DNA of 64,000 nt from contig JACRAZ010000072.1 of assembly GCA_016213205.1 (NCBI GenBank), positions 62,001-126,000 of the forward strand, written 5' to 3'. Shown piece after piece: positions 1 through 64,000 of this stretch. Under the pieces are notes generated by a model. The model ran no database searches. It saw only the letters and a list, made by a program, of their open reading frames with translations, and was not told where the DNA came from. Positions within the stretch are counted from its first letter, which is position 1; each line of letters begins with the position of its first letter. A program made the translations under genes and the position numbers. Source of the DNA: Burkholderiales bacterium (GTDB lineage Bacteria > Pseudomonadota > Gammaproteobacteria > Burkholderiales > Burkholderiaceae_C).

Positions 1-886
1 CCACGGCGCCGCTCATCAGGCAGGCGCTCAGCGCCGATGCCGCATGCAGCGGCGATACCTGGGCAAGAAGGCTGCCCTTGGCATAGGCCAGGTCGTCGAT
101 GGCCAGGATGAGCACATCGAACAGGTTGCTGCCCAGCAGGTTGGCCACGGCCATGTCGACCGCGCCGATGCGCAGGGCTGCCCAGGTGGTGGCCAGCTCC
201 GGCACGGATGTGGCAAAGGCCACGAACAGCGTGCCGACGAACGAGTTCGACCATCCCATCTGGCGTGCGAGCTCCACGCCGATCATCGGCAGCCAGGTGC
301 CGCTGCCGACGATCACCATCGACGTCAAGGCGTAGCCGGTGAGCGCCTCCTTGAAGGACAGGGCGCCGGGGGCGGGTTCGGACATGCGCGGCGTTCGCTG
401 CTCGGCTCGGTACATGGCCCGCATCGCCACTCCGTAGGCCAGTGCGATCACGATGCTGACGGCGCCGACGTGGCCGACGGCGGGCAGCACGCTGCGAACT
501 GCCGGCAGCAAGGCCAGGGCGACGATTGCCAGCAACAGGGCGCCGAACCAGGCCGACAGGATGTGCACCGGGCTGGCCACCGCGTAAACCGAGCGGCGGC
601 GATGAAAGACATCCACCAGCGCCAACACGGCCAGGTTGAACACGCAGCTGCCCAGGGCATCACCCACCGCGATGTCGGGCGAGGCGGCCAGGGTCACGGC
701 GCTGAGGCCCGTTACCAGTTCAGGCAGCGAGGTGACGGTGGCGACCATGATCAGGCCGATCCAGCCGCGCGACAGGCCGGTCAGGGCAGCCAAGGCGTCG
801 CCGTAGCGGATCAGGCGCGAGCCCGCCACGCCGATCAAGGCGACGCACATGCCGAACTGAAGCCAGATGAGGTGTACGGGGTTCAA
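1..886 (-). CDS. Sodium/calcium (CaCA) exchanger family membrane protein, C-terminus cut by the window edge
   Basis: Cation/Ca2+ antiporter-type inner membrane protein; the reading frame runs off the left edge, so about 295 residues of the N-terminal part are visible. Both signature alpha repeats are present: the first contains TSLPELVTGLSA and then GDALGSCVFN, the second contains FATSVPELATTWAAL and then ANLLGSNLFDVLILAIDD. The intervening sequence is hydrophobic, as expected for a 10-11 helix exchanger with a central loop. The first plausible start is TTG at 886; an ATG lies 11 codons in, at 853. It follows the unknown gene at 904-1689 on the same strand with a 17-nt gap, so they may be co-transcribed. 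The transported ion cannot be read from the sequence. Confidence 0.85.
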   Translation of the reverse strand, partial: MNPVHLIWLQFGMCVALIGVAGSRLIRYGDALAALTGLSRGWIGLIMVATVTSLPELVTGLSAVTLAASPDIAVGDALGSCVFNLAVLALVDVFHRRRSVYAVASPVHILSAWFGALLLAIVALALLPAVRSVLPAVGHVGAVSIVIALAYGVAMRAMYRAEQRTPRMSEPAPGALSFKEALTGYALTSMVIVGSGTWLPMIGVELARQMGWSNSFVGTLFVAFATSVPELATTWAALRIGAVDMAVANLLGSNLFDVLILAIDDLAYAKGSLLAQVSPLHAASALSACLMSGAV

Positions 887-903
887 GAATGCACCGGGCC
901 GCG

Positions 904-1689
904 CTACAGCAGCCCGGCCACCACCGGCAGCAGCTTGCCCTCGGGGTTGCCGCTCCACTTGGCGTAGTGGCTGCTGCCCTTGGCCTCGGCGCGGGCCTGG
1001 CGCACGTCCACCGAGGCGGTCTTGATGTCGAAGGGCGTGCCGTTGAGCAGGCTGCCGACATCGGTGCGCCAGGAGCCCTTGCTGGTGCGCCCGGGCTCGC
1101 CCGCGCCCGTGGCGGCGCGGCGGTCGAAATCCCAGCGGTCGTACCACCACATCCTGCCGTTGAAGGCCCAGTCGGCGTCGCTGCCGTCCTCGTTCGGGTT
1201 CCACACCCGCAGCTTGCCCCAGGCGTAGACGGTGAAGTCGCCCAGCGTGCCACTGGTGTTGCAGGCGCCCAGCATCGTGAAGCTCACGTCGCTGGACAGC
1301 ACCTCGGTCTTGCGGCGCGGTTCGTCGCTGCCGGCGTTGCGGGCGATCTCCTCGCCCATGTTGCGCACGAACTTCAGGAAGGTGGGCGAACGCTTGCTGT
1401 TGCCGAAGTCGATCAGCGCGTTGCACTGTTCCATGCCCAGCGCGGTGAGGCCCATCTCGGCGCCGTCGGCGTGGCAGTAGTGGTGGATCAGCTCCTTGCA
1501 CAGCGGCACCGAGAAGTTCAGCTTGGCAAAACCCTCGAGCCCGGCGCCGATGAAGTCGAGCTCGCGCCAGAACGCGCTGCTGCCGGTGGCCGGCGGCTGG
1601 GGCGACAGCAGGCGGGCGTTGGTCCCGTCGTCGAGGCTGCCGCGGTGGCGGGGGCGCCCTTCGGGCCCCGGCGAGCTGGCTCCGGCCAT
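904..1689 (-). CDS. Hypothetical protein, about 261 aa, function unknown
   Basis: I do not recognise this family. Two ATGs lie 6 nt apart (1695 and 1689); the purine-rich AAGGAG touches the first and sits six bases from the second, so 1689 is the likelier start. There is no signal peptide or membrane helix. The first 35 residues are low-complexity and Gly/Pro/Arg-rich; the remainder looks like a folded domain with an aromatic stretch WWYDRWDFD and, near the C-terminus, GTPFDIKT followed by regularly spaced hydrophobics, suggesting a beta-rich tail. It is probably co-transcribed with the exchanger gene downstream. A link with bacteriocin-type toxins of similar beta-rich shape crossed my mind, but no catalytic motif supports it. 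Confidence 0.6.
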   Translation of the reverse strand: MAGASSPGPEGRPRHRGSLDDGTNARLLSPQPPATGSSAFWRELDFIGAGLEGFAKLNFSVPLCKELIHHYCHADGAEMGLTALGMEQCNALIDFGNSKRSPTFLKFVRNMGEEIARNAGSDEPRRKTEVLSSDVSFTMLGACNTSGTLGDFTVYAWGKLRVWNPNEDGSDADWAFNGRMWWYDRWDFDRRAATGAGEPGRTSKGSWRTDVGSLLNGTPFDIKTASVDVRQARAEAKGSSHYAKWSGNPEGKLLPVVAGLL

Positions 1690-1847
1690 GGTCATCTCCT
1701 TCCTGCTGGCGCATCCGGCGCAGTTGATCAGCCCGTGACCGTAGCCGATTTGTGCCGCGGGTGACAGTGACGTTCGGACACCCGGGCCGGCATGCCTAGA
1801 ATCGATCGATTCACCCTCGTTGCCAACGTCACAGCAAAGGACACGCC

Positions 1848-3281
1848 ATGCGCGACTACCTGAAGTTCTACATCAACGGTGCCTGGGTCGATCCGGCGGT
1901 GCCGCGCACGATCGACGTTATCAACCCCGCCACCGAGGGCGTGGCCGGCCACATCTCGCTGGGCTCGGCCGCCGACGTGGACGCCGCGGTGAAGGCCGCG
2001 CGCGCCGCCTTCGCGGGCTGGTCGCAGACCTCCGTGGCCGAGCGCGTGGCGGTGCTCGAACGCATCATCGCCGAGTACCAGAAGCGCTACGCCGACATGG
2101 CCGCCGCCATCACCGAGGAAATGGGCGCGCCCGCCGCGTTGTCGCAGAAGGCGCAGGCCGCGATGGGCATCGGCCACCTGCAGACGGCGCTGGGCGTGCT
2201 GAAGCAGTACCAGTTCTCCGAGCCGCGCGGCACCACGCTGCTGGTGAAGGAGCCGATCGGCGTGTGCGCGCTGATCACGCCCTGGAACTGGCCGATGAAC
2301 CAGATCGCCTGCAAGGTGGCCCCGGCGCTCGCGGTGGGCTGCACGATGGTGCTCAAGCCCAGCGAGATCGCGCCGTTCTCGGCCCAGATCTTCGCCGAGA
2401 TCCTGGATGCGGCGGGCGTGCCCGCGGGCGTGTTCAACCTGGTCAATGGCGACGGGCCCGGCGTGGGCACCGCGCTGTCCAGCCACCCCGAGGTGGACCT
2501 GGTGTCCTTCACCGGCTCCACCCGCGCGGGCATCGAGGTGGCGCGCAACGCGGCGCCCACCGTCAAGCGCGTGCACCAGGAACTGGGCGGCAAGTCGCCC
2601 AACATCATCCTGCCCGACGCCGACTTCAAGCGCGCCGTCACCGGCGGGGTGCGCGCGGTGATGAACAACTCCGGCCAATCGTGCAACGCGCCCACCCGCA
2701 TGCTGGTGCCCAACGCCCGCATGGCCGAGGCGCTGGCCATCGCCAAGGAGGCGGCCGAGGCCACCACGGTGGGCGACCCGGCCAGCGGTGCCGCGATGGG
2801 CCCGGTGGTCTCGGCCGCCCAGTGGGACAAGATCCAGACCCTGATCGAGCGCGGCATCGCCGAAGGCGCCACGCTGGTGGCCGGCGGCCCGGGCAAGCCC
2901 GCCGGGCTGGACAAGGGCTACTACGTCAAGCCCACCGTGCTGGGCCATGTGAACAACCAGATGACCGTGGCGCGCGAGGAGATCTTCGGCCCGGTGCTGG
3001 TGGTGCTGGGCTACGACACGGTGGACGAGGCGGTGGCCATCGCCAACGACACGCCCTACGGCCTGGCGGCCTACGTGTCGGGCACCGACCCCGAGGCCGT
3101 GCGTGCCGTGGCCTCGAAGCTGCGCGCCGGCCAGGTGGGCCTGAACAACGCCGCGCCGGACCTGATGGCGCCCTTCGGTGGCTACAAGCAATCGGGCAAC
3201 GGCCGCGAATGGGGCGACCTGGCCTTCCACGAGTTCCTCGAGGTCAAGGCGATCCTGGGCTACGCGCCGAAGCCGGCCTGA
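1848..3281 (+). CDS. NAD(P)-dependent aldehyde dehydrogenase family protein
   Basis: A 477-residue cytosolic aldehyde dehydrogenase, oxidising an aldehyde to the acid. The catalytic parts are all visible: the oxyanion Asn in PWNWP (N147), the NAD-binding FTGSTRAG (about 221-228), the general base Glu in QELGGKSPN (E245) and the nucleophilic Cys in SGQSCN (C279). Length and order match the class 1/2-like superfamily, of the type usually annotated as broad-specificity aldehyde dehydrogenase. The ATG is preceded by AAGGA at normal spacing. It stands alone, with its own terminator about 95 nt downstream. The substrate is not predictable from sequence or neighbours. Confidence 0.93.
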   Translation: MRDYLKFYINGAWVDPAVPRTIDVINPATEGVAGHISLGSAADVDAAVKAARAAFAGWSQTSVAERVAVLERIIAEYQKRYADMAAAITEEMGAPAALSQKAQAAMGIGHLQTALGVLKQYQFSEPRGTTLLVKEPIGVCALITPWNWPMNQIACKVAPALAVGCTMVLKPSEIAPFSAQIFAEILDAAGVPAGVFNLVNGDGPGVGTALSSHPEVDLVSFTGSTRAGIEVARNAAPTVKRVHQELGGKSPNIILPDADFKRAVTGGVRAVMNNSGQSCNAPTRMLVPNARMAEALAIAKEAAEATTVGDPASGAAMGPVVSAAQWDKIQTLIERGIAEGATLVAGGPGKPAGLDKGYYVKPTVLGHVNNQMTVAREEIFGPVLVVLGYDTVDEAVAIANDTPYGLAAYVSGTDPEAVRAVASKLRAGQVGLNNAAPDLMAPFGGYKQSGNGREWGDLAFHEFLEVKAILGYAPKPA

Positions 3282-3312
3282 GCCCGCCGGGCCGCCCCAA
3301 GGGCGAAACCGG
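3282..3312 (+). repeat. GC-rich extragenic repeat of the CCGGGCCGCCCCAAGG type
   Basis: Directly after the aldehyde dehydrogenase stop codon lies GCCGGGCCGCCCCAAGG followed by GCGAAACCGG. Closely related strings occur at 33754-33788 (CCGGGCCGCTCCCAAG) and, in reverse complement, at 31341-31371 inside the 5' end of a transporter gene. I treat it as a member of a short dispersed palindromic (REP-like) family of this genome; the family name is not known to me. Confidence 0.5.
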
Positions 3313-3376
3313 AGTGCGGCAGCACGAAGGTTCCCATTGACCCCGCAGCCGGCCCGCGCGCCGGCCTGCCCATGCC

Positions 3377-3406
3377 GCCGCCAGGGTCACCCTGGCGGCT
3401 TTTTTT
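3377..3406 (+). terminator. Rho-independent terminator after the aldehyde dehydrogenase gene
   Basis: A perfect 10-bp stem (GCCGCCAGGG pairing with CCCTGGCGGC) with a 3-nt loop is followed at once by seven T residues. This is the clearest intrinsic terminator in the window. It separates the aldehyde dehydrogenase from the RTX protease gene. Confidence 0.9.
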
Positions 3407-3504
3407 CGGGCCTGCGTCACGGAGCAGGCGGCGGCGCTGCAAGCGGTGACACACCACGCGGCGCCGCTGGCTAATATCGTCCGGTTCCGCGGGAGACCTC
3501 CACC

Positions 3505-6273
3505 ATGGCCACGATCACCGACGTCACCAACCAGCCTGCCAGCGGACTGCAGCACATCGATGCGCTGCTCGACGACGGCCCGGGCTGGAACTGGCTCACC
3601 CCCACCCGCACCGAGATGTTTTACACCTTCTCGGTCGATGGCGCGGCGGCGGCGGCCGGCAGCCTGATCACCGGCGGCGTGAGCGTGTTCAACGCGGCCC
3701 AGCAGGCGGCCACCACCGCGCTGATGAACTACGTGGGGCAGATCACCGGCATCACCTTCACGCTGACCGCCAACGCCGCCAGTGCCGACCTGCACTTCGG
3801 CGCGGCCAACGTCACCAACGCCAGCAACTCGGGCTTCTGCCACTGGAGCTGGAACTACAGCAGCTCCAACGGGCAGATCATCACCTACACGGCCGATGCG
3901 TTTGTCTTCCTCGACAACGTCGAGTTCACCGGCACCACCGCCAACCCCACCCTGGGCAACGGCGGCCATGAACTGCTGCTGCACGAGATCGGCCATGCGA
4001 TGGGGCTCAAGCACCCGTTCGAGGGCGGCACCACGCTGCCCAGCGGGCAGGACAACACCGCGAACACGCTGATGTCGTACACCCACGTGGGCGGCACCTA
4101 CGGCGCCTACAACGCCTACGACATCGCCGCGCTCACCTTCCTGTACGGCGGCGATGGCCTGGGCGGCGCGCTCGGCGTGGGCGGGCAGGGAAACTACATC
4201 ATCGGCACCAGCGCGGCCGAGACGCTGACCGGCGGCAGCGGCAACGACATGCTGCAGGGCGGCGGTGGCAACGACACCATCGTTGGCGGCGCGGGGCAGG
4301 ACACCGCACGCTACACCGGGCTGAGCAGCGCCTACACCGTCACCCTGCTGGTCGACCGGGTGGTGATCAACGGCCCGGAGGGGCAGGACACGCTCACCGG
4401 CATGGAGTTCGCGCGCTTCTCGGACACCATCGTGGCGCTGGGCAGCACGCCCAGCAACCATGCGCCCACCGGTGGCATCACGCTGGCCGGCACCGCGGCG
4501 CAGGGGCAGACGCTGACGCTGAGCTCCACGCTGGCCGATGCCGACGGCCTGGGCACGCTGGCCTACCGCTGGCAAAGCTCGCCCGACGGCAGCGCCTGGA
4601 CCGACATCACCGGGGCCACCACCAGCACGCTGGTGCTGGCCGAGGCCCAGGTGGGCCTGCAGGTGCGTGCGGTCGCCAGCTACACCGATGGCCTGGGCAA
4701 CGCCGAATCGGCCGCCAGCGCCGCCACCACGGCGGTGGCCAACCTCAACGACCCGCCGGTGGGCACGGTGTCGATCAACGGCGTCGCGCAGCGCGGCACG
4801 GCGCTCAGCGCGGTGGCCGCGCTCAGCGACGCCGATGGCCTGGGCAGCCTGGCCTACCGGTGGCAGGCGCAGTCCGGCGCCAGCTGGATCGACATCACCG
4901 GGGCCAGTGGCCCCAGCTTCACGCCCGAGGCCGGCCAGGTGGGCCAGGTGCTGCGGGTGCAGGTGAGTTATGTCGACGGCCACGGCAGCACCGAGACCGT
5001 GAACTCGATGCCCACCGCGGCGGTGGTGCAGGTCAACCGTGCGCCCACCGGCGGCCTGGCCATCGCGGGCACCGCGCTGCAGGGGCAGACGCTCAACGCC
5101 AGCGCCACGCTGGCCGATGCCGACGGCCTGGGCACCCTGGCCTGGCGCTGGCAGGCGCTGGGCAGCAACGGCCAGTGGGCCGACATCGCCGGCGCCGCCA
5201 GTGCGAGCCTGGTGCTGACCGAGGCCCAGGTGGGGCGCCACCTGCGCGTGGTGGCCAGCTATGTCGACGGCCTGGGCACCGCCGAAACCGTGGCCAGCAC
5301 CTCCAGCGTGGGGCCGGTGGCCAACCTGAACGACGCCCCCACCGGCAGCGTGGCCCTGGTGGGCACGCCCACCCAGGGCAGCGCGCTCAGCGCCCAGCCC
5401 GCGCTGGCCGATGCCGATGGCCTGGGCAGCTTCAGCTACCAGTGGCAATCGTCGAGCAACGGCCAGGCCTGGACGTCAGTGGCCGGCGCCACCACCGCCA
5501 GCTACACCCCGGGCCTGGCCCAGGTGGGGCTGATGCTGCGTGCGGCCGTCAGCTATGTTGATGGCCACGGCAGCAGCGAGAGCGTGAACACCGCGGCCAG
5601 CGCGCGCGTGCTGGGCTACCAGAGTGGCGGTGCGGGCGCCGACACGCTCACCGGCACCGCCTACCTCGACACCCTGCTGGGCCAGGACGGCAACGACCGC
5701 CTCAGCGGTGGCGGCAACAACGACACGCTCACCGGCGGTGCCGGCCTGGACACCGCGGTGTACGCGTTGGCGCGGGCCAGCTACACCGTGGGTGCGCGTG
5801 GCGCCAGCGTCACCGCCCGCACGGGCGACGAGGGCAGCGACACCCTCACGCAGATCGAGCGCCTGAAGTTCAGCGACCAATCCCTGGCCTTCGACCTGGA
5901 TGGCGCCGCCGGCAGCGCCGCGCGCATCCTGGGCGCGGTGTTCGGCCGCGAGGCGGTGGCGGTGCCGGCCTACGTGGGCATCGGCCTGCAGTACCTGGAC
6001 AGCGGCACCAGCGCCACCACGCTGATGGGCCTGGCACTCGAAGCCCGCCTCGGCCCCGGCTACAGCCACGCGGCCGAGGTGGACCTGCTGTTCCGCAACC
6101 TGCTGGGCCAGGGGCCTTCGGCGGCCGACCTGGCCTACTGGGTGGGCGTGCTCGACAGCGGGCAGCTCACCCCGGTGGCGCTGGCCGAGGCCGCGGCCGC
6201 GCTGGCGCAGAACGCGCAGAACATCAACCTCACCGGGCTTGCAGAATCGGGGATCGCCTACCTCAGCCCCTGA
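3505..6273 (+). CDS. Secreted RTX zinc metalloprotease (serralysin-like) with four tandem repeats and a DUF4214 C-terminus
   Basis: A 922-residue putative extracellular protease. The metzincin zinc site [11 protein letters not shown] is at residues 160-170 and the Met-turn (LMSYTH) has its Met at 190. A first RTX block with GGxGxD-type nonapeptides follows (about 232-272), then four tandem modules of about 98 residues beginning near 316, 415, 511 and 609, each carrying the signature ADADGLG (or SDADGLG) and RWQ/QWQ. A second RTX block (about 706-750) and a DUF4214-like domain (about 820-905) complete it. There is no Sec signal peptide, consistent with type I secretion through a C-terminal signal; the transporter genes are not in the window. 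A good Shine-Dalgarno (GGGAGA) precedes the ATG. Confidence 0.88.
4453..5620 (+). repeat. Four tandem repeats of about 290 bp inside the RTX protease gene
   Basis: Four consecutive copies start near 4453, 4747, 5035 and 5329. Each encodes a roughly 98-residue module beginning N-x-x-P-x-G and containing ADADGLG or SDADGLG, W-Q, and a closing VASYxDG or VSYVDG. The DNA is also strongly similar between copies, as in the recurring GCCGATGCCGACGGCCTGGG, so copy number could change by recombination. Such modules act as spacers or adhesive domains in other secreted proteins. Confidence 0.85.
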
Positions 6274-6283
6274 CGCTGCACCC

Positions 6284-8302
6284 ATGACCGACACCGACCG
6301 CCGCGCCCCCTTCGTCCCGCTGGTTCGCCTGTACACCGAGGGGCTCGCGCAGCGGCACGGCCTGCGGTTCGCCGACTACCCCGCGCTGTGGCGCTGGTCG
6401 GTCGACGAGCCGGAGGCCTTCTGGCAGAGCGTCTGGGAACACGAGGGCTTCGAATCCCCCACGCCTCACAGCGCCGCGCTGGCCGAAGCCCGCATGCCCG
6501 GTGCGCGCTGGTTCCCCGGCGCGCAGGTGAACTATGCGCAGCGGTTGCTGCGCCACGTGGGCCCGGCACAGGCCGCGGGGCTGCCCGCCATCGTCAGCGA
6601 GGACGAGCGCGGCGTGGTGCGCGAGATGGCCTGGCCCGAGCTGCGGCGCCAGGTGGCCTCGCTGGCCCTCACGCTGCGTGAACGCGGCGTGCAGCGCGGC
6701 GACCGGGTCGCGGCCTACCTGCCCAACCGGCCGGAAACCATCGTCGCCTTCCTGGCCTGCGCGAGCATCGGCGCGATCTGGAGCGTGTGCTCGCCCGACA
6801 TGGGTACGCAGGCGGTGACCGACCGCTTCCGCCAGATCAGCCCGCGCGTGCTGATCGCCACCGATGGCGTGCGCTACGCCGGCAAGTCGATCGACCGCTG
6901 CAGCGTGGTGCAGGCGCTGCGCGAGGCGCTGCCCAGCGTGCAACTGCTGGTGCTGCTGGCCTCGCCCGATGCCGCGCTGCACCCGCCGGCCGAGCTGGAT
7001 TTCGACGCGGCCACCGCGCGCGACGACGCGGCCACCGCCGCGTTCGAGCCCGAGTGGCTGCCCTTCGACCACCCGCTGTGGATCGTGTATTCCAGCGGCA
7101 CCACCGGCCTGCCCAAGGCGCTGGTGCACGGCCACGGCGGCGTGCTGCTGATGGCCGCCGCCTACGGCCTGCTGGCCGACATCGGCAAGAGCTACCACCC
7201 CAACAGCTTCGGTGAGCGCTACCACTGGTACAGCAGCACCGGCTGGGTGATGTGGAACAGCCAGGTCGGCGGCCTGCTGGCCGGCGCCACCATCTGCCTG
7301 TACGACGGCAGCCCCAGCGGCCCGAAAGACCAGCCCGACTGGGGCGTGCTGTGGCGCTTTGCCGCGCGCCACCGCGTCACCTGGTTCGGCGCCGGCGCGG
7401 CCTTCTACGCCGGCTGCATGAAGGCGGGGCTCGAGATCGCGGGCTGCGGCGACCTCTCGCGCATCCGCGCGCTCGGTGCCACCGGCTCGCCGCTGTCCGA
7501 AGAGGTGCAGCGCTGGGGCAGCGCGCAGTTCGCGGCCCTGGGCACGCCCGACATCTGGTGGAACAACATCGCCGGCGGCACCGATTTCTGCGGCGCCTTC
7601 CTGGGCGGCAACCGCCTGCTGCCGCAACAGCCCGGGCGCATGCAGTGCCGCGAGCTCGGCTGCGCGGTGGCGGCCTGGAACGAAGGCGGCGCGCCGGTGA
7701 TCGGCGAGGTGGGCGAGCTGGTGTGCACGAATCCGCTGCCCTCGATGCCGCTGTACTTCTGGGGCGACGAGGGCGATGCGCGTTATCTCTCCAGCTACTT
7801 CGACGTCTTCCCCGGCGTCTGGCGCCATGGCGACTGGCTCACCGTGCACGACGACGGCAGCTGCGTGATCTACGGCCGCAGCGACGCCACCATCAACCGC
7901 CACGGCCTGCGCATGGGCACGAGCGAGATCTACGCCGCGGTGGAAGCGCTGCCCGAGGTGCTGGATTCGATGGTGATCGACCTCGAATACCTGGGCCGCG
8001 AGAGCTGGCTGGCGATGTTCGTGGTGCTGCGCGAAGGCCTCACGCTGGACGCCGCGCTCACCGAGCGGCTGCGCGCGGCGATCCGCGGCGCGCTGTCGCC
8101 GCGCTTCCTGCCCGACGCCATCCTGCAGGCGCCCGAGATCCCGCGCACGCTGTCGGGCAAAAAGCAGGAGGTGCCGATCAAGAAGCTCTTCCTCGGCCAG
8201 CCGATCGACAAGGTGGTCAACCGCGACGCGATGGCCAACCCGCAGTGCCTGGGCTGGTACGAGGCGCAGGCGCGGGCGCATGCCGCGTCGAAAGCGGGTT
8301 AG
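6284..8302 (+). CDS. aacS: Acetoacetate--CoA ligase
   Basis: An ATP-dependent acyl-CoA synthetase of the ANL superfamily, 672 residues, predicted to activate acetoacetate to acetoacetyl-CoA in ketone body or polyhydroxybutyrate metabolism. The AMP-binding P-loop YSSGTTGLPKA begins near residue 269, and the adjoining HWYSSTGWVMWN and GGTDFCGAF segments are typical of the acetoacetate-specific branch. The C-terminal lysine motif SGKKQEVP is present. The start is ATG 6284, 10 nt after the previous stop; an in-frame upstream start at 6239 would overlap the protease gene and adds an untypical tail. Length fits the family (about 650-670 residues). Confidence 0.92.
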   Translation: MTDTDRRAPFVPLVRLYTEGLAQRHGLRFADYPALWRWSVDEPEAFWQSVWEHEGFESPTPHSAALAEARMPGARWFPGAQVNYAQRLLRHVGPAQAAGLPAIVSEDERGVVREMAWPELRRQVASLALTLRERGVQRGDRVAAYLPNRPETIVAFLACASIGAIWSVCSPDMGTQAVTDRFRQISPRVLIATDGVRYAGKSIDRCSVVQALREALPSVQLLVLLASPDAALHPPAELDFDAATARDDAATAAFEPEWLPFDHPLWIVYSSGTTGLPKALVHGHGGVLLMAAAYGLLADIGKSYHPNSFGERYHWYSSTGWVMWNSQVGGLLAGATICLYDGSPSGPKDQPDWGVLWRFAARHRVTWFGAGAAFYAGCMKAGLEIAGCGDLSRIRALGATGSPLSEEVQRWGSAQFAALGTPDIWWNNIAGGTDFCGAFLGGNRLLPQQPGRMQCRELGCAVAAWNEGGAPVIGEVGELVCTNPLPSMPLYFWGDEGDARYLSSYFDVFPGVWRHGDWLTVHDDGSCVIYGRSDATINRHGLRMGTSEIYAAVEALPEVLDSMVIDLEYLGRESWLAMFVVLREGLTLDAALTERLRAAIRGALSPRFLPDAILQAPEIPRTLSGKKQEVPIKKLFLGQPIDKVVNRDAMANPQCLGWYEAQARAHAASKAG

Positions 8303-8449
8303 CTTTCATCGACCATGCTGGAGCCCAAGCCGCAAGGGTCGTGACCGTGCGTCGTTTTTCATATGAACGACGCGCGGCGGCGGCTGCTATCGGCCCCTTG
8401 CTGCCTTTGGGATCGGTTGCTGAAAGCCGACGTTCGAGGTGCGGAGCGC

Positions 8450-8682
8450 GCAAGCGCCAAGGTCCGCATGCGCAGCGGGCCGAATCCGGCGGTCAGCCTG
8501 CGGCTGACTTCGCTGCGGTTCTCGGCTTCGGGGCGCGCTGTCGGATTTATCTCCGCGCGCTGCGCGCGCTGCGACCAGCGCCAGCGAGTCAGTTGTTGAA
8601 GCGCGCTGCGCGCGCCGCCCCGAAGCCTGCGAGCCTTCGCCGCCTCCCACGGCCCGCTGCGCACGCGGACCTTGGCGCTTGC
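8450..8682 (+). mobile_element. MITE-like 233-bp element with 33-bp terminal inverted repeats
   Basis: The ends are 33-bp inverted repeats (8450-8482 and 8650-8682) that match at 32 of 33 positions; both begin GCAAGCGCCAAGGTCCGC when read inwards. The segment interrupts copy A of the dispersed repeat, whose two halves are joined in copy C near 43.4 kb. No transposase is encoded, so it would be non-autonomous. I see no obvious target-site duplication, and the outer end of the right repeat resembles ancestral flanking sequence, so formation by rearrangement remains possible. Confidence 0.55.
8525..8600 (+). repeat. Left arm of a long inverted repeat
   Basis: This arm contains GCGCTGTCGGATTTATCTCC and then ACCAGCGCCAGCGAGTCAGT. 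Its reverse complement is found at 8841-8917 with only scattered differences. The AT-containing core GGATTTATCTCC stands out against the GC-rich surroundings and is conserved in both arms. Confidence 0.75.
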
Positions 8683-8840
8683 CGGTGCGGTGGTGGCGTG
8701 CGGCCCTTCGCTCAAGGCCTTGGCACGCGGCACGTGAACCACCTCGGTGTCTCGCAAAGGCGTGGGCCCTCGGCCTGCGGCGCGCGTTCGCAGGCGCCGG
8801 GCTTGGGCGGTTCGGGGGGCGGCGGGCCCGCAGGGCACGC

Positions 8841-8917
8841 TTCCAAAACTGACTCGCTGGCGCTGGTCGAAGCGCGCGCAGCGCGCGGAGATAAATCCGA
8901 CAGCGCGCCCCCCGAAG
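8841..8917 (-). repeat. Right arm of a long inverted repeat
   Basis: Reverse complement of the arm at 8525-8600: it contains ACTGACTCGCTGGCGCTGGT and then GGAGATAAATCCGACAGCGC. The two arms are about 240 bp apart and could form a large cruciform, or could mark two insertions of one repeat in opposite directions. Confidence 0.75.
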
Positions 8918-8984
8918 CGACCAAGACCGGGCAGTCGGCCCGCAGGGCCGACCGCCGGAGCCGTGCGCCGCAGGCTGAGGGCCC

Positions 8985-9052
8985 ACGCCTTTGTCGCACC
9001 ACACAACGAACGTCTGCTCTGCAACCCAACCAAAGACAGCAACGGGCCGACA
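8985..9052 (-). repeat. Dispersed intergenic repeat, copy B (partial, reversed)
   Basis: Read on the minus strand this gives CGGCCCGTTGCTGTCTTTGG and then GACGTTCGTTGTGTGG, which aligns with the start of copy C (CGGCCCGTTGCTGACTTTGG, then GACGTTCGAGGTGTGG). It lies in the opposite direction to copy A. Confidence 0.6.
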
Positions 9053-9154
9053 GCCGCCCTCGGCCAGACGCGCTTGTCCAAGCCCAAGCCCAGGCGCAGT
9101 GCGCAAGAATCGAAGCGTCATCCTCCACATCCGGTGCCTGAACCACGCACGGCC

Positions 9155-9898
9155 ATGCCCCGACGCACCAAGCCCTACCTGCTGCATGCCAGCCTCCGGC
9201 CGGAGACCGAGATCGACCCCGCGGCCTACCCGTTCAGCATTCCGGCGGTGCGCGAGCTGGGCAACATCAGCTTTCACCCGAACGTGACCTTCTTCGTCGG
9301 CGAGAACGGCTCCGGCAAATCCACCGTGATGGAAGGCCTGGCCCTGGCGCTGGGCTTCGGCGCCGAGGGCGGCACGCGCAATGTGCAGGTCCGCACCGCC
9401 GAATCCGTCTCGCCGCTGCACGACAGCCTGCGCCTGGCACGCGGCGTGCCCAAGCCGCGCGATGGCTACTTCCTGCGCGCCGAGAGCTTCTTCAACGTGG
9501 CCACCTACATGGACGAAACCGGCTACCTCGACGGTTACGGCGGCCGCTCGTTGCACCGGCAGTCGCACGGCGAATCGTTCATGGCCGTGCTGCTGCACAA
9601 GCTGCGGGGCAACGGCATCTACCTGCTCGACGAGCCCGAGGCCGCGCTCTCGCCCAGCCGGCAACTGGCGGCGCTGAGCGCGATCCACCGGCTGGTGGAG
9701 GATGCGTCGCAGTTCATCATCGCGACCCATTCGCCCATCCTGCTGGCCTACCCGAACGCGAAGATCATCCAGTTCGACGGCACCGGCGTGGCCGAGATGG
9801 CCTACGAGGACACCGAGCACTTCGTCGTGACGCGGGACTTCCTCAACCACTACCCGCGCCGCCTGGAACAGCTGTTCCAGGACGACGGCGAGGCCTGA
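9155..9898 (+). CDS. Predicted AAA/ABC-type ATPase
   Basis: A 247-residue soluble ATPase of the small stand-alone group with an ABC-like fold (COG3910-like predicted ATPase). Visible motifs are Walker A GENGSGKST (about residues 48-56), Walker B IYLLDEPEAALSP with the catalytic Glu, and an H-loop ATHSP. The ATG follows 850 bp of repeats and begins MPRRTKPYLL; in-frame extension upstream would read through repeats and is rejected. The stop overlaps the ATG of the next gene by one base (TGATG), so the two are translationally coupled. Substrate unknown; this family occurs alone in many genomes and sometimes in toxin-like or defence contexts. Confidence 0.85.
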   Translation: MPRRTKPYLLHASLRPETEIDPAAYPFSIPAVRELGNISFHPNVTFFVGENGSGKSTVMEGLALALGFGAEGGTRNVQVRTAESVSPLHDSLRLARGVPKPRDGYFLRAESFFNVATYMDETGYLDGYGGRSLHRQSHGESFMAVLLHKLRGNGIYLLDEPEAALSPSRQLAALSAIHRLVEDASQFIIATHSPILLAYPNAKIIQFDGTGVAEMAYEDTEHFVVTRDFLNHYPRRLEQLFQDDGEA

Positions 9899-10389
9899 TG
9901 ACACCCGCCACCGACGCCCCCGCGCACGAGGGCGCCATCACGCTCGGCGCCGCCTGCAACGTGGGCACGGGTGCGCCGCCGGCGCTGCTGCGCGCGAACT
10001 TCGTGCGCTACCCCGGCTGCCAGCAGCTGCAGCTGTGGCTGCCGCCATCGGGCGGGCAGGGCTACACGCGGCTGCGTGTGCGCCAGGCCGATGGCCGCCT
10101 GCTGCTCGACACCACGGTGCAGCACTGCGTGCAGGGCAGCGTGCAGATCCTGTTCGACACGCTGCACTGGCCGCCCGGCGCGCTGCAGCTGGAGATCGAC
10201 CATGCCGAGGGCTGGCGCCACTGCCTGCCGCTGCACAAGTCGCACGACGGCACGCCGCCCACGCTGCCGCAGCCGGCGGCGCAGGCCGATCCGGGCGAGG
10301 ACCTGCGCCTGCGCGCGCAAGCGCTGCAGGACCTGGCCCGGCGCCTTGCGCCCGAGGCCGGCGAGGACCCGACCCGCTTCCACCGCTGA
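9898..10389 (+). CDS. Hypothetical protein coupled to the ATPase
   Basis: A 163-residue soluble protein with no recognised motif. Residues 15-115 look like a compact, possibly beta-rich domain, followed by a Pro/Ala linker and a charged C-terminal helix. It starts within the stop of the ATPase gene (TGATG), which argues that the two proteins are made in fixed ratio and act together. There is no signal peptide or membrane helix. Confidence 0.65.
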   Translation: MTPATDAPAHEGAITLGAACNVGTGAPPALLRANFVRYPGCQQLQLWLPPSGGQGYTRLRVRQADGRLLLDTTVQHCVQGSVQILFDTLHWPPGALQLEIDHAEGWRHCLPLHKSHDGTPPTLPQPAAQADPGEDLRLRAQALQDLARRLAPEAGEDPTRFHR

Positions 10390-10420
10390 TCGGCACGCCC
10401 GGCCGCGAGGGTGCGGCCGC

Positions 10421-11713
10421 TCAGCCGGCGCCGCGCTTGCGCGCCCGCAGGTACAGGAACACCGACAAGGCCGTGCCCGGCCCCAGCAGCAAGGCGGCCA
10501 GGCTGAGCCCCAGGCCGCTGCGGCCCACCGCGGGTGCCTCCACCAGCAGGCAGGCCAGCACCACCGCGCTGGTGGCCCACAGCAGCGGGTTGGCCAGCAT
10601 CAGCGGGGCCAGGCCCAGTAGCAGCAGGCCCAACGCCAGCGCCGCGTTGGCCACCGCCAGCCCCAGGTAGGTGCGCGCGGCGAGGCTGGCCGCCGGGGCC
10701 GTCGGGGCCCGGGCCGGCGGGTGGCCGGGGGCGTGCATGTCGGCGCCCGGTGCGGCGGCCTGGCCGGCGGTGGTGCCGACATCGGCCCCTTGTGCCGATG
10801 GCGCCGCCTTCAGGCATTCGCGCGCGAAGCGGCCGATGCCTTGCGTGGCCGCAATCGCCTCGGGCAGCACGTCGAAGCCCGGGAACACGTGTGGCATGCC
10901 ATGCCACACCTCGAGCTGCGCGCCCGGCCAGCGGTGCGCCACGCGCACCGAATCGTCCAGCAGCAGCTCGGTGCTGCCCACCAGCAGCAGCAGCGGCGGC
11001 ATGCCGGTGTAGTCGCCGAACACCGGCGACACATGCGGGTGCGTGCGCAGCCGCGGGTCGTCCAGGTACACGGGCAGCAGGTCGCCCATCTTGTCGGCCA
11101 CGAACATGTCGTCGATGCCGTCGTTGCGCTGCACCGAGCCGCCGCTGAAGGTGAAGTCGGTCACCGGCGAGAGCGCCACCGCGCCGGCCGGCAGCGGCAG
11201 GCCTTCGTCTCGAGCGCGCAGCAGCAGCGCGAGCGTGAGGTTGCCGCCGGCCGAATCGCCCGCCACGACGATCTGCTCGGCCGTGTGGCCGGTGTCCAGC
11301 AGCCAGCGGTAGGCGGCGATGCAATCGTCCAGCGCCGCCGGGTAGCGGTGCTCGGGTGCCAGGCGGTAGTGCAGCATCAGCCCGCGTGCGTGCACCTCGG
11401 TGCACAGGCGCGCGAGCAGCGCGCCGTGGAACACCGGCGTCTCGGTGACGAAGGCGCCGCCGTGCAGGTACAGCAGCACCCGGTCGCGGCGTGCGCCCTT
11501 CACATCGAGCCAGGTGGCCGGTGCGCTGCCGGCGGTGACCGGGGTCTCGCGCACCCCGGTGGCTGGGCGGCCCATGGCATCGGCCCGTGCGGCCAGCTCA
11601 CGCAGGTGCAGCGGATCGGAGATCAGCTTCATCTGCTCACGGGCCAGCCGCAGCGCCGGAAACAGCATGCGGCGGCCGATCGCGTTGCGCAGTCGGTTCA
11701 CGGACCACTCCAT
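10421..11713 (-). CDS. Alpha/beta hydrolase (HSL/acetyl-esterase type) with a C-terminal membrane tail
   Basis: A 430-residue protein. Residues 1-310 are an alpha/beta hydrolase of the hormone-sensitive lipase group: the oxyanion motif LHGGAF, then the nucleophile elbow GDSAGGN, with a later acidic residue and a His before the end of the domain. From about residue 340 it continues into Ala/Leu-rich hydrophobic segments that look like two or three membrane helices, ending in a basic RARKRG tail. Typical members of this esterase family are about 300-320 residues, so the membrane tail is an extra domain. Likely an ester hydrolase anchored to the inner membrane; substrate unknown. Confidence 0.85.
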   Translation of the reverse strand: MEWSVNRLRNAIGRRMLFPALRLAREQMKLISDPLHLRELAARADAMGRPATGVRETPVTAGSAPATWLDVKGARRDRVLLYLHGGAFVTETPVFHGALLARLCTEVHARGLMLHYRLAPEHRYPAALDDCIAAYRWLLDTGHTAEQIVVAGDSAGGNLTLALLLRARDEGLPLPAGAVALSPVTDFTFSGGSVQRNDGIDDMFVADKMGDLLPVYLDDPRLRTHPHVSPVFGDYTGMPPLLLLVGSTELLLDDSVRVAHRWPGAQLEVWHGMPHVFPGFDVLPEAIAATQGIGRFARECLKAAPSAQGADVGTTAGQAAAPGADMHAPGHPPARAPTAPAASLAARTYLGLAVANAALALGLLLLGLAPLMLANPLLWATSAVVLACLLVEAPAVGRSGLGLSLAALLLGPGTALSVFLYLRARKRGAG

Positions 11714-11958
11714 CGCACGCCGGGGCGTTGTGTCGATGGCTGGAGCGTACCCGCTCGCGGCGACACCCGGGCTTGCGCAGGCGCAGGGCTTGGTGGTTCA
11801 GGCGCCCGGGCGGCGTGCACCGATGCGCGCGCGCCGCACCCGCCGCCCGATCCCCCGCGAACCGGGGGGGTGCGCGGCCCGGTGGCCGGGCCGAGTTCAC
11901 TAGTGCACTTCAGATGCCGGGCTGCGGCGCCTAGTCTTGCGGCCATCTAACCTGATAA

Positions 11959-12774
11959 ATGAAGGGAATCACCAAGACACGCAATTTCAGCGGCCGCGCC
12001 TGGCTCGCCGCCCTGCTGCTGGCCACCGGGGCCGTGGCGCAGGCCGCGCCGATCTCCAGCAGCCTGGTCATCACGGGCAGCGTGACGCTCGACACCGCCA
12101 ACTCGGTGGCCACCACCGGCGGCGCCAGCCAGAGCGCCACGCTGAAGAAGGTGGTGGGCGGCACCACCACCACCGGCAGCTTCAGCGGCAACCCCGCCAG
12201 CATCAGCGCCAACCCGCTGGCCGCGACGCTCACCGACCTGGGTGATGGCTTCGGCGCGCACTTCAGCATGGGCGGCAGCTTCGCCGGCAGCGCGATGACC
12301 AGCGACGCGCTGTTTGCCGACTACCTGCTGAACCTGGTGAACAACTCGCTCACCGAAACCTTCACGATCACCTTCCACGCCAGCATCGCCAACGCGGTGT
12401 CGGCCAGCGGCGCGGATGCGTTTGCGCAATCGGACATCAGCCTGAAGACCGCGAGCAACGTGGAGCTGCTGTTCTCCGACCACCGCATCGACACGCTCAA
12501 CACCGGCCCGGGCAACAACTTCACGCAGGAGGGCGGCGGCAACAGCTTCTCGGTGACGCTGGCGCCGGGCCAGTCGGCCAGCTTCAACGCGCTGCAGCGC
12601 CAGCGCGGCGGCGTGTTCGCGGCCGGCAGCTACGGTGCCGACCTGAACGCCTTCCTGTTTGTGGACAGCGTGGTGGGCACCGGTGGCCCGCAGCCGGTGC
12701 CGCTGCCCGGCAGCCTGCCGCTGGCGGTGCTGGCACTGGGCGCGCTGAGCCTGTCACACCTGCGCCGGCGCTGA
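11959..12774 (+). CDS. Exported protein with a PEP-CTERM-like C-terminal sorting tail
   Basis: A 271-residue exported protein with an N-terminal signal peptide (cleavage probable after VAQAA) and a body rich in Thr, Ser and Ala. The C-terminus has the tripartite form of exosortase substrates: a short motif (VPLPGSLPL), a hydrophobic helix and a basic end (RRR). The motif is a VPLPG variant rather than the classical VPEPG. Such proteins are cut and anchored by an exosortase and are often linked to exopolysaccharide; no exosortase gene lies in this window. Function of the body unknown. Confidence 0.7.
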   Translation: MKGITKTRNFSGRAWLAALLLATGAVAQAAPISSSLVITGSVTLDTANSVATTGGASQSATLKKVVGGTTTTGSFSGNPASISANPLAATLTDLGDGFGAHFSMGGSFAGSAMTSDALFADYLLNLVNNSLTETFTITFHASIANAVSASGADAFAQSDISLKTASNVELLFSDHRIDTLNTGPGNNFTQEGGGNSFSVTLAPGQSASFNALQRQRGGVFAAGSYGADLNAFLFVDSVVGTGGPQPVPLPGSLPLAVLALGALSLSHLRRR

Positions 12775-12802
12775 CACCGGCCCCCCCCACCAAGGAATTG
12801 CC

Positions 12803-13417
12803 ATGAAGAACCTTTCCACCCGCGTGTTGTGCACGCTGGCCGCACTGGCTGGCGCCGTTGCCGCCTCGCCCGCCTTGGCCACCTGTTCGACCGAGCCCTA
12901 CCTGGGCTCGATCTGCATCACCGCGGCCACCTACTGCCCCACCAACTACCTGGATGCGAACGGCCAGACCATGGCCATCGCGCAGAACTCGGCGCTGTTC
13001 TCGCTGCTGGGCACCACCTATGGCGGCAACGGCGTCACCACCTTCCAGTTGCCCAACCTGCAGAGCCGGCTGCCGCTGGGCATCGGCCAGGGCGCGGGCC
13101 TGTCGCCGGTGCAGCAGGGCGAGGTGTCGGGCCAGGAATCGGTGACGCTCAGCACCGCGCAATTGCCGGCGCACAGCCACACGGCGCAGCTCCACGGGCT
13201 GGCCGCCGCCGGCAACACCGACAGCCCGGCCGGTGCGGTGCCGGCCCAGTTGTCACGCTCCAACAACTACAGCAACGCGGCCGCCAACACGGCCATGGGG
13301 GCCAGCGCCATCACCGTGGGCAGCACCGGCAGCAACCAGCCGGTGGCACTGCGCAACCCCTACCTGGGCCTGCGCTACTGCATCGCGATCCAGGGCCTGT
13401 ACCCCTCGCGGCCCTGA
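12803..13417 (+). CDS. Exported phage tail-collar domain protein (microcystin-dependent-protein type)
   Basis: A 204-residue protein with a Sec signal peptide (AASPALA then C). The mature part has the tail-collar fold signature: an N-terminal segment with FSLLGTTYGGNG and TTFQLPNLQSRLPLGIG, a central LPAHSHT motif, and a closing NPYLGLRYCIAIQGLYP. Such proteins occur free of prophages in many bacteria; their role is unclear. It lies 28 nt after the PEP-CTERM-like gene with its own AAGGA ribosome site, so the two exported proteins may be co-transcribed. Confidence 0.85.
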   Translation: MKNLSTRVLCTLAALAGAVAASPALATCSTEPYLGSICITAATYCPTNYLDANGQTMAIAQNSALFSLLGTTYGGNGVTTFQLPNLQSRLPLGIGQGAGLSPVQQGEVSGQESVTLSTAQLPAHSHTAQLHGLAAAGNTDSPAGAVPAQLSRSNNYSNAAANTAMGASAITVGSTGSNQPVALRNPYLGLRYCIAIQGLYPSRP

Positions 13418-13488
13418 GCGCCAGGCCAGGCCCTGCAGCGCGGCGCGGCGGGCGGCACAATCGGCCGCTTTCATCATCGGGTAGGGTC

Positions 13489-13893
13489 ATGGTCCATTCC
13501 GGCGGCTGCCTTTGCGGCGGCATCACCTTTCGCATCGCGGGCGCGCTGGCGCCGATCCAGGTGTGCCACTGCAGCCAGTGCCGCAAGGCGCAGGGCGCAC
13601 CGTTTGCCACCAATGTGCCGGTGGACACCGCGGCGCTGCAGCTGAACGATCCCGAGGGCCTGCTGCAGGTGTACGAATCCAGCCCCGGCAAGGAGCGTGT
13701 GTTCTGCCGCCGCTGCGGCTCGCCGCTGTTCAGCCGCAGGACATCGTTGCCCGGTGTCGTGCGCCTGCGCGCGGGCCTGATCGACGAGCCGGTGCGCTCG
13801 CAGCTCGCCTGGCATGCCTACCTGGGCTCGAAGTGCAGCTGGTGGCCGGTGGACGACGCGCTGCCGCACTTCGACGAAGGCGCGCCCGGCTGA
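13489..13893 (+). CDS. GFA (glutathione-dependent formaldehyde-activating type) family protein
   Basis: A 134-residue zinc-binding protein of the GFA/CENP-V fold. Conserved cysteines are visible in GGCLCGGI, VCHCSQCRKAQG and CRRCGSPLF, which in the family bind two zinc ions. Residue order and length are typical. The family name derives from one enzyme that condenses glutathione with formaldehyde; most members, including this one, have no proven substrate. Confidence 0.88.
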   Translation: MVHSGGCLCGGITFRIAGALAPIQVCHCSQCRKAQGAPFATNVPVDTAALQLNDPEGLLQVYESSPGKERVFCRRCGSPLFSRRTSLPGVVRLRAGLIDEPVRSQLAWHAYLGSKCSWWPVDDALPHFDEGAPG

Positions 13894-13987
13894 GCACCTG
13901 ACACAGGCCCGGGCACGCGGGCCGTCCGCCGCAAGGGCAGGGCGCACTACAGTCGGTGCCATCACCGGCCGACCGAGGAGCCCCGCC

Positions 13988-14743
13988 ATGGACCTTGCAC
14001 TGCAGGACCGCACCGCGCTGGTCACCGGCGCCAGCGTGGGCATCGGCCGCGGCATTGCGCTGGCGCTGGCGGCCGAGGGCGTGCGCCTGGCCATCACCGC
14101 GCGCCGGCGCGACAAGCTGCAGACGCTGGCCGACGAGATCGTGGCCGCCGGCGGCCACCCGCCGCTGCTGATCCAGCAGGACATGGTGGCCGACGATGCG
14201 GCCCAGCGCCTGGCCGGCGCCGCGCTGCAGGCCCTGGGCAGCGTGGACATCCTGGTCAACAACGCCGGCGGCTCGCGCAGCTTCAAGGACCTGCACGTGG
14301 GCGAGGCGCAGTGGCAGGAAGCGATCACGCTGAACTTCCATCGCCCGCGCCAGCTGGGCGATGCGCTGGTGGATTCGATGATCGCGCGGCGCTGGGGCCG
14401 CATCATCAACATCACCGGCAAGAGCGAGCCCGAGCACGTGAACGGCGCCTTCTGCGCCAAGGCCGCGCTGCACAGCTGGGCCAAGGGCCTGTCGCGCATG
14501 GTGGGGCCCCACGGCATCACGGTGAACTGCATCCCGCCCGGGCGCATCCACTCCGAGCAGATCTATCGCAACTACACGCCGGAATACCGGCAGTGGCAAA
14601 GCGAGCACGAGATCCCGATGGGCCGCTACGGCGAGCCGCAGGACATCGCGAACCTCGTATGCTTCCTGGCCAGCCCGCGGGCCGGCTACATCACCGGGGC
14701 CGTGATCCCGGTGGATGGCGGCCTGCGGCGCTACCAGTTCTGA
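13988..14743 (+). CDS. SDR-family oxidoreductase lacking the catalytic tyrosine
   Basis: A 251-residue Rossmann-fold protein of the short-chain dehydrogenase family. The cofactor loop TGASVGIGRG (about 14-23) and the NNAGG motif are intact, as is the C-terminal GAVIPVDGG of FabG-like members. The usual Y-x-x-x-K active-site pair is not: the segment reads GAFCAKAALHSW, so the Lys is present but the residue four places before it is Ala. The Ser region is also unusual (NITGKSEPE). Either this is a branch with a different acid/base arrangement or it does not act as a dehydrogenase. It stands between a GFA protein and a Bug receptor. Confidence 0.85.
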   Translation: MDLALQDRTALVTGASVGIGRGIALALAAEGVRLAITARRRDKLQTLADEIVAAGGHPPLLIQQDMVADDAAQRLAGAALQALGSVDILVNNAGGSRSFKDLHVGEAQWQEAITLNFHRPRQLGDALVDSMIARRWGRIINITGKSEPEHVNGAFCAKAALHSWAKGLSRMVGPHGITVNCIPPGRIHSEQIYRNYTPEYRQWQSEHEIPMGRYGEPQDIANLVCFLASPRAGYITGAVIPVDGGLRRYQF

Positions 14744-14783
14744 TCGCCCCCAGGGCCGGCCTGCGCCCAGCCCGCCCCCCGTG

Positions 14784-14825
14784 GGGGTCAGGCAAAGTGG
14801 CGGAGCCACACTTGCCTGAGACCCC
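14784..14825 (+). terminator. Stem-loop between the SDR and Bug genes
   Basis: GGGGTC/AGGCAA/GTGG pairs with CCAC/TTGCCT/GACCCC around a 5-nt loop, with small bulges. It has no T-tract, so it could be a Rho-dependent stop, an attenuator or an mRNA-stabilising hairpin ahead of the receptor gene, whose start codon lies 21 nt further on. Confidence 0.5.
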
Positions 14826-14846
14826 ACCACCCGAGGAGTTGCCGCC

Positions 14847-15827
14847 ATGACGATCCACCGCCGCAGCGTGCTGGCCACCTCGCTGGCCTCCACCCTGGCC
14901 TGGCCCGGCCTGCTGCACGCGCAGCCGGCCTGGCCGCGCCAGTCGATCCGCTTCGTCGTGCCGTTCGCGCCGGGGGGCACCTCGGAGATCGTGGCGCGCA
15001 CGGTGGCGCTGGAGCTCACCAAGCAGCTCGGCCAGACCGTGTTCGTGGAAAACAAGGGCGGCGGCGCCGGCCTGCCGGCGATGCAGGAAGTGGCCAAGGC
15101 CACGCCGGACGGGCACACGCTGATCCTGGGCCACGTGGGCTCGCTGGCGGTGAACCCGGTGATCTTCCCGAACCAGCCCTTCGACGTGAACAAGGACTTC
15201 CTGCCGGTCACGCTGCTGGCCAAGGTGCCCAACCTGTTTGTCATCCACCCCGATGTGCCGGCCAGGGACTTCAAGGAGTTCGTCGCCCACGTGAAGAAGA
15301 ACCCGGGCCGGCTGAACTACGGCTCGGCCGGCAATGCGAGCGCCGGCCACCTGGCGATGGAATACCTGAAGCTGGTGACGGGCATGTTCATCACCCACAT
15401 CCCCTCCCGCGGCACCGGCCCGCAGCTCACCGACCTGCTGGCCGGCCGCACCCAGGCCTCGTCCGCCGGGCTGCCGGCGCTGCTGGCCCACATCAAGGCC
15501 GGCAAGCTGCGCGCCATCGCGGTGGGCACCAGCCAGCGCCTGGCCCAGCTGCCCGATGTGCCCACCGTGGCCGAGATGGGCTACCCCGGTTTCGAAACCT
15601 CGCAGTGGTACGGCATCCTGGTGCCGGCGGGCACGCCGCGCGAGATCGTCAAGCGCCTGCAGGAAGAAGGCCTGAAGGCCTTGAAATCCAACGCCGTGAC
15701 CGAGCGCTTCGTGAACGACAGCGCCATCGGCGGTGGCGGCCCGCCCGAAGAATTTGCGGCCTACATCGCGCAGCAGCAGAAGGTGTGGAAGGACATCGTG
15801 CAGCGCGCGGGCATCAAGCCCGATTGA
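14847..15827 (+). CDS. Bug family tripartite tricarboxylate transporter receptor
   Basis: A 326-residue periplasmic solute-binding protein. The signal peptide carries a twin arginine (HRRSVLATS), so Tat export is possible. The mature start (WPRQSIRFVVPFAPGG) and the later SAGNASAGHL and PTVAEMGYPGF segments are hallmarks of the Bug/TctC family, which bind carboxylates and small organic acids. The TctA/TctB membrane partners are not nearby, as is usual for the many orphan Bug proteins of Burkholderiales. Confidence 0.93.
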   Translation: MTIHRRSVLATSLASTLAWPGLLHAQPAWPRQSIRFVVPFAPGGTSEIVARTVALELTKQLGQTVFVENKGGGAGLPAMQEVAKATPDGHTLILGHVGSLAVNPVIFPNQPFDVNKDFLPVTLLAKVPNLFVIHPDVPARDFKEFVAHVKKNPGRLNYGSAGNASAGHLAMEYLKLVTGMFITHIPSRGTGPQLTDLLAGRTQASSAGLPALLAHIKAGKLRAIAVGTSQRLAQLPDVPTVAEMGYPGFETSQWYGILVPAGTPREIVKRLQEEGLKALKSNAVTERFVNDSAIGGGGPPEEFAAYIAQQQKVWKDIVQRAGIKPD

Positions 15828-15848
15828 GCGCACGCGGGCCGCGGCCCG

Positions 15849-15873
15849 CCACGCCACGCCACGCCACGCCACG
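15849..15873 (+). repeat. Five tandem copies of CCACG
   Basis: A perfect 5 x 5-bp microsatellite between the convergent Bug and DMT transporter genes. It lies outside both coding regions, so length change there would not alter a protein. Confidence 0.9.
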
Positions 15874-15881
15874 GGCCCGGC

Positions 15882-16799
15882 TCAGCCCTCGTCGGCGCGC
15901 GCGCCCCGCGATTCGCGCCGCGCGAGCCACAGCGTGGCGGCGCTGATCAGCGTGCCGCCCAGCAGCGTGGTCTGGCTGGGCACATCGGCAAACAGCAGCC
16001 AGCCCATCAGCGCCGACCACACCAGGTCCAGGAACTTGGCCGATTGGGTGGCCGAGATGTCGGCCGCCTGGAACGAGCGCGTGAGGCAGTAGTGCCCGGC
16101 GCTGCCCAGCAGGCCGCAGAACGCGAACCCGGCCCACTGCCAGGCCGTGAGCCACTGCCAGTGCCACAGCGCCAGCGGCAGGCTCAGCAGCGAGACGCTG
16201 ATCGATTGCCACACCAGGATGACGCTGGCGTTCTCGTAGCGCGTCATCGCCTTGGTGAGCAGGAAGGAGCCGGCGAACACCGGGGCCGACAGCAACATCA
16301 GCAGGTGGTAACCACCGCCCTGGCCCGACAGGCGCGGGCCGACGACGATCAACACCCCGGCAAAGCCCGCCAGCGTGGCCAGCCAACGCTCCCAGCGCAT
16401 CGGCTCGCGGAAGAACAGGTAGGCGCCGATCATGATGAAGATCGGGCCGGTGAAGCCGATGGCCGTCATGTCGGCCAGCGGAATGCGCGGCAGCGCGGTG
16501 AACCACAGGCACAGGCCCAGCGTGTGCACCGCGCCGCGCACGAACTGGTCGCCCACGTGGCGCGGCCGGAAGGCCGCCAGCCCCTGGTGCCACACCAGCG
16601 GCAGCAGCACCAGCAGGCCGAAGAAGTAGCGCAGGAACTGCGACTGGAACGGGTCCAGGTGCAGCGTGAGCGCGCGCATCAGCGCATTGAGCATGCTGAA
16701 CAGCAGCCCGGCGGCACTGGTCCACAGCAGGCCACGGGTGGTGGGGCTCCAGCGCCGGGCGCGCTGGCCCAGCGCGGCCCGGAGAGACAACACAGTCAT
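15882..16799 (-). CDS. DMT family (EamA) permease
   Basis: A 305-residue inner membrane protein with about ten hydrophobic helices in two EamA-type halves, as in drug/metabolite exporters. The start chosen is ATG 16799 (MTVLSLRAAL); the frame stays open for 82 more codons upstream, but that extension is Pro/Arg-rich and unlike the family. The first EamA half begins with FSMLNALMRAL and FLRYFFGLL. No neighbour suggests the substrate. Confidence 0.87.
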   Translation of the reverse strand: MTVLSLRAALGQRARRWSPTTRGLLWTSAAGLLFSMLNALMRALTLHLDPFQSQFLRYFFGLLVLLPLVWHQGLAAFRPRHVGDQFVRGAVHTLGLCLWFTALPRIPLADMTAIGFTGPIFIMIGAYLFFREPMRWERWLATLAGFAGVLIVVGPRLSGQGGGYHLLMLLSAPVFAGSFLLTKAMTRYENASVILVWQSISVSLLSLPLALWHWQWLTAWQWAGFAFCGLLGSAGHYCLTRSFQAADISATQSAKFLDLVWSALMGWLLFADVPSQTTLLGGTLISAATLWLARRESRGARADEG

Positions 16800-17461
16800 G
16801 GTTCGAGGTTCTGGCGCAACCCGGCAGCATGCCTGAGTTGCGAAAGACCTTCGGTGGCGCTGGGGTGAAGGGGGCAGCGTTGGCTGGGTGGCTGCCGGAC
16901 GGGCGGGCTTGGGATGCGGGGGGCGGCGTTCATTCCGTGCGGCGTGGGACGGGCGTGCGGGGACAGAGAGGCCAGGTGGCTGCGGGCCGGTTTGCGGGCT
17001 GCGGGGATGAACAACCGCTTTGCAGCGGGTGCGACCAGGCGCCATCGCTCTGCCAACTCACGCTGGCTGCCAGCAGGCAGCCGCTGGGTCTGGAGGCACC
17101 GGGCAGCACGATGGCCAGCCATGCGAAATACAGCGGCCGTGGGCCCAGCGTGTGGCGTTATGCGCAGCGCCGCCGACTGCTTCCACTGCTCGCGAACTCA
17201 CACATTCGACCCTCAGGAGTCCTTCGCGGTTGGCTGAAGCGGTCGTTCCAACTACTGGGCAGGGCGTTCAACCTTGGCAACGCGCGCGGTTCAACCAATG
17301 CCACGACCCGCCACGGACCGCGCGAGCCTTCTGTGTGAACCGGTAGCCACCTCGGCCGCGACGACTGAACTAAAGGTTCAGGCTGGTTGCGCTGGCGGAG
17401 GTCTTCCCAGCGAACTCCCCGCACAGCCACACTGTTGTCATCGCAGCAAAGGAGCATCGCA
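16800..17461. other. 660-bp stretch without a recognisable gene
   Basis: It lies between the divergent DMT transporter and the second Bug receptor. Open frames here are short, lack ribosome sites and show no family resemblance. Base composition is a little less GC-rich and more irregular than in the flanking genes. The last 60 bp, with GCAAAGGAGCATCGCA, supply the ribosome site of the Bug gene. Confidence 0.7.
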
Positions 17462-18424
17462 ATGAACCGGTTGACCTTGGGCCTCGTAGCCAGCGCGCTT
17501 GCGCTGTGGATGGGCCAGTTAGCGGCCCAGACGACCTACCCCAGCAAACCGATCCGGCTGATCGTTCCCGCGCCCGCCGGCGGCCCGAGCGATGCAGCGG
17601 CGCGCGCACTGGCCAAGGGCATGAACTCCGGACTCGGCTACGAGGTGCTGGTCGACAACCGCCCGGGCGGCAACACTGGCATCGGCGCCGGCGTCGCGCT
17701 GAGCGCCGCCCCCGATGGCTACACCCTGCTGTTCGCTCTGGCGTCCAACGCCGGGCTGCCGCACCTGAGCAAGACGTCGCCATACAAGTCGCTCGCCGAG
17801 TTCTCGCCGATCGCGACGATCGGCGGCAATACGCAATGTCTGGTGGTGCCACCCACCGTGCCCGCCAGGACACTGGCCGAGTTCGCTGCATATGCGAAGA
17901 CGAGCGCCAAGCCGCTGATGCGGGGCTCCAACAACGTTGCGGAGGACATGGTCGCGGGGCAGATCACCGGCGCTCTGGGCTTCACGCTCGAACGCGTGCC
18001 CTACAAGGGCGCGCCGCAGATGCTGCCGGATCTGCTCGAAGGTCGCATCCAGGCCGCCGTACTACCGGTGGGGGCCAGCGCTCCGCACGTCAGGTCCGGC
18101 CGGTTGGTGATGCTCGGCTGCAGCATGTCCGAACGCATCACTGCACTGCCGACGGTACCCACGCTGTCCGAGTCGGGCGTCTCCGCGGCGCCACTAATCA
18201 CGGCGCACTTCGTCCTCGGGCCGCCGCGGCTGCCGGCCGAGATCGTCGAACGCCTGGCCGCCGCGGTGCGCCAGGCCGCGCAGAGCTCAGAGTTCAGGCA
18301 GGAGATGGAGCGTCTGCTGATCGTCGGCAGTTTCCGCTCGCCGGCCGAGACGCGCGATCTGATGTTGCAGGCCGAGGCGCAGTACGTGCAGTTCGTGCGC
18401 GAGACCGGCGCCAGCATCGACTGA
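17462..18424 (+). CDS. Bug family tripartite tricarboxylate transporter receptor
   Basis: A 320-residue periplasmic binding protein with a Sec signal peptide (ALWMGQLAAQ). Family marks include YPSKPIRLIVPAPAGG at the mature start, VDNRPGGNTGIG and VPYKGAPQMLPDLLEG. ATG 17462 is preceded by AAAGGAG. It is convergent with the LysR gene 11 nt downstream, which may respond to the same ligand. Codon choice is more mixed than in most of the window. Confidence 0.93.
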   Translation: MNRLTLGLVASALALWMGQLAAQTTYPSKPIRLIVPAPAGGPSDAAARALAKGMNSGLGYEVLVDNRPGGNTGIGAGVALSAAPDGYTLLFALASNAGLPHLSKTSPYKSLAEFSPIATIGGNTQCLVVPPTVPARTLAEFAAYAKTSAKPLMRGSNNVAEDMVAGQITGALGFTLERVPYKGAPQMLPDLLEGRIQAAVLPVGASAPHVRSGRLVMLGCSMSERITALPTVPTLSESGVSAAPLITAHFVLGPPRLPAEIVERLAAAVRQAAQSSEFRQEMERLLIVGSFRSPAETRDLMLQAEAQYVQFVRETGASID

Positions 18425-18435
18425 TCGACGGGGCT

Positions 18436-19443
18436 TTAGCGATGGCTCAGCCAAGTCGAGGCGCGTCGGCTGTTGCCGTGATGCCATGCCGGGCGGCCAT
18501 CAACGCTGGACTGCCCCTTCGCGTTTGTCAGCTTGCTGAGATCGGCGCAATGGGCCGCGACAAACTCGGCAAAGACGCGCAGTCGCAAGGTCCGGCGCAG
18601 CTCGGGCCGGAAGTAGATCGCCAGGGGTGGCGGGTCCATCAGTTCCCAGTCGAGCAGCACGGGGAAGAGGCGGCCGCTTGCCAAGTCTGCCTGCGCGGTG
18701 GCAAACGCGATGCGCATCACGCCGCCGTCGCCCAGCGTCAGTTCGAGCAGGTTGTCGCGATGGTTGGAGTTCAGCCACCCTCGCACGACGACCTCTTCGA
18801 TCACCTCGCCTGCCGCCCCTGCCTGGCGGTAGCGCCAGAGATCGAGCAGCTTCCCGTAGGGATTCCTGTAACTCAGGCAATTGTGATCGACCAGGTCGCG
18901 CGGGTGGCGCGGGATGCCGTGGCGCTTCCAGTACTCGGGCGTGGCCACGGCGACCTGTGGCATCACAGGCAGTTCACGACGCACCCAGCTGCCGGCCTCG
19001 AACCAGCCATGCAGCAGCAGCAGGTCGCAGTCCTTGGTGGCCGGTTCCTCCAGATGCAGGACGGAGCGCAGGTCGAGCATCAGATCCGGGTAGCTGGCGT
19101 GGAAAGCGGCAAGCGCCGGCACGATGCAGTGCTGCAGCAGGAACGGCGTGCCACCCACCACCAGCGTGCCCTGCGGGCGCTGCCGTGCCTGTCGCAGCCC
19201 TTCGTCGGCGGCTTGCAGCTGCGCCAGCAGCGGTGCACAGGCCTCGGCGTATTGCGCGCCGTCCACGGTGAGCTGGAGTCCGCGACTTCCGCGCTGGAAC
19301 AGAGTGGCACCGAGTTCCGATTCGAGCGCGCTCACGAGCTTGGCCACTGCCTGCAGCGTGACGCCCTGCTGGCGCGCCGCGGCAGAAAGGCTGCCGGTTT
19401 GCGCGGCAGCGAGGAAGTATTGAATGGCCTTGAGCTTGTCCAC
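18436..19443 (-). CDS. LysR family transcriptional regulator
   Basis: About 335 residues: an N-terminal winged helix (KLKAIQYFLAAAQTGSLSAAAR) followed by the periplasmic-binding-like effector domain. GTG 19443 gives the normal LysR N-terminus (VDKLKAIQYF); an ATG 60 nt upstream would add 20 atypical residues. It faces the methyltransferase gene head to head and converges on the Bug receptor. Confidence 0.87.
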   Translation of the reverse strand: MDKLKAIQYFLAAAQTGSLSAAARQQGVTLQAVAKLVSALESELGATLFQRGSRGLQLTVDGAQYAEACAPLLAQLQAADEGLRQARQRPQGTLVVGGTPFLLQHCIVPALAAFHASYPDLMLDLRSVLHLEEPATKDCDLLLLHGWFEAGSWVRRELPVMPQVAVATPEYWKRHGIPRHPRDLVDHNCLSYRNPYGKLLDLWRYRQAGAAGEVIEEVVVRGWLNSNHRDNLLELTLGDGGVMRIAFATAQADLASGRLFPVLLDWELMDPPPLAIYFRPELRRTLRLRVFAEFVAAHCADLSKLTNAKGQSSVDGRPAWHHGNSRRASTWLSHR

Positions 19444-19522
19444 CTGGAAAGGAGTGTGACGTGAACACGCGGACCTTGGCAATCGCGGATGCACCTGCGG
19501 CATCGGGCAGGCGTCGTTGGTG

Positions 19523-20329
19523 ATGGCCGCCGCAGCACACGGGCCTGCCGCCCCAGGCTTCGGCTTCGACGACGGCCACGCCTACGAGGCGATGATGGGA
19601 CGATGGAGTACGGTCGTGGCGGGGCCGTTCCTCGACTGGCTGGCACTGCCTGAGGGTCTGGACTGGCTGGACGACGGGTGCGGGAGTGGCTCGTTCACCG
19701 AGGTGCTGGTGTCGCGGCAGCGGCCGTTGTCGGTCGTCGGCGTGGACCCGTCACCGGCACAACTGGCGTTCGCTCGCCAGCGGATTGGCACCGCGCGAGC
19801 GAGTTTCGTGGATGGCGATGCCCAGGCGCTGCCATTGGCAGACGCGAGTGTCGACGTCGCCGTCATGGCTTTGGTCTTGTTCTTCCTGCCCGAACCCAAG
19901 CAGGGCCTGCAGGAACTCGCGCGCGTCGTACGCTCCGGTGGTACGGTGGCCGCCTACCACTGGGACATTGAGGGCGGCGGCTTACCGCTGGAGCCGATCA
20001 TGGAAGCCGTACGCGCGGAGGGCCATCAGACTCACCGGCCACCGAGCGCCTGGGCAGCTTCGTTGGACGCGTCGCAGGACTTGTGGTGCAGCGCCGGCCT
20101 GGTCGACGTGCAGACCTGCCAGATCCGGGCGCGCCGCGGCTTCGACAGTTTCGAGGACTTCTGGCGAACCGCGTACGGCAGCCCGCGCCTGCGCGACCTG
20201 TTCAACTCGATCTCGCCAACTGCCTTGCAGCGTTTGCGTGATCGGGTGCTCGATGGACTCGGTGCTGTGCAAGGTGCGCCGCTGGTTCTGGAAGCCAAGG
20301 CGAATGCGGTAAGGGGACGTAGGCCGTGA
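19523..20329 (+). CDS. Class I SAM-dependent methyltransferase
   Basis: A 268-residue cytosolic methyltransferase. The SAM site DDGCGSGSF (motif I), an acidic end of beta 2 (VGVDPSP), and GDAQALPLADASVDVAV (motifs II-III) are clear, as in UbiE-like enzymes acting on small molecules. TTG, GTG and ATG codons follow one another at 19517-19525; I take the ATG at 19523. The substrate is unknown. Codon usage is less GC-biased than the neighbouring long operons. Confidence 0.85.
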   Translation: MAAAAHGPAAPGFGFDDGHAYEAMMGRWSTVVAGPFLDWLALPEGLDWLDDGCGSGSFTEVLVSRQRPLSVVGVDPSPAQLAFARQRIGTARASFVDGDAQALPLADASVDVAVMALVLFFLPEPKQGLQELARVVRSGGTVAAYHWDIEGGGLPLEPIMEAVRAEGHQTHRPPSAWAASLDASQDLWCSAGLVDVQTCQIRARRGFDSFEDFWRTAYGSPRLRDLFNSISPTALQRLRDRVLDGLGAVQGAPLVLEAKANAVRGRRP

Positions 20330-20953
20330 CTGGCTCTGGGCCAGTCGTCTTGGGGCCGTAAGTCAGCTGTGGGGCGCCGGTTTGACCGGCCGTAAGTGGC
20401 CGAATCCGTGAGTTCAAGCCCGCGCCGGATAGCTGACGCTCGCTGCCGACGAGGCCGGGTTCAAGGTCAGCCGGCCTAACGATTCAGGGACGCATGAGGA
20501 AGGTCGGCTGCCCTGGTGGCGGCTCGCCTCGCGCCCGCCGTTGAAAGTCCGGTTGCCTGATGTTCACGTGCTCCGATGGGTCGCGCACGGCCGATCAGTT
20601 CCAACGCTATGAATTCTTCGAGGCCTATTGCCCGGGCACCCATGGCCGAGTGACAGTTGACGAAGGCGCAGCGGCCATCTCCCTTGGCGGCTGAAGAACG
20701 GCAGGGTCTGGCTGCCGCTGTCGCACGCTCGGCAAACCTGAATGGCCGTGGCCAGGCACAAACAACTCACCGCCTGCAGCTTGGCCGCCATGCCCCATGC
20801 GCGATGCCCTGCCGCCAATCGGTGACGGCCCAACGAACGCCCCTGCGTACCTCTACACCCGCCAGCCCAGCGTGCGTGCCCCAGCACCAGCGGCCGGCGC
20901 CCTTCGGATTGCCCCTCAACGCCCCCAAACGCCCCCAACGCTCAGGCCCCCGC
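20330..20953. other. 620-bp stretch without a recognisable gene
   Basis: Between the methyltransferase and beta-lactamase genes. It holds short internal repeats (GGCCGTAAGT twice, near 20356 and 20389) and a GCCTAAC heptamer at 20475-20481, but no coding frame with a credible start and no RNA fold that I can support. Confidence 0.65.
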
Positions 20954-21826
20954 TCAGCCGCCACGTGCCAGCCCCGCCGCCCACCGCCCCACCTCGGCCA
21001 GCACCGCCTCGTCCTGCGCCCGCACCCACTCGGTGCTGCGCGCCGGGCCTTCGTACAGGCAGGCCAGCACCCAGGGCTTGCGGCGCGGGGGCCAGAAGAT
21101 CGCCACGTCGTTGATGCGGTCGGGCAGGTCGGGGTTGAAGCCGGTGCCGGTCTTGTCGCCGGCACGCCAGTGCGCGGGCAGCCCGGCGCGCAGGCGGCGC
21201 TGGCCGGTCTGGGTGGCCTGCATCCAGGCGATCAGGCGGGCGCGGCTGGCGGGCTGCAGGGTGTCGCCGGTGCACAGCCGCGCCACCGTGTCGGCCAGCG
21301 CCGCGGGGCTGCTGGTGTCGCGCTCGTCGCCGGGCAGCACGTGGTTCATCTCCGGCTCGTAGCGGTCGATGCGGGTCACGGGGTCGCCTTGCGCGCGCAG
21401 CCAGCGGGTGAAGGCCTCGGGGCCACCCAGCGCGCGCAGCAGCACGTTGGCGGCCAGGTTGTCGCTGGTGCGCTGCGCCGCCTCGGCCAGCGCCAGCGGG
21501 GTGGCCCAGCCGCGCGCCAGCCAGGCCTCGGTGGCGGGCATGTGGGGCACGCGTTCGCTGCGGCGCAGCGGCAGCCGCGCGTCGGCCCGCAGGCGGCCCT
21601 GGTCGATGGCCTGCAGCACCGCGCCCGCCAGTGGCAGCTTGAAGGTGGAGCACAGGCCGAAGCGCTCGTCGCTGCGGTGGACCCAGCGCCGGCCCGAGCC
21701 GGTGTCCAGCAGCGCCACGCCCAGCCGGCCACCGGCACGCTGCTCCAGTTCGGCCAGCACATCGGCAGCCCGGGCGCCCAGGGGCAGCAGGCCGGCCAGC
21801 AGGGCGGTGCGTCGGGTCAGGTTCAT
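20954..21826 (-). CDS. Class A serine beta-lactamase
   Basis: A 290-residue enzyme that hydrolyses beta-lactams, exported by an N-terminal signal with a twin arginine (LTRRTALLAG). All class A elements are present: STFK with the nucleophile S60 and K63, the SDN loop (121-123), the omega-loop YEPEMN with the general base E157, the GDERDTSSP segment and the KTG triad (225-227). ATG 21826 is preferred over an upstream start that would put 21 residues before the signal peptide. No ampR-like regulator is adjacent. Spectrum cannot be told from sequence. Confidence 0.94.
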   Translation of the reverse strand: MNLTRRTALLAGLLPLGARAADVLAELEQRAGGRLGVALLDTGSGRRWVHRSDERFGLCSTFKLPLAGAVLQAIDQGRLRADARLPLRRSERVPHMPATEAWLARGWATPLALAEAAQRTSDNLAANVLLRALGGPEAFTRWLRAQGDPVTRIDRYEPEMNHVLPGDERDTSSPAALADTVARLCTGDTLQPASRARLIAWMQATQTGQRRLRAGLPAHWRAGDKTGTGFNPDLPDRINDVAIFWPPRRKPWVLACLYEGPARSTEWVRAQDEAVLAEVGRWAAGLARGG

Positions 21827-22031
21827 CGTGTGCGCATGGGGTGGGGGGGGTAGGGTTGCATTCTTCTCGACCCACGGCGCGGGCGCCAACGCGATCGGGT
21901 CACGCTGGTCCGCAACAGCCTGCTCGGGCCTGGCCCGCTGCGCCGCGGGCCGGCCTGGCGCGCTGCCACTTCAACGCGCATGTGCCGGCCGCCCCCCCGG
22001 GAACGCGGGGGTCTGCTCGTGCGCCGCGTAG

Positions 22032-22057
22032 GCGTTTGGCTAGCGATTGCCTAACGC
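22032..22057 (+). repeat. Inverted repeat upstream of the PEP-CTERM gene
   Basis: GCGTTTGGC and GCCTAACGC form a 9-bp stem with one mismatch around an 8-nt loop, about 54 nt before the start codon. It may be an operator or part of a promoter for the gene at 22111. Confidence 0.4.
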
Positions 22058-22110
22058 GGGCTGGCCAGACTGCCGAGCAACCCCACTCCCGGATCAGCCG
22101 AGGTTCGACC

Positions 22111-22785
22111 ATGACACCACCGACCCCCCAGCGCCTTGTGCGCACCGCCTTCACCTTGGCCGCTGGCGCGGCCCTTGTCATCGGCACGGCGGCCCAGGCC
22201 GGGCCCATCACCTACAACTTCGACACCACCATCGTCAGCACGAACCCGACCGGTCACCTGCAGTCGAACACGGTGCGCGGCACGATCACCACCGATGGCA
22301 CGATCGGTGTGCTGGCTGCCAACAACATCGTCACCTGGCAGCTCGACCTGATCGACAACCTGGCGCCGGCCAAGAACTACACGCTGACCCTCGCCAACTC
22401 GTCGCTGGTGGTCTTTTCGGGCACCGCCTTGAGCGCCACCGCCACCGATCTGCTGTTCGATTTTGGTGGCACCGGCGAGGTGGGCATCCAGGCCAACAAT
22501 CCGGGCCCGTTCAGCGGCTGGCACTACTTCTGTTTCTCGACCGGCGTCTTTGCCTGCCTGGCCGGCGAAACGATCTCGCCCGGGTACATCTTCGACGATG
22601 GCGCGGTGCTGACCGGTGCCAACGCGCCGGTGGGGGTGGTGCCGCTGGCGCCGCCCGCGAACCCGGGCACGGTGCCGGAGCCCGGCTCGCTGGCACTGGC
22701 CGCGCTGGCCGTGCTGGCGGCCGGTGCCGCGCGGCGGCTGCGGCCAGGCTCCGGCGCCTCAACGGGAGGGGTTCGGCGGCAATGA
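22111..22785 (+). CDS. PEP-CTERM sorting-domain protein
   Basis: A 224-residue exported protein: signal peptide (AAGAALVIGTAAQA), a body resembling a beta-sandwich, and a classical C-terminal exosortase signal made of VPEPGSLAL, a hydrophobic helix and RRLR. The tail is followed by about 15 extra residues (to GGVRRQ), which is longer than usual. Family members are processed by an exosortase and released or anchored at the cell surface. Role unknown. Confidence 0.88.
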   Translation: MTPPTPQRLVRTAFTLAAGAALVIGTAAQAGPITYNFDTTIVSTNPTGHLQSNTVRGTITTDGTIGVLAANNIVTWQLDLIDNLAPAKNYTLTLANSSLVVFSGTALSATATDLLFDFGGTGEVGIQANNPGPFSGWHYFCFSTGVFACLAGETISPGYIFDDGAVLTGANAPVGVVPLAPPANPGTVPEPGSLALAALAVLAAGAARRLRPGSGASTGGVRRQ

Positions 22786-22909
22786 AGGCAGCGCTGGCGG
22801 GCCTGCCGCTGCCTGGCTGGAATGTGCCAACAATGTCGATTTCGCCCAGGGTCGCCCGTCGTGCCAGCAAGGGGCCGAAGGGCGGCACCGACCCAGGCAG
22901 GAGACCGAC

Positions 22910-23308
22910 ATGCGATTCATGGTGATGGTGAAGGCCACTCAGGACAGCGAGGCCGGCGTGTTGCCCACGCAAGAGGAGTTTGCCGCGATGGGCGCGTTCA
23001 ACGAAGCGCTGGTGCGGGCGGGCGTGATGGAAGCGGGCGAGGGCCTGCACCCCAGTGCTCGTGGCGTGCGGGTTGCGTTTTCGGGCCGCGACCGGCGAGT
23101 GATCGACGGGCCGTTCACGGAAACCAAGGAACTGGTGGCAGGCTTCTGGATCTGGACCTGCGCGTCGATGGAAGAAGCCATCGAGTGGGTGAAGAAGTGC
23201 CCGAACCCGATGCGCACCGATTCAGAGATCGAGATCCGGCAGATCTACTCGACCGAGGACCTTGGCGAGGCGCTCGCGCCTGAACAGCGCGCGCAGCCGG
23301 GGCGTTGA
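22910..23308 (+). CDS. YciI-like DGPF-domain protein
   Basis: A 132-residue soluble protein of the YciI/YCII-related family. It begins MRFMVMVKAT and carries the eponymous DGPFTETKE motif (about residues 66-74). Such proteins often sit beside an ECF sigma factor; here none is adjacent. ATG 22910 has an AGGAG site. Function unproven; weak enzymatic or small-ligand roles are suspected in the family. Confidence 0.88.
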   Translation: MRFMVMVKATQDSEAGVLPTQEEFAAMGAFNEALVRAGVMEAGEGLHPSARGVRVAFSGRDRRVIDGPFTETKELVAGFWIWTCASMEEAIEWVKKCPNPMRTDSEIEIRQIYSTEDLGEALAPEQRAQPGR

Positions 23309-23350
23309 CGCCAGGGCCGGCGGCACCACGCCGGGTGCGTGCGTGGGGGG

Positions 23351-24550
23351 TCAGTCGTCGCCGAGCTGCAAGCGGCTGGGCTGGCGCTTCTCGATCGCCC
23401 ACTTCAGCAGCGCCGCGCTGCGGTAGATGCCGTGCGCAAACTTGGAGTAGGGCATCGTGAGGAACAGCGCCATCACCGCGCCCAGGTGCACGGTCAGCAG
23501 CAGCGGCAGCGCGGCGCTGAAGCGCCCCGCGGCGAGCACCAGGCCGCTGGCGGCGGTGAGCGCCAGCAGTGCGATGAAGCCGCGGTCCATGCCCTGCTGG
23601 GCCGGGTCGCCCTGCAGCGGGTGGCGGCGCCGGTGCAGCCACCCCAGGCCCACGGTGCCGGCCACCATCATCAGGCCGCCGGCCACGCCCAGCAGCTTGG
23701 GCAGGCTGAGCCAGCCATAGGGCGCAGGCCGGCCCAGCGCGTAGTGGTACAGCGTGGCCACGGCGGTGGCCGCGAAGCACAGCCCGAAACCATAGAAGGT
23801 GAGGTGGTGGCAGCGCCGGCGCGCCAGGCTGAAGGCATCGTCCTCGTTGTTGCAGCCCTGGCCATGGCCGCCGCCCAGGTGGGTGAGGCGCAGCACGTCG
23901 CGCGTGGCCTCGCCGGCGGCGGCAGCGCTGGCGGGGCCGGGTGGCGCCGCGCGCCAGAAGCGGCGCACGCCGATGGCCAGCGCCAGCACCGCAAAGCCGA
24001 ACACCGGCGCGAACAAGGCCACCATCTGCCCGTGCGGCAGCACCGCGTAGTAGCTCTGCCGGCCCGGCGTGCCCCACAGGCCCGCGCCCCAGCCACCGCC
24101 TTCGGCAAAGGGCTGCGCCAGCACCAGCGCCACCAGCAGCGCCAGGCCCAGCGCCAGCGCCAGCGCCAGCACCAGGCCGTTGCGCTGGTACAGCGCGCCC
24201 ACCGGCTTTGGCCAGGCGTGTTCGGCATAGGTGCGCCGGCGCACCTGGGCCATGGCCCGCGGCACGTTGACGCCGAACGCATGCGGCGGCGCGTACTGGC
24301 AGGCATGCAGGCAGGCGCCGCAGTGGTGGCACAGGTTGGCCAGGAAGTGCGCGTCGGTGGCGCTGAACTCGAGCCGGCGCGTCATCGCCGGGAACACGGC
24401 GCAAAAGCCCTCGCAGTAGCGGCAGGCATTGCAGATCTGCAGCACGCGGGCCACCTCGGCCTCGGGGCTCGCGGGTTGGGTGCCCGGGGGCAGCGGCATG
24501 CCCTGGGCCAGCGCGCTGGCCTGCTGCACCAGGCGGTCAAGCGGCGGCAT
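23351..24550 (-). CDS. tcuB: Tricarballylate utilisation protein TcuB (CitB-type iron-sulfur membrane protein)
   Basis: A 399-residue electron carrier that is thought to reoxidise the flavin of TcuA and pass electrons to the quinone pool. The N-terminal third has two 4Fe-4S motifs, CNACRYCEGFC and CHHCGACLHAC followed by YAPPHAF; the rest is membrane-embedded, with about six helices and several His residues fit for heme binding. It overlaps the end of tcuA by 14 nt, so the two are one operon. Length and order match the family. Confidence 0.9.
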   Translation of the reverse strand: MPPLDRLVQQASALAQGMPLPPGTQPASPEAEVARVLQICNACRYCEGFCAVFPAMTRRLEFSATDAHFLANLCHHCGACLHACQYAPPHAFGVNVPRAMAQVRRRTYAEHAWPKPVGALYQRNGLVLALALALGLALLVALVLAQPFAEGGGWGAGLWGTPGRQSYYAVLPHGQMVALFAPVFGFAVLALAIGVRRFWRAAPPGPASAAAAGEATRDVLRLTHLGGGHGQGCNNEDDAFSLARRRCHHLTFYGFGLCFAATAVATLYHYALGRPAPYGWLSLPKLLGVAGGLMMVAGTVGLGWLHRRRHPLQGDPAQQGMDRGFIALLALTAASGLVLAAGRFSAALPLLLTVHLGAVMALFLTMPYSKFAHGIYRSAALLKWAIEKRQPSRLQLGDD

Positions 24551-25940
24551 GCGCAGCCTCCTTCAAGGCCGCGGCGGCGGCCCGGGTGCCGGCGATGCGC
24601 CCGAAGGCGGTGCCGATGGACATGCCCACGCCCGCGGTGTAGCCCTTGCCCAGCACGTTGCCGGCCATCATCTCGCCGGCCACGAACAGGTTGGCGCTGG
24701 GCCGGCCGCCAAAGCGCACCGCGGCGGTGGCATCGGTCTTCAGGCCCAGGTAGGTGAAGGTCACGCCCGGCCGCAGCGCGTAGCCGAAGAAGGGCGGCGT
24801 GTCGATCGGCCGGGCCCAGTGGGTCTTGGCCGGTGCCAGGCCTTCGGTGTGGCAATCGTCGAGCTGGGTGTGGTCGAAGCGGCCGCCGCGGCAGGCGGCG
24901 TTGTAGCGGGTGAGCGTGTCCATGAAGACGGCTTCGTCCAGGCCGAGCTGCTGGGCCAGCGCCGGCAGCGTGGCCGCCTTCACGCCCGGAAACACCGGCG
25001 GCATGAAGCGGCCCACGGCCTTGGCGTCGATGATCGACCAGGCGATCTGCCCCGGCTGCTGCGCCACCAGCCGGCCCCAGATGGCGTAGCGCTTGGGCCA
25101 GAAGTCCTCGCCCTCGTCGTAGAAGCGCTGCGCATCGCGGTTGAGCACCACGCCCAGCGAGACGCAATCGATGCGGGTGCAGATGCCGCCGTCGTACAGC
25201 GGCGCGCGTGCGTCAATGGCCACCATGTGGGCCTGCGTGGGGTCGCCGATCGCATCGGCCCCCGCATCGAGCATGAACTTCAGCAGCGTGCCGCGGTTGT
25301 ACTGCGTGCCGCGGATCAGGAAGTTGTCGGCCGGCCATTCGCCGCGTTCGTTCTGCCCCCAGGCTTCGCGCAGCCATTCGCGGTTGGACTCGAACCCGCC
25401 GGCGGCCAGCACGCAGGCCTTGGCCGCCACGCGCTCGGTGCCCACGAAGGCAGCAACGAAGCGGCCGTCCTGCAGCGCGATGCGGTCCACCGGCGCGTCG
25501 TAGCGCACCTGCACGCCCAGCTGCTCGGCGCTGCGGTAGTAGGCATTCACCAGCGCCTTGCCGCCGCCCATGAAGAAGGCATTGGTGCGCGCGGTGTGCA
25601 GCGCGCCCGAGAGCGAGGGCTGGAAGTGCACGCCATGGCGGCGCATCCAGCCGCGGCAGGTGGCCGAGGCGCGGATCACCAGCCGCGCCAGGGCTTCGTC
25701 GGTGAGGCCGCCGGTCACCTTGAGCAGGTCTTGCCAGTACTCCTCTTCGGGGTAGGCGTCGACCAGCACGTCCTGCGGTGCGTCGTGCATGCAGCGCAGG
25801 TTGCGGGTGTGCATCGAGTTGCCGCCGCGCCATTCACGCGGGGCGGCTTCGAGCAGCAGCACGCTGGCGCCGGCCTCGCGCGCCATCAGCGCGGCGCACA
25901 GCGCGGCGTTGCCGCCGCCGATCACCAGCACATCCACCAT
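24537..25940 (-). CDS. tcuA: FAD-dependent tricarballylate dehydrogenase TcuA
   Basis: A 467-residue flavoprotein that oxidises tricarballylate to cis-aconitate in the known pathway. It starts with the FAD dinucleotide fold VIGGGNAALCAAL, has the second FAD segment VLAAGGFE, and ends with GEMMAGNVLGKGYTAGVGMS, as in fumarate-reductase/KsdD-type flavoproteins of the TcuA branch. It is followed by tcuB and preceded 87 nt upstream by a LysR gene on the same strand. The permease TcuC usually found in this set is absent here. Confidence 0.9.
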   Translation of the reverse strand: MVDVLVIGGGNAALCAALMAREAGASVLLLEAAPREWRGGNSMHTRNLRCMHDAPQDVLVDAYPEEEYWQDLLKVTGGLTDEALARLVIRASATCRGWMRRHGVHFQPSLSGALHTARTNAFFMGGGKALVNAYYRSAEQLGVQVRYDAPVDRIALQDGRFVAAFVGTERVAAKACVLAAGGFESNREWLREAWGQNERGEWPADNFLIRGTQYNRGTLLKFMLDAGADAIGDPTQAHMVAIDARAPLYDGGICTRIDCVSLGVVLNRDAQRFYDEGEDFWPKRYAIWGRLVAQQPGQIAWSIIDAKAVGRFMPPVFPGVKAATLPALAQQLGLDEAVFMDTLTRYNAACRGGRFDHTQLDDCHTEGLAPAKTHWARPIDTPPFFGYALRPGVTFTYLGLKTDATAAVRFGGRPSANLFVAGEMMAGNVLGKGYTAGVGMSIGTAFGRIAGTRAAAAALKEAAHAAA

Positions 25941-26027
25941 GCGTCGGGTCTCCCGTTGTCCATGCCGCCCGAGCGCACTGTAGGCGCTGGCCGCCGGCGC
26001 GGGTAGAGCGCCGGCGGCAAGGGGGTT

Positions 26028-26954
26028 TCAGTGTTCGTGAAGGCGGGCCCCGGCCCAGCGCCCGCTGCGCACCAGTTCGCGCGCCAGCTCGGTGATCACG
26101 CCCCGCGTGGCCAGCGCCGCGGGCGAGAGCTCGTCGTCCGACAGGCTGGCCAGCAGGTTGGGGCGGCGGGCGTGGCGGTCGCTGATGGGCAGCACCGCGA
26201 AATCGTCGCCGCGCAGCCGCGCCGCGGCGGCACCGGGCTGGATGGTGGCGGCCTGGCCGGCCGAGACCACGTCCATCAGCAGCGCGAGGCCGTCGATCTC
26301 GGCCACCACGTGGGGTGCGCAGCGGGCGCGGCTGAAGGCCGCATCGACGATGGTGCGCAGGTCGTGCGGCGCGCTGGGCAGCACCAGCGGCAGCGTGCCC
26401 AGGCGATCCAGCCGGGTGCTGCGGCCGCCCGGCAGGCCGGGCAGCGAACGCGCGCCGATGACGAACAGCCGCTCCTCCAGCAGCGGCGTGAGCGACAGGC
26501 GTCGTGCGGGCTCGGCGTGGAACAGCAGCGCCAGGTCGAGCTGGCGGGCGTTGAGCCGGTCGGCCAGGTCGCCGGTGAGCGCTTCCACCAGGTGCAGCCG
26601 CACATCGGGGTAGCGCTCGCGCATCGCCTGCATCAGCGGCAGGCCCAGCACGGTGGCGGTGGTGGGCGCCAGGCCCACGCTCACGTGGCCGGCCAGACGC
26701 GCGGTGTGGGCGGCGCGCACCGCCTCGTCGGCGTGGCGCAGCGCGAGCTGGGCCTGGCGCAGGAAGGCCAGGCCCGCATCGGTGGGCCGCACGCCGCTGG
26801 GCCCGCGCTGCAGCAGCCGGGTGGCCAGCTCGCCCTCGAGCCGGCTCATCTGCTGGCTGAGCGCCGAGGTCACCAGCCCCAGGTCGGCCGCGGCCTGGCT
26901 CAGGCTGCCGAGTTCGACGATGCGCACGAAGTAGCGCAGCTGGCGCAGTTCCAT
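26028..26954 (-). CDS. LysR family regulator, probably of tcuAB
   Basis: A 308-residue regulator starting MELRQLRYFVRIVELGSLS, a standard LysR winged helix, followed by an effector domain. The frame stays open for about 90 codons upstream of 26954, but those residues are low-complexity. It is encoded just upstream of tcuAB in the same direction, which suggests it is the TcuR equivalent and senses tricarballylate or a related tricarboxylate. The kinase gene at 27031 lies head to head with it across 76 bp. Confidence 0.87.
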   Translation of the reverse strand: MELRQLRYFVRIVELGSLSQAAADLGLVTSALSQQMSRLEGELATRLLQRGPSGVRPTDAGLAFLRQAQLALRHADEAVRAAHTARLAGHVSVGLAPTTATVLGLPLMQAMRERYPDVRLHLVEALTGDLADRLNARQLDLALLFHAEPARRLSLTPLLEERLFVIGARSLPGLPGGRSTRLDRLGTLPLVLPSAPHDLRTIVDAAFSRARCAPHVVAEIDGLALLMDVVSAGQAATIQPGAAAARLRGDDFAVLPISDRHARRPNLLASLSDDELSPAALATRGVITELARELVRSGRWAGARLHEH

Positions 26955-27030
26955 GGGGCCGGATTGTGCGGCCGGGCCGCTGCCTGCCCGGGCCGCGCCG
27001 CCGAGGCACAGGCCTTGCACCGGGCCGGGC

Positions 27031-28233
27031 ATGCATGCCGCCGCGCCGCCCGCCCCAGTGTTGCCCGAGCCGCCGCCCACCCCGGCCGCCGCCGCTGACC
27101 GCCTGGCGCTGCTGCTCGAATCCACCGGCGAAGGCATCTTCGGCATCGACATGGACGGCCTGTGCACCTTTGTGAACCGCGCGGCCGCCCAGATGTTGGG
27201 CTGGCGCACCGAAGAAGTGCTTGGCCGCAACATGCATGCACTGATCCATCACACGCATGCCGATGGCCGGGCCTACCCCGAGCCCGAGTGCCCGATCTTC
27301 AACGCCTTCCGCCAGGGCCTGCCCTGCCGCATCGACGACGAGGTGCTGTGGCGCGCCGACGGCTCGCCCTTTCCGGCCGAGTACTCCAGCTACCCCATCC
27401 TCGAAGACGGCCGGGTGCAGGGCGCGGTGGTCACCTTCGTCGACATCAGCGAGCGCAAGCGCCAGCAGGCCGAGCTGCAGCGCAGCCGCGACGAACTGGA
27501 GCAGCGCGTGGCCGAGCGCACCCAGCAGCTGCGCGAGCTGGCCGCCCACGGCGAGACGGTGCGCGAGAACGAGCGCCGCCGCATCGCGCGCGAGATCCAC
27601 GACGAGCTGGGCTCGCTGCTGGTGGCGCTGAAGCTGGACGTGAACTGGCTGGGCAAGCGGCTGGAAGACCAGGCCCCGCTGCGCTGCAAGTGCCAGGGCA
27701 TGGGCCGGCTGATCGACACCGCGGTGGACAACGTGGGCCGCATCATCACCGACCTGCGGCCCAGCATCCTGGACCACCAGGGCCTGTGGGCCGCGCTGGA
27801 ATGGCAGGCGCAGGAGTTCCTGGAAGCCCGTGAACTGCAGGGCCCCTGGCGCTGCCACGTGGCCGCCGGCATCGCGCCGCCGGACGGGCCGCTGGCGATC
27901 GCGGTGTTCCGCATCTTCCAGGAGATGCTGTCCAACATCGCCCGCCATGCGCAGGCCCGGCAGGTGGACATGCAGATCACGGTGGACGACCCGCCCGCGC
28001 CGGTGCTCTACATCGAGGTGCGGGACGACGGCGTGGGCTGCACGCCCGAGGCGCTGAACCACCCGCGCAGCTGGGGCGTGATCGGCATGCGCGAGCGCGC
28101 GGCGCAGTTCGGCGGCCGGCTGTTCATCGACAGCGCGCCCGGCCAGGGCACCCGCGTGCGGCTGGTGATGCCGCTGCCCGAGCCACCGCCGGCCGGCACG
28201 CCGCCGCCACCGCCCGAAGGGGCGCCCGCATGA
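27031..28233 (+). CDS. Soluble PAS-domain histidine kinase (NarX/HisKA_3 type)
   Basis: A 400-residue sensor kinase without membrane helices, so it senses an internal signal. A PAS domain spans about residues 24-142, followed by a coiled coil (about 150-180), the dimerisation box with the phosphorylated His in ARREIHDELG-like sequence AREIHDELG (H190), and a HATPase domain with N-box FQEMLSNIARHA, G1 box DDGVGC and SWGVIGMRER. The C-terminus is Pro-rich. The next gene, its response regulator, starts inside its stop codon (ATGA overlap). Confidence 0.9.
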   Translation: MHAAAPPAPVLPEPPPTPAAAADRLALLLESTGEGIFGIDMDGLCTFVNRAAAQMLGWRTEEVLGRNMHALIHHTHADGRAYPEPECPIFNAFRQGLPCRIDDEVLWRADGSPFPAEYSSYPILEDGRVQGAVVTFVDISERKRQQAELQRSRDELEQRVAERTQQLRELAAHGETVRENERRRIAREIHDELGSLLVALKLDVNWLGKRLEDQAPLRCKCQGMGRLIDTAVDNVGRIITDLRPSILDHQGLWAALEWQAQEFLEARELQGPWRCHVAAGIAPPDGPLAIAVFRIFQEMLSNIARHAQARQVDMQITVDDPPAPVLYIEVRDDGVGCTPEALNHPRSWGVIGMRERAAQFGGRLFIDSAPGQGTRVRLVMPLPEPPPAGTPPPPPEGAPA

Positions 28234-28877
28234 TCCGCGTGCTGATCTGCGACGACCACCTGATCGTGCGCCAGGGCATCAAGCAGATCCTGGCCGATGC
28301 GGCCGACATCACGGTGGTGGCCGAGGCCGCGCACTCGGCCGACGCGGTGGCGCGGGTGCGCGAAGGCGGCATCGAGGTGCTGCTGCTGGACATCGCGCTG
28401 CCCGGGCGCGACGGGCTGGAGGTGCTCAAGCAGGTGAAGGCCGAGCTGCCGAAGCTGCCGGTGCTGATGCTCTCCACCTACCCCGACCGCCAGTACGCGG
28501 TGCGCTGCCTGAAGCTGGGCGCCGCCGGCTACCTGAACAAGAGCGCCGATTCCGAGCAGCTGATCGAGGCGGTGCGCAAGGCCGCGCTGGGCCAGCGCTT
28601 CATCACGCCGCATGTGGCCGAGCTGCTGGCCAACGCGCTGCAGGCGCCGGGCGGGCAGGAGCAGCCGCTGCACGAGCGCCTGTCGCACCGCGAGCACCAG
28701 GTGTTCCAGCTGCTGGCCTCGGGCTCCAGCGTGGGCGAGATCGCGCTGCAGCTCTCGCTGGCGCCCAACACCGTGAGCACCTACCGCGCCCGCATCCTGG
28801 AAAAGGCCGGCGTGCGCAACGATGTCGAGCTGGCGCTGGTGGCCCACGGCCGGGCCCAGGGCCCGGCGGTGTCGTGA
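28230..28877 (+). CDS. NarL/FixJ-type response regulator
   Basis: A 215-residue regulator: receiver domain with acidic pocket CDDH (8-9) and phospho-acceptor D54 in LLLDIALPG, Lys near 104, then a LuxR-type helix-turn-helix (about 150-210: LSHREHQVFQLLASG and NTVSTYRARILEKAG). Translationally coupled to the kinase. Its position just ahead of the cyanate operon suggests that operon as a target, but a NarL-type protein cannot by itself drive the sigma-54-like promoter seen there. Confidence 0.92.
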   Translation: MIRVLICDDHLIVRQGIKQILADAADITVVAEAAHSADAVARVREGGIEVLLLDIALPGRDGLEVLKQVKAELPKLPVLMLSTYPDRQYAVRCLKLGAAGYLNKSADSEQLIEAVRKAALGQRFITPHVAELLANALQAPGGQEQPLHERLSHREHQVFQLLASGSSVGEIALQLSLAPNTVSTYRARILEKAGVRNDVELALVAHGRAQGPAVS

Positions 28878-28904
28878 GGGCCCGGGCCCAGGGCCCAGCG
28901 GTGT
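28851..28904 (+). repeat. 22-bp direct repeat across the response regulator stop codon
   Basis: CGGGCCCAGGGCCC followed by GGCGGTGT (28851-28872) recurs with one change at 28883-28904, period 32 bp. The first copy encodes the last residues of the regulator; the second is just downstream of its stop. It looks like a local duplication. Confidence 0.7.
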
Positions 28905-28940
28905 AGGGCTGGCACTACAAGAACTTGCCGGCCGTGTCGA

Positions 28941-28956
28941 TGGCACGCCCGGTGCT
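28941..28956 (+). promoter_or_regulatory. Candidate sigma-54 (-24/-12) promoter of the cyanate operon
   Basis: TGGCACG, four bases, then GTGCT: this matches the RpoN consensus TGGCACG-N4-TTGCW except for one base of the -12 element, and the GG-to-GC spacing is exact. It lies 38 bp before the start codon of the substrate-binding gene. Cyanate use as a nitrogen source is often under NtrC/RpoN control. No NtrC site was clear to me. Confidence 0.5.
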
Positions 28957-28993
28957 TTGCGCCGAGCATCCCTTCATCGAACCGGAGCCGCGC

Positions 28994-30379
28994 ATGAGTG
29001 CCTACGACCCCTACGACGCCGACCGCCCGCTGCGCCTGGGCTGCGCCTGCGGCCAGCACACGAGCGATGCCGAACACGCCGCCGCCACCCTGCGCGAGCG
29101 CAGCGAGGCACCGGATGTCGTGGCCAGCACCAGCGCCTTCATCGAGGCCACGCTGGTGAAGGCGCTGTTCCCGCAGGATGCGCTGCGCCGGCGCTTCCTG
29201 CGCGCGGTGGGCCGCAAGACGGCGGCCGCGGCCATCGGCAGCGTGCTGCCGCTGCACGCCCTGCAGGCCATGGCGCAGGACAAGGCGCCGCTGGAGAAGA
29301 AGGACCTGAAGATCGGCTTCATCCCGATCACCTGCGCCACGCCGCTGATCATGGCGCACCCGCTGGGCTTCTACAGCAAGCAGGGCCTGAACGTCGAGGT
29401 GGTCAAGACGGCCGGCTGGGCCCTCATCCGCGACAAGATGCTGAACAAGGAGTACGACGCCACGCACTTCCTGTCGCCGATGCCGCTGGCCATCAGCCTG
29501 GGCCTGGGCAGCCAGGCCACGCCGATGAACGTGGCCACGATCCAGAACACCAACGGCCAGGCCATCACGCTGGCCATGAAGCACAAGGACAAGCGCGACC
29601 CGAAGGACTGGAAGGGCTTCAAGTTCGCGGTGCCCTTCGAGTACTCGATGCACAACTTCCTGCTGCGCTACTACGTGGCCGAGCATGGGCTGGACCCGGA
29701 CCGCGACATCCAGATCCGCGTGGTGCCGCCGCCGGAGATGGTGGCCAACCTGCGGGCCGGCAACATCGACGGCTTCCTCGGTCCCGACCCCTTCAACCAG
29801 CGCGCGGTGTTCGAGGAAGCGGGCTTCATCCACCTGCTCACCAAGGAGCTGTGGAACGGCCACCCCTGCTGCGCCTTCGGCACCAGCACCGAGTTCATCC
29901 AGAAGCACCCGAACACCTTCGCGGCGCTGTTCCGCGCCGTGCTCACCGCCGCGGCCATGGCGCGCGAGGCCAAGAACCGCGAGCTCATCGCCAAGGTCAT
30001 CGCGCCGCAGGCCTACCTGAACCAGCCCGAGACGGTGATCGCGCAGGTGCTCACCGGCCGCTTTGCCGATGGCCTGGGCCAGGTGAAGAACGTGCCCGAC
30101 CGCGCCGACTTCGACCCCATCCCCTGGCAGAGCATGGCGGTGTGGATGCTCACCCAGCTCAAGCGCTGGGGCTACCTGAAGGGCGACGTGAACTACAAGC
30201 AGATCGCCGAGAAGGTGTTCCTGCTCACCGATGCCAAGAAGCACATGAAGGCGCTGGGCCAGGCCGCGCCCGAGGGCGCGTACCCGAAGTTCAGCGTGAT
30301 GAACAAGCCCTTCGACCCCGACAAGGCCGAGGCCTACGCGCAGAGCTTCGCGATCAAGCGCGACGCGCGCCCGGCCTGA
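28994..30379 (+). CDS. ABC transporter substrate-binding protein of the NrtA/CmpA/CynA family
   Basis: A 461-residue periplasmic binding protein for nitrate, bicarbonate or cyanate; cyanate is inferred here from the cyanase gene downstream. The N-terminal 55 residues are an unusual leader with LGCACGQH, and then a twin-arginine-like export signal (RRRFLRAVGRKTAAAA) ends near residue 95. The mature domain shows LKIGFIPITCATPL, GWALIRDKM, and GNIDGFLGPDPFNQ, typical of the family. ATG 28994 is used; a TTG 69 nt earlier is unlikely. It starts an operon of transporter, cyanase and a DUF1348 protein. Confidence 0.9.
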   Translation: MSAYDPYDADRPLRLGCACGQHTSDAEHAAATLRERSEAPDVVASTSAFIEATLVKALFPQDALRRRFLRAVGRKTAAAAIGSVLPLHALQAMAQDKAPLEKKDLKIGFIPITCATPLIMAHPLGFYSKQGLNVEVVKTAGWALIRDKMLNKEYDATHFLSPMPLAISLGLGSQATPMNVATIQNTNGQAITLAMKHKDKRDPKDWKGFKFAVPFEYSMHNFLLRYYVAEHGLDPDRDIQIRVVPPPEMVANLRAGNIDGFLGPDPFNQRAVFEEAGFIHLLTKELWNGHPCCAFGTSTEFIQKHPNTFAALFRAVLTAAAMAREAKNRELIAKVIAPQAYLNQPETVIAQVLTGRFADGLGQVKNVPDRADFDPIPWQSMAVWMLTQLKRWGYLKGDVNYKQIAEKVFLLTDAKKHMKALGQAAPEGAYPKFSVMNKPFDPDKAEAYAQSFAIKRDARPA

Positions 30380-30398
30380 CGCAAGCGCCGGACATGCC

Positions 30399-31301
30399 AT
30401 GCAGTCCCCCGCATCGCTGAACGCCCGTGCCGCGCTGGTGAGCCTGCTGCTGCTGGCGCTGCTGCTGGGCATCTGGCACATCGCCACGCTCAGCCGCGCG
30501 CCGGTGCCCACCCCGCAGGCCGCACCGGCCCTCACGCCCGAGCAGATCGAATACGCCAAGCTGATGGGCAAGGACCCCGGTGCCGGCGCCGGCGGCAGCA
30601 GTGCCGCCGCGCCGCCGAAATCCGGCTTTCCCACGCTGGCGCAGATGGGCGAGGTGATCGCCCGCCATGCGTCGCAACCGTTCTACGACAACGGGCCCAA
30701 CGACAAGGGCATCGCGCTGCAGCTCGCGTACTCGCTGGGCCGGGTGGGGTTGGGCTACCTGTGCGCGGCGCTGGTGGCCATCCCGCTGGGTTTCGTCATC
30801 GGCATGAGCCCGCTGCTGTACCGCGCGCTGGACCCGTTCATCCAGCTGCTCAAGCCGATCTCGCCGCTGGCCTGGATGCCGCTGGCGCTGTACACGATCA
30901 AGGACTCGTCGGTCTCGGGCGTGTTCGTGATCTTCATCTGCTCGTTGTGGCCGATGCTGATCAACACCGCCTTCGGCGTGGCCAGCGTGCGGCGCGAGTG
31001 GCTCAACGTGGCGCGCACGCTGGAGGTGAAGCCGCTGCGCAAGGCCTTCGAGGTGGTGCTGCCGGCCGCGGCGCCCACCATCCTGACGGGCATGCGCATC
31101 AGCATGGGCATTGCGTGGCTGGTGATCGTGGCCGCCGAGATGCTGGTGGGCGGCACCGGCATCGGCTACTTCGTGTGGAACGAGTGGAACAACCTCTCGC
31201 TGCCGAACGTGATCTTCGCGATCCTGGTGATCGGCGTGGTGGGCATGGCGCTGGACCTGATGTTCGCGCGGCTGCAGAAGGCGGTGACCTATGTTGACTG
31301 A
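30399..31301 (+). CDS. ABC transporter permease (NrtB/CynB-like)
   Basis: A 300-residue inner membrane subunit. It has an N-terminal helix, a Pro/Ala/Gly-rich periplasmic stretch, then five helices of the binding-protein-dependent transport family. The cytoplasmic coupling loop is visible as EVVLPAAAPTILTGMRISMGIAW. The gene follows the binding protein by 19 nt and overlaps the ATPase gene by 11 nt. Confidence 0.92.
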   Translation: MQSPASLNARAALVSLLLLALLLGIWHIATLSRAPVPTPQAAPALTPEQIEYAKLMGKDPGAGAGGSSAAAPPKSGFPTLAQMGEVIARHASQPFYDNGPNDKGIALQLAYSLGRVGLGYLCAALVAIPLGFVIGMSPLLYRALDPFIQLLKPISPLAWMPLALYTIKDSSVSGVFVIFICSLWPMLINTAFGVASVRREWLNVARTLEVKPLRKAFEVVLPAAAPTILTGMRISMGIAWLVIVAAEMLVGGTGIGYFVWNEWNNLSLPNVIFAILVIGVVGMALDLMFARLQKAVTYVD

Positions 31302-32259
31302 TCCCACCCCCAAGACGCCTGCGGCGTCGCCCCCCCGAGGGGGAGCGTTCGCCTTGGGGCGGCCCGGCGGCGAACAGTTTCTCTCCGTCGAAGGCCTGGC
31401 CAAGACCTACCCCGGCGCCACCGAGCCGGTGTTCGACAGCGTGAACTTCGGCATCACGCAGGGCGAGTTCGTCTGCATCATCGGCCACAGCGGCTGCGGC
31501 AAGACCACCATCCTGAACGTGCTGGCCGGGCTGGAAAGCGCGAGCGAAGGCAACGTGTTCATGGACCGCCGCGAGGTGGCCGGCCCCAGCCTGGAGCGCG
31601 GCGTGGTGTTCCAGGGCCATGCGCTGATGCCCTGGCTCACGGTGCGGCGCAACATCGCGTTCGCGGTGCGCAGCAAGTGGCCCGGCTGGAGCCGCGCGCA
31701 GGTGGACGCGCATGTGCAGCGTTATGTGGCCCTGGTGGGCCTGGCCGAGGCCATCGACAAGAAGCCCTCGCAGCTGTCGGGTGGCATGAAGCAGCGGGTG
31801 GGCATCGCGCGGGCGTTCGCCATCCAGCCCCGCATGCTGCTGCTGGACGAGCCCTTCGGCGCGCTGGACGCGCTGACCCGCGGCACCATCCAGGACGAGC
31901 TGCTGCGCATCTGCGCCGAGACGCAGCAGACGGTGTTCATGATCACGCACGACGTGGACGAGGCCATCCTGCTGGCCGACCGCATCCTCTTGATGAGCAA
32001 CGGCCCCCGCGCCCGTGTGGCCGAGGTGGTGCGCAACACCATGCCCAGGGACCGGCAGCGCGCCACGCTGCACCACGACCCGCAGTACTACCGCATCCGC
32101 AACCACCTGGTCGATTTCCTGGTGGCGCGCAGCAAGGAGCTCTCGCACGGCCGCGCGCCGGTCAGGCCGGTCGAGGTGAGCCCGGGGCTCGAGGACGAGC
32201 CCGCCGAACCTTCCCCTGCCGCGCCCAGCGGCGCACCGACACTAAGGAGAATTGCATGA
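31291..32259 (+). CDS. ABC transporter ATP-binding protein (NrtD/CynD-like)
   Basis: A 322-residue ATPase subunit with Walker A GHSGCGKTT (about residues 67-75), Q-loop, signature LSGGMKQRV, Walker B MLLLDEPFGALD and H-loop MITHD. Residues 6-27 are encoded by a GC-rich palindromic sequence that resembles intergenic repeats elsewhere in the window, and are probably a non-essential insert. The C-terminal tail is Pro/Glu-rich. The stop overlaps the ATG of cynS by four bases. Confidence 0.92.
   Translation: MLTDPTPKTPAASPPRGGAFALGRPGGEQFLSVEGLAKTYPGATEPVFDSVNFGITQGEFVCIIGHSGCGKTTILNVLAGLESASEGNVFMDRREVAGPSLERGVVFQGHALMPWLTVRRNIAFAVRSKWPGWSRAQVDAHVQRYVALVGLAEAIDKKPSQLSGGMKQRVGIARAFAIQPRMLLLDEPFGALDALTRGTIQDELLRICAETQQTVFMITHDVDEAILLADRILLMSNGPRARVAEVVRNTMPRDRQRATLHHDPQYYRIRNHLVDFLVARSKELSHGRAPVRPVEVSPGLEDEPAEPSPAAPSGAPTLRRIA
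31307..31371 (+). repeat. REP-like palindromic sequence inside the 5' end of the ATPase gene
   Basis: Two palindromes follow each other, GACGCCTGCGGCGTC and CCCCCGAGGGGG, and then CCTTGGGGCGGCCCGGCGG, the reverse complement of the motif at 3282-3300. The reading frame passes through and encodes TPKTPAASPPRGGAFALG. It looks like a repeat captured by the open reading frame when gene and upstream gene came to overlap. Confidence 0.6.
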
Positions 32260-32699
32260 GCCGACTCGAGGTCACCGAAAAGATCATCGCCACCAAGGTG
32301 GCCAAGGGCATCAAGTGGTCCGATGTGGCCGCCAAGGTGGGCCTCAGCAAGGAATGGGTCACCGCCGCCTGCCTGGGGCAGATGACGCTGGACAAAACGC
32401 AGGCCGACATCGTGGGCAAGATCTTCGGCCTCAGCGCGGACGAGAAGAAGTGGCTGATGGTGGTGCCCTACAAGGGCAGCCTGCCCACCGCGGTGCCCAC
32501 CGACCCGCTGATCTACCGCTTCTACGAACTGGTCAGCGTGTACGGCACCACCTTCAAGGAACTGATCCACGAAGAGTTCGGCGACGGCATCATGAGCGCG
32601 ATCGACTTCAAGATGGACCTGCAGCGCGAGGCCGACCCCAAGGGCGACCGCGTGGCCATCACGATGAGCGGCAAGTTCCTCCCCTACAAGCAGTACTGA
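32256..32699 (+). CDS. cynS: Cyanate hydratase (cyanase)
   Basis: A 147-residue enzyme that converts cyanate and bicarbonate into ammonia and carbon dioxide (through carbamate). The catalytic Arg and Glu are in IYRFYELV and the catalytic Ser in AITMSGKF; the N-terminal helical domain ([17 protein letters not shown]) resembles a degenerate helix-turn-helix as in all cyanases. It is coupled to the transporter ATPase gene by an ATGA overlap, and a perfect AAGGAGA site precedes it. Length is normal for the decameric bacterial enzyme. Confidence 0.97.
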
Positions 32700-32712
32700 G
32701 CCCGGCGCGAGC

Positions 32713-33180
32713 ATGGAAACCCGCGCGCCGCTGCCCCCGTTCACCGACGAGACGGCACGCCAGAAGGTGCGCCTGGCCGAGGACGCCTGGAACACCCGCG
32801 ACCCCGACCGTGTGGTGCAGGTCTACACCGAGGACACGCGCTGGCGCAACCGGGCCGAGTTTCCGGTGGGCCGGGCCCAGGTGCGCGAGTTCCTGCAGCG
32901 CAAGTGGGCGCGTGAGCTGGACTACCGGCTGATCAAGGAGCTGTGGGCCTTCACCGGCGAGCGCATCGCGGTGCGCTTCGCCTACGAGTGGCACGACGAT
33001 TCGGGCCACTGGTTCCGCAGCTACGGCAACGAGAACTGGGAATTCGATGCGCAGGGCTTCATGCGCCGGCGCTACGCCAGCATCAACGACCTGCCCATCG
33101 CCGCCAGCGCCCGGCTGTTCCACTGGCCGCTGGGGCGCCGGCCGGATGATCACCCGGGCCTGAGCGAACTGGGTTTGTAG
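32713..33180 (+). CDS. DUF1348 (NTF2-like) family protein
   Basis: A 155-residue protein with the small alpha-beta cone fold of the SnoaL/NTF2-like group. Typical DUF1348 strings include [20 protein letters not shown] and [10 protein letters not shown]. It lies 13 nt after cynS and so ends the cyanate operon, an association I have no mechanistic explanation for. Enzymatic activity unproven. Confidence 0.88.
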
Positions 33181-33189
33181 CGACCCCTC

Positions 33190-33220
33190 TTGACCTAGAG
33201 TGCACTCTAGTCCCTAGCAT
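33190..33220 (+). promoter_or_regulatory. MerR-type promoter with 19-bp spacer
   Basis: A -35 element TTGACC (33190-33195) and a -10 element TAGCAT (33215-33220) are separated by 19 bp rather than 17, and a perfect 16-bp palindrome starts in the spacer. This is the layout of promoters activated by MerR-family proteins through DNA twisting. It precedes the aldehyde oxidoreductase operon by 43 bp; the candidate activator is the MerR gene at 36884-37345. Confidence 0.8.
33195..33210 (+). promoter_or_regulatory. Palindromic MerR-family operator
   Basis: CTAGAGTGCACTCTAG is a perfect 16-bp palindrome placed between the -35 and -10 hexamers. It is of the same type as AdhR/NmlR sites, which read roughly CTTNGAGT-NNACTCNAAG in other bacteria (from general knowledge). 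Confidence 0.8.
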
Positions 33221-33262
33221 GTCTTCAACGCGTCGGCACCGTGCCGGCCGAAGGAGACCTGC

Positions 33263-33751
33263 ATGTCGCACCCACCACCCGCCCGGGGCCCGGGCATCAC
33301 CGTCAACGGCCGCCGCCACGAGATCGCCGATCCGGGCCTGCGCACCCTGCTCGAGCTGCTGCACGGGCCGCTCGGCCTGCGTGGCACGCGGCGCGGCTGC
33401 GAGCAGGGCGCCTGCGGCGCCTGCACCGTGCTGGTGGATGGCCAGCGTGTCAACGCCTGCCTGACGCTCGCTGCGCTGGTCGAAGGCGCCGAGGTCACCA
33501 CCATCGAGGGCCTGGCCGCGGGCGAGACGCTGCACCCGCTGCAACAGGCCTTTGTCGATTGCGACGCGCTGCAGTGCGGGTACTGCACGCCGGGGCAGAT
33601 CATGTCGGCCGCGGGCCTGCTGGCCGAGGGCGGCGCGACATCCACCGAGGCCATCCGCGAAGGCATGAGCGGCAACCTCTGCCGCTGCGGAGCCTACCCG
33701 ATGATCGGCGCGGCCATTGCCTGCGTGGCGGGCCAGGGGGGCGCGGCATGA
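33263..33751 (+). CDS. 2Fe-2S subunit of a molybdenum aldehyde oxidoreductase (PaoA-like)
   Basis: A 162-residue ferredoxin-like subunit with two 2Fe-2S clusters: the plant-type motif CEQGACGACTV plus a later Cys, and the C-terminal four-helix motif CGYCTPGQ and CRCGAYP. It passes electrons from the molybdenum site to the FAD. Unlike E. coli PaoA there is no Tat signal, so the enzyme should be cytoplasmic. It is followed after 58 nt by the fused FAD/molybdenum subunit. Confidence 0.93.
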   Translation: MSHPPPARGPGITVNGRRHEIADPGLRTLLELLHGPLGLRGTRRGCEQGACGACTVLVDGQRVNACLTLAALVEGAEVTTIEGLAAGETLHPLQQAFVDCDALQCGYCTPGQIMSAAGLLAEGGATSTEAIREGMSGNLCRCGAYPMIGAAIACVAGQGGAA

Positions 33752-33753
33752 GT

Positions 33754-33788
33754 GCGCCGGGCCGCTCCCAAGCGCGAATCCCGGAGCG
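33754..33788 (+). repeat. REP-like repeat between the oxidoreductase genes
   Basis: CCGGGCCGCTCCCAAG followed by CGCGAATCCCGGAGCGC, related to the elements at 3282-3312 and 31307-31371. It occupies most of the short gap between the 2Fe-2S subunit and the fused subunit, whose ribosome site GGAGGG follows at 33797. Confidence 0.5.
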
Positions 33789-33809
33789 CGCAGCGCGGAG
33801 GGTAGTCCA

Positions 33810-36800
33810 GTGAGCGCGGCGCCGGACGTGATCCACCCTGCCGGGTTGCAGGAGGCCCTGGCCCTGCTGCGCACGCAGCCCCGCGCCCGCGTGGTGGGCG
33901 GCGGCATCGAGTGGGTGTCGCTGCTGCGCAGCGGCGTGCCGCCGCCGGGGCCGCTGGTCTCGGTGCGGCCGCTGGGGCTGGACGGCATCGTGCTGCAGCA
34001 GGGCCGGCTCCGCCTGGGGGCCGGCACCCGCATGGCGGAGGCCGCGCGTTCGCCGCTGGTGCAGCAGCAGGCACCGGCGGTGGCGCAGGCGCTGGCGGCC
34101 AGTGCCTCGCCGCAGGTGCGCAACATGGCCACGCTGGCCGGCAACCTGCTGCAGGCCACGCGTTGCGCGTACTTTCGTGGCGAGGAGCCGGCCTGCCACC
34201 GCCGGCAGCCCGGCTCGGGCTGCGCGGTGCGCAGCGGCGAGCAGCGGCAGGCCGCGGTCTTTGGCACCGGGGGCCCGTGTTGTGCCACCCATGCGTCCGA
34301 CCTGGCCGTCGCGCTGCTGGCACTGGATGCGCAGTTGCTGCTGCAATCGGCCGCCGGCGAGCGCCGCCTGGCCTTGGCCGACCTCTACCAAGAGCCCGGC
34401 ACGCAGGACGCGACGGTGCCGCTGACCGAGCACACGCTGGCGCCCGGCGAGCTGATCACCGCGATCGAGCTGCCCTGCACCCGCGCGGCCGGCGGCTCGC
34501 TGTACACCAAGGTGCGCGACCGCGCCTCGTTCCAGTTCGCGGTGGTGTCGCTGGCCGTGGCTCTGGAGGTCCAGGACGGCCGCATCACGCAGGCCCGCCT
34601 GGCCGCGGGCGGCGTGGGCACCGTGCCCTGGCGCCTGCAGGCCAGCGAGGCGGCCCTGGTCGGCCAGCCCTTCGGGGCGGCGGCCTGGGAGGCGGCCGCG
34701 TCGGCGGCCACGCAGGGCGCCGCGCCGTTGCCCGGCAATGCCTTCAAGCTGGACCTGCTGCGGCGCTGTGTGGTCCACACGCTGCAGCGCGCCGCCACCC
34801 ACGCAGGATGCACACGCATGAACTCGACCCGCTGGGAAGCCGATGCCAAGGTGCGCGGCACGGCGCTGTACACCGCCGACGAACCCGTGCCCGGCACGCT
34901 GCACGCGGCCGTGGTGCCCGCGCCGGTGGCGCGTGGCCGCCTGCTGGGCCTGGACACGCAGGCTGCCTGGGCGTTGCCGGGGGTGGTGGCGATCTACGGC
35001 GTGGGCGATCTGCCCGCGCTGCGCCCGAACGGCTTTGCGAACTGGCTGGAAGACGATCAGCTGCACTGGCACGGCCAGCCGGTGGCGCTGGTGGTGGCCG
35101 AGGACGAAGCCACCGCCCGCGCGGCCGCCGCACGGGTGGGGGTGCGGGCGCAGGCCGAGCCGCCGGTGACGAGCCTGGCGCAGGCCAGCGCGTTGCCCTT
35201 CGCGCCGGCGCAGGCCGCGCGCGTGCCCACCGACACCCAACGCGGCGAGCCGGACGCCGCCATCGCCGCGGCCGAGATCCAGCTCGATCTGCGCTACGAG
35301 ATCGCCGCGCAGCACCACCAGCCGCTGGAGCCGCACGCCTGCCTGGCCCACTGGCAGGGCGAGCAGCTCACGCTGTACTGCAGCACGCAGGCGGTGTTCG
35401 GCACCCGGCGCGTGGTGGCGCACAGCCTGGCGCTGCGGCGCGAGCAGGTGCGCGTGGTGGCGCGCCACCTGGGCGGCGGCTTCGGCAGCAAGGGCCCGCT
35501 GTGGTGGGCGCTGAGCCTGCGGGTGGCGCAGGCGGCGCAGCGCCTGGGCCGGCCGGTGCTGCTGGAACTGACGCGCGCGCAGATGTTCACGCTGGTGGGC
35601 CGCCGTTCACCCACCCGCCAGCGGCTGCTGCTGGGCGCCAGCGCCGAGGGCCGCGTGCAGGGCCTGGTGCACGACACGCTGGCCGAGACCTCGCCCTTTG
35701 CCGAATACGCCGATCCGGTGGGCGCTGCCACGCGCTGGCTCTACCCCTGCGAGCACGTGCGCACCACGCACCGGCTGCAGCGGGTGAACGGCCCGCAGGC
35801 GATCCCGATGCGCGCGCCGGGCGAGACGCCGGGCCTGTTTGCGCTGGAGACGGCGCTGGACGAACTGGCCTGGCGCTGCCGCATCGACCCGCTCGCGCTG
35901 CGCCACCGCAACCTGGCCGGCCACGACCACCACACCGGCCTGCCCTGGAGCAGCAACAGCCTGCCCGCGTGCTGGCAGCAGGCGGCCGATTCCTTCGGCT
36001 GGCATCGCCGGCCGCTGGACCCGGGCCGCCTGCAGGACGGCGACTGGCTGGTGGGCTGGGGCATGGCCAATGCCGCCTACCCGGTGCAGCGCCTGGCCTG
36101 CGAGGCCGAGGTGCTGCTGCACGCCGATGGCCGCGTGGGTGTGCGCTGCGGCGTGCAGGACATGGGCAGCGGCAGCTTCACCGCGCTGGCCGACACGGTG
36201 GCGGCGGTGCTGGGCGTGCCGGCCTCGGCGGTGGCGGTCGAGCTCGGCGACAGCCTGCTGCCCGAAGGCCCGTACTCGGGCGGCACCGTGGTGACGGCCA
36301 GCTTCGTGCCCGCGGTGCAAGCCGCCGCGCAGGCGCTGCAGGCCCGGCGGGCTGCCGGCGAGCGCCCCGCCGCCGGCGCGCCCCTGTGCGAACGCGCGCG
36401 CACCGCGCCACCGGAGCAGGCCAGCCACAGCGCCTGTGCCTTCGGCGCCGTGTTCGTCGAGGCGCGGGTGCACCGGGCCACCCGCGAGCTGCGCCTGGCC
36501 CGCGTGCACGCCGCCTACGCGGCCGGCCGCATCGTGAGCCCGGTGATGGCGCGCAGCCAGTACATCGGCGGGCTGGTCGGCGGCATCGGGCAGACGCTGC
36601 GCGAGGCCACGTTCACCGATCCGGTGAGCGGCCGCATCGTCAACGGCAACCTGGGCGACTACCTGATCCCGGTGCATGCCGACATGCCGGAGTTCCAGGT
36701 GCACCTGGTGCCCGAGCATGACCCGCACCTGCCCGGGGGCGTCAAGGGCCTGGGCATGCTGGGCACCTGCGGCACCGGCGCGGCCATTGCCAATGCGGTG

Positions 36801-36872
36801 TGGCACGCCACCGGACAGCGCGTGCGCGAACTGCCGATCCGGCTGGAGCATCTGCTCCCGTCAGGCGGCTGA
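33810..36872 (+). CDS. Fused FAD/4Fe-4S and molybdopterin subunits of a PaoBC-like aldehyde oxidoreductase
   Basis: A 1020-residue polypeptide starting at GTG behind GGAGGG. Residues 1-330 are the FAD domain of the CO dehydrogenase M type, with the extra cysteine loop seen in PaoB (C119, C129, C138 and C157/C158) that carries a 4Fe-4S cluster. From residue 337 (MNSTRWEADAKVRG) it is the molybdenum subunit, with GGGFGSKG and CGVQDMGSGSFTALAD. No stop separates the parts, though a GGA lies ahead of the internal ATG at 34818. In place of the catalytic Glu normally found in the GxGE motif near the C-terminus it has Met (GLGMLGTCG, M983). Hence it may be impaired or changed in activity. Confidence 0.88.
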   Translation: MSAAPDVIHPAGLQEALALLRTQPRARVVGGGIEWVSLLRSGVPPPGPLVSVRPLGLDGIVLQQGRLRLGAGTRMAEAARSPLVQQQAPAVAQALAASASPQVRNMATLAGNLLQATRCAYFRGEEPACHRRQPGSGCAVRSGEQRQAAVFGTGGPCCATHASDLAVALLALDAQLLLQSAAGERRLALADLYQEPGTQDATVPLTEHTLAPGELITAIELPCTRAAGGSLYTKVRDRASFQFAVVSLAVALEVQDGRITQARLAAGGVGTVPWRLQASEAALVGQPFGAAAWEAAASAATQGAAPLPGNAFKLDLLRRCVVHTLQRAATHAGCTRMNSTRWEADAKVRGTALYTADEPVPGTLHAAVVPAPVARGRLLGLDTQAAWALPGVVAIYGVGDLPALRPNGFANWLEDDQLHWHGQPVALVVAEDEATARAAAARVGVRAQAEPPVTSLAQASALPFAPAQAARVPTDTQRGEPDAAIAAAEIQLDLRYEIAAQHHQPLEPHACLAHWQGEQLTLYCSTQAVFGTRRVVAHSLALRREQVRVVARHLGGGFGSKGPLWWALSLRVAQAAQRLGRPVLLELTRAQMFTLVGRRSPTRQRLLLGASAEGRVQGLVHDTLAETSPFAEYADPVGAATRWLYPCEHVRTTHRLQRVNGPQAIPMRAPGETPGLFALETALDELAWRCRIDPLALRHRNLAGHDHHTGLPWSSNSLPACWQQAADSFGWHRRPLDPGRLQDGDWLVGWGMANAAYPVQRLACEAEVLLHADGRVGVRCGVQDMGSGSFTALADTVAAVLGVPASAVAVELGDSLLPEGPYSGGTVVTASFVPAVQAAAQALQARRAAGERPAAGAPLCERARTAPPEQASHSACAFGAVFVEARVHRATRELRLARVHAAYAAGRIVSPVMARSQYIGGLVGGIGQTLREATFTDPVSGRIVNGNLGDYLIPVHADMPEFQVHLVPEHDPHLPGGVKGLGMLGTCGTGAAIANAVWHATGQRVRELPIRLEHLLPSGG

Positions 36873-36883
36873 CGCGTCGCCGG

Positions 36884-37345
36884 CTAACGCTTGGTCGAAC
36901 GGGGCTGGGGCGTGCTCTCGTTCGGCCAGCGGGGCCGCTTGCCGGTGTGCAGCCACTCGCCGTAGAAATCGATCTTGTCGTCCAGCAGCGTGAGCGCGCT
37001 GTTCCACTCGGCGATGCGGGCCAGCACCTCGTCGCGGTGCGATTGCAGCAAGGCCTGCCGCTCGCCCAGCGAGGCCTTGCCCTGGCGCACCAGCGTGGCG
37101 TAGCGCCGCATCTTGGCGATCGTCATGCCGGTGGCGCGCAGGCGCACCATCAGGTCCAGCCACTCGATGTGCTGCGGGCTGTAGCGCCGCCGCCCGCCGC
37201 TGTCGCGCTGCACCCCGGGCATCAGGCCCTGGGCCTCGTACCAGCGGATGGTGTGCACCGAGCGCCCCGAGCTCCTGGCCAGGGCGCCGATGGGCAGGCT
37301 GGCGGCGGGTGGCGGCGTGCGGGGCGTGGGGGCGGGGCTGGGCAT
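36884..37345 (-). CDS. MerR family regulator, AdhR/NmlR-like without cysteines
   Basis: A 153-residue regulator: winged helix (IGALARSSGRSVHTIRWYE, about 18-36), then a long coiled coil with LRATGMTIAKMRRYATLV and LLDDKIDFYGEWL, as in the AdhR/NmlR branch. No cysteine is present, so sensing by thiol chemistry as in NmlR is excluded. It converges with the aldehyde oxidoreductase operon (11 nt gap) whose promoter has a matching 19-bp spacer and operator. Aldehyde-linked control is therefore inferred. Confidence 0.9.
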   Translation of the reverse strand: MPSPAPTPRTPPPAASLPIGALARSSGRSVHTIRWYEAQGLMPGVQRDSGGRRRYSPQHIEWLDLMVRLRATGMTIAKMRRYATLVRQGKASLGERQALLQSHRDEVLARIAEWNSALTLLDDKIDFYGEWLHTGKRPRWPNESTPQPRSTKR

Positions 37346-37418
37346 GCCCGGATTGGATCACCACCGCCGCCCGCCCGCCAGCGTGGCGCTGGCCGGACCG
37401 GGCAGCCGGGGGCGACAC

Positions 37419-38135
37419 TCAGTCGTCACTGCTGCCGAAGCCGAACAGGCTCAGCAGGCTGGTGAACAGGTTGAAGATCGAGACATACAGCCCCACGGTG
37501 GCCAGCACGTAGTTGGTTTCACCGCCGTTGACGATGCGGCTGGTCTCGAACAGGATCAGGCCGGCCGACAGCAAGGCCACCATCGCGGCCACCGCCAGGC
37601 CGAGCGCGGGCATCTGCAGGAACACCGCCGCCAGGCCCGCGAGCAGCGCGATCACCATGCCGGCGAACAGGAAGCCGCCCATGAAGCTGAAATCGCGCCG
37701 CGTCGTCAGTACCCAGGCCGACAGGGCCAGGAAGGTGGCGCCCGTGGCCGCCAGCGCGAGGGTGACCACCTGCGCACCGCCGGGCAGGGCCAGCGACTTG
37801 GCCAGCACCGGCCCGAGCGAATAGCCCATGAAGCCGGTGAGCGCAAACACCGCCGGCAGCGCCCAGCCGCTGTTCTTGAACTTGTACACGGCAAACAGCA
37901 GGCCGAAGTAGCCGCCCAGCGTCAGCAGCAGCCCGGGCGCGGGCCATTGCAGGGCCACGCTGGCGGCGGCCACCAGCGCACTGAACAGCAGCGTCAGTGA
38001 CAGCAGGGCATAGGTGTTGCGCAGCACCCGGCGCGTGCCGAGGGCGGCGGGGGCATCGGCCGGGCCGATGACGGCGGGCACCTGGGATGCAGCGCCCGGG
38101 CGGGCCGGGGTGGGAAGGGGGGTCATCGGGTTCAT
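37419..38135 (-). CDS. Bax inhibitor-1/YccA family membrane protein
   Basis: A 238-residue protein with seven predicted membrane helices and the family's acidic C-terminal segment (SIFNLFTSLLSLFGF then GSSDD). The helix with TGFMGYSLGPVLA and the motif ILFETSRIVNGGETNY are characteristic. ATG 38135 has AGGAG at good spacing. Relatives act as pH-sensitive calcium leak channels or modulate FtsH proteolysis; the role here is unknown. Confidence 0.92.
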   Translation of the reverse strand: MNPMTPLPTPARPGAASQVPAVIGPADAPAALGTRRVLRNTYALLSLTLLFSALVAAASVALQWPAPGLLLTLGGYFGLLFAVYKFKNSGWALPAVFALTGFMGYSLGPVLAKSLALPGGAQVVTLALAATGATFLALSAWVLTTRRDFSFMGGFLFAGMVIALLAGLAAVFLQMPALGLAVAAMVALLSAGLILFETSRIVNGGETNYVLATVGLYVSIFNLFTSLLSLFGFGSSDD

Positions 38136-38286
38136 GGTGGGCGGCTCCTGGGTCAAGCGGTTGTGGACGGGTGGAATGTGGGCCTGGCAGGCGAAACGAA
38201 AAAGCAGCCATAGATGGACCAAGGGTTCGGATAAACCTGAACGACCGCCGCCGGCTCGCATCCAGCGGCTGCACGGGCGGGGCGCA

Positions 38287-38303
38287 GTTCGGTTATTCCG
38301 AAG
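38287..38303 (+). promoter_or_regulatory. Palindrome TTCGG-N5-CCGAA, candidate NhaR/LysR site 1
   Basis: GTTCGGTTATTCCGAAG, nearly identical to the site at 40094-40110. It fits the T-N11-A rule of LysR proteins. It ends 82 bp before the start of the 66-residue gene at 38386. The NhaR gene nearby is the natural candidate to bind it. Confidence 0.6.
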
Positions 38304-38385
38304 CCCGACTCACGGAAGTTCTGCTTTGTCCTGCGCCCGGTCGAGCCCACATTCCGCAGCGTCACCACTCCTGCGAGGCCCCGTC

Positions 38386-38586
38386 ATGAAACTTCACCGC
38401 GAACCTGGAGACACCGGTTTCGGCCGGTGGCAGCGCCGCGTCATCGACCGCGTGCGCAGCACCCTGCGCTACCTGCAGCAGGTGCTGGCCGTGGACCGGC
38501 CCACCCATGCGCTGGCATTGATTCCGGTGCGCGACGTGCTGCCGCACGCCATGCCCGAGCAGCGCCGCCGCCACTGGCGCGATTGA
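38386..38586 (+). CDS. Small basic hypothetical protein, 66 aa
   Basis: MKLHREPGDT at the start, then an amphipathic basic helix (RWQRRVIDRVRSTLRYLQQV) and a hydrophobic LALIPVRDVLP. No membrane helix is certain. A GAGG site precedes the ATG by seven bases, and a LysR-type palindrome lies about 80 bp upstream. It is followed by the TerB-like gene 62 nt later, probably the same transcript. Not recognised. Confidence 0.5.
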   Translation: MKLHREPGDTGFGRWQRRVIDRVRSTLRYLQQVLAVDRPTHALALIPVRDVLPHAMPEQRRRHWRD

Positions 38587-38648
38587 CGTCACGCCGCCGG
38601 CGTGGCGTGGCCACGCCTGGCTGCCCCCCCATCATCGAAGGAGACCCC

Positions 38649-39083
38649 ATGCGCACCTACCCCCGCAACAGCCCCGAAGCCGCCGCACGCATCGTGGCGC
38701 TGGTCCTCATCGCCGACGGCCATGTCTGCCGCTCGGAGTTCGAGGTGTTCGATCAACTGCAAGGCCCCCGCGAACTGGGCCTGGCACCGGGCGCGCTGCC
38801 GCGCATCGTCCAGTCGCTGTGCGAAGACCTGCTGATGGGCGATCCCGGCAGCGGCTCGATGCTGGGCGGCCTGGACGACGACGCCCTGGCCGCGCTGATG
38901 GCAGAGGTGGACGACCCGGCGCTGCAGGCCAGGGTGCTGCGGCTGGCGATGGCGGCGGCCAGCGCCGATCGCCACCTGGCCGACGGCGAGGCCGTGGTGC
39001 TGGCGGCGGCCCGGCGCCATTGGGGCCTGCCGGACGAGGCCGCGCAGGCCCATCACCCCGCGGCCACGCCGCTGGCGGCCTGA
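38649..39083 (+). CDS. TerB-like helical protein
   Basis: A 144-residue all-helical protein. The repeated pattern ALVLIADGHVCRSEFEVF and AMAAASADRHLADGEAVVL resembles the metal-binding TerB/DjlA-N fold, in which acidic residues of two such helices bind metal. AAGGAGA precedes the ATG. Whether it has any link to tellurite is doubtful; most TerB-fold proteins of this size are uncharacterised. Confidence 0.6.
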   Translation: MRTYPRNSPEAAARIVALVLIADGHVCRSEFEVFDQLQGPRELGLAPGALPRIVQSLCEDLLMGDPGSGSMLGGLDDDALAALMAEVDDPALQARVLRLAMAAASADRHLADGEAVVLAAARRHWGLPDEAAQAHHPAATPLAA

Positions 39084-39093
39084 GCGCTTGCGC

Positions 39094-39975
39094 TCAGGGT
39101 TTCGCCGCGGCGATCACCTGCAGCACCAGCGGGTGATGCTGGCCGCGGCGCGAGCGGATGGCGTGGATCTCTTCCTTCACCGCGTCGCAGTGGCCCAGCA
39201 GACGCAGGCCGCGCATCAGGCCCACGTCGCCCGCGCCCAGGCGGCTGACCGGGAACACGCCCAGCCCGCGCGCGGCAAACACCGCCAGCAGCGCGCTGTC
39301 CTCGAATTCGCCCACGATGCGCGGCCGCAGGCCCTGGGCCTCGAACCAGCGGTCCAGGCTCGGGCGCAGCGGCGAGTGGCCGGTGGGCAGCAGCACCGGC
39401 AAGCGGTTCAGCGAGTGCGGGAACTGCTCCACGTCGGCCTTGTGCACATGCGCGGCGGGCCCGTACCACGCCACCGGTGATTCGATCAGCCGTTCGCTCG
39501 ACAGGCGCAGGTTCGGGTTGCGCGGCGCCGGCTGCCCGGCGAGCACCAGGTCCAGGTGGTGCAGCGCCAGCTCGGCCAGCAACTGCTCGAACTCGCCTTC
39601 ATGGCACACCAGGCGCAACGAGGGGGTGGCCAGCACGGGCTCCAGCAGCGCATGCGCGGCCAGTTTCGAGATGCCGTCCGACAGGCCGACGGCCAGGCGC
39701 GCCACCCGGCCCTGGGCCGCCTCGCGCACGTCGTCGGGGATCTGCTGGCCGAGCTGGAAGATCTCCTCGGCGCGGGCGAAGGCGGCCTGTCCCGCATCGG
39801 TCAGGGCCACGCTGCGGCCGGCGGGCTTCAGGAGCTGGTGGCCGAGAGATTTCTCGAGCTCGCGCACCTGGGCGCTGATGGTCTGCACCGCCATGTCCAG
39901 CCGCTCGGCCGCCCGGGCGAAGCCACCTTCCTTGGTGACGACCCAGAAGTAGTACAGGTGGCGGTAGTTGAGCAT
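39094..39975 (-). CDS. nhaR: NhaR-type LysR transcriptional activator
   Basis: A 293-residue LysR protein starting MLNYRHLYYFWVVTKEGGFARAA, the signature N-terminus of NhaR, with LDMAVQTISAQVRELEKSLG as the recognition region. The E. coli protein activates the Na+/H+ antiporter gene and an adhesin locus; no antiporter is present here. It converges on the TerB-like gene and is divergent from a small-protein/exoD operon, both preceded by the same TTCGG-N5-CCGAA palindrome, which suggests a local regulon. Confidence 0.88.
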   Translation of the reverse strand: MLNYRHLYYFWVVTKEGGFARAAERLDMAVQTISAQVRELEKSLGHQLLKPAGRSVALTDAGQAAFARAEEIFQLGQQIPDDVREAAQGRVARLAVGLSDGISKLAAHALLEPVLATPSLRLVCHEGEFEQLLAELALHHLDLVLAGQPAPRNPNLRLSSERLIESPVAWYGPAAHVHKADVEQFPHSLNRLPVLLPTGHSPLRPSLDRWFEAQGLRPRIVGEFEDSALLAVFAARGLGVFPVSRLGAGDVGLMRGLRLLGHCDAVKEEIHAIRSRRGQHHPLVLQVIAAAKP

Positions 39976-40093
39976 GCCGGCCTCGCTTGCGAACCGCAGG
40001 GCGCCGGGTCTCGCCAGCGTTGGCGGCCTCGCATCGCCTGCGGCCCGATGCTAACGCCCGCAGCCCGCCGGCGCCCGCCGTGGCCACGGCGCA

Positions 40094-40110
40094 CTTCGGT
40101 TTTTCCGAAG
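40094..40110 (+). promoter_or_regulatory. Palindrome TTCGG-N5-CCGAA, candidate NhaR/LysR site 2
   Basis: CTTCGGTTTTTCCGAAG, a perfect palindrome in the divergent region between nhaR (start 39975) and the 51-residue gene (start 40190). It ends 79 bp before that start, nearly the same distance as site 1 from its small gene. Confidence 0.65.
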
Positions 40111-40189
40111 CAAGCCGCAGCCCGGCGCTGGTTCATCCGCAAGCCGCGAGCGCCGAAGATCCGGCACCTCGGTTTCAAACCTGCTGCGC

Positions 40190-40345
40190 ATGGACAGCCT
40201 GCTTCCGTTTTTCGCGGCCGACTTCCCGGACCAGCCGGCCTGGGTGTGGCTCGGCTTCGTCGGCGTCGTCGCCGCGCTGCTGGCCCGGGGGCTGGTGTCG
40301 TTGTGGCAGGCCCGCGGGCCTGCCGCCCTTGCGGCGCCCCGATGA
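40190..40345 (+). CDS. Small single-pass membrane protein, 51 aa
   Basis: MDSLLPFFAADFPDQ leads into one hydrophobic helix (AWVWLGFVGVVAALLARGL) and a short basic tail. Its stop overlaps the ATG of the exoD gene (ATGA), so they are translationally coupled. It has no recognised family. The coupling and the helix make it more than a chance frame. Confidence 0.6.
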   Translation: MDSLLPFFAADFPDQPAWVWLGFVGVVAALLARGLVSLWQARGPAALAAPR

Positions 40346-40947
40346 GCGCGCCCATCGTGCAGCGCCTGCGCCAGGCGGCCGAGGGCCTGCCGGCCGGCAG
40401 GGTGTCGATGCAGGCGCTGGCGCAGGCGCACGGGCCCGAGGCGCACGGCACCCTGCTGCTGCTGATGGCCATGCCCTGCCTGCTGCCGGTGCCGGGGGTG
40501 GGCACGGTGCTGGGCCTGGGCATGGCGGCGCTGGCGGCCGCGATGTGGCGCGGCCACACCGGCGCCTGCCTGCCGCAGCGGGTGGCCGAACTCGAGCTGC
40601 CGCACCACTGGGCGCAGCGGGTGCTGGACTTGCTGGCGGCCACCTACACCGTGGCCGGGCGCCATGCGCGGGCCCGGATGAGCCACCTCGCCTGCGCGGG
40701 CCGGCGTTCATGCACGGCCGGCGCGGTGGGGCTGATGGCCGTCATCGTGGTGCTGCCGATCCCGTTCGGCAACCTGCTGCCCGCGCTGGCGATGATGCTG
40801 ATCGGTCTGGGGCTGGTGTTCCGCGACGGTGTTGCGGTGGTGCTCGGGCTGGCCACCGCAACACTGGCGCTGTGCGTCACGGTGGGCCTGGTGCTCGCGG
40901 CCTGGCTGTGGGGCAGCACCTGGCTGCTGCACGCGCTGGGCCTCTAG
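40342..40947 (+). CDS. ExoD family exopolysaccharide-related membrane protein
   Basis: A 201-residue protein with an N-terminal soluble part and three to four hydrophobic helices. The motifs LLLLMAMPCLLPVPGVGTVLG and VVLPIPFGNLLPALAMMLIGLGL identify the ExoD (exopolysaccharide synthesis) family. Biochemical function is unknown; mutants of the rhizobial member affect exopolysaccharide and alkali tolerance, which would fit a link with NhaR. Confidence 0.87.
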   Translation: MSAPIVQRLRQAAEGLPAGRVSMQALAQAHGPEAHGTLLLLMAMPCLLPVPGVGTVLGLGMAALAAAMWRGHTGACLPQRVAELELPHHWAQRVLDLLAATYTVAGRHARARMSHLACAGRRSCTAGAVGLMAVIVVLPIPFGNLLPALAMMLIGLGLVFRDGVAVVLGLATATLALCVTVGLVLAAWLWGSTWLLHALGL

Positions 40948-40967
40948 CCGCGCAGCGGAGCGCCGCG

Positions 40968-41897
40968 TCACGGCCGACCCACCCCCAGGGGCTGGCCCAG
41001 CGCGGCCGCCACGAAATCGACGAACGCGCGCACGCGCGCAGCCAGCTGGTGCCGCTGCGGGTAGACGGCGTAGATGTCGGCATCGGGCGTGTGGAACTGC
41101 GGCAGCACCTGCACCAGGCGGCCGCTCTTCAGGTAGCGCGCGATGTCCCATTCGGCGCGCATCAGGATGCCGTGGCCGTCCAGCGCCCAGTTGACCGCGA
41201 TCTCGCCGTCGTTGGTGGTGAGGTTGCCGCGGGTCTTCACCGCTTCGGTGGCGAGGCTCTTGCCCCGGCCGCTGGACAGGCGCCACACGCCGTAGGCTTC
41301 TTCGCCCTGGCGGATGCCGATGCAGTGGTGCCGGGTCAGGTCGTGCGGCACCTTGGGCGTGCCATGCCGGGCCAGGTAGGCCGGCGCGGCGCACAGCAGG
41401 CGCCGGTTCGGCGCGATGTGGCGTGCGATCACCCGCGCATCCGGCGGTGCGCCGAAGCGGATGCACACATCGAAGGAATCGTCGGTGAGCGGCGGCGGGT
41501 TCACCGACAGCTGCAGCTGCACCTCCACCTGCGGGTGCTTGCGCACGAAGCGCGAGATCAACGGCGCCACGTGGCTGCGGCCGAAACCCAGCGTGGCGTT
41601 CACGCGCAGCAGGCCCTGGGGCGTGGCCTTGGAGACACCCAGCAGCTGCTCCAGGTCGTCGATCTCGCCGAGGATGCGGCGCGCGTGCTGCAGGTACAGC
41701 TCGCCCTCGGGCGTGAGGCTCATGCGCCGCGTGGTGCGGTTCACGAGGCTCAGGCCCACGCGCGACTCCATCAGCGCCAGGTGCTTGCTGACGGCGGGGG
41801 TGGTGATGCCCAGCTCGCGTGCGGCGGCGCTCAGGCTGCCGGCGCTGGCCAGCGTGGAGAAGAAGCCCAGGTCGGCCGGCTGGATGCCATGGGTCAT
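40968..41897 (-). CDS. LysR family regulator, probably of tartrate dehydrogenase
   Basis: A 309-residue regulator: winged helix with DLGFFSTLASAGSLSAAAREL and an effector domain. ATG 41897 lies behind GGAG; a TTG 12 nt earlier is an alternative. It is divergent from the tartrate dehydrogenase gene across 126 bp that contain a T-N11-A palindrome, the classical LysR arrangement, so it probably senses tartrate or malate-like acids. Confidence 0.9.
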   Translation of the reverse strand: MTHGIQPADLGFFSTLASAGSLSAAARELGITTPAVSKHLALMESRVGLSLVNRTTRRMSLTPEGELYLQHARRILGEIDDLEQLLGVSKATPQGLLRVNATLGFGRSHVAPLISRFVRKHPQVEVQLQLSVNPPPLTDDSFDVCIRFGAPPDARVIARHIAPNRRLLCAAPAYLARHGTPKVPHDLTRHHCIGIRQGEEAYGVWRLSSGRGKSLATEAVKTRGNLTTNDGEIAVNWALDGHGILMRAEWDIARYLKSGRLVQVLPQFHTPDADIYAVYPQRHQLAARVRAFVDFVAAALGQPLGVGRP

Positions 41898-41918
41898 GGT
41901 GTGCTCCAAGGGTGCTGG

Positions 41919-41941
41919 ATTGTTAGTTTCAGGTAAACAAT
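41919..41941 (+). promoter_or_regulatory. LysR-type operator between regulator and tartrate dehydrogenase
   Basis: ATTGTT and AACAAT form an inverted repeat separated by 11 bases, in an AT-rich island of an otherwise GC-rich region. It lies 22 bp upstream of the regulator start and 83 bp upstream of the dehydrogenase start. Confidence 0.65.
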
Positions 41942-42023
41942 GGATTCACTCCAGCGGCGCGTGCCCGGGGTGCCCCGTGCCTACAGTGGCGGCATTGCCC
42001 ACCCACCGCCACGGAGCCACGCC

Positions 42024-43112
42024 ATGAGGACCTATTCGATCGCCACCATCCCGGGCGACGGCATCGGCCAGGAGGTGGTGCCCGCCGGCCAGCAGGTGCT
42101 GGAGGCCTTGGCCCGCACGAGCAGCAGCTTCCGTTTCGAGTTCGAGAATTTCAATTGGGGGGGCGACCACTACCGTGCCCATGGCGCGATGATGCCGGCC
42201 GACGGCCTGGAGGCGCTGCGCCGCAAGGACGCCATCCTCTTCGGCAGCGCGGGCGACCCGCACATTCCCGACCACATCACCTTGTGGGGCCTGCGCCTGA
42301 AGATCTGCCAGGGCTTCGACCAGTACGCCAACGTGCGGCCCACGCGCATCCTGCCCGGCATCGACGGGCCGCTCAAGCGCTGCGGCCCGGACGACCTGAA
42401 CTGGGTGATCGTGCGCGAGAACTCCGAGGGTGAATACGCCGGCGTCGGCGGCCGCGTGCACCAGGGCCACCCGATCGAGGCCGCCACCGATGTGTCGATG
42501 ATGACCCGCGCCGGGGTGGAGCGCATCATGCGCTTCGCGTTCAGGCTGGCCCAGTCGCGCCCGCGCAAGCTGCTGACGGTGATCACCAAGAGCAACGCCC
42601 AGCGCCACGCGATGGTGATGTGGGACGAGATCGCGCTGCAGATCGCGCAGGAGTTTCCGGACGTGCGCTGGGACAAGGAACTGGTCGACGCCGCGACGGC
42701 GCGCATGGTCAACCGCCCGGCCACGCTGGACACCATCGTCGCGACCAACCTGCACGCCGACATCCTGAGCGACCTGGCCGCCGCGCTGGCGGGCAGCCTT
42801 GGCATCGCGCCCACCGGCAACATCGATCCGGAGCGCCGCTACCCATCGATGTTCGAGCCGATCCACGGCTCGGCCTTCGACATCATGGGCCAGGGCCTGG
42901 CCAACCCGGTGGGCACCTTCTGGTCGGTGGTGATGATGCTGGAACACCTGGGCGAGCTCGACGCCGCGAAGCAGGTGATGGCCGCCATCGAGCAGGTGAC
43001 CGCGAACCCCAGGCTGCACACACGCGACCTGGGCGGCAACGCCCGCACGGCCGACGTGACGCAGGCGATGTGCGAACTGCTGGCGGCGGGTGCGCAACGC
43101 AAGGCGTCCTGA
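42024..43112 (+). CDS. ttuC: Tartrate dehydrogenase/decarboxylase
   Basis: A 362-residue NAD-dependent beta-decarboxylating dehydrogenase related to isopropylmalate and isocitrate dehydrogenases. Visible are IPGDGIGQEVVPAG at the start, NVRPTRILPGI, the VRENSEGEYAGVGG loop, and the metal-binding ATNLHADILSDLAA with FEPIHGSAFDIMG. These match the tartrate/D-malate branch rather than LeuB. It can oxidise tartrate to oxaloglycolate or decarboxylate D-malate in characterised members. It is divergent from its probable LysR regulator. Confidence 0.92.
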   Translation: MRTYSIATIPGDGIGQEVVPAGQQVLEALARTSSSFRFEFENFNWGGDHYRAHGAMMPADGLEALRRKDAILFGSAGDPHIPDHITLWGLRLKICQGFDQYANVRPTRILPGIDGPLKRCGPDDLNWVIVRENSEGEYAGVGGRVHQGHPIEAATDVSMMTRAGVERIMRFAFRLAQSRPRKLLTVITKSNAQRHAMVMWDEIALQIAQEFPDVRWDKELVDAATARMVNRPATLDTIVATNLHADILSDLAAALAGSLGIAPTGNIDPERRYPSMFEPIHGSAFDIMGQGLANPVGTFWSVVMMLEHLGELDAAKQVMAAIEQVTANPRLHTRDLGGNARTADVTQAMCELLAAGAQRKAS

Positions 43113-43862
43113 GGCGCGGCTTGCGGTCGGTGCGTTGCGGCCTTCGGGGCCGTGCGCGGCGGCTTGGCCTGCGTGCTGCGGAGCGCCCGCAGACCAGGGC
43201 GCTCGCCGGTGCGTGTGGTGGCATGCGGCTGATGGGTGCGCCCGGTGCGTCGAAGTGGGCTGGTCGGAAGCGAGTGCGAGTGGCGGTCGCCGCATGTCCA
43301 CTGCCTCAATGGGTACCTGACGGTAGAGCCGCCGCTCACGGGGTTCGGCAATCGGCCCGTTGCTGACTTTGGGGTCGGCTGCTGAGAGCCGACGTTCGAG
43401 GTGTGGCGCTTGCCGATGCAGCGGCGGCGTGCGGCCTTGCGCGCAAGGCCTGGGCACGCCACTCGTGAACGGCCACCGTGTCTCGCAAAGGCCAGACGTA
43501 CAAGCGCCACCTCGAAATCGGTGCCGCAGAGCAGCCAGTCAGTTCGACCCATCACGGCGGTGACCTCCGGGTGCCGTTGGTGCCGGGCCGAATCCGCGCC
43601 TCGAGCGCCGCGCGATACCGCCGCAGATGGGGCGATGCGACAGGCCCACCGCCCGAGGGCCACTGCCTTGACGACCCACTGGGCACCACGCGCGACCGCA
43701 AGCCTCCGCACGCACAGGAGAGCGCCTTGCTCCGTTGCGCCCTCCGCCGCGAGTGTTGAACCCAGGTTAATGCCAGATTCACTTCGCGGCCGATTCGATG
43801 CCTGCCTGCGCACCTAGAGTGCGGACATGCCGGCGCCAAGCCCGCCGCCTCCGGAGACCCGC
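43113..43862. other. 750-bp stretch without genes, holding a dispersed repeat
   Basis: Between tartrate dehydrogenase and the third Bug receptor. It contains copy C of the dispersed repeat (43351-43493) in its middle. No frame with a credible start or family is seen. The last 30 bp carry a CGGAGACC site for the Bug gene. Confidence 0.75.
43351..43493 (+). repeat. Dispersed intergenic repeat, copy C (uninterrupted)
   Basis: Begins CGGCCCGTTGCTGACTTTGG, continues GCTGAGAGCCGACGTTCGAG and TGGCGCTTGCCGATGCAGCG, and ends GTGTCTCGCAAAGGCC. It gives the joined form of the two halves that flank the 233-bp element in copy A at 8389-8761. Confidence 0.7.
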
Positions 43863-44849
43863 ATGCAGCCCCGCCCTCACCCCCGCCGCCGCCATCTGAT
43901 CCAGGCCATTGCGCTCACTGCCACGCTGGCCGGCGGTAGTGCCCTGGCGCAGGCCTGGCCCAGCAAGCCGGTGAGCCTGGTCGTGCCCTTCCCGGCCGGC
44001 GGCACCACCGATGTGCTGGCGCGTGCGCTGGCCGAGAAGCTCACCGTCAGCCTCGGCCAGACGGTGATCGTCGAGAGCAAGCCCGGCGCCGGCGCCACGC
44101 TCGGCGCCGACCACGTGGCCAAGGCCAAGCCCGATGGCTACACCCTGCTGGTGGGCGCGGTGCACCACACCATTGCCGCCAGCGTCTACAAGAAGCTGCC
44201 GTACGACTTCCAGAAGGACCTGGTACCGATCACCACGATCGCACTCGTGCCCAACGTGCTGGTGGTCAATGCCAGCACACCCGCCAGGAGCGTGGCCGAG
44301 CTGGTGGCCTTGCTGAAGGCCAGGCCCGGCGGCCACACCTACGGCTCCAACGGCAACGGCACTGCCCAGCACCTGATCGGCACCCAGTTCCAGAACCTCA
44401 CCGGCACCGAGCTGCTGCACATACCCTACAAAGGCAGCGGCCCGCTCGCGACCGACCTGCTCGGCGGCCAGGTGACGATGTCCTTCGACACCGTGACGCC
44501 GGTGCTGCAGCACATCAAGGCCGGCAAGCTGCGCGCGCTCGCCGTCACCACCGCCAAGCGCTCGGGCGCCTTGCCGGACGTGCCCACGCTCGACGAGGCC
44601 GGCCTGAAGGGCTTCAGCATCGGCACCTGGTTCGGCGTGCTGGCGCCGGCGGGCACGCCCAAGGACATCCTGGCGCGGCTGAACACCGAGATGGTGAAGG
44701 TGATCCTGTCGCCCGAGTTCCGCAAGCGCATGGACGAGATCGGGGCCGAGCCCATCGGCAACACTGCCGATCAGATGGCCCAGCAGATCAAGGCCGAGAC
44801 CGAGAAGTTCGCCAAGCTGGTGAAGGACGCGAAGGTCACGATCGAGTAG
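43863..44849 (+). CDS. Bug family tripartite tricarboxylate transporter receptor
   Basis: A 328-residue periplasmic binding protein. The leader is arginine-rich (HPRRRHLIQAIAL), possibly Tat-dependent, and the mature part starts WPSKPVSLVVPFPAGGTTD. VESKPGAGATLGADHVA and DVPTLDEAGLKGF are further family marks. ATG 43863 is behind GGAGAC. It lies 750 bp after tartrate dehydrogenase in the same direction, so a C4-dicarboxylate such as tartrate is a possible ligand, by context only. Confidence 0.93.
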   Translation: MQPRPHPRRRHLIQAIALTATLAGGSALAQAWPSKPVSLVVPFPAGGTTDVLARALAEKLTVSLGQTVIVESKPGAGATLGADHVAKAKPDGYTLLVGAVHHTIAASVYKKLPYDFQKDLVPITTIALVPNVLVVNASTPARSVAELVALLKARPGGHTYGSNGNGTAQHLIGTQFQNLTGTELLHIPYKGSGPLATDLLGGQVTMSFDTVTPVLQHIKAGKLRALAVTTAKRSGALPDVPTLDEAGLKGFSIGTWFGVLAPAGTPKDILARLNTEMVKVILSPEFRKRMDEIGAEPIGNTADQMAQQIKAETEKFAKLVKDAKVTIE

Positions 44850-44995
44850 CCACCGGGCATGCCGGGGCCGGCGCCGCGCCAGCGGCGGCAGGGCGCTGTT
44901 CCGTCACAATCGGCACGCGACATCGTTCGCGCGGGCGCAAGGCCGGGTGCCGCAGGGGCACCGTGCCCTCTGTGCCCCCGGTTGTGGAGGCGCGC

Positions 44996-45382
44996 ATGAA
45001 AAGGGTTACCGGCATCGGTGGCATCTTCTTCCAGGCCAAGGACCCGCAGGCCCTCGCGGCCTGGTACCGGGACCACCTCGGCATCGATGTCCAGCCCTGG
45101 GGTGGTGCCGCATTCCGCTGGGCCGACGATCAGGGCCAGCCCGTCGCCGGCACCACGATCTGGTCCGTCGGCAGTGCCGAGGGCTCGATGTTCGCCCCCA
45201 GCCGCGCGCCCTTCATGGTGAACTACCGCGTCGCGGACCTGGCGGCGCTGCTGGCGGCGCTGCGCCAGGAGGGCTGCCAGGTGCTGGAGAAGACGGATGA
45301 CAGCGAGTTCGGCAAGTTCGGCTGGGTCATCGATCCGGAGGGCAACAAGGTCGAGCTGTGGCAGCCCCCCGCGGGCCAATGA
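44996..45382 (+). CDS. VOC (glyoxalase/bleomycin-resistance) family protein
   Basis: A 128-residue protein with paired beta-alpha-beta modules of the vicinal oxygen chelate fold: GIGGIFFQAKDPQALAAWY at the start and WVIDPEGNKVELWQP at the end, with the metal-binding Glu in the last motif. Substrate unknown; relatives are often bleomycin-resistance or dioxygenase-like. GGAGG precedes the ATG. Confidence 0.88.
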   Translation: MKRVTGIGGIFFQAKDPQALAAWYRDHLGIDVQPWGGAAFRWADDQGQPVAGTTIWSVGSAEGSMFAPSRAPFMVNYRVADLAALLAALRQEGCQVLEKTDDSEFGKFGWVIDPEGNKVELWQPPAGQ

Positions 45383-45442
45383 GCGGCCGGCACCGTGCCG
45401 GCCGCGGCCCCGCTGCCAAGGCCTGAGCCGCCGGGTTCGCAG

Positions 45443-45892
45443 ATGCCGAACGTCACGCTTTCATCCCACGACGACTGGCCCGACGCGGCGGCGGTGGTCG
45501 ACCAGGGGCTGGACACGTCCAACGACCTGGCGGCGCCCTTGCACGAGGTGCGGCGCTTGGCGTGCCTGGCCTGGGATGCATCGGGGCAGTTGGTCGGCGG
45601 CGCGCTGGGCCGCCGCTGGGGCCGGGCCTGCGAACTGCAGGTGTTGTGGGTGCGCCAGCAGGATCGGCGGGCGGGCCTGGGCCGCCGGCTGGTCGGGGCG
45701 TTCGAGCAACTCGCGCGCGACCGGGGCTGCCGCAGCGTCTACCTGGAGACCTTCAACTTCCAGGCCCCGGGGCTGTACCAGGCGCTGGGCTACGCCACGC
45801 AGTACCTGCGCGATGATTTTCCGGATGGCATCGTCAAGCACCACATGCTCAAGCGGCTGGTGCCTGGGCGCGATGCCGGTCCGGTTGCGTGA
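45443..45892 (+). CDS. GNAT family N-acetyltransferase
   Basis: A 149-residue acetyltransferase. The acetyl-CoA binding motif A is seen as QQDRRAGLGRRLVGAFEQLA, followed by a beta-strand/helix with YLETFNFQAPGLYQALGY. Substrate unknown. The start at ATG 45443 (MPNVTLSSHDD) is preferred to one 48 nt upstream that would add a Pro-rich tail. Confidence 0.85.
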   Translation: MPNVTLSSHDDWPDAAAVVDQGLDTSNDLAAPLHEVRRLACLAWDASGQLVGGALGRRWGRACELQVLWVRQQDRRAGLGRRLVGAFEQLARDRGCRSVYLETFNFQAPGLYQALGYATQYLRDDFPDGIVKHHMLKRLVPGRDAGPVA

Positions 45893-45905
45893 CGGGGCAC
45901 GGTTG

Positions 45906-46268
45906 ATGGCCTCGAGCCCCGCGATGGTGGTGGTGCACGAAGACGACGTGAAGTGCGAGGAGGCGCCGCCGCATGGCGCGATCGGGATGTCCACCGCGTA
46001 CCGCATCAGCGATGCCGCCCCGCGGCCACGGGCGATGGAGTTCCGCAAGCGCGTGCTTCACACGGGGGCGGCCATCGGCCTGCACCGGCTGGACCATGAC
46101 GAGGTGTACTACGTGCTGGCGGGCACCGGTGAGGTCAGCGCCGACGGCGCCGCCCGCACGCTCACGCCCGGCATGGCGGCCTACCTGTACAGCGGCGCGG
46201 TGGTGGGTATCCGTCAGCTCGGGGCCGAGCCGCTGGCCATCATCGTGAGCTATCCCACCCCGGCCTGA
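45906..46268 (+). CDS. Cupin domain protein
   Basis: A 120-residue single cupin barrel. The two cupin motifs are visible: IGLHRLDHDEVYYVLAGTGE and, later, GAVVGIRQLG. Metal ligands His, His and Glu of motif 1 appear to be present. The gene lies 13 nt after the acetyltransferase and may be co-transcribed. An upstream ATG in the same frame would overlap that gene. Confidence 0.8.
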   Translation: MASSPAMVVVHEDDVKCEEAPPHGAIGMSTAYRISDAAPRPRAMEFRKRVLHTGAAIGLHRLDHDEVYYVLAGTGEVSADGAARTLTPGMAAYLYSGAVVGIRQLGAEPLAIIVSYPTPA

Positions 46269-46307
46269 GCGCCTGCGAAGCCCTCGTTCAGGCCCGCCCG
46301 GCAACCC

Positions 46308-46868
46308 ATGCGCAACTTCACCGACACCCGCCTGTGCACGCCGCGGCTTGCGCTTCGGCCCCTGGCGCCCGCTGACGCGCAGGACCTGTTCGGCATGCAC
46401 GCCGATGCGGAATTCATGCGCTACTGGAGCAGCGAGCCCTGGACCACGCTGGCGCAGGCCACCCGGTTGATCGCCGACGACCAGCAGGCGCTGGCGGCCG
46501 GCCAGCACCTGCGGCTGGGTATCTTCCTGCGCGAGGCGCCGGTCTTCGTGGGCACCTGTTCGCTGTTCCACCTGGTCGAGCCCTGCCGCCGTGCCGAGCT
46601 GGGCTACGGCATCGCGCGGCCCTGGTGGCGGCGCGGCTTCATGGCCGAGGCCGTGGGCGCGCTGATCGACTTCGCCTTCCACGACCTGGGGCTGCACCGG
46701 TTGGAGGCCGACATCGACCCGCGCAACCTGGCCTCCGCCCGCAGCCTGGAGAAGCTGGGCTTCGTGCGCGAGGGCCTGCTGCGCGAGCGCTGGATCGTGG
46801 GCGGCGAGGTCTCGGATTCGGCGCTGTACGGCCTGCTCGACCGCGAGTGGCGCGACCGACGCGCCTGA
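46308..46868 (+). CDS. RimJ/RimL-type GNAT acetyltransferase
   Basis: A 186-residue N-acetyltransferase. RLCTPRLALRPLAPADAQDL is the family N-terminus; the acetyl-CoA site is in the segment RPWWRRGFMAEAVGALIDFA, and IDPRNLASARSLEKLGFVREG closes the domain. It resembles ribosomal-protein alanine acetyltransferases but also antibiotic and small-molecule acetyltransferases. Third of a run of small enzymes on the plus strand. Confidence 0.88.
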   Translation: MRNFTDTRLCTPRLALRPLAPADAQDLFGMHADAEFMRYWSSEPWTTLAQATRLIADDQQALAAGQHLRLGIFLREAPVFVGTCSLFHLVEPCRRAELGYGIARPWWRRGFMAEAVGALIDFAFHDLGLHRLEADIDPRNLASARSLEKLGFVREGLLRERWIVGGEVSDSALYGLLDREWRDRRA

Positions 46869-46889
46869 CACACGCGGTGCCTGCGCGGC

Positions 46890-47918
46890 TCAACTGCTGC
46901 CGCGCAGCACCAGTTCGAAGCCCACGTCCACACAGGCCGCCGGCGGCGTGACGCCGCGCATCAACTGCAGCAGCATGGTGGCGGCCTGCTGGCCGATCTG
47001 CTGGCGCGGGGTGCGCACGGTGGTCAGCGGCGGCAGCATCTGGTCGCTGCCGTTCAGGTCGTTGAAGCCCACGACGGCCAGGCGCTGCGGCACCGGCACC
47101 TGCAGGCGCAGCGCGGCCAGCAGCGCGCCCTGGGCCAGGTCGTCGTTGCAGAAGAAGGCGGCGTCGGCATCGGGCCGCTCACGCAGCAGCCGCTCCAGCA
47201 GGCGGGCACCCAGCGCCATCGAGGTGGGCTCGGGCGTCAGCAGTTCCAGCGCGGGGTCGTACAGGCCATGGGCACGCAGCGCGCTGCGGTAGCCCTCGGC
47301 CCGCTGCATCACGCGCGGGTCCAGCTGGCCGGCGGCAAAGGCGATGCGGCGGTGGCCGCGCGACACCAGGTGTTCGGTGATCGCGCGGCCGGCCTCGTGC
47401 TGCGACAGGCCCACGCTGTAGATGCCGCCCACGCGTGCCGTCTCCATCAGGTGCACGCAGGGCAGGCCGCTGTCCTCGATGAGCCGGCGCGCGGCATCGG
47501 TGCGGTCGAAGCCGGTCACCAGCAGCCCGGCGGGGCGGTGCGCGAGGTAGCTGCGCAGCAGGGCCTCTTCTTCCTCGGGCTTGTAGTGGGTGACGCCGAT
47601 CATCATCTGGTAGCCCGCGGGCACCAGCGTGTGCTGCACCGCTTCGAGCAGGTCGACGAACAGCGCGTTGCTCAGCAGCGGGATCAGCACCGCCACGTGC
47701 GTGCTGCGCGCCGAAGCCAGCGCGCGGGCGGCGGGGTCGGGCACGTAGCCCAGCTGCTGCGCGGCGGCCTGCACCCGCGCCACCAGCGCGGGGTCCACGC
47801 TGCGCTGGCCGCGCAGCGCGCGCGAAGCGGTGATCGCGCTCACCTCGGCCGCACGGGCCACGTCCTCCAGCGTGATGCGGCCGGTGGCGCGGCGTCGGGG
47901 CAGGGAAGTCTTCGACAT
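46890..47918 (-). CDS. gntR: LacI family repressor, GntR of gluconate metabolism
   Basis: A 342-residue repressor. The helix-turn-helix and hinge are ITLEDVARAAEVSAITASRALRG, followed by a periplasmic-binding-like sensor domain (VAVLIPLLSN, GHRRIAFAAG). It is divergent from gntK, and copies of a palindrome (GGATAGCGCTATCC) lie between the two genes and within gntK, so autoregulation and looping repression are likely. The inducer is expected to be gluconate or 6-phosphogluconate. Confidence 0.9.
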   Translation of the reverse strand: MSKTSLPRRRATGRITLEDVARAAEVSAITASRALRGQRSVDPALVARVQAAAQQLGYVPDPAARALASARSTHVAVLIPLLSNALFVDLLEAVQHTLVPAGYQMMIGVTHYKPEEEEALLRSYLAHRPAGLLVTGFDRTDAARRLIEDSGLPCVHLMETARVGGIYSVGLSQHEAGRAITEHLVSRGHRRIAFAAGQLDPRVMQRAEGYRSALRAHGLYDPALELLTPEPTSMALGARLLERLLRERPDADAAFFCNDDLAQGALLAALRLQVPVPQRLAVVGFNDLNGSDQMLPPLTTVRTPRQQIGQQAATMLLQLMRGVTPPAACVDVGFELVLRGSS

Positions 47919-47958
47919 CAGTAAAAACCCTAGGTGCGAGGCATGGATCCGGCGACTA

Positions 47959-47972
47959 GGATAGCGCTATCC
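47959..47972 (+). promoter_or_regulatory. GntR operator O1
   Basis: GGATAGCGCTATCC, a perfect 14-bp palindrome typical of LacI-family operators with a central CG step. It lies 40 bp upstream of the gntR start and 107 bp upstream of the gntK start. Center-to-center distance to O2 is 106 bp. Confidence 0.85.
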
Positions 47973-48064
47973 CAATCGAGCTGACAAGTGCCTGCGTGCA
48001 CCGGGGCGGTTCGAAGCGGTTTTGGCGGCGCGACCCTCGGCTCGCGCTCTTTTTGCCCCGAATC

Positions 48065-48078
48065 GGACAGCGCTATCC
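48065..48078 (+). promoter_or_regulatory. GntR operator O2, abutting the gntK start codon
   Basis: GGACAGCGCTATCC differs from O1 at one position. It ends one base before ATG 48080, in the place where a Shine-Dalgarno sequence would be expected, and none is seen. It could block transcription or, in RNA, pair with itself. Confidence 0.8.
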
Positions 48079-48079
48079 A

Positions 48080-48664
48080 ATGACACCGTCTCCCGCCACG
48101 CCCGGCCCCGCCGCTTCGGTATCGGCCTCGGCCGGGCCGTCCGCCCCGGCGCCCCGGCCCACCGTCTCGCTGGTGGTGATGGGCGTCGCGGGCTGTGGCA
48201 AGTCCTCCGCCGGGCAGGCGGTGGCCGATGCGCTGGGCCTGCCGCTGATCGAGGGCGACGATTTCCACGGCCCGGCCAACCAGGCCAAGATGAGCGCCGG
48301 CGTGGCACTGACCGACGAAGACCGCGAGGGCTGGCTCGCCGCGCTGGCGGCACAACTGGCCGCCCGCCCGGCCGGCGTGGTGCTCACCTGCTCGGCGCTG
48401 AAGCGCGCCTACCGCGACCGGCTGCGCGCGGCCCAGCCCCGGCTGCGTTTCGTGCACCTGGTCATCGATGAACAGACAGCGCTATCCCGCGTGGTCGCCC
48501 GCGCCGGGCGCCATTTCTTCGGCCCGGAACTGGTGTCCAGCCAGTTCCGCACGCTGGAAGACCCCGCCGGCGAGCCCGGCGTGCTGGCGCTGGATGCCAC
48601 GCTGCCGCTGGCCGACATTGCAGCCGCCACCGCCCGCTGGGTGAGCACAGGAGACACGCCATGA
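48080..48664 (+). CDS. gntK: Gluconokinase
   Basis: A 194-residue kinase that phosphorylates gluconate to 6-phosphogluconate. The P-loop GVAGCGKSS is at residues 35-43, followed by EGDDFHGPANQAKMSAG, the substrate-binding signature of GntK, and LTCSALKRAYRDRLR. The first 28 residues (Ser/Pro/Ala-rich) are an unusual leader. Its stop overlaps dctQ's ATG by four bases. A third copy of the GntR operator sits within the coding sequence at 48474-48487. Confidence 0.93.
   Translation: MTPSPATPGPAASVSASAGPSAPAPRPTVSLVVMGVAGCGKSSAGQAVADALGLPLIEGDDFHGPANQAKMSAGVALTDEDREGWLAALAAQLAARPAGVVLTCSALKRAYRDRLRAAQPRLRFVHLVIDEQTALSRVVARAGRHFFGPELVSSQFRTLEDPAGEPGVLALDATLPLADIAAATARWVSTGDTP
48474..48487 (+). promoter_or_regulatory. 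GntR operator O3 inside gntK
   Basis: AGACAGCGCTATCC matches O2 at 13 of 14 positions. To spell it the gene uses CTA for Leu, a codon almost absent from this GC-rich DNA, which suggests selection for the site. Center-to-center distance from O2 is 409 bp. Confidence 0.7.
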
Positions 48665-49209
48665 GCGCACCGACGCCCACCACCGCCCAGGCGGCCCCCC
48701 CGGACCCGCGGGTTGCCGCGCCGCGCCCCGCCGCCGGCATCCGGCTGGCCCAGGCCGCGATGGCGCTGTGCCTGGCGGTGATGGCGCTGGCGGTGTTCGT
48801 CAACGTGGTGCTGCGTTACGGCTTCGGCAGCGGCATCGCCGCGAGCGAGGAGCTATCGCGCCTGCTGTTCGTGTGGATGGTGTTCATCGGCGCCACCGCG
48901 GCCTACCCGGCGGGCGAGCACATGGCCTTCACCAGCGGCCTGCTGCTGCTGCGCCAGCGGCCGCGCGTGCTGCAGGGCTTTGCGGTGCTGATCCGCCTGC
49001 TGGTGATTCTGGCCTGCGTGTTCATGGGCTGGGGCGCCTGGCAGCAGGTGGTGGTGGGCATGGGCTCGCATTCGGTGGTGCTGGGCTACCCCACCGCGCT
49101 GCTGCCGCTGCCGGCGCTGCTGTGCGCGGCGGCCATCGCGGTGATGGCGCTGCTCGAGCTGCTGCGCAACCGGCCCCTGGACCTGGGCCACCAGGCCGAC
49201 GTGGAGTGA
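48661..49209 (+). CDS. TRAP transporter small permease DctQ
   Basis: A 182-residue membrane protein with four helices (e.g. AMALCLAVMALAVFVNVVLRY) and the DctQ motif ASEELSRLLFVWMVFIGA. It belongs to the tripartite ATP-independent periplasmic type, which uses an ion gradient and a binding protein. The N-terminal 25 residues are Pro/Ala-rich. Coupled to gntK by ATGA, so gluconate or a related sugar acid is the likely substrate. Confidence 0.92.
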   Translation: MSAPTPTTAQAAPPDPRVAAPRPAAGIRLAQAAMALCLAVMALAVFVNVVLRYGFGSGIAASEELSRLLFVWMVFIGATAAYPAGEHMAFTSGLLLLRQRPRVLQGFAVLIRLLVILACVFMGWGAWQQVVVGMGSHSVVLGYPTALLPLPALLCAAAIAVMALLELLRNRPLDLGHQADVE

Positions 49210-49213
49210 AGTG

Positions 49214-50506
49214 ATGAGTGCAGAGGCCCTTTCCTTCCTCGTCTTCTGTGGCGGCATGCTGGTGCTGATGGGCATCGGCCTGAACATGGCGTTTGCGCTG
49301 CTGCTCACCGGCGCTGCCATGGCCTGGGTGCTGGGCTTCTGGGACACCCAGCTGCTGGCGCAGAACATGGTGGCCGGCATCGACAGCTTTCCGCTGCTGG
49401 CCGTGCCCTTCTTCATCCTGGCCGGCGAGCTGATGAACGCGGGCGGCATCAGCCGCCGCATCATCACCATGGCGCAGGCCTGGGTGGGCCACATCCACGG
49501 CGGCCTGGGCTTCGTGGCCATCGGCGCCGCGGTGCTGATGGCCAGCATGAGCGGCTCGGCCCTGGCCGACACCGCCGCGCTGGCCACCATCCTGCTGCCG
49601 ATGATGCGCCGCCACGGTTACCCGATGCACCGCTCGGCCGGCCTCATCGCCTCGGGCGGCATCATCGCGCCGATCATCCCGCCGTCGATGCCCTTCGTGA
49701 TCTACGGTGTCACCACCAACACCTCGATCTCGTCGCTGTTCCTCTCGGGCATCGTGCCCGGGTTGATCATGGGCGCGGGCCTGGTCATCACCTGGAAGCT
49801 GGTGCTGCGTGGCATGGACCTGGCAGGCGAGCCGCCGCGGCCGATGGCCGAGCGCCTGGGCGAAACCGGCAAGGCCTTCTGGGCGCTGCTGATGCCCATC
49901 ATCATCATCGGCGGCATGAAGACCGGCGTCTTCACGCCGACCGAGGCCGCGGTGGTGGCCGCCTTCTACGCGCTGGTGGTGAGCCTGTTCGTGCACCGCG
50001 AGCTGTCGATCCCCGACCTGCACGGCGTGCTGGTGCGCGCGGCCAAGACCACCGCGGTGGTGATGTTCCTGTGCGCCGGCGCCCAGGTGGCCAGCTACAT
50101 GATCACGCTGGCCGATCTGCCCGGCGTGCTCACCGGCTGGCTGGGCCCGCTGGTGCAGCACCCGCGCACCCTGATGGCCGTGATGATGGTGGTGCTGGTG
50201 CTGATCGGCACCGCGCTCGACCTTACGCCCACGATCCTGATCTTCGCGCCGGTGATGCTGCCGATTGCCGTGAAGGCCGGCATCGACCCGGTGTACTTCG
50301 GGTTGATGTTCGTGCTCAACGGCGCCATCGGCCTGATCACGCCGCCGGTGGGCACCGTGCTCAACGTGGTGGCCGGCGTGGGCCGGCTCTCGATGCACCA
50401 GGTGATCAAGGGCGTGAACCCCTTCCTGCTGTGCTACCTGATCATCCTCGTGCTGTTCGTGCTGTTCCCGTCCATCGTCACCGCGCCGGTGGCGTGGATG
50501 CGCTGA
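49214..50506 (+). CDS. TRAP transporter large permease DctM
   Basis: A 430-residue protein with about twelve membrane helices. GNMASGSALAD-like region is present as MASMSGSALADTAALATILLPMM, and GGIIAPIIPPSMPFVIYGV is the pore-forming motif of DctM. GTG 49211 and ATG 49214 are alternative starts; the ATG gives the usual N-terminus. It follows dctQ directly and precedes the binding protein. Confidence 0.93.
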   Translation: MSAEALSFLVFCGGMLVLMGIGLNMAFALLLTGAAMAWVLGFWDTQLLAQNMVAGIDSFPLLAVPFFILAGELMNAGGISRRIITMAQAWVGHIHGGLGFVAIGAAVLMASMSGSALADTAALATILLPMMRRHGYPMHRSAGLIASGGIIAPIIPPSMPFVIYGVTTNTSISSLFLSGIVPGLIMGAGLVITWKLVLRGMDLAGEPPRPMAERLGETGKAFWALLMPIIIIGGMKTGVFTPTEAAVVAAFYALVVSLFVHRELSIPDLHGVLVRAAKTTAVVMFLCAGAQVASYMITLADLPGVLTGWLGPLVQHPRTLMAVMMVVLVLIGTALDLTPTILIFAPVMLPIAVKAGIDPVYFGLMFVLNGAIGLITPPVGTVLNVVAGVGRLSMHQVIKGVNPFLLCYLIILVLFVLFPSIVTAPVAWMR

Positions 50507-50549
50507 GGCGCCCCCTGTCCCCTTCTTCAAACCCGTCCTGGAGACAACC

Positions 50550-51569
50550 ATGACCCTGATCCGCCGCACCTTCACCGCCGCTGCCGCCGCCTTGCTGATG
50601 GCCGCTCCTTTCATCGCCCAGGCGCAGGACATCAAGCCCCGGCTCATCCGCTTCGGCTACGGCCTGAACGAGCAAAGCAACCAGGGCCGCGCCGTCAAGC
50701 TGTTCGCCGAAACCGTGGAAAAGGCCTCCGGCGGCAAGATGAAGGTGCGCGCCATCGGCGCCGCCGCGCTGGGCCCGGACGTGCAGATGCAGCAGGCGCT
50801 GATCGGCGGCGCGCAGGAAATGATGGTGGGCTCCACCGCCACGCTGGTGGGCATCACCAAGGAGATGGCGCTGTGGGACACGCCCTTCCTGTTCAACAGC
50901 ACGAAGGAGGCCGATGCCATCCTCGACGGCCCGATCGGCCAGAAGGTGATGGACAAGCTGCAGGAAAAGGGCCTGGTCGGCCTGGTGTACTGGGAGAACG
51001 GCTTCCGCAACCTCACCAACATCAAGCGCCCGGTCACCAAGCTGGAAGACCTGGAGGGCATCAAGCTGCGCGTGATGCAGAACAACGTCTACCTCGACAG
51101 CTTCAAGACCCTGGGCGCCAATGCGATCCCGCTGCCGTTCTCGGAATTGTTCAGCGCACTCGAAACCAAGACGGTGGACGGCCAGGAGAACCCGTACAAC
51201 ACCATCCTGTCGAGCAAGTTCTACGAGGTGCAGAAGTACCTCTCGATCACCAACCACGTGTACAGCCCGTGGATCGTGACGGTCAGCAAGAAGTGGTGGG
51301 ACGGCCTGAGCAAGGACGAGCAGAAGGTGCTGATGGACGCGGCCAAGGCCAGCCGCGATTTCGAGCGCAAGGACACCCGCGACGAGGCCGCCAAGGCCCT
51401 GGCCGACCTGAAGGGCAAGGGCATGCAGATCAACGAGCTCTCGCCCGCCGAATCGGCCCGCATGCGCGACAAGCTCACCAAGGTGAACGCCGGCATCGCC
51501 GCCAACGTGGGCATGGACCTGTGGACCGAGACGCAAGGCGCATTGGCCAAGTTGCGCGGCGGGAAGTGA
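50550..51569 (+). CDS. TRAP transporter substrate-binding protein DctP
   Basis: A 339-residue periplasmic protein with a Sec-type signal peptide (AAAAALLMAAPFIAQAQ). The family marks LRVMQNNVYLDSFKTLGANA and PFSELFSALETKTVDGQENP carry the Arg that salt-bridges a carboxylate group of the ligand. Together with GntK and GntR the ligand is probably D-gluconate. It ends the operon; a set of GC-rich hairpins follows. Confidence 0.93.
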   Translation: MTLIRRTFTAAAAALLMAAPFIAQAQDIKPRLIRFGYGLNEQSNQGRAVKLFAETVEKASGGKMKVRAIGAAALGPDVQMQQALIGGAQEMMVGSTATLVGITKEMALWDTPFLFNSTKEADAILDGPIGQKVMDKLQEKGLVGLVYWENGFRNLTNIKRPVTKLEDLEGIKLRVMQNNVYLDSFKTLGANAIPLPFSELFSALETKTVDGQENPYNTILSSKFYEVQKYLSITNHVYSPWIVTVSKKWWDGLSKDEQKVLMDAAKASRDFERKDTRDEAAKALADLKGKGMQINELSPAESARMRDKLTKVNAGIAANVGMDLWTETQGALAKLRGGK

Positions 51570-51577
51570 AGGGCCCC

Positions 51578-51636
51578 CGGCCGCGGAGTACCGCGGCCAC
51601 CCCCCGAGGGGGTCGCCGGCCGCTTCGGAGCGGCCG
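51578..51636 (+). repeat. GC-rich hairpins after the TRAP operon
   Basis: Three palindromes in a row: GGCCGCGGAGTACCGCGGCC, CCCCCGAGGGGG and GGCCGCTTCGGAGCGGCC. The middle one is also found at 31333-31344. No T-run follows, so termination would be Rho-dependent; the group also fits the REP-like family. Confidence 0.6.
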
Positions 51637-51739
51637 TGCGCTGGCCGGCGCGCGGGGCCACGATGCCGGCCACGATCTGGCGCAATCCCGCGCTGGCGGC
51701 TGACGCTTAGACTGCGGTTTTCGACCGGAGTCCCGTGCC

Positions 51740-52054
51740 ATGAGAACGAGCGTGACCATCGTGTTCGGCAGTGAAGAGCTGGAAGTCGACCTGCCGGCCG
51801 GCGAGCCGCCGGTGGCGGCAGGCGCCGCACGCAAGTGGCTTGATGAACAGTTCATCGCCAACGAGTGCGAGCCGCTGCGCGCCAGCGGCAAGGTGCTCAC
51901 CGCCGACAAGCTGGTGGCCGTGGCCGGTGCCATCGGCCTGCACGGCTTCCAGCAGAACGAGGGCCTGCGCCTGGCCTTCGCCCGCGCCACCGTGGCCGCG
52001 CTGGCGCGGCCGGTGGTGCGCATCGATGTGGATGCGCAGGCCGTGACCTTCTGA
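51740..52054 (+). CDS. Hypothetical protein, 104 aa
   Basis: A small, soluble protein (MRTSVTIVFGSEELEVDLPAG at the start) that looks alternating beta then helical; no motif recognised. It lies between the gluconate operon and the NO locus and converges with the hemerythrin gene. The start is supported by codon bias and by GGAG eight bases before the ATG. Confidence 0.6.
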   Translation: MRTSVTIVFGSEELEVDLPAGEPPVAAGAARKWLDEQFIANECEPLRASGKVLTADKLVAVAGAIGLHGFQQNEGLRLAFARATVAALARPVVRIDVDAQAVTF

Positions 52055-52072
52055 TCGGCCCCGGCGTCCGTC

Positions 52073-52618
52073 TCAGCGCCGCTCGCGTCGCAGCCGCATC
52101 GCGCGGCCGATGCGCTCGAGTTCGGCCGTGCCCAGCAGGCGGGCGGCCATCGGCAGCAGTTCACCGTCCTCGCGCGCGATGTGCCGCTCGTACAGGCCGA
52201 TGAATGTCTCCGCCGCCTCGGCGGACCAGCCGGCCGCATCGCCGGCGGCCACCTGCAGCAGCACCGCGCGCAGGGCCTGCCACTGGCGCTCCAGCACGCG
52301 GTGCTCCTGCGCCAGGGCTGCCGTCATCTCGCGCAGGCACACCGCGTCCGAGCCGGCCATGGCCTCCAGCAGCGCGGGGAACAGGTCCTGCTCCTCGTCT
52401 GCGTGGTGGTCGGGCGCGGCGGTGTCGAAGTAGCGCACCAGCGCCTGCGCGGCCTCGCGGGCCTGGGTGTCGGCCCCCTGCGCCGCCAGGTGGGGCCCGA
52501 GCCGGCGCAGCGTGCCGCACTGCGCCTCGATGCGCCCGTGGCAGGCGGCCAGCATCTCCAGCGGCACCTCGAAGCCGGCGGCCGGCGCGGCGTGGCCCGG
52601 GAAGGGCGTGGCCTTCAT
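52073..52618 (-). CDS. Hemerythrin (HHE) domain protein
   Basis: A 181-residue helical protein with the di-iron HHE pattern: CHGRIEAQCG, DHHADEEQDLFP, LAQEHRVLERQW and YERHIAREDGELLP. Such proteins bind oxygen or NO or help repair iron-sulfur clusters after nitrosative stress (YtfE/DnrN-like idea). Its start overlaps the stop of nsrR (ATGA), so it is the last gene of the minus-strand NO-response operon. Confidence 0.9.
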   Translation of the reverse strand: MKATPFPGHAAPAAGFEVPLEMLAACHGRIEAQCGTLRRLGPHLAAQGADTQAREAAQALVRYFDTAAPDHHADEEQDLFPALLEAMAGSDAVCLREMTAALAQEHRVLERQWQALRAVLLQVAAGDAAGWSAEAAETFIGLYERHIAREDGELLPMAARLLGTAELERIGRAMRLRRERR

Positions 52619-53121
52619 GCCGCCCCGCGCCGCGGCTGCCGGGCCGCGCGCCGGGCTGGCCCGGCCGCGGGCGACAGCGGGATCGTGCGTCGCGCACCCG
52701 GTGCCGCGCGCGAGGCCGCCGCGGGGCCGGCGATGTCGGCCAGCGTGGCGCCGTCCAGCTCCTTGAAGTAGGCCTGCAGCGCCGAGCCGAACAGCCGCTT
52801 CAGCCGGCAGCTGGCACTGAGGGTGCACACATTGGTCTGCGGGTCGAAGCATTCGACGAGCCGGAAGTCGGTCTCGGAAGCGCGCACCACGTCGCCGATG
52901 CGGATGCTGGCCGGGTCCTTCAGCAGCCGCAGGCCGCCGCCGCGGCCACGGGTGGTCTCGAGCACGCCCTGGCGGGCCAGGTCGTTGACGATCTTCATCA
53001 GGTGGTTCTTCGACAGGCCGTGGTGCTCGGCCAGCGTGCCGATGGTGACCAGCTCGTCGCGGTGCGTGGCGCAGTACATCAGCACCCTCAGCGTGTAGTC
53101 GGTGTATTCGGCCAGTCGCAT
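52615..53121 (-). CDS. nsrR: Rrf2 family NO-sensing repressor NsrR
   Basis: A 168-residue repressor: winged helix (LTIGTLAEHHGLSKNHLMKIV-like region, about 25-45) and three cysteines (C91, C99, C105) in the loop VECFDPQTNVCTLSASCRLK that bind the Fe-S cluster destroyed by NO. The C-terminal tail, about 30 residues rich in Arg, Ala and Pro, is longer than usual. It is coupled to the hemerythrin gene. A conserved NsrR-like element lies 12 bp upstream of its start, implying autoregulation. Confidence 0.92.
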   Translation of the reverse strand: MRLAEYTDYTLRVLMYCATHRDELVTIGTLAEHHGLSKNHLMKIVNDLARQGVLETTRGRGGGLRLLKDPASIRIGDVVRASETDFRLVECFDPQTNVCTLSASCRLKRLFGSALQAYFKELDGATLADIAGPAAASRAAPGARRTIPLSPAAGPARRAARQPRRGAA

Positions 53122-53132
53122 GGCGGCTCCTG

Positions 53133-53161
53133 AAGATGCGCAAAGTATATGGATTTGATCC
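53133..53161 (-). promoter_or_regulatory. NsrR-like element upstream of nsrR
   Basis: On the plus strand it reads AAGATGCGCAAAGTATATGG and then ATTTGATCC. AAGATGC is the NsrR half-site, and the whole element aligns with the one at 55607-55636 (AAGATGCACAGACTATATTG then CTTTGAATCC). It stands between nsrR and the Crp/Fnr gene. Confidence 0.6.
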
Positions 53162-53188
53162 GGCGGCGCGGCTCGGCCGTGCGGCGCC

Positions 53189-53875
53189 TCAGCGCCGCCG
53201 CACCGCGGCCTCGAGCCGATGCCGGTCGGGCACGGTGATCGTGCGGCCCTGCACCTGCAGCAGGCCGGCGCCGGCCAGCTGCTGCAGCACGCGCGAGAAG
53301 TGCTCGGGCGTCAGGTTCAGCAGCGAGGCGATCTCGGCCTTGGCCGCCGGCAGGCGCAGCACCAGCGGCTGCGTGGTGCCGGCGCGGCGCAGCAGCCAGG
53401 CCACGAAGCGGGCGGTGCCGCTGCCCAGGGCCTGGCGGTCGATCTGCTCCACCAGCCGCTCGATGCGCTGGCTCAGGCCGGCGATCATGTGGCGCGCAAA
53501 ACCCGGGTGGCGCTCGATCGCATCGAACACCGCTGCCTTGGGCAGGTGCAGCAGCAGCGCATCGCTGGCCGCCCGTGCGGCCACCAGCGTGGGCCGCTCG
53601 AGAAACATCACCGGCTCGCCGAAGCTCTGCCCCGGCCGCACCAGGCCGCACAGCCGCGTGCCGCCCGCCGGCGTGCGCTGGCTCAGCTTGATCTCGCCGT
53701 ACACCACGAGGTACATGCCGGTGGCCGGCTCGCCCTGGCCGAACAGCGCCTCGCCGCGCTTGAGCGTGCGCCGCGTGGCCTGCGCGGCCAGCTCGGCCCG
53801 CGCGGCCGCATCCAGGGCCTTGAACAGCGGCAGGCCCGCCAGGAACACCTCGGGGGCGATCTGCCGGCGGGCCAT
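53189..53875 (-). CDS. Crp/Fnr family regulator, Dnr-like
   Basis: A 228-residue regulator: cyclic-nucleotide-binding-like domain (residues about 15-130; MYLVVYGEIKLSQ, GQSFGE), dimer helix, and winged helix with LLNLTPEHFSRVLQQLAGAGLL. Only one cysteine is present, so no Fnr-type 4Fe-4S cluster; heme-based NO sensing as in Dnr is probable. It is encoded between the FmdE-like gene and nsrR on the same strand. The likely targets are the genes of this locus and other denitrification genes. Confidence 0.9.
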   Translation of the reverse strand: MARRQIAPEVFLAGLPLFKALDAAARAELAAQATRRTLKRGEALFGQGEPATGMYLVVYGEIKLSQRTPAGGTRLCGLVRPGQSFGEPVMFLERPTLVAARAASDALLLHLPKAAVFDAIERHPGFARHMIAGLSQRIERLVEQIDRQALGSGTARFVAWLLRRAGTTQPLVLRLPAAKAEIASLLNLTPEHFSRVLQQLAGAGLLQVQGRTITVPDRHRLEAAVRRR

Positions 53876-53881
53876 GGGCGG

Positions 53882-54502
53882 TCAAGCCAGCTGCACGATC
53901 AGCGCCGGGTCGTCGGCATGCTCGATCAGCAGCAAGCGCACCCAGTCCTGCCAAGCCTGGCCGAAGGCCTGGCGCGTGGCCGCGTCCGCCCCGGGGGCCA
54001 GCGCCTGCGGCATCAGCGTGCGCAGCGCCGCGGGCCGCGGCACGGCCTGGCCGTTGTGTGCGAGCTCGATGGCGGCGCCGGTGTCGATGCGGGTGAAGCG
54101 CATCTCGCCGCGCATCGGCACGCCAAAGCGCAGCAGGTCCCGGCGGCCGTGCTGGCCGGCCAGGCCCTTGAAGCCGCCTTCGCTGGCCGCGCCGGTGACC
54201 AGCCCCGCCACGCTGGCCAGCACGCCGCTCACGCCTTCGTCCAGCGCCTGGCGCAGCGCCACCTGCAGCGCGCCGCGGCGCGGCAGGCCTGCCGGGTAGA
54301 GATGGCCGAGTGCCTTGCGCGTCATCAGCCAGGCGCCGGCCACCGTGGGGCAGGAGTGGCCGGCCAGGCGCACCGCGTCGGCATAGGTGTAGCGCAGCAC
54401 GCCGCCCTCGGCCGCGCCCAGCAGCTCGGCCAGCAGGTCGTGCATCACGATGGGCGGCACCGCGTCGTAGAAGGCGGGCAGGCGCGAGGCGGCTTCGGTC
54501 AT
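53882..54502 (-). CDS. FmdE-like protein
   Basis: A 206-residue soluble protein. The segment TYADAVRLAGHSCPTVAGAW resembles the metal-binding GHxCPG/T motif of FmdE-domain proteins, which are otherwise known from formylmethanofuran dehydrogenase. In betaproteobacteria such proteins are seen near NO-response genes; the function is unknown. It lies six bases before the Crp/Fnr gene and 13 after the periplasmic protein gene, so it belongs to the operon. Confidence 0.65.
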   Translation of the reverse strand: MTEAASRLPAFYDAVPPIVMHDLLAELLGAAEGGVLRYTYADAVRLAGHSCPTVAGAWLMTRKALGHLYPAGLPRRGALQVALRQALDEGVSGVLASVAGLVTGAASEGGFKGLAGQHGRRDLLRFGVPMRGEMRFTRIDTGAAIELAHNGQAVPRPAALRTLMPQALAPGADAATRQAFGQAWQDWVRLLLIEHADDPALIVQLA

Positions 54503-54515
54503 GGCGGCGGCACCC

Positions 54516-55007
54516 TCAGTGGATGTTGCGGATCGGCTTGAAGCCCGGGTGATCGAAGTGGCCGCCGTAGGCATTGACGGCCTGCGCCAGCTTGACCAGG
54601 CCCTGCGCCGGCGGCAGCTGGGGGTTCTTGCCCCGCATCGCGTCGGTGCCGGCGCCCAGCTCGGCGATCACGCCATGCAGCATGGCATCGGCCTGGGGTT
54701 CGAGCTTGCAGGTGGCCACGATCTTGCCGACCTCGGCCTCGACTTGCGTGGCCAGGTCCTGGTACTGCGCGGCCGGCAGCTTGCCGGTGTGCGCCGCGCC
54801 CAGGCGCGGCGCCACCAGGCCGCGGATGCGGTTCATGCCCTCGCGCAGCGGTGCATCGGTGGCCCACTTGCGGCCGTGGTCCAGCGCCAGCTTGTGCGGC
54901 GCGGCGGTCTCGTGGGCGTGCTCGGCCGCCAGCGCGGGGGCGGCGGTGGTGGCCAGGGCGGCGGCGGCCAGGGCGGTGGCCAGGGTCTTCCAGTGCGGCA
55001 GGTTCAT
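54516..55007 (-). CDS. Periplasmic protein of the NO locus
   Basis: A 163-residue protein with a Sec signal peptide (ALAAAALATTAAPALAAEHA). The mature part is helical: LDHGRKWATDAPLREGMNRI, YQDLATQVEAEVGKIVATC and LHGVIAELGAGTDAMRG, with a conserved final NAYGGHFDHPGFKPIRNIH. I have seen relatives near denitrification genes, but I cannot assign a function. One cysteine in the mature part. First gene of a minus-strand operon with the FmdE-like protein. Confidence 0.75.
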   Translation of the reverse strand: MNLPHWKTLATALAAAALATTAAPALAAEHAHETAAPHKLALDHGRKWATDAPLREGMNRIRGLVAPRLGAAHTGKLPAAQYQDLATQVEAEVGKIVATCKLEPQADAMLHGVIAELGAGTDAMRGKNPQLPPAQGLVKLAQAVNAYGGHFDHPGFKPIRNIH

Positions 55008-55100
55008 CTTGACTTCCTCGTTGGGGATGGCGGCGACCATCGCCGCGCCACCGCGTGGGAGAGGGGCTGCCGCCGGGCGTTCCGCCGTCGTTGCGCAGGC

Positions 55101-55115
55101 TGAAGAATCATCAAG
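55101..55115 (-). promoter_or_regulatory. Weak Fnr/Dnr half-site
   Basis: The minus strand reads CTTGATGATTCTTCA. TTGAT is one perfect half of the Fnr/Dnr box TTGAT-N4-ATCAA, but the second half matches poorly. It lies about 95 bp upstream of the periplasmic protein gene. It is a guess that would fit with control by the Dnr-like gene of the same operon. Confidence 0.25.
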
Positions 55116-55195
55116 AAAACAGCCCTCTCAGTTTTCAATGGCGCTTGCCGCGACCCCCGACGCATGAACCCGACGCCCCCAGCGAGCGCCGCGAA

Positions 55196-55263
55196 ACCGG
55201 CTTCGCCGGGCCGCTGGCGCTGCCCCCCTGGGGGGGAGGCGCCGAAGGCGCTTCGGGGGGGGG
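55196..55263 (+). repeat. GC-rich palindromic repeat before the DUF2249 stop codon
   Basis: CCGGGCCGCTGGCGCTGCCC, then CCCCCTGGGGGGG and GGCGCCGAAGGCGCTTCGGG. It is similar in style to the elements at 31307-31371 and 51578-51636, and separates the DUF2249 gene from the downstream operon. Confidence 0.5.
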
Positions 55264-55265
55264 GA

Positions 55266-55523
55266 TCACTTCATGCTGAAGTCGATGACGATGGCGCCGG
55301 GCTCGCGCTGCAGGTACTCGACGCCGACCCGGTCGCCATAACGCTGCGCGATCTGCGCCAGCAGCGGCAGCGGGTCGTGGTCGTTGGCAAAACGCATGGT
55401 CTCGCCCGGGTGCAGGCTGTCGAGCGCACCGAAGATCGCCGCATGCCGGAAGCGCTTGGCCACGCCCCGCGCGTCGAAGGGGTAGATGGCGTCGGGCGAC
55501 AGGTGCAGGTGCGGCTGGGACAT
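55266..55523 (-). CDS. DUF2249 domain protein
   Basis: An 85-residue protein consisting of one DUF2249 domain: GALDSLHPGETMRFANDHDPLPLL and QREPGAIVIDFS. In other bacteria the domain is found alone or fused to hemerythrin in NO and nitrogen-oxide loci. It is divergent from the oxidase operon across a promoter region with NsrR-like sites. ATG 55523 is behind GGAG. Confidence 0.88.
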   Translation of the reverse strand: MSQPHLHLSPDAIYPFDARGVAKRFRHAAIFGALDSLHPGETMRFANDHDPLPLLAQIAQRYGDRVGVEYLQREPGAIVIDFSMK

Positions 55524-55606
55524 GGAAGGCTCCTCGGGCTCAAGGGGTGGACGGCCTGCCGATGCGTACACGCGGCGCGGCCGCGGTGGCCGCATCGAAG
55601 ACCCTA

Positions 55607-55636
55607 AAGATGCACAGACTATATTGCTTTGAATCC
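55607..55636 (-). promoter_or_regulatory. NsrR-like element 2 in the divergent promoter region
   Basis: AAGATGCACAGACTATATTG followed by CTTTGAATCC. It begins with the NsrR half-site AAGATGC and aligns over its whole length with the element ahead of nsrR at 53133-53161. Its position, 84 bp upstream of the DUF2249 start, makes it the likely control site of that gene. Confidence 0.55.
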
Positions 55637-55647
55637 GTCGCGTCACT

Positions 55648-55670
55648 AACATGCACAAAAAAAGCATCTT
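55648..55670 (+). promoter_or_regulatory. NsrR-type operator of the oxidase operon
   Basis: AACATGC, nine bases (ACAAAAAAA), then GCATCTT: a 7-9-7 palindrome with one mismatch to the known NsrR consensus AAGATGC-N9-GCATCTT. It is 62 bp upstream of the CcoN-like start, in an AT-rich island. Confidence 0.75.
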
Positions 55671-55732
55671 TGTTTTGATCCAGCGCAGATCCGCGGCAGC
55701 GGGTGCGCCGGATCCGACCGTGGAGCCCCCCG

Positions 55733-57376
55733 ATGAACACTGCCACTCTCCTGTTGTCGGCCTTCGTGCTGTCCTTCGTTGCCTTGCTGGTCTTCATCGC
55801 GTCGCAGCGAACCGGCCTGTTCGATCGCCGCAGCCAGGGCGCCGCGCTGATCTTCGCGCCCGGCGAGATCGGCCGCGCCGAGGAACCCGCCGCCGCGCCG
55901 GCCGCGCAGCACCGCCTGCAGGCCGCCATCGATGCGGCCTCGCCGGGCGCGCCACCAGGCGCCGATGCGCAGGCCCTGCGTGATCGCGCGCGGGCCGATG
56001 CCTCCACCGCGCCGCTGGTCTTCGTCTTCTACTGCTGCGCGATCGGCTGGCTGCTGGTGGCCTCGGCGGCCGGGCTCACCGCCTCGATCAAGCTGCACGA
56101 GCCCGACTGGCTGGCGCAGCAGGCCTGGCTCACGTTCGGCCGCATCCGCACGCTGCACCTCAATGCGGTGGCCTACGGCTGGGCGCCGATGGCGGGCCTG
56201 GGCACGGCGATGTTCGTGATCCCGCGCCTGCTGAAGACGCCGCTGCTGGGCGCGCGCTTCGCGTTGGTCGGCCTGGTGCTGTGGAACGCGGGGCTGATCG
56301 CAGGGCTGGGCAGCATCGCCGCCGGCATCAACGACGGGCTGGAGTGGCTCGAGATCCCGTGGCAGATCGGCCTGCTGTTCGCGCTGGGCGGCGCCCTCAT
56401 CGCGCTGCCGCTGGTGTTCACGCTGGTGAACCGGCGGGTGGAGCACCTGTACGTCTCGGTCTGGTACATGGCCTGCGGGCTGTTCTGGCTGCCGGTGCTG
56501 TACGGGGTGGCCAAGATCCCGGGGCTGCACCAGGGCGTGCAGCAGGCGGCGATGAACTGGTGGTTCGGCCACAACGTGCTGGGCCTGTTCTACACGCCGC
56601 TGGCGCTGGCCTCGGTGTACTACTTCCTGCCCAAGGTGATCGGGCGGCCGATCCAGTCGTACAACCTGTCGCTGCTGGGCTTCTGGGGCCTGGCCTTCTT
56701 CTATGGCCAGGTGGGCGGCCACCACCTGATCGGCGGGCCGGTGCCGGAGTGGCTGGTCACGCTGTCCATCGTGCAGAGCGTGATGATGGTCATCCCGGTG
56801 GCCGCGTTCACCGTGAACCAGGTGCAGACGCTGCGCGGCCGCCTGTCGGCGCTGCGCCACTCGCCCACGCTGCGCTTCATCGTCGTGGGCGCGCTGATGT
56901 ACACCGCCAGCTCGGTGCAGGGCTCGCTGGAGGCGCTGCGCAGCGTGAACGCCGTCACCCATTTCACGCACTACACGGTGGCGCATGCGCACCTGGGGCT
57001 GTACGGCTTCGTGAGCTTCGTGTTCTTCGGCGCGATGTACTTCGTGATGCCGCGCATCACCGCCCGCGAGTGGCCCTACCCGGCCTGGATCGCGGCACAC
57101 TTCTGGCTGGTGGCCATCGGCTTTGCGATCTACTTCGTCACGCTCACCACCGCCGGCTGGCTGCAGGGCACGGCGATGCTGGATGCGGCGCGGCCCTTCA
57201 TGGACTCGGTGGCGGTGACCCTGCCCTGGCTGAAGGGGCGCAGCCTCGGCGGCACGCTGATGGTGGCGGGCCACCTCGTGTTTGCCGCGCACTTTGCGGC
57301 GCTGGTGCTGAACCTGGGGCCGCAGCGGCGGCAGGCGGCGCTGTTCCGCCACCCGGCGGGCGCGGAGGTGGCGTGA
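55733..57376 (+). CDS. Divergent cbb3-type heme-copper oxidase subunit I (CcoN-like)
   Basis: A 547-residue membrane protein with about 12-14 helices. Metal ligands of the heme-copper fold are all there: H142 (RTLHLNAVAYGW) and H420 for the low-spin heme or high-spin heme pair, H418, and for CuB H280 (WFGHN) with H330-H331 (GGHHL). The Tyr six positions before the HH pair is also kept (Y324). The segment YGQVGGHH, however, replaces the YIWAGPHH of standard CcoN, and a long polar loop (about 30-95) is inserted after the first helix. It starts an operon with a CcoO-like protein but no CcoP/CcoQ, behind an NsrR-type operator. Role: NO-related or oxygen reduction under nitrosative stress, inferred. 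Confidence 0.85.
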   Translation: MNTATLLLSAFVLSFVALLVFIASQRTGLFDRRSQGAALIFAPGEIGRAEEPAAAPAAQHRLQAAIDAASPGAPPGADAQALRDRARADASTAPLVFVFYCCAIGWLLVASAAGLTASIKLHEPDWLAQQAWLTFGRIRTLHLNAVAYGWAPMAGLGTAMFVIPRLLKTPLLGARFALVGLVLWNAGLIAGLGSIAAGINDGLEWLEIPWQIGLLFALGGALIALPLVFTLVNRRVEHLYVSVWYMACGLFWLPVLYGVAKIPGLHQGVQQAAMNWWFGHNVLGLFYTPLALASVYYFLPKVIGRPIQSYNLSLLGFWGLAFFYGQVGGHHLIGGPVPEWLVTLSIVQSVMMVIPVAAFTVNQVQTLRGRLSALRHSPTLRFIVVGALMYTASSVQGSLEALRSVNAVTHFTHYTVAHAHLGLYGFVSFVFFGAMYFVMPRITAREWPYPAWIAAHFWLVAIGFAIYFVTLTTAGWLQGTAMLDAARPFMDSVAVTLPWLKGRSLGGTLMVAGHLVFAAHFAALVLNLGPQRRQAALFRHPAGAEVA

Positions 57377-58002
57377 TGAAAAGCGAGATCAAGCTGCTGT
57401 CGGGCGCGATGGTGATGCTGGGCCTGTCCACCAGCGCGCTGGTGGTGCTGCCCTACCTGCAGGTGCACGATGCGCCGCCTTCGCCGGGCCTGAAGCCCTA
57501 CACCCGCGCCGAGCTGCGCGGGCGCGAGGTCTACATCGCCAACGGTTGCCTGTACTGCCACTCGCAGCAGCCGCGGGCCAGGGCGATGGCGCCGGACGCC
57601 GCGCGCGGCTGGGGCCGCGCCACCGTGGCCGGCGACTATGCCTACGACGCGCCGCACCTGCTGGGCACCATGCGCACCGGGCCCGACCTGATGAACATCG
57701 GCGTGCGCCAGCCCAGCGCGCAGTGGCAGCTGGGCCACCTGTACCAGCCGCGGGCCTACGTGCCGGGCAGCATCATGCCGAGCTACCCGTTCCTGTTCGA
57801 CACCAAGGCCCAGGCCGAGGCGGGCGACGTGGTGCTGCAGCTGCCACCCGGCCACGCGCCCGCCGGCCAGGTGGTGGTGGCCCGGCCCGAGGCGCTGGAC
57901 CTGGTGAAGTACCTGCAATCGCTGGACCGCAGCTACCCGGTGCTGCCGGCCCGCGCGGCGGCCGGGCCAGCGCCGCAGGGCGACAGGAGGGCCGTGCAGT
58001 GA
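57376..58002 (+). CDS. CcoO-like monoheme cytochrome c subunit
   Basis: A 208-residue protein anchored by one N-terminal helix (GAMVMLGLSTSALVVLPYL), with the heme c site CLYCHS (C58, C61, H62) and the family marks YIANGCLYC, GRATVAGDYAYDAPHLLGTMRTGPDL and YVPGSIMPSYPFLF. It matches CcoO of cbb3 oxidases. It overlaps the CcoN-like gene by one base and the next by four (GTGA), so the three are made together. Confidence 0.9.
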   Translation: MKSEIKLLSGAMVMLGLSTSALVVLPYLQVHDAPPSPGLKPYTRAELRGREVYIANGCLYCHSQQPRARAMAPDAARGWGRATVAGDYAYDAPHLLGTMRTGPDLMNIGVRQPSAQWQLGHLYQPRAYVPGSIMPSYPFLFDTKAQAEAGDVVLQLPPGHAPAGQVVVARPEALDLVKYLQSLDRSYPVLPARAAAGPAPQGDRRAVQ

Positions 58003-58598
58003 ACACGCCAGACCCGATGGCCGCGCCGCAACGGCGCGAACACCCGGAGCCGCACGAAGCGGCGCGCCCGATGCCGTGGTACCTGCCCGCCCTCACGGCG
58101 CTGCTGCTGGCCTTCGGCGCGCTGTACATCGCGCGCAGCCCCGTGGGGGACGTGCCGGCCAGGGGCGACGGCCGCTCGGTGGCCGAGCTGCAGGGCCCGG
58201 CGCCGGGCGCCACGGGCACGCCCCTCGACGCCGCTGCGCTGTACGCCGCGCGCTGTGCGGCCTGTCACCAGGCCAGTGGCGCGGGCCTGCCCGGCGTGTT
58301 CCCGCCGTTGGCGGGCTCGGAGTGGGTGACGGGGCCGCAGCGGCGCCTGGCCGCCGTGGTGCTGCATGGCGTCAGCGGGCCGCTGACGGTGAAGGGCCAG
58401 CCCTACGCCGGCGCCATGCCGGCCTTCGCGGCGCAGCTGCAGGATGCGGAACTGGCGGCCCTGCTCAGCCACCTGCGGGGCCAGTGGGGCAACGCGGCCG
58501 CGCCGGTGAGCGCCGACACCGTGGCCGCGGTGCGGCGTGACACGGCCGCCCGCAGCGGGCCGTTCCAGGGCGGGGCCGAACTCGAGGCCTTTCGCTAG
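57999..58598 (+). CDS. Membrane-anchored monoheme cytochrome c
   Basis: A 199-residue protein with GTG start behind AGGAGGG. One helix (WYLPALTALLLAFGALYIA), a linker, and a class I cytochrome c with heme site CAACH (C86, C89, H90) and axial Met in GAMPAF. It takes the place of the diheme CcoP of a normal cbb3 oxidase, and carries only one heme. The C-terminal part (about 165-199) is polar and unassigned. Confidence 0.87.
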   Translation: MNTPDPMAAPQRREHPEPHEAARPMPWYLPALTALLLAFGALYIARSPVGDVPARGDGRSVAELQGPAPGATGTPLDAAALYAARCAACHQASGAGLPGVFPPLAGSEWVTGPQRRLAAVVLHGVSGPLTVKGQPYAGAMPAFAAQLQDAELAALLSHLRGQWGNAAAPVSADTVAAVRRDTAARSGPFQGGAELEAFR

Positions 58599-58619
58599 GG
58601 CCTGGACCGCCACCGCAGC

Positions 58620-59360
58620 ATGCGCACAACGCCCCTCCCGCCGGCACCGCCGGCACCCGCCCCCGGCGGCGCGGCCCGCGCCGCGAGCCCGAGGCAGGCG
58701 CTGGCCCGCCCTGGGCGCAGGCGCCGCCAGGCGCTGCCCGCCGCGGCCTGGGTGAGCGCCACGCTGTGCCTGCTGATGCTGGCCGGCCTGGGCGCCGGCC
58801 TGCACCATTGGACGGCCGGCTTCGAGGCCTGGACTTACGAGGCCCGGCGTGAGCGCCAGATCGACGCCGGCCTGCTGCGCGCGCCAGCGCTGGCCCTGCG
58901 GGGCGCCGACGGGCGGCCGGTGCGGCTGCGGCAGGACGGCGGCGCCGCCGCGGCCACGCTGGTGGACTTCATTTACACCCGCTGCCCGGGTGTCTGCCGC
59001 ACGCTGGGCAGCGAGTTCCAGCAGATGCAGCAGCAGCTCGCCGAGCAGCCCGCCGCGGTGCGGCTGGCCTCGATCTCGTTCGATCTGGCGCACGACGACG
59101 CCGCCGCACTGGCGCGTCATGCCGCCAGCCTGCGCGCGCAGCCACGCTGGTGGACCCTGGCCGTGCCCGACAGCCCGGCCGACGCGCAGGCGCTGCTGCG
59201 TGCGCTGGGCGTGGTGGTGGTGCCGGACGGGCAGGGCGGCTGGGTGCACAACGGCGCCATCCACCTGCTGGACGGGCAGGGCCGGCTGCGTGGGCTCTAC
59301 GGCTTCAACCAGTGGCCACAGGCGCTGGCGGATGCGCGCGCGCTGGCCTCCCGGCCATGA
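58620..59360 (+). CDS. SCO1/SenC family copper chaperone
   Basis: A 246-residue membrane-anchored thioredoxin-fold protein. The copper site is C122-x-x-x-C126 in YTRCPGVC, with a His at 215 in NGAIHLLD. An Arg/Pro-rich N-terminus precedes the helix at about 43-61. SCO proteins deliver copper to CuA or CuB sites or act as thiol reductases, so its place here supports a CuB-containing enzyme in the operon. Confidence 0.92.
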   Translation: MRTTPLPPAPPAPAPGGAARAASPRQALARPGRRRRQALPAAAWVSATLCLLMLAGLGAGLHHWTAGFEAWTYEARRERQIDAGLLRAPALALRGADGRPVRLRQDGGAAAATLVDFIYTRCPGVCRTLGSEFQQMQQQLAEQPAAVRLASISFDLAHDDAAALARHAASLRAQPRWWTLAVPDSPADAQALLRALGVVVVPDGQGGWVHNGAIHLLDGQGRLRGLYGFNQWPQALADARALASRP

Positions 59361-60052
59361 AGCATCCGGCCATGAGACGCCCGATGCCGCCCCTGCGCCG
59401 CCTGGCGCCCCTGCTGCACGCCGCGCTGGCCGTGCTGCCGCTGGCCTTGCTGTGGCCGCTGCTGCGCCATGCGCTGGAAAGCCGCATGTCGCTGCACATG
59501 CTGCTGGAGTTCCCGGCGCTGGCGCTGGCCGGCGCGTCGGCCCAGCGGCTGGCCGGGCGGCATGCGGGGCTGCGGCGCATCGGCCGGCACCTGCGGGTGC
59601 TGGATTGGCATGGCTGGAGTGGCGCCACCTTCGCCAGCGCGGTGGCCACGGTGTGGATGCTGCCGTCGGCGCTGGATGCGGCCCTGCTGTCGGAGGCGGT
59701 GAACGCCGCCAAGATGGCCAGCTGGTGGCTGGCCGGCTGGCTGGTGGCCGGCAGTGCGCGCCGCTGGGGCCCCGAGCTGCTGGTCTTCGGCGCCGGCAAC
59801 CTGGGCTGGATGATGGCCACCGCAGGCCTGCTCTACCTCGATGCGCCCAGCGCGCTGTGCGTGAACTACGGTGCCGACGACCAGCGCATCACCGGCACCG
59901 GCCTGGTGATGCTGGCCTGCCTGCTGGGCGCGCTGGCGCTGCGGCGGGCGCTGCGGCTGGCCGAGCCCCGGCCGCCCGGCCCGCAGGCGGCCCGCGCCCC
60001 GGCCGCCGAAGCATGCAATATCACCGGCCCGGCGCACCCTTCCCGTGGCTGA
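59357..60052 (+). CDS. Membrane protein of unknown function in the oxidase operon
   Basis: A 231-residue protein with about six hydrophobic helices (e.g. LHAALAVLPLALLWPLLRHAL and ALSEAVNAAKMASWWLAGWLVAGS-like region near 118-140). Conserved-looking polar residues are in LEFPALALAG and FGAGNLGWMMAT. It is coupled to the SCO gene by an ATGA overlap. It resembles no family I can name; an assembly factor for the oxidase is a reasonable inference. Confidence 0.7.
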   Translation: MKHPAMRRPMPPLRRLAPLLHAALAVLPLALLWPLLRHALESRMSLHMLLEFPALALAGASAQRLAGRHAGLRRIGRHLRVLDWHGWSGATFASAVATVWMLPSALDAALLSEAVNAAKMASWWLAGWLVAGSARRWGPELLVFGAGNLGWMMATAGLLYLDAPSALCVNYGADDQRITGTGLVMLACLLGALALRRALRLAEPRPPGPQAARAPAAEACNITGPAHPSRG

Positions 60053-60144
60053 TCGGCGACGCAACGGGCCCAGCGGTTTGCAGCGGCGCCGCGCTGCCGT
60101 ATCGTGCAGCCCGTGTGTTGAGCCCGTCACCCGAAAGGACCCTG

Positions 60145-61440
60145 TTGAGCGCTTCCCAGCCCAAGCCCGGCGAACTGCCCATCCAGGCGGCGCAGGTCCG
60201 TGTCGGCGTGCATGTGCGGCTGCCGCTGTCGTGGATGGACCACTCGTTCCTGAGCAACAGCTTCCTCGTCAGCTCCGAGGAGCAGGTGCGCGAGATCCAG
60301 GCCCTGGGCGTGGAGGTCTTCTGCGACCCCAAGCGCAGCAAGGTGCCGCCGCTGCCGCCGCAGCGCGAGGCGCCGCCGCCCGACCCCGCGCGCGAGCAGG
60401 AGCTGATGCTGCTGCGCCAGCGCCAGGAGGCGCAGCGCCAGGCCAAGGCCGCGCGGGCCCAGGCCATGGCCGCGATGCGCGCCAAGCTCGACGTGGTGCA
60501 GAAGCAGTACATGTCGGCCACCGAGCAGACGGCCGGCGCGTTCAAGCAGATGGGCGCGCGGCCGGCCGCCAGCGTGCAGGTGATGGGCGAGGTGGCCGGC
60601 GAATCCGCGCGCTCGCTGCTGGCCGACCCCGACTCGGCCATCATCCTGATCGCCGACAAGGCCAAGAGCCACGGCGAGGTGATGCACGCGCTGTCGGTGA
60701 TGACGCTGTCGCTGCTGCTGGCCAAGCAGTTGCAGATGTCCGAGGCCCAGCTCAAGCTGGTGGGCGTGGCGGCGCTGCTGCACGACATCGGCCACAGCGC
60801 CATCAACCCCTCGATCCTGCGCAACCCGGCGCGCAACCGCTTCGAGGAAAAGGTGTTCCAGACCCACTGCCGCCTGGGCTACGAGCAGCTGCTCGCGCTG
60901 GGCGACGTGGTGCCGCCGGGCGTGGCCGAGGTGGCCTTGCACCACCACGAAGGCGACGACGGCTACGGCTACCCCGGCGGCCTGCGGGGCCACCAGGTGC
61001 CGCTGATGGCGCGCATCGTGGCCATCGCCAACCGCTTCGACAACCTGGCCAACCCGATCGATCAGCGCCAGGCCGTCTCGCCCTTCGAGGCACTGGGCCT
61101 GATGTGGGGGCGCGAGAAGGCGGCCTTCGACGAGTTGCTGCTGCAGGCCTTCATCCGCACGATGGGCATCTACCCGCCCGGCACGCTGGTGCTGCTGTCG
61201 GACGGGCGCACCGGCGTGGTGGTGGCCACCGCGCCGCCGAGCGCGCGCCTGTGCCCGCAGGTGCTGGTGTACGACCCCGACACGCCGCGCCGCGAGGCGC
61301 TGATCCTGAACCTGGCCGAGCCCGAGGTGGCGCAGCAGCTCAAGGTGAGCAAGGCGCTGCGCATGCAGGAGCGCTCCGAGGACGAGCTGGATTACCTGCT
61401 GCCCCGGCGCAACCTGAGCTGGTACCGCGGCAACGCCTGA
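60145..61440 (+). CDS. HD-GYP domain c-di-GMP phosphodiesterase with DUF3391
   Basis: A 431-residue protein. The N-terminal DUF3391 domain (VRVGVHVRLPLSWMDHSFL) is followed by a coiled coil of about 60 residues and an HD-GYP domain with HDIGHS and HHHEGDDGYGYPGGL, with all metal ligands and the GYP motif, so it should hydrolyse cyclic di-GMP. No ATG is suitable; TTG 60145 behind AAAGGA gives the family N-terminus, with GTG 30 nt upstream as alternative. It is separated from the oxidase operon by 92 bp. Confidence 0.87.
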   Translation: MSASQPKPGELPIQAAQVRVGVHVRLPLSWMDHSFLSNSFLVSSEEQVREIQALGVEVFCDPKRSKVPPLPPQREAPPPDPAREQELMLLRQRQEAQRQAKAARAQAMAAMRAKLDVVQKQYMSATEQTAGAFKQMGARPAASVQVMGEVAGESARSLLADPDSAIILIADKAKSHGEVMHALSVMTLSLLLAKQLQMSEAQLKLVGVAALLHDIGHSAINPSILRNPARNRFEEKVFQTHCRLGYEQLLALGDVVPPGVAEVALHHHEGDDGYGYPGGLRGHQVPLMARIVAIANRFDNLANPIDQRQAVSPFEALGLMWGREKAAFDELLLQAFIRTMGIYPPGTLVLLSDGRTGVVVATAPPSARLCPQVLVYDPDTPRREALILNLAEPEVAQQLKVSKALRMQERSEDELDYLLPRRNLSWYRGNA

Positions 61441-61586
61441 GCCAGCGGCGCCACACTGTTGCATGCGCGCCGCACTGTGGCGCCGCATGGCGGGTGAATG
61501 GCGCCCTGCCGGCCCCGCGCGGCCCCGATCCGGGCGCGCAGCGACGATGATGCCGCACCTGCCCTGAACTCAACCAAGGAATGAAC

Positions 61587-62105
61587 ATGGCAACTCGCAA
61601 GGCCCCGAAGTCGGAATTCGCCACGGCCACCGGCCACCTCACCGCTGCGGCCAAGGAGGTCGGCACCGCGGTGTCGAACAAGATCGATGCGGTCGGTCAA
61701 TCGATCTCGGCCCATGTGAGCCAGGCCCGCAGCCGCTTCGTGAAGCAGGCCGAGGCCCAGCTCAAGAAGGCCGAGGCGCAGGTGGAAAAGGCCAGCCAGG
61801 CGGCGCGCAAATCGGTGCTCGCGGCCGAGAAGAAGCTCGAAGCCACCCAGCGCACCACCGCGCGCAAGCTTGCCAGCCTGCAGGCCAGCGCCGAGCGCAA
61901 GGCCAAGGCCCTGAAGAAGGCCATCGAGAAGGAGGCCGCCGCGCTGGCGAAGGCGGCCAGCGGCAAGGCCCGCGCGCCCGCGAAGAAGGCTGCGCCCGCG
62001 AAGAAGGCTGCGCCGGCGAAGAAGGCCGCGCCGGCGAGAAAGGCTGCGCCGGCAAAGAAGGCCGCCCCCGCGAAGAACGCCGCCCCCAAGAAGGCCGCGC
62101 GCTGA
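61587..62105 (+). CDS. Histone H1-like nucleoid protein
   Basis: A 172-residue Lys/Ala-rich protein with no fixed fold. The N-terminal two thirds form a long amphipathic helix or coiled coil with many Lys/Ala (KQAEAQLKKAEAQVEKASQ); the C-terminal 45 residues are repeats of AAPAKK, as in histone H1 tails and AlgP-type proteins. ATG 61587 lies six bases after AAGGA; an ATG at 61581 touches it and is less likely. Role: DNA binding and compaction. Confidence 0.88.
   Translation: MATRKAPKSEFATATGHLTAAAKEVGTAVSNKIDAVGQSISAHVSQARSRFVKQAEAQLKKAEAQVEKASQAARKSVLAAEKKLEATQRTTARKLASLQASAERKAKALKKAIEKEAAALAKAASGKARAPAKKAAPAKKAAPAKKAAPARKAAPAKKAAPAKNAAPKKAAR
61977..62096 (+). repeat. 18-bp tandem repeats coding for AAPAKK
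   Basis: About six imperfect 18-bp units such as GCTGCGCCCGCGAAGAAG, each giving Ala-Ala-Pro-Ala-Lys-Lys; later units diverge (PARK, PAKN). Number of units can be expected to vary between strains. Confidence 0.85.
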
Positions 62106-62109
62106 GCCT

Positions 62110-62130
62110 GGCGCCCGGGGGCCGGGCGCC
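62110..62130 (+). terminator. Hairpin between the convergent histone-like and dehydrogenase genes
   Basis: GGCGCCCGG and CCGGGCGCC form a perfect 9-bp stem with a 3-nt loop. It has no T-run, but its position between two converging stop codons fits a bidirectional terminator. Confidence 0.65.
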
Positions 62131-62171
62131 TGCGTTCACCGGCACCGGCCCGGGGGCGCGGCGTGGCGGCC

Positions 62172-63395
62172 TCAGGCGCAGCCCGCCGCCGCGAGCGTGC
62201 TGAACACGCGCAGCGTGCCCGCCACCGCGGCCACCGCAGCCAGCGTGGCCGGCCCGGGCGGCGGGTTCAGGTCGACCACCGCCACGCCCACACCGCCCTG
62301 CGTGGCCAGGTGCAGTTGCGCCACGTTCAGGCCCGCGGCGGCCAGCACGCCGTTGAGCTGCGACATCACCCCCGGCTGGTCGTGGTGCAGGTGCACCAGC
62401 CGCACCGGCGAGCGCAGCGGCCCCACCGCCAGCTCCGGCAGGTTCACGCTGCCGTGCACGGCACCGTGCAGCAGGTAGTCGCGCAGCTTCTGCGACACCT
62501 CCACGCCCAGCTTGTGCTGCGCCTCCACGGTGGAGCCGCCCACGTGCGGCGTCAGGATCACGTTGTCCAGCGCGCGCAGCGGCGATTCGAAGGGCTGCGC
62601 GTTCGAGGCCGGCTCGGTGGGAAAGACGTCGATCGCCGCGCCGCGCAGCCGGCCGTGGGCCAGCGCGTCGTGCAGCGCCGCGATGTCCACCGCCTGGCCG
62701 CGGGCCAGGTTGATCAGCACCGCGTCGGGCCGCATCTGCGCCAGGCGCCGCGCGTCGATCAGCCCGCGGGTGCGTTCGGTCTGCGGCACGTGCAGCGTCA
62801 CCACGTCGGCCTCGCCCAGCAGGGCCTCGAGCGAGGCCGCCGGCACCGCATTGCCCAGCGGCAGGCGGGCCTCGATGTCGTGGTAGACCACGCGCATGCC
62901 GATGGCCTCGGCCAGCAGCCCGGTCTGGGTGCCGATCTTGCCGTAGCCCACGATGCCCAGCAGCTTGCCGCGCACCTCGTTCGAGCCGCGGGCATCCTTC
63001 AGCCACTGGCCACGGCGCGCGGCGGCATGGCGCTCGGGCACGCGGCGCAGCAGGTGGATGGCGTGGCCGATCACCAGCTCGGCCACCGAGCGCGTGTTCG
63101 AGAACGGGCCGTTGAACACCGCCACGCCGTGCCCGCTGGCGGCGGCCAGGTCGATGTTGTTGGTGCCGGTGCAGTAGGCGCCGATGGCGCGCAGCCGCGG
63201 CGCCCGGGCCAGGATGTCGGCCGTGATCTGGGTGCGCGAGCGCAGGCCCAGCAGGTCCACGTCGGCCAGCAGCGTGGCGAGTTCAGGCGCCTCGGGCGCG
63301 TGCTTCAGGCGCATCACCTCGGCGCCGGGCAGGCCGTGCAGCACCGGCGTGGCGCTGGCGTGCACGTCTTCGAGCAGCAGGATGTTCAGGCTCAT
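62172..63395 (-). CDS. serA: D-3-phosphoglycerate dehydrogenase (SerA type)
   Basis: A 407-residue NAD-dependent dehydrogenase for the first step of serine synthesis. It has the NAD fold GIVGYGKIGTQTG, the catalytic Arg in LINLARGQAVD, and the His in TPHVGGSTVEAQ. The last 75 residues are an ACT domain (VRLVHLHHDQPGVMSQLNGVL), the usual site of serine feedback. Length corresponds to the E. coli form. Gene order with sufT downstream of nothing else suggests a single gene. Confidence 0.92.
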   Translation of the reverse strand: MSLNILLLEDVHASATPVLHGLPGAEVMRLKHAPEAPELATLLADVDLLGLRSRTQITADILARAPRLRAIGAYCTGTNNIDLAAASGHGVAVFNGPFSNTRSVAELVIGHAIHLLRRVPERHAAARRGQWLKDARGSNEVRGKLLGIVGYGKIGTQTGLLAEAIGMRVVYHDIEARLPLGNAVPAASLEALLGEADVVTLHVPQTERTRGLIDARRLAQMRPDAVLINLARGQAVDIAALHDALAHGRLRGAAIDVFPTEPASNAQPFESPLRALDNVILTPHVGGSTVEAQHKLGVEVSQKLRDYLLHGAVHGSVNLPELAVGPLRSPVRLVHLHHDQPGVMSQLNGVLAAAGLNVAQLHLATQGGVGVAVVDLNPPPGPATLAAVAAVAGTLRVFSTLAAAGCA

Positions 63396-63446
63396 CGGGA
63401 GGGCTTTCTTTCGGGGGTGGATTCGGTGGGGCTTCGGGGCGGGGCG

Positions 63447-63992
63447 CTACAGGCCCAGGCTCAGCTGCGCGGCTTCGGACATGCGGGATCGGTCCCAGGG
63501 CGGGTCGAACACCAGGCTCACGGTGGCCTCGCCCACCGGCGGCAGCGCAAGCAGCTTGTCGCACACCTCGTTGGCGATGGACTCGCCCATGCCGCAGCCG
63601 GGCGCGGTGAGCGTCATCTGGATCGTCACGCGCAGCTGGCCGCCGGCCATCGGCGTCAGCGCGCAACCGTAGACCAGGCCGAGCTCGACGATGTCGACCG
63701 GTATCTCCGGGTCGTAGCAGCTGTGCAGCGTCTGCCAGACCAGCGCCTCCACCTCGGCCGGGGTGGCGCCCTCGGGCACGGCCGGCGCCAGCGGCCGGGG
63801 CTGGCCGATTGCATCGGCCTCCTCGCCGGCCAGGCGCACCAGCTGGCCCTCGACCCACAGCGTGAACGAGCCGCCCAGCGCCTGCGTGATGCGGGCCTCA
63901 GTGCCGGCCGGCAGCCAGTGGCGCGTGCCGGCGGGAATGCGCTCGACCTGCACCGCGCGGCTCAGCGTCACCGGGGTGGCGGGGCGCTTCAT
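63447..63992 (-). CDS. sufT: SufT family Fe-S cluster assembly protein
   Basis: A 181-residue protein: an N-terminal domain of about 70 residues (LPAGTEARITQALGGSFTLWV) and a DUF59/MIP18 domain with LHSCYDPEIPVDIVELGLVYG and the conserved Cys in LTAPGCGMGESIANEV. This two-domain form is the putative SufT protein that helps maturation of Fe-S enzymes. It lies upstream of serA in the same direction, with a 51-nt gap, and starts eight bases from the right edge. Confidence 0.9.
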   Translation of the reverse strand: MKRPATPVTLSRAVQVERIPAGTRHWLPAGTEARITQALGGSFTLWVEGQLVRLAGEEADAIGQPRPLAPAVPEGATPAEVEALVWQTLHSCYDPEIPVDIVELGLVYGCALTPMAGGQLRVTIQMTLTAPGCGMGESIANEVCDKLLALPPVGEATVSLVFDPPWDRSRMSEAAQLSLGL

Positions 63993-64000
63993 GCGGCGTC

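Follow-up and report, generated by a model that had tools for sequence, protein, structure and literature searches.

Organization and distribution of the operon

The window analysed here, a stretch of 64,000 nucleotides from a Burkholderiales genome, carries on its plus strand (55733-60052) five coupled genes in the order N-O-C-SCO-MP, whose coordinates run from start to stop:

55733-57376, plus strand: N, CcoN-like catalytic subunit (CcoS-like N-terminal domain, polar linker and C-family heme-copper core)
57376-58002, plus strand: O, CcoO/FixO-like mono-heme cytochrome c subunit (PF02433, FixO, 123 bits)
57999-58598, plus strand: C, membrane-anchored mono-heme cytochrome c that replaces CcoP (PF13442, Cytochrome_CBB3, 44.8 bits; one CxxCH)
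58620-59360, plus strand: SCO, SCO1/SenC-like copper chaperone, near the SenC of sNOR operons (PF02630, SCO1-SenC, 38 bits)
59357-60052, plus strand: MP, polytopic membrane protein, homologue of Orf1 in norSY-senC-orf1 (no Pfam match)

Neighbouring genes overlap by 1-4 bases, with the exception of C and SCO, which are separated by a gap of 21 bases, in agreement with the coupling described in a first-pass annotation of this DNA. An alternative upstream GTG start of N is possible at 55703; residue numbers are counted from 55733, which gives Y324 as in that annotation. On the opposite strand lies a divergently transcribed operon:

55266-55523, minus strand: DUF2249 protein (PF10006, 91.6 bits)
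54516-55007, minus strand: probable periplasmic protein, judged by eye (no Pfam match)
53882-54574, minus strand: protein earlier called FmdE-like (no Pfam match)
53189-53875, minus strand: Crp/Fnr-family regulator (PF00027 and PF13545)
52615-53121, minus strand: Rrf2-family regulator, provisionally NsrR (PF02082, 120.4 bits)
52073-52618, minus strand: hemerythrin-domain protein (PF01814, 73.1 bits)

Pfam supports the DUF2249, Crp/Fnr, Rrf2 and hemerythrin assignments made earlier; the FmdE name is unconfirmed, and the names NsrR and Dnr are provisional. The Rrf2 protein scores 118.8 bits with the RirA model and 113.2 bits with the NsrR model (cut-off 182), both below the curated cut-offs, and the name NsrR therefore rests on the boxes described below and on context. 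For the Crp/Fnr protein, the best NCBIfam model is FtrB, below its cut-off.

In a search of 300 related genomes, homologues of N with 55-83% identity were found in 14 other genomes, followed by a gap down to 46-47% (two genomes) and 39% (one); the remaining matches listed do not exceed 37%. Such a distribution is more than chance. Azoarcus sp. KH32C and Cupriavidus metallidurans CH34 have orthologues. Conservation counts refer to 97 distinct loci left after deduplication of 102, of which 95 belong to the family. The complete five-gene set occurs on one strand in 75 of the 80 named loci; the standard set of the clade is N-O-C-SCO-MP, and not the complete ccoNOQP that had been considered as an alternative. 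As a whole, the first-pass observation of a divergent cbb3-like core with a non-canonical subunit set, at a locus tied to NO, is confirmed with corrections, which concern an insertion in N, the nature of SCO and MP, and the FmdE name.

A separate clade within the C family

N matches the COX1 Pfam model with 278 bits and the ccoN equivalog model with 260.8 bits, below the cut-off of 583.15, and is about 28-35% identical to canonical CcoN. In a tree obtained by a quick search, with SH-aLRT support only and long branches flagged, and which omits qNOR and the “second” CcoN of Campylobacterota, Aquificota and Actinomycetota, 30/30 family rows formed one group apart from 21 canonical CcoN rows and 12 cNOR rows. 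By this phylogeny, N is a deep-branching C-family clade of its own, distant from NorB, and does not fall inside canonical CcoN. Canonical CcoN, for example that of P. stutzeri, is its best match in both sequence and fold: with the AF2 model of N (pLDDT 78.9), Foldseek returned 3mk7 CcoN first, and cNOR and qNOR next.

The operon shares with the cbb3 oxidase CcoNOQP of P. stutzeri (PDB 3mk7) the C-family core, the heme and CuB ligands, the position of the cross-link tyrosine, the K-channel residues and a CcoO subunit. It differs in the mono-heme C that replaces the di-heme CcoP, in the lack of CcoQ, in the fusion of CcoS to N, in its own SCO and Orf1-like proteins, and in the separate clade of N. 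The absence of CcoQ and CcoP claimed in the first-pass annotation holds at the locus, since the overlap of O and C leaves no room for a CcoQ gene between them, and C has a single CxxCH where CcoP has two heme-c motifs. O scores 112.1 bits with the ccoO equivalog (cut-off 200.65), and C 32.8 with the CcoP model (cut-off 179.95). A reading of C as a truncated CcoP was discarded as unsupported outside the heme domain, the similarity to FixP_N reaching only E 0.12 in 1/8 proteins.

The long polar insertion that had been noted behind helix 1 of N is real; in the best reading, it is a linker that joins a fused CcoS-like domain to CcoN. This domain occupies approximately residues 1-45, followed by the polar linker, with the heme-copper core starting at about residue 100. 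PF03597 (FixS) was listed for 10/10 N-terminal fragments of the family at E up to 10, above cut-off in 2 of them, and TIGR00847 for 9/10, none above cut-off. The exception is the N of the window, whose only CcoS-type match is FixS (E 0.094), and a genome-wide FixS search found N itself in 3/16 genomes. Such a fusion points to a one-to-one action of CcoS with CcoN.

Active site and probable substrate

The heme b, heme b3 and CuB histidines of N are all present (H142, H280, H330, H331, H418 and H420), as is Y324, just as first annotated, and they are kept in 95/95 distinct proteins together with T288, S313, N362 and Y390. These last four residues, equivalent to T215, S240, N289 and Y317 in P. 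stutzeri, we take to be K-channel residues. In P. stutzeri numbering, positions H60, H207, Y251, H257, H258, H345, H347, T215, S240, N289 and Y317 are unchanged in 95/95 proteins, and they are also invariant in the 100/100 rows of a second alignment. Changes are found beside the active site: the H243 position is G in 95/95 distinct proteins, the W253 position (Q326 in N) is Q in 95/95, and both the change of E323 to Q and a G preceding HH occur in 87/95. The GQVGG reported before HH in N was thus correctly read, and its Q326 is typical of the family.

Table A4 of PMC8756737 gives Y at this active-site position for O2 reductases; for the NO reductases, it lists E, N, Q or D. Like N, cNOR and qNOR belong to the heme-copper superfamily and are its next-best fold matches after CcoN, but in the tree, which does not include qNOR, a long distance separates N from NorB, and N has not lost the tyrosine (Y at the Y324 position in 95/95). 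Since no family member departs from the His-Tyr centre or from the K-channel residues, O2 reduction is favoured, most likely as the main reaction of N. The substitutions of H243 by G, of W253 by Q and usually of E323 by Q may lower the sensitivity to NO and permit some NO reduction. Reduction of NO in vitro is described for cbb3 enzymes (PMC8780969). Both points lend something to a different explanation, in which N would be a dedicated NO reductase of C-family origin that uses the assembly pair of sNOR, with a tyrosine kept by descent and O2 reduction as a secondary activity. We regard this enzyme as possible but unlikely, and less likely than an O2-reducing oxidase, since Y324 never varies in the family, whereas the NO reductases listed in PMC8756737 have another residue at that position (Asn in all seven sNOR), and since the K-channel residues are equally constant.

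A putative assembly module common to sNOR

The sNOR operon of ammonia oxidizers is described as norS-norY-senC-orf1 (PMC4940428). HMMs of SCO and MP that were built without sNOR members match the sNOR proteins strongly; the family-only SCO model found sNOR SenC at 7e-78 to 6e-56, and the two other SCO proteins of the genome at 6e-22 and 1e-13. Judged by these matches, SCO and MP are not the generic accessories of the first-pass annotation but the SenC-Orf1 pair of norSY-senC-orf1, which closes the N operon as it does in sNOR. Among the 300 related genomes, MP is present in 15/15 operon-bearing ones and, outside them, at the end of the sNOR operon in 6/6 resolved cases, two further matches being weak. 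In one locus (L061), the N and sNOR operons stand in tandem. On the other hand, the relatives L052, L053 and L058-L060 carry N-O-C without any SCO-MP match, and the module is therefore not essential to the wider clade. MP itself is a conserved membrane protein that matches no known fold: its AF2 model (pLDDT 88.3) gave no match in a Foldseek search against the PDB (best E 0.71). A CtaG identity was rejected for MP, as Pfam yielded only weak DUF1404 matches under cut-off and Foldseek nothing.

The likeness to sNOR lies in these final two genes. Subunit I of sNOR has Asn at the tyrosine position in all seven loci examined and a CuA-type partner, NorS, whereas the N operon encodes a C-type core with Tyr, partnered by cytochromes c; sNOR is called B-type in PMC6967387. 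A module common to sNOR and, among the resolved cases in 300 genomes, to nothing else argues for a dedicated NO reductase, but according to the same source sNOR may itself be a high-affinity oxidase that scavenges O2 at elevated NO. The role of sNOR is debated there, between an NO reductase and an oxidase that works under NO-rich conditions, and the SenC-Orf1 pair common to both operons offers a direct way into this debate: should two distant kinds of centre be matured by the same helpers, they may have their chemistry in common, and a test of either would tell something about the other.

Candidate NsrR-type boxes

Between the divergent operons sit two candidate NsrR-type boxes:

55607-55629, no strand assigned: asymmetric box AAGATGCA-N7-TATTGCTT, one of only two window sites at the score used, with a pattern derived from this and related loci and not from the literature
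55648-55670, no strand assigned: palindromic box AACATGCA-N7-AGCATCTT, 15/16 positions, 41 bp from the first box

Against the published consensus gATGyAT-N5-ATrCATc, the palindrome of the window scores 11/14, a score also reached at 25777. Across the 97 distinct loci, consensus sites of at least 12/14 number 19 in 200 kb upstream of N vs 18 in 1.58 Mb elsewhere (p 2e-9), with an upstream limit of 2.1 kb that was chosen after the boxes were first found. Within that limit, only 18/97 distinct loci have a site of at least 12/14, 17 have one by our own patterns and 23 by either, and 0/19 loci beside a thymidylate synthase gene have an upstream box. Only one of the seven sNOR loci, the tandem L061, shows a strong box, 14/14 and near the norS start.

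Together with the SCO-MP module common to sNOR, these boxes tie the locus to NO, as had been proposed from the start. NsrR-type boxes, and the tandem with its box near norS, would also suit a dedicated NO reductase. An ordinary accessory microaerobic cbb3-type oxidase, placed near NO genes by chance in some species, would account for the lack of a strong box in most loci and for the complete O2-reductase signature of N, but the strong enrichment of boxes upstream of N and a module common to sNOR count against it; we consider this explanation doubtful.

FNR/Dnr boxes show only a mild excess upstream of N, without one fixed place, and were rejected as a consistent element: sites of 9/10 positions occur in 5/102 loci (0.8% of shuffles), and of at least 8/10 in 22/102 (10% of shuffles). 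An Fnr-type regulator may well control some of the family members.

Genomic context

Denitrification was rejected as the main context, since neither nitrite reductases nor cNOR are enriched in operon-bearing genomes. Cytochrom_D1 (NirS type), whose counts may include NirF or NirN, was found in 6/15 operon-bearing vs 72/285 other genomes (Fisher p 0.23), NirK in 2/15 vs 35/285 (p 1.0), and the cNOR motif, a strict pattern that makes its counts lower bounds, in 2/15 vs 44/285 (p 1.0). The nitrite reductase counts weigh against a dedicated NO reductase, and the lack of enrichment of denitrification genes agrees with an ordinary oxidase and counts against an NO-linked one. NnrS is present in 15/16 operon-bearing genomes, the only ones covered by this count, which sides with the NO-linked reading. 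The genome of the window also carries a canonical cbb3 oxidase, which counts against an ordinary accessory enzyme; the genome G250 points the opposite way, with only two heme-copper subunits I by Pfam search, an A-type one and N, and no NnrS, so that N may be its low-oxygen enzyme.

A proposed terminal oxidase for NO-containing conditions

The first-pass annotation had left the choice between a C-type NO reductase and an NO-tolerant terminal oxidase. On balance, we think it somewhat probable that the operon encodes a cytochrome-c-fed, C-family terminal oxidase for conditions where NO is present. The best reading of the N complex would be an NO-induced, O2-reducing enzyme, probably NO-tolerant and perhaps reducing NO on the side. 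The gene layout, the conserved residues, the clade, the boxes, the SCO-MP module common to sNOR and the CcoS fusion are seen in the sequence, whereas induction by NO, copper insertion, tolerance of NO and the substrate are deductions. By this model, an Rrf2-type NO sensor from the divergent operon (provisionally NsrR) would occupy the two boxes and repress one or both operons, and NO would damage its iron-sulfur cluster and free the promoter, a step that we infer from the known behaviour of NsrR. Electrons from a soluble cytochrome c would enter through the mono-heme C and O and end at the b-type hemes and CuB in N, a subunit with a built-in CcoS-like maturation helix. As SenC and Orf1, SCO and MP would presumably help to put copper in at CuB. 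The main reaction would be O2 reduction, and the altered neighbours of the active site may reduce its sensitivity to NO.

A more daring proposal, to which we give little credit, is that the N lineage was the first in the C family to become dedicated to the reduction of NO, either alone or together with O2, with the cross-linked tyrosine kept. The conversion would have come through the CcoS fusion in cis, a mono-heme cytochrome in place of CcoP, the SenC-Orf1 module common to sNOR, and NsrR control. A literature search gave no title recognised as describing the N operon, a fusion of CcoS to CcoN, or a C-type oxidase with SenC-Orf1 next to it.

For the preferred reading as a terminal oxidase, there is a parallel in the alternative oxidase Aox of V. 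fischeri. Aox is not known to be a heme-copper enzyme, unlike the one encoded by the N operon. According to PMC1274295, the NsrR regulon of V. fischeri includes an alternative oxidase; there, an NO-sensing repressor controls a terminal oxidase, as is proposed here for N.

Gene organisation and distribution

The five plus-strand genes of the locus look like a single transcription unit, judging by their overlaps, and two NsrR-type sites lie between this putative operon and a divergent one:

55607–55629 and 55648–55670: candidate NsrR-type boxes
55733–60052, plus strand: N, CcoN-like (Pfam COX1); O, CcoO-like (FixO); C, mono-haem cytochrome c (Cytochrome_CBB3); SCO, copper chaperone (SCO1-SenC); MP, membrane protein (no match in the Pfam search of the operon proteins)
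Divergent genes, minus strand: DUF2249, Crp/Fnr, Rrf2 and hemerythrin proteins among them, plus two genes to which Pfam searches assigned no family

Among 300 same-order genomes, N occurs at 55–100% identity in 15, its own genome counted, at 46–47% in two additional ones and at 39% in one; the remaining matches listed are CcoN relatives of at most 37% identity. A phylum sample gave matches of at least 47% in 5 of 398 genomes (own counted), and in a scan of named genomes the best 80 of a larger number of loci had 61–86% identity. Most of these 80 belong to Burkholderiales or allied groups (Cupriavidus, Duganella, Castellaniella, Alcaligenes, Roseateles, Aromatoleum, Denitromonas); a few are gammaproteobacterial, Steroidobacter for example. 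All of these best 80 carry O and C after N, with a same-strand SCO in 77 and MP in 75; among those falling short, three (L082, L128 and L140; L numbers denote homologous loci) stop soon after the last gene seen. In L074 (Steroidobacter) and L079 (Peristeroidobacter), MP-SCO stands on the opposite strand behind N-O-C. Behind the operon of L056 (Azoarcus sp. KH32C plasmid pAZKH, 14152–16708) are msrB-msrA, DUF2189 and a Crp/Fnr gene, a set that hints at oxidative damage repair.

Phylogeny and active site

The first-pass annotation had described N as divergent from canonical CcoN, which is borne out by an 83-protein tree (30 family members drawn from 100 loci, 3 intermediate, 17 other divergent, 21 canonical and 12 cNOR; quick search, SH-aLRT without bootstrap, long branches flagged, in-frame stops in some rows). 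All 30 rows of the family, that is, close homologues of N, form a single group (SH-aLRT 95) to which L052 and L053 attach (99), separate from canonical CcoN (100) and cNOR (100).

Other divergent CcoN-like proteins, many of them from small genomes, make up a 14-row clade (L026-L032, L034, L036, L037, L143-L146), most rows of which seemingly lack S240 and Y317 and keep Y251, on a rough alignment of mixed rows. A plasmid-borne N-O-C relative (L058, Paraburkholderia aromaticivorans pBN2, 9707–16569), near integrase genes and IS110, is followed in place of SCO-MP by genes for a P-type ATPase, for a molybdopterin oxidoreductase and for cytochrome c. In L059 and L060 this position is taken by a heavy-metal ATPase together with a cytochrome c protein of two domains.

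With P. stutzeri CcoN as reference and source of residue numbers, all 95 distinct family proteins retain the heme and CuB histidines as well as Y251 (Y324 in the window's N), T215, S240, N289 and Y317; a 100-row alignment shows the same picture. H243 is G and W253 is Q in every one, P256 is G in 87, and E323 is Q in 87 and retained in 8. T215, S240, N289 and Y317 are K-channel residues. The fold model of N (mean pLDDT 78.9; 56–67 over the first 40 residues) has CcoN structures as its first matches (3mk7, TM 0.85 by target length), with NorB next. The invariant tyrosine and the channel point to O2 as the probable substrate; PMC8780969 places the end of the channel pathway at the cross-linked tyrosine.

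A probable CcoS-CcoN fusion

The long polar insertion reported after helix 1 of N is real, but its reading had to be corrected: it is best read as a linker joining fused CcoS and CcoN, because the N-terminus matches CcoS and because in the own genome a free ccoS immediately precedes canonical ccoN, in frame with it and separated from it by a stop. Both the extra N-terminal helix and a 'GLFD...A.VIF' tail match CcoS. FixS was listed for 10 of 10 N-terminal fragments, two over the cut-off and the window's own N at E 0.094; the ccoS model was listed for nine, none over the cut-off and the window's N not among them. By eye, the helix is present in 29 of the 30 family rows, the exception (L038) having a start chosen too far upstream, and is absent from L052. 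When 16 genomes with the operon were searched whole for FixS, free ccoS turned up in 13; the only other matches were the N-terminus of N in genomes G267, G158 and G207 (the last under the cut-off), and G250, G107 and G063 have N with no free ccoS match. The fusion probably arose through loss of a gene boundary; a ccoSNOQPGH operon is named in PMC10653808. Besides its missing match to a free CcoS, G250 gave no NnrS match, and its heme-copper subunits I found by Pfam are an A-type oxidase and N only.

Link to nitric oxide

Sites were sought with a 23-bp pattern, based on the E. coli NsrR consensus and loosened at one position to fit the window's site, together with an asymmetric version that occurs at these loci. 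This gave 33 strong candidates in 102 loci (1.87 Mb), 27 of them no more than 2.1 kb upstream of N; 1.09 Mb of shuffled sequence gave none; over the 97 distinct loci, 24 lie upstream of N (17 loci) versus 6 elsewhere. The window's two strong sites are 41 bp apart, a pairing found again in L038/L064 (one organism), L071 and L124. With the unaltered consensus of PMC1274295, the 97 loci have 19 sites in 200 kb upstream versus 18 in 1.58 Mb elsewhere (p 2e-9), and shuffled sequence has 6 in 1.09 Mb; the window palindrome scores 11/14, equalled at one other place there (25777). Upstream sites occur in 18 of 97 loci by this consensus and in 23 by either pattern set, and in none of the 19 loci adjoining a thymidylate synthase gene (both sets). 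An Rrf2 gene of at least 45% identity lies within the sequence around 26 of the best 80 named loci. Among the 300 genomes, the operon is not commoner with NirS-type proteins, NirK or the cNOR motif than expected. An NO linkage is supported for the family, though not for every member. An ordinary accessory oxidase would suit the conserved tyrosine and channel and the members without a site, and is unlikely given this linkage.

A module common to sNOR operons

By homology, SCO and MP are the SenC and Orf1 of sNOR (norS-norY-senC-orf1) operons. In L061, another operon lies behind that of N and encodes a subunit II of CuA type, a subunit I of the heme-copper superfamily, SCO and a homologue of MP; this subunit I carries HVFIN, so that the tyrosine position holds Asn, the residue listed for sNOR. 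An MP model built from 12 family rows and this homologue located MP in 21 of the 300 genomes, including all 15 with N; extra or sole copies occur in G294, G063, G071, G084, G148 and G100, and weaker matches in G021 (contig-edge fragment) and G251 (19 bits, no recognisable genes around). All six whole extra copies stand at the end of a norS-norY-SCO-MP operon. Family-only HMMs match sNOR Orf1 at 1e-36 to 4e-62 and sNOR SCO at 6e-56 to 7e-78, versus 6e-22 and 1e-13 for the two remaining SCO proteins of the own genome. In trees, the MP of N and sNOR operons form two sister groups (95); the SCO of both operon types cluster to the exclusion of those two remaining SCO proteins (88), without a clean split between family and sNOR.

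This module points to the same chemistry as sNOR, on whose function the literature is divided (PMC6967387). A dedicated NO reductase, with which the NO linkage would also agree, is nonetheless unlikely in view of the invariant tyrosine and channel. Weighing these features and the family-level linkage with the shared module, we lean towards an oxidase for NO-rich conditions.

The own genome also encodes a NirS-type protein, an eNOR-like enzyme, two NnrS, a canonical cbb3 oxidase and an A-type oxidase, the last named by score and eye. In L006 (G000:C11:44000-63500, about 6671–16345), an eNOR-like pair (CuA subunit, and subunit I with HSSQQ) precedes genes for a UbiA-type prenyltransferase, for SCO and for a cytochrome b that has ferredoxin domains. 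Next come a very divergent heme-copper subunit (COX1 score about 45 bits) and a cytochrome b to which 2Fe-2S and NAD-reductase domains are fused. The same two heme-copper scores within a few kb of each other are also seen in G179, G270, G092 and G638, making 5 of 16 genomes.
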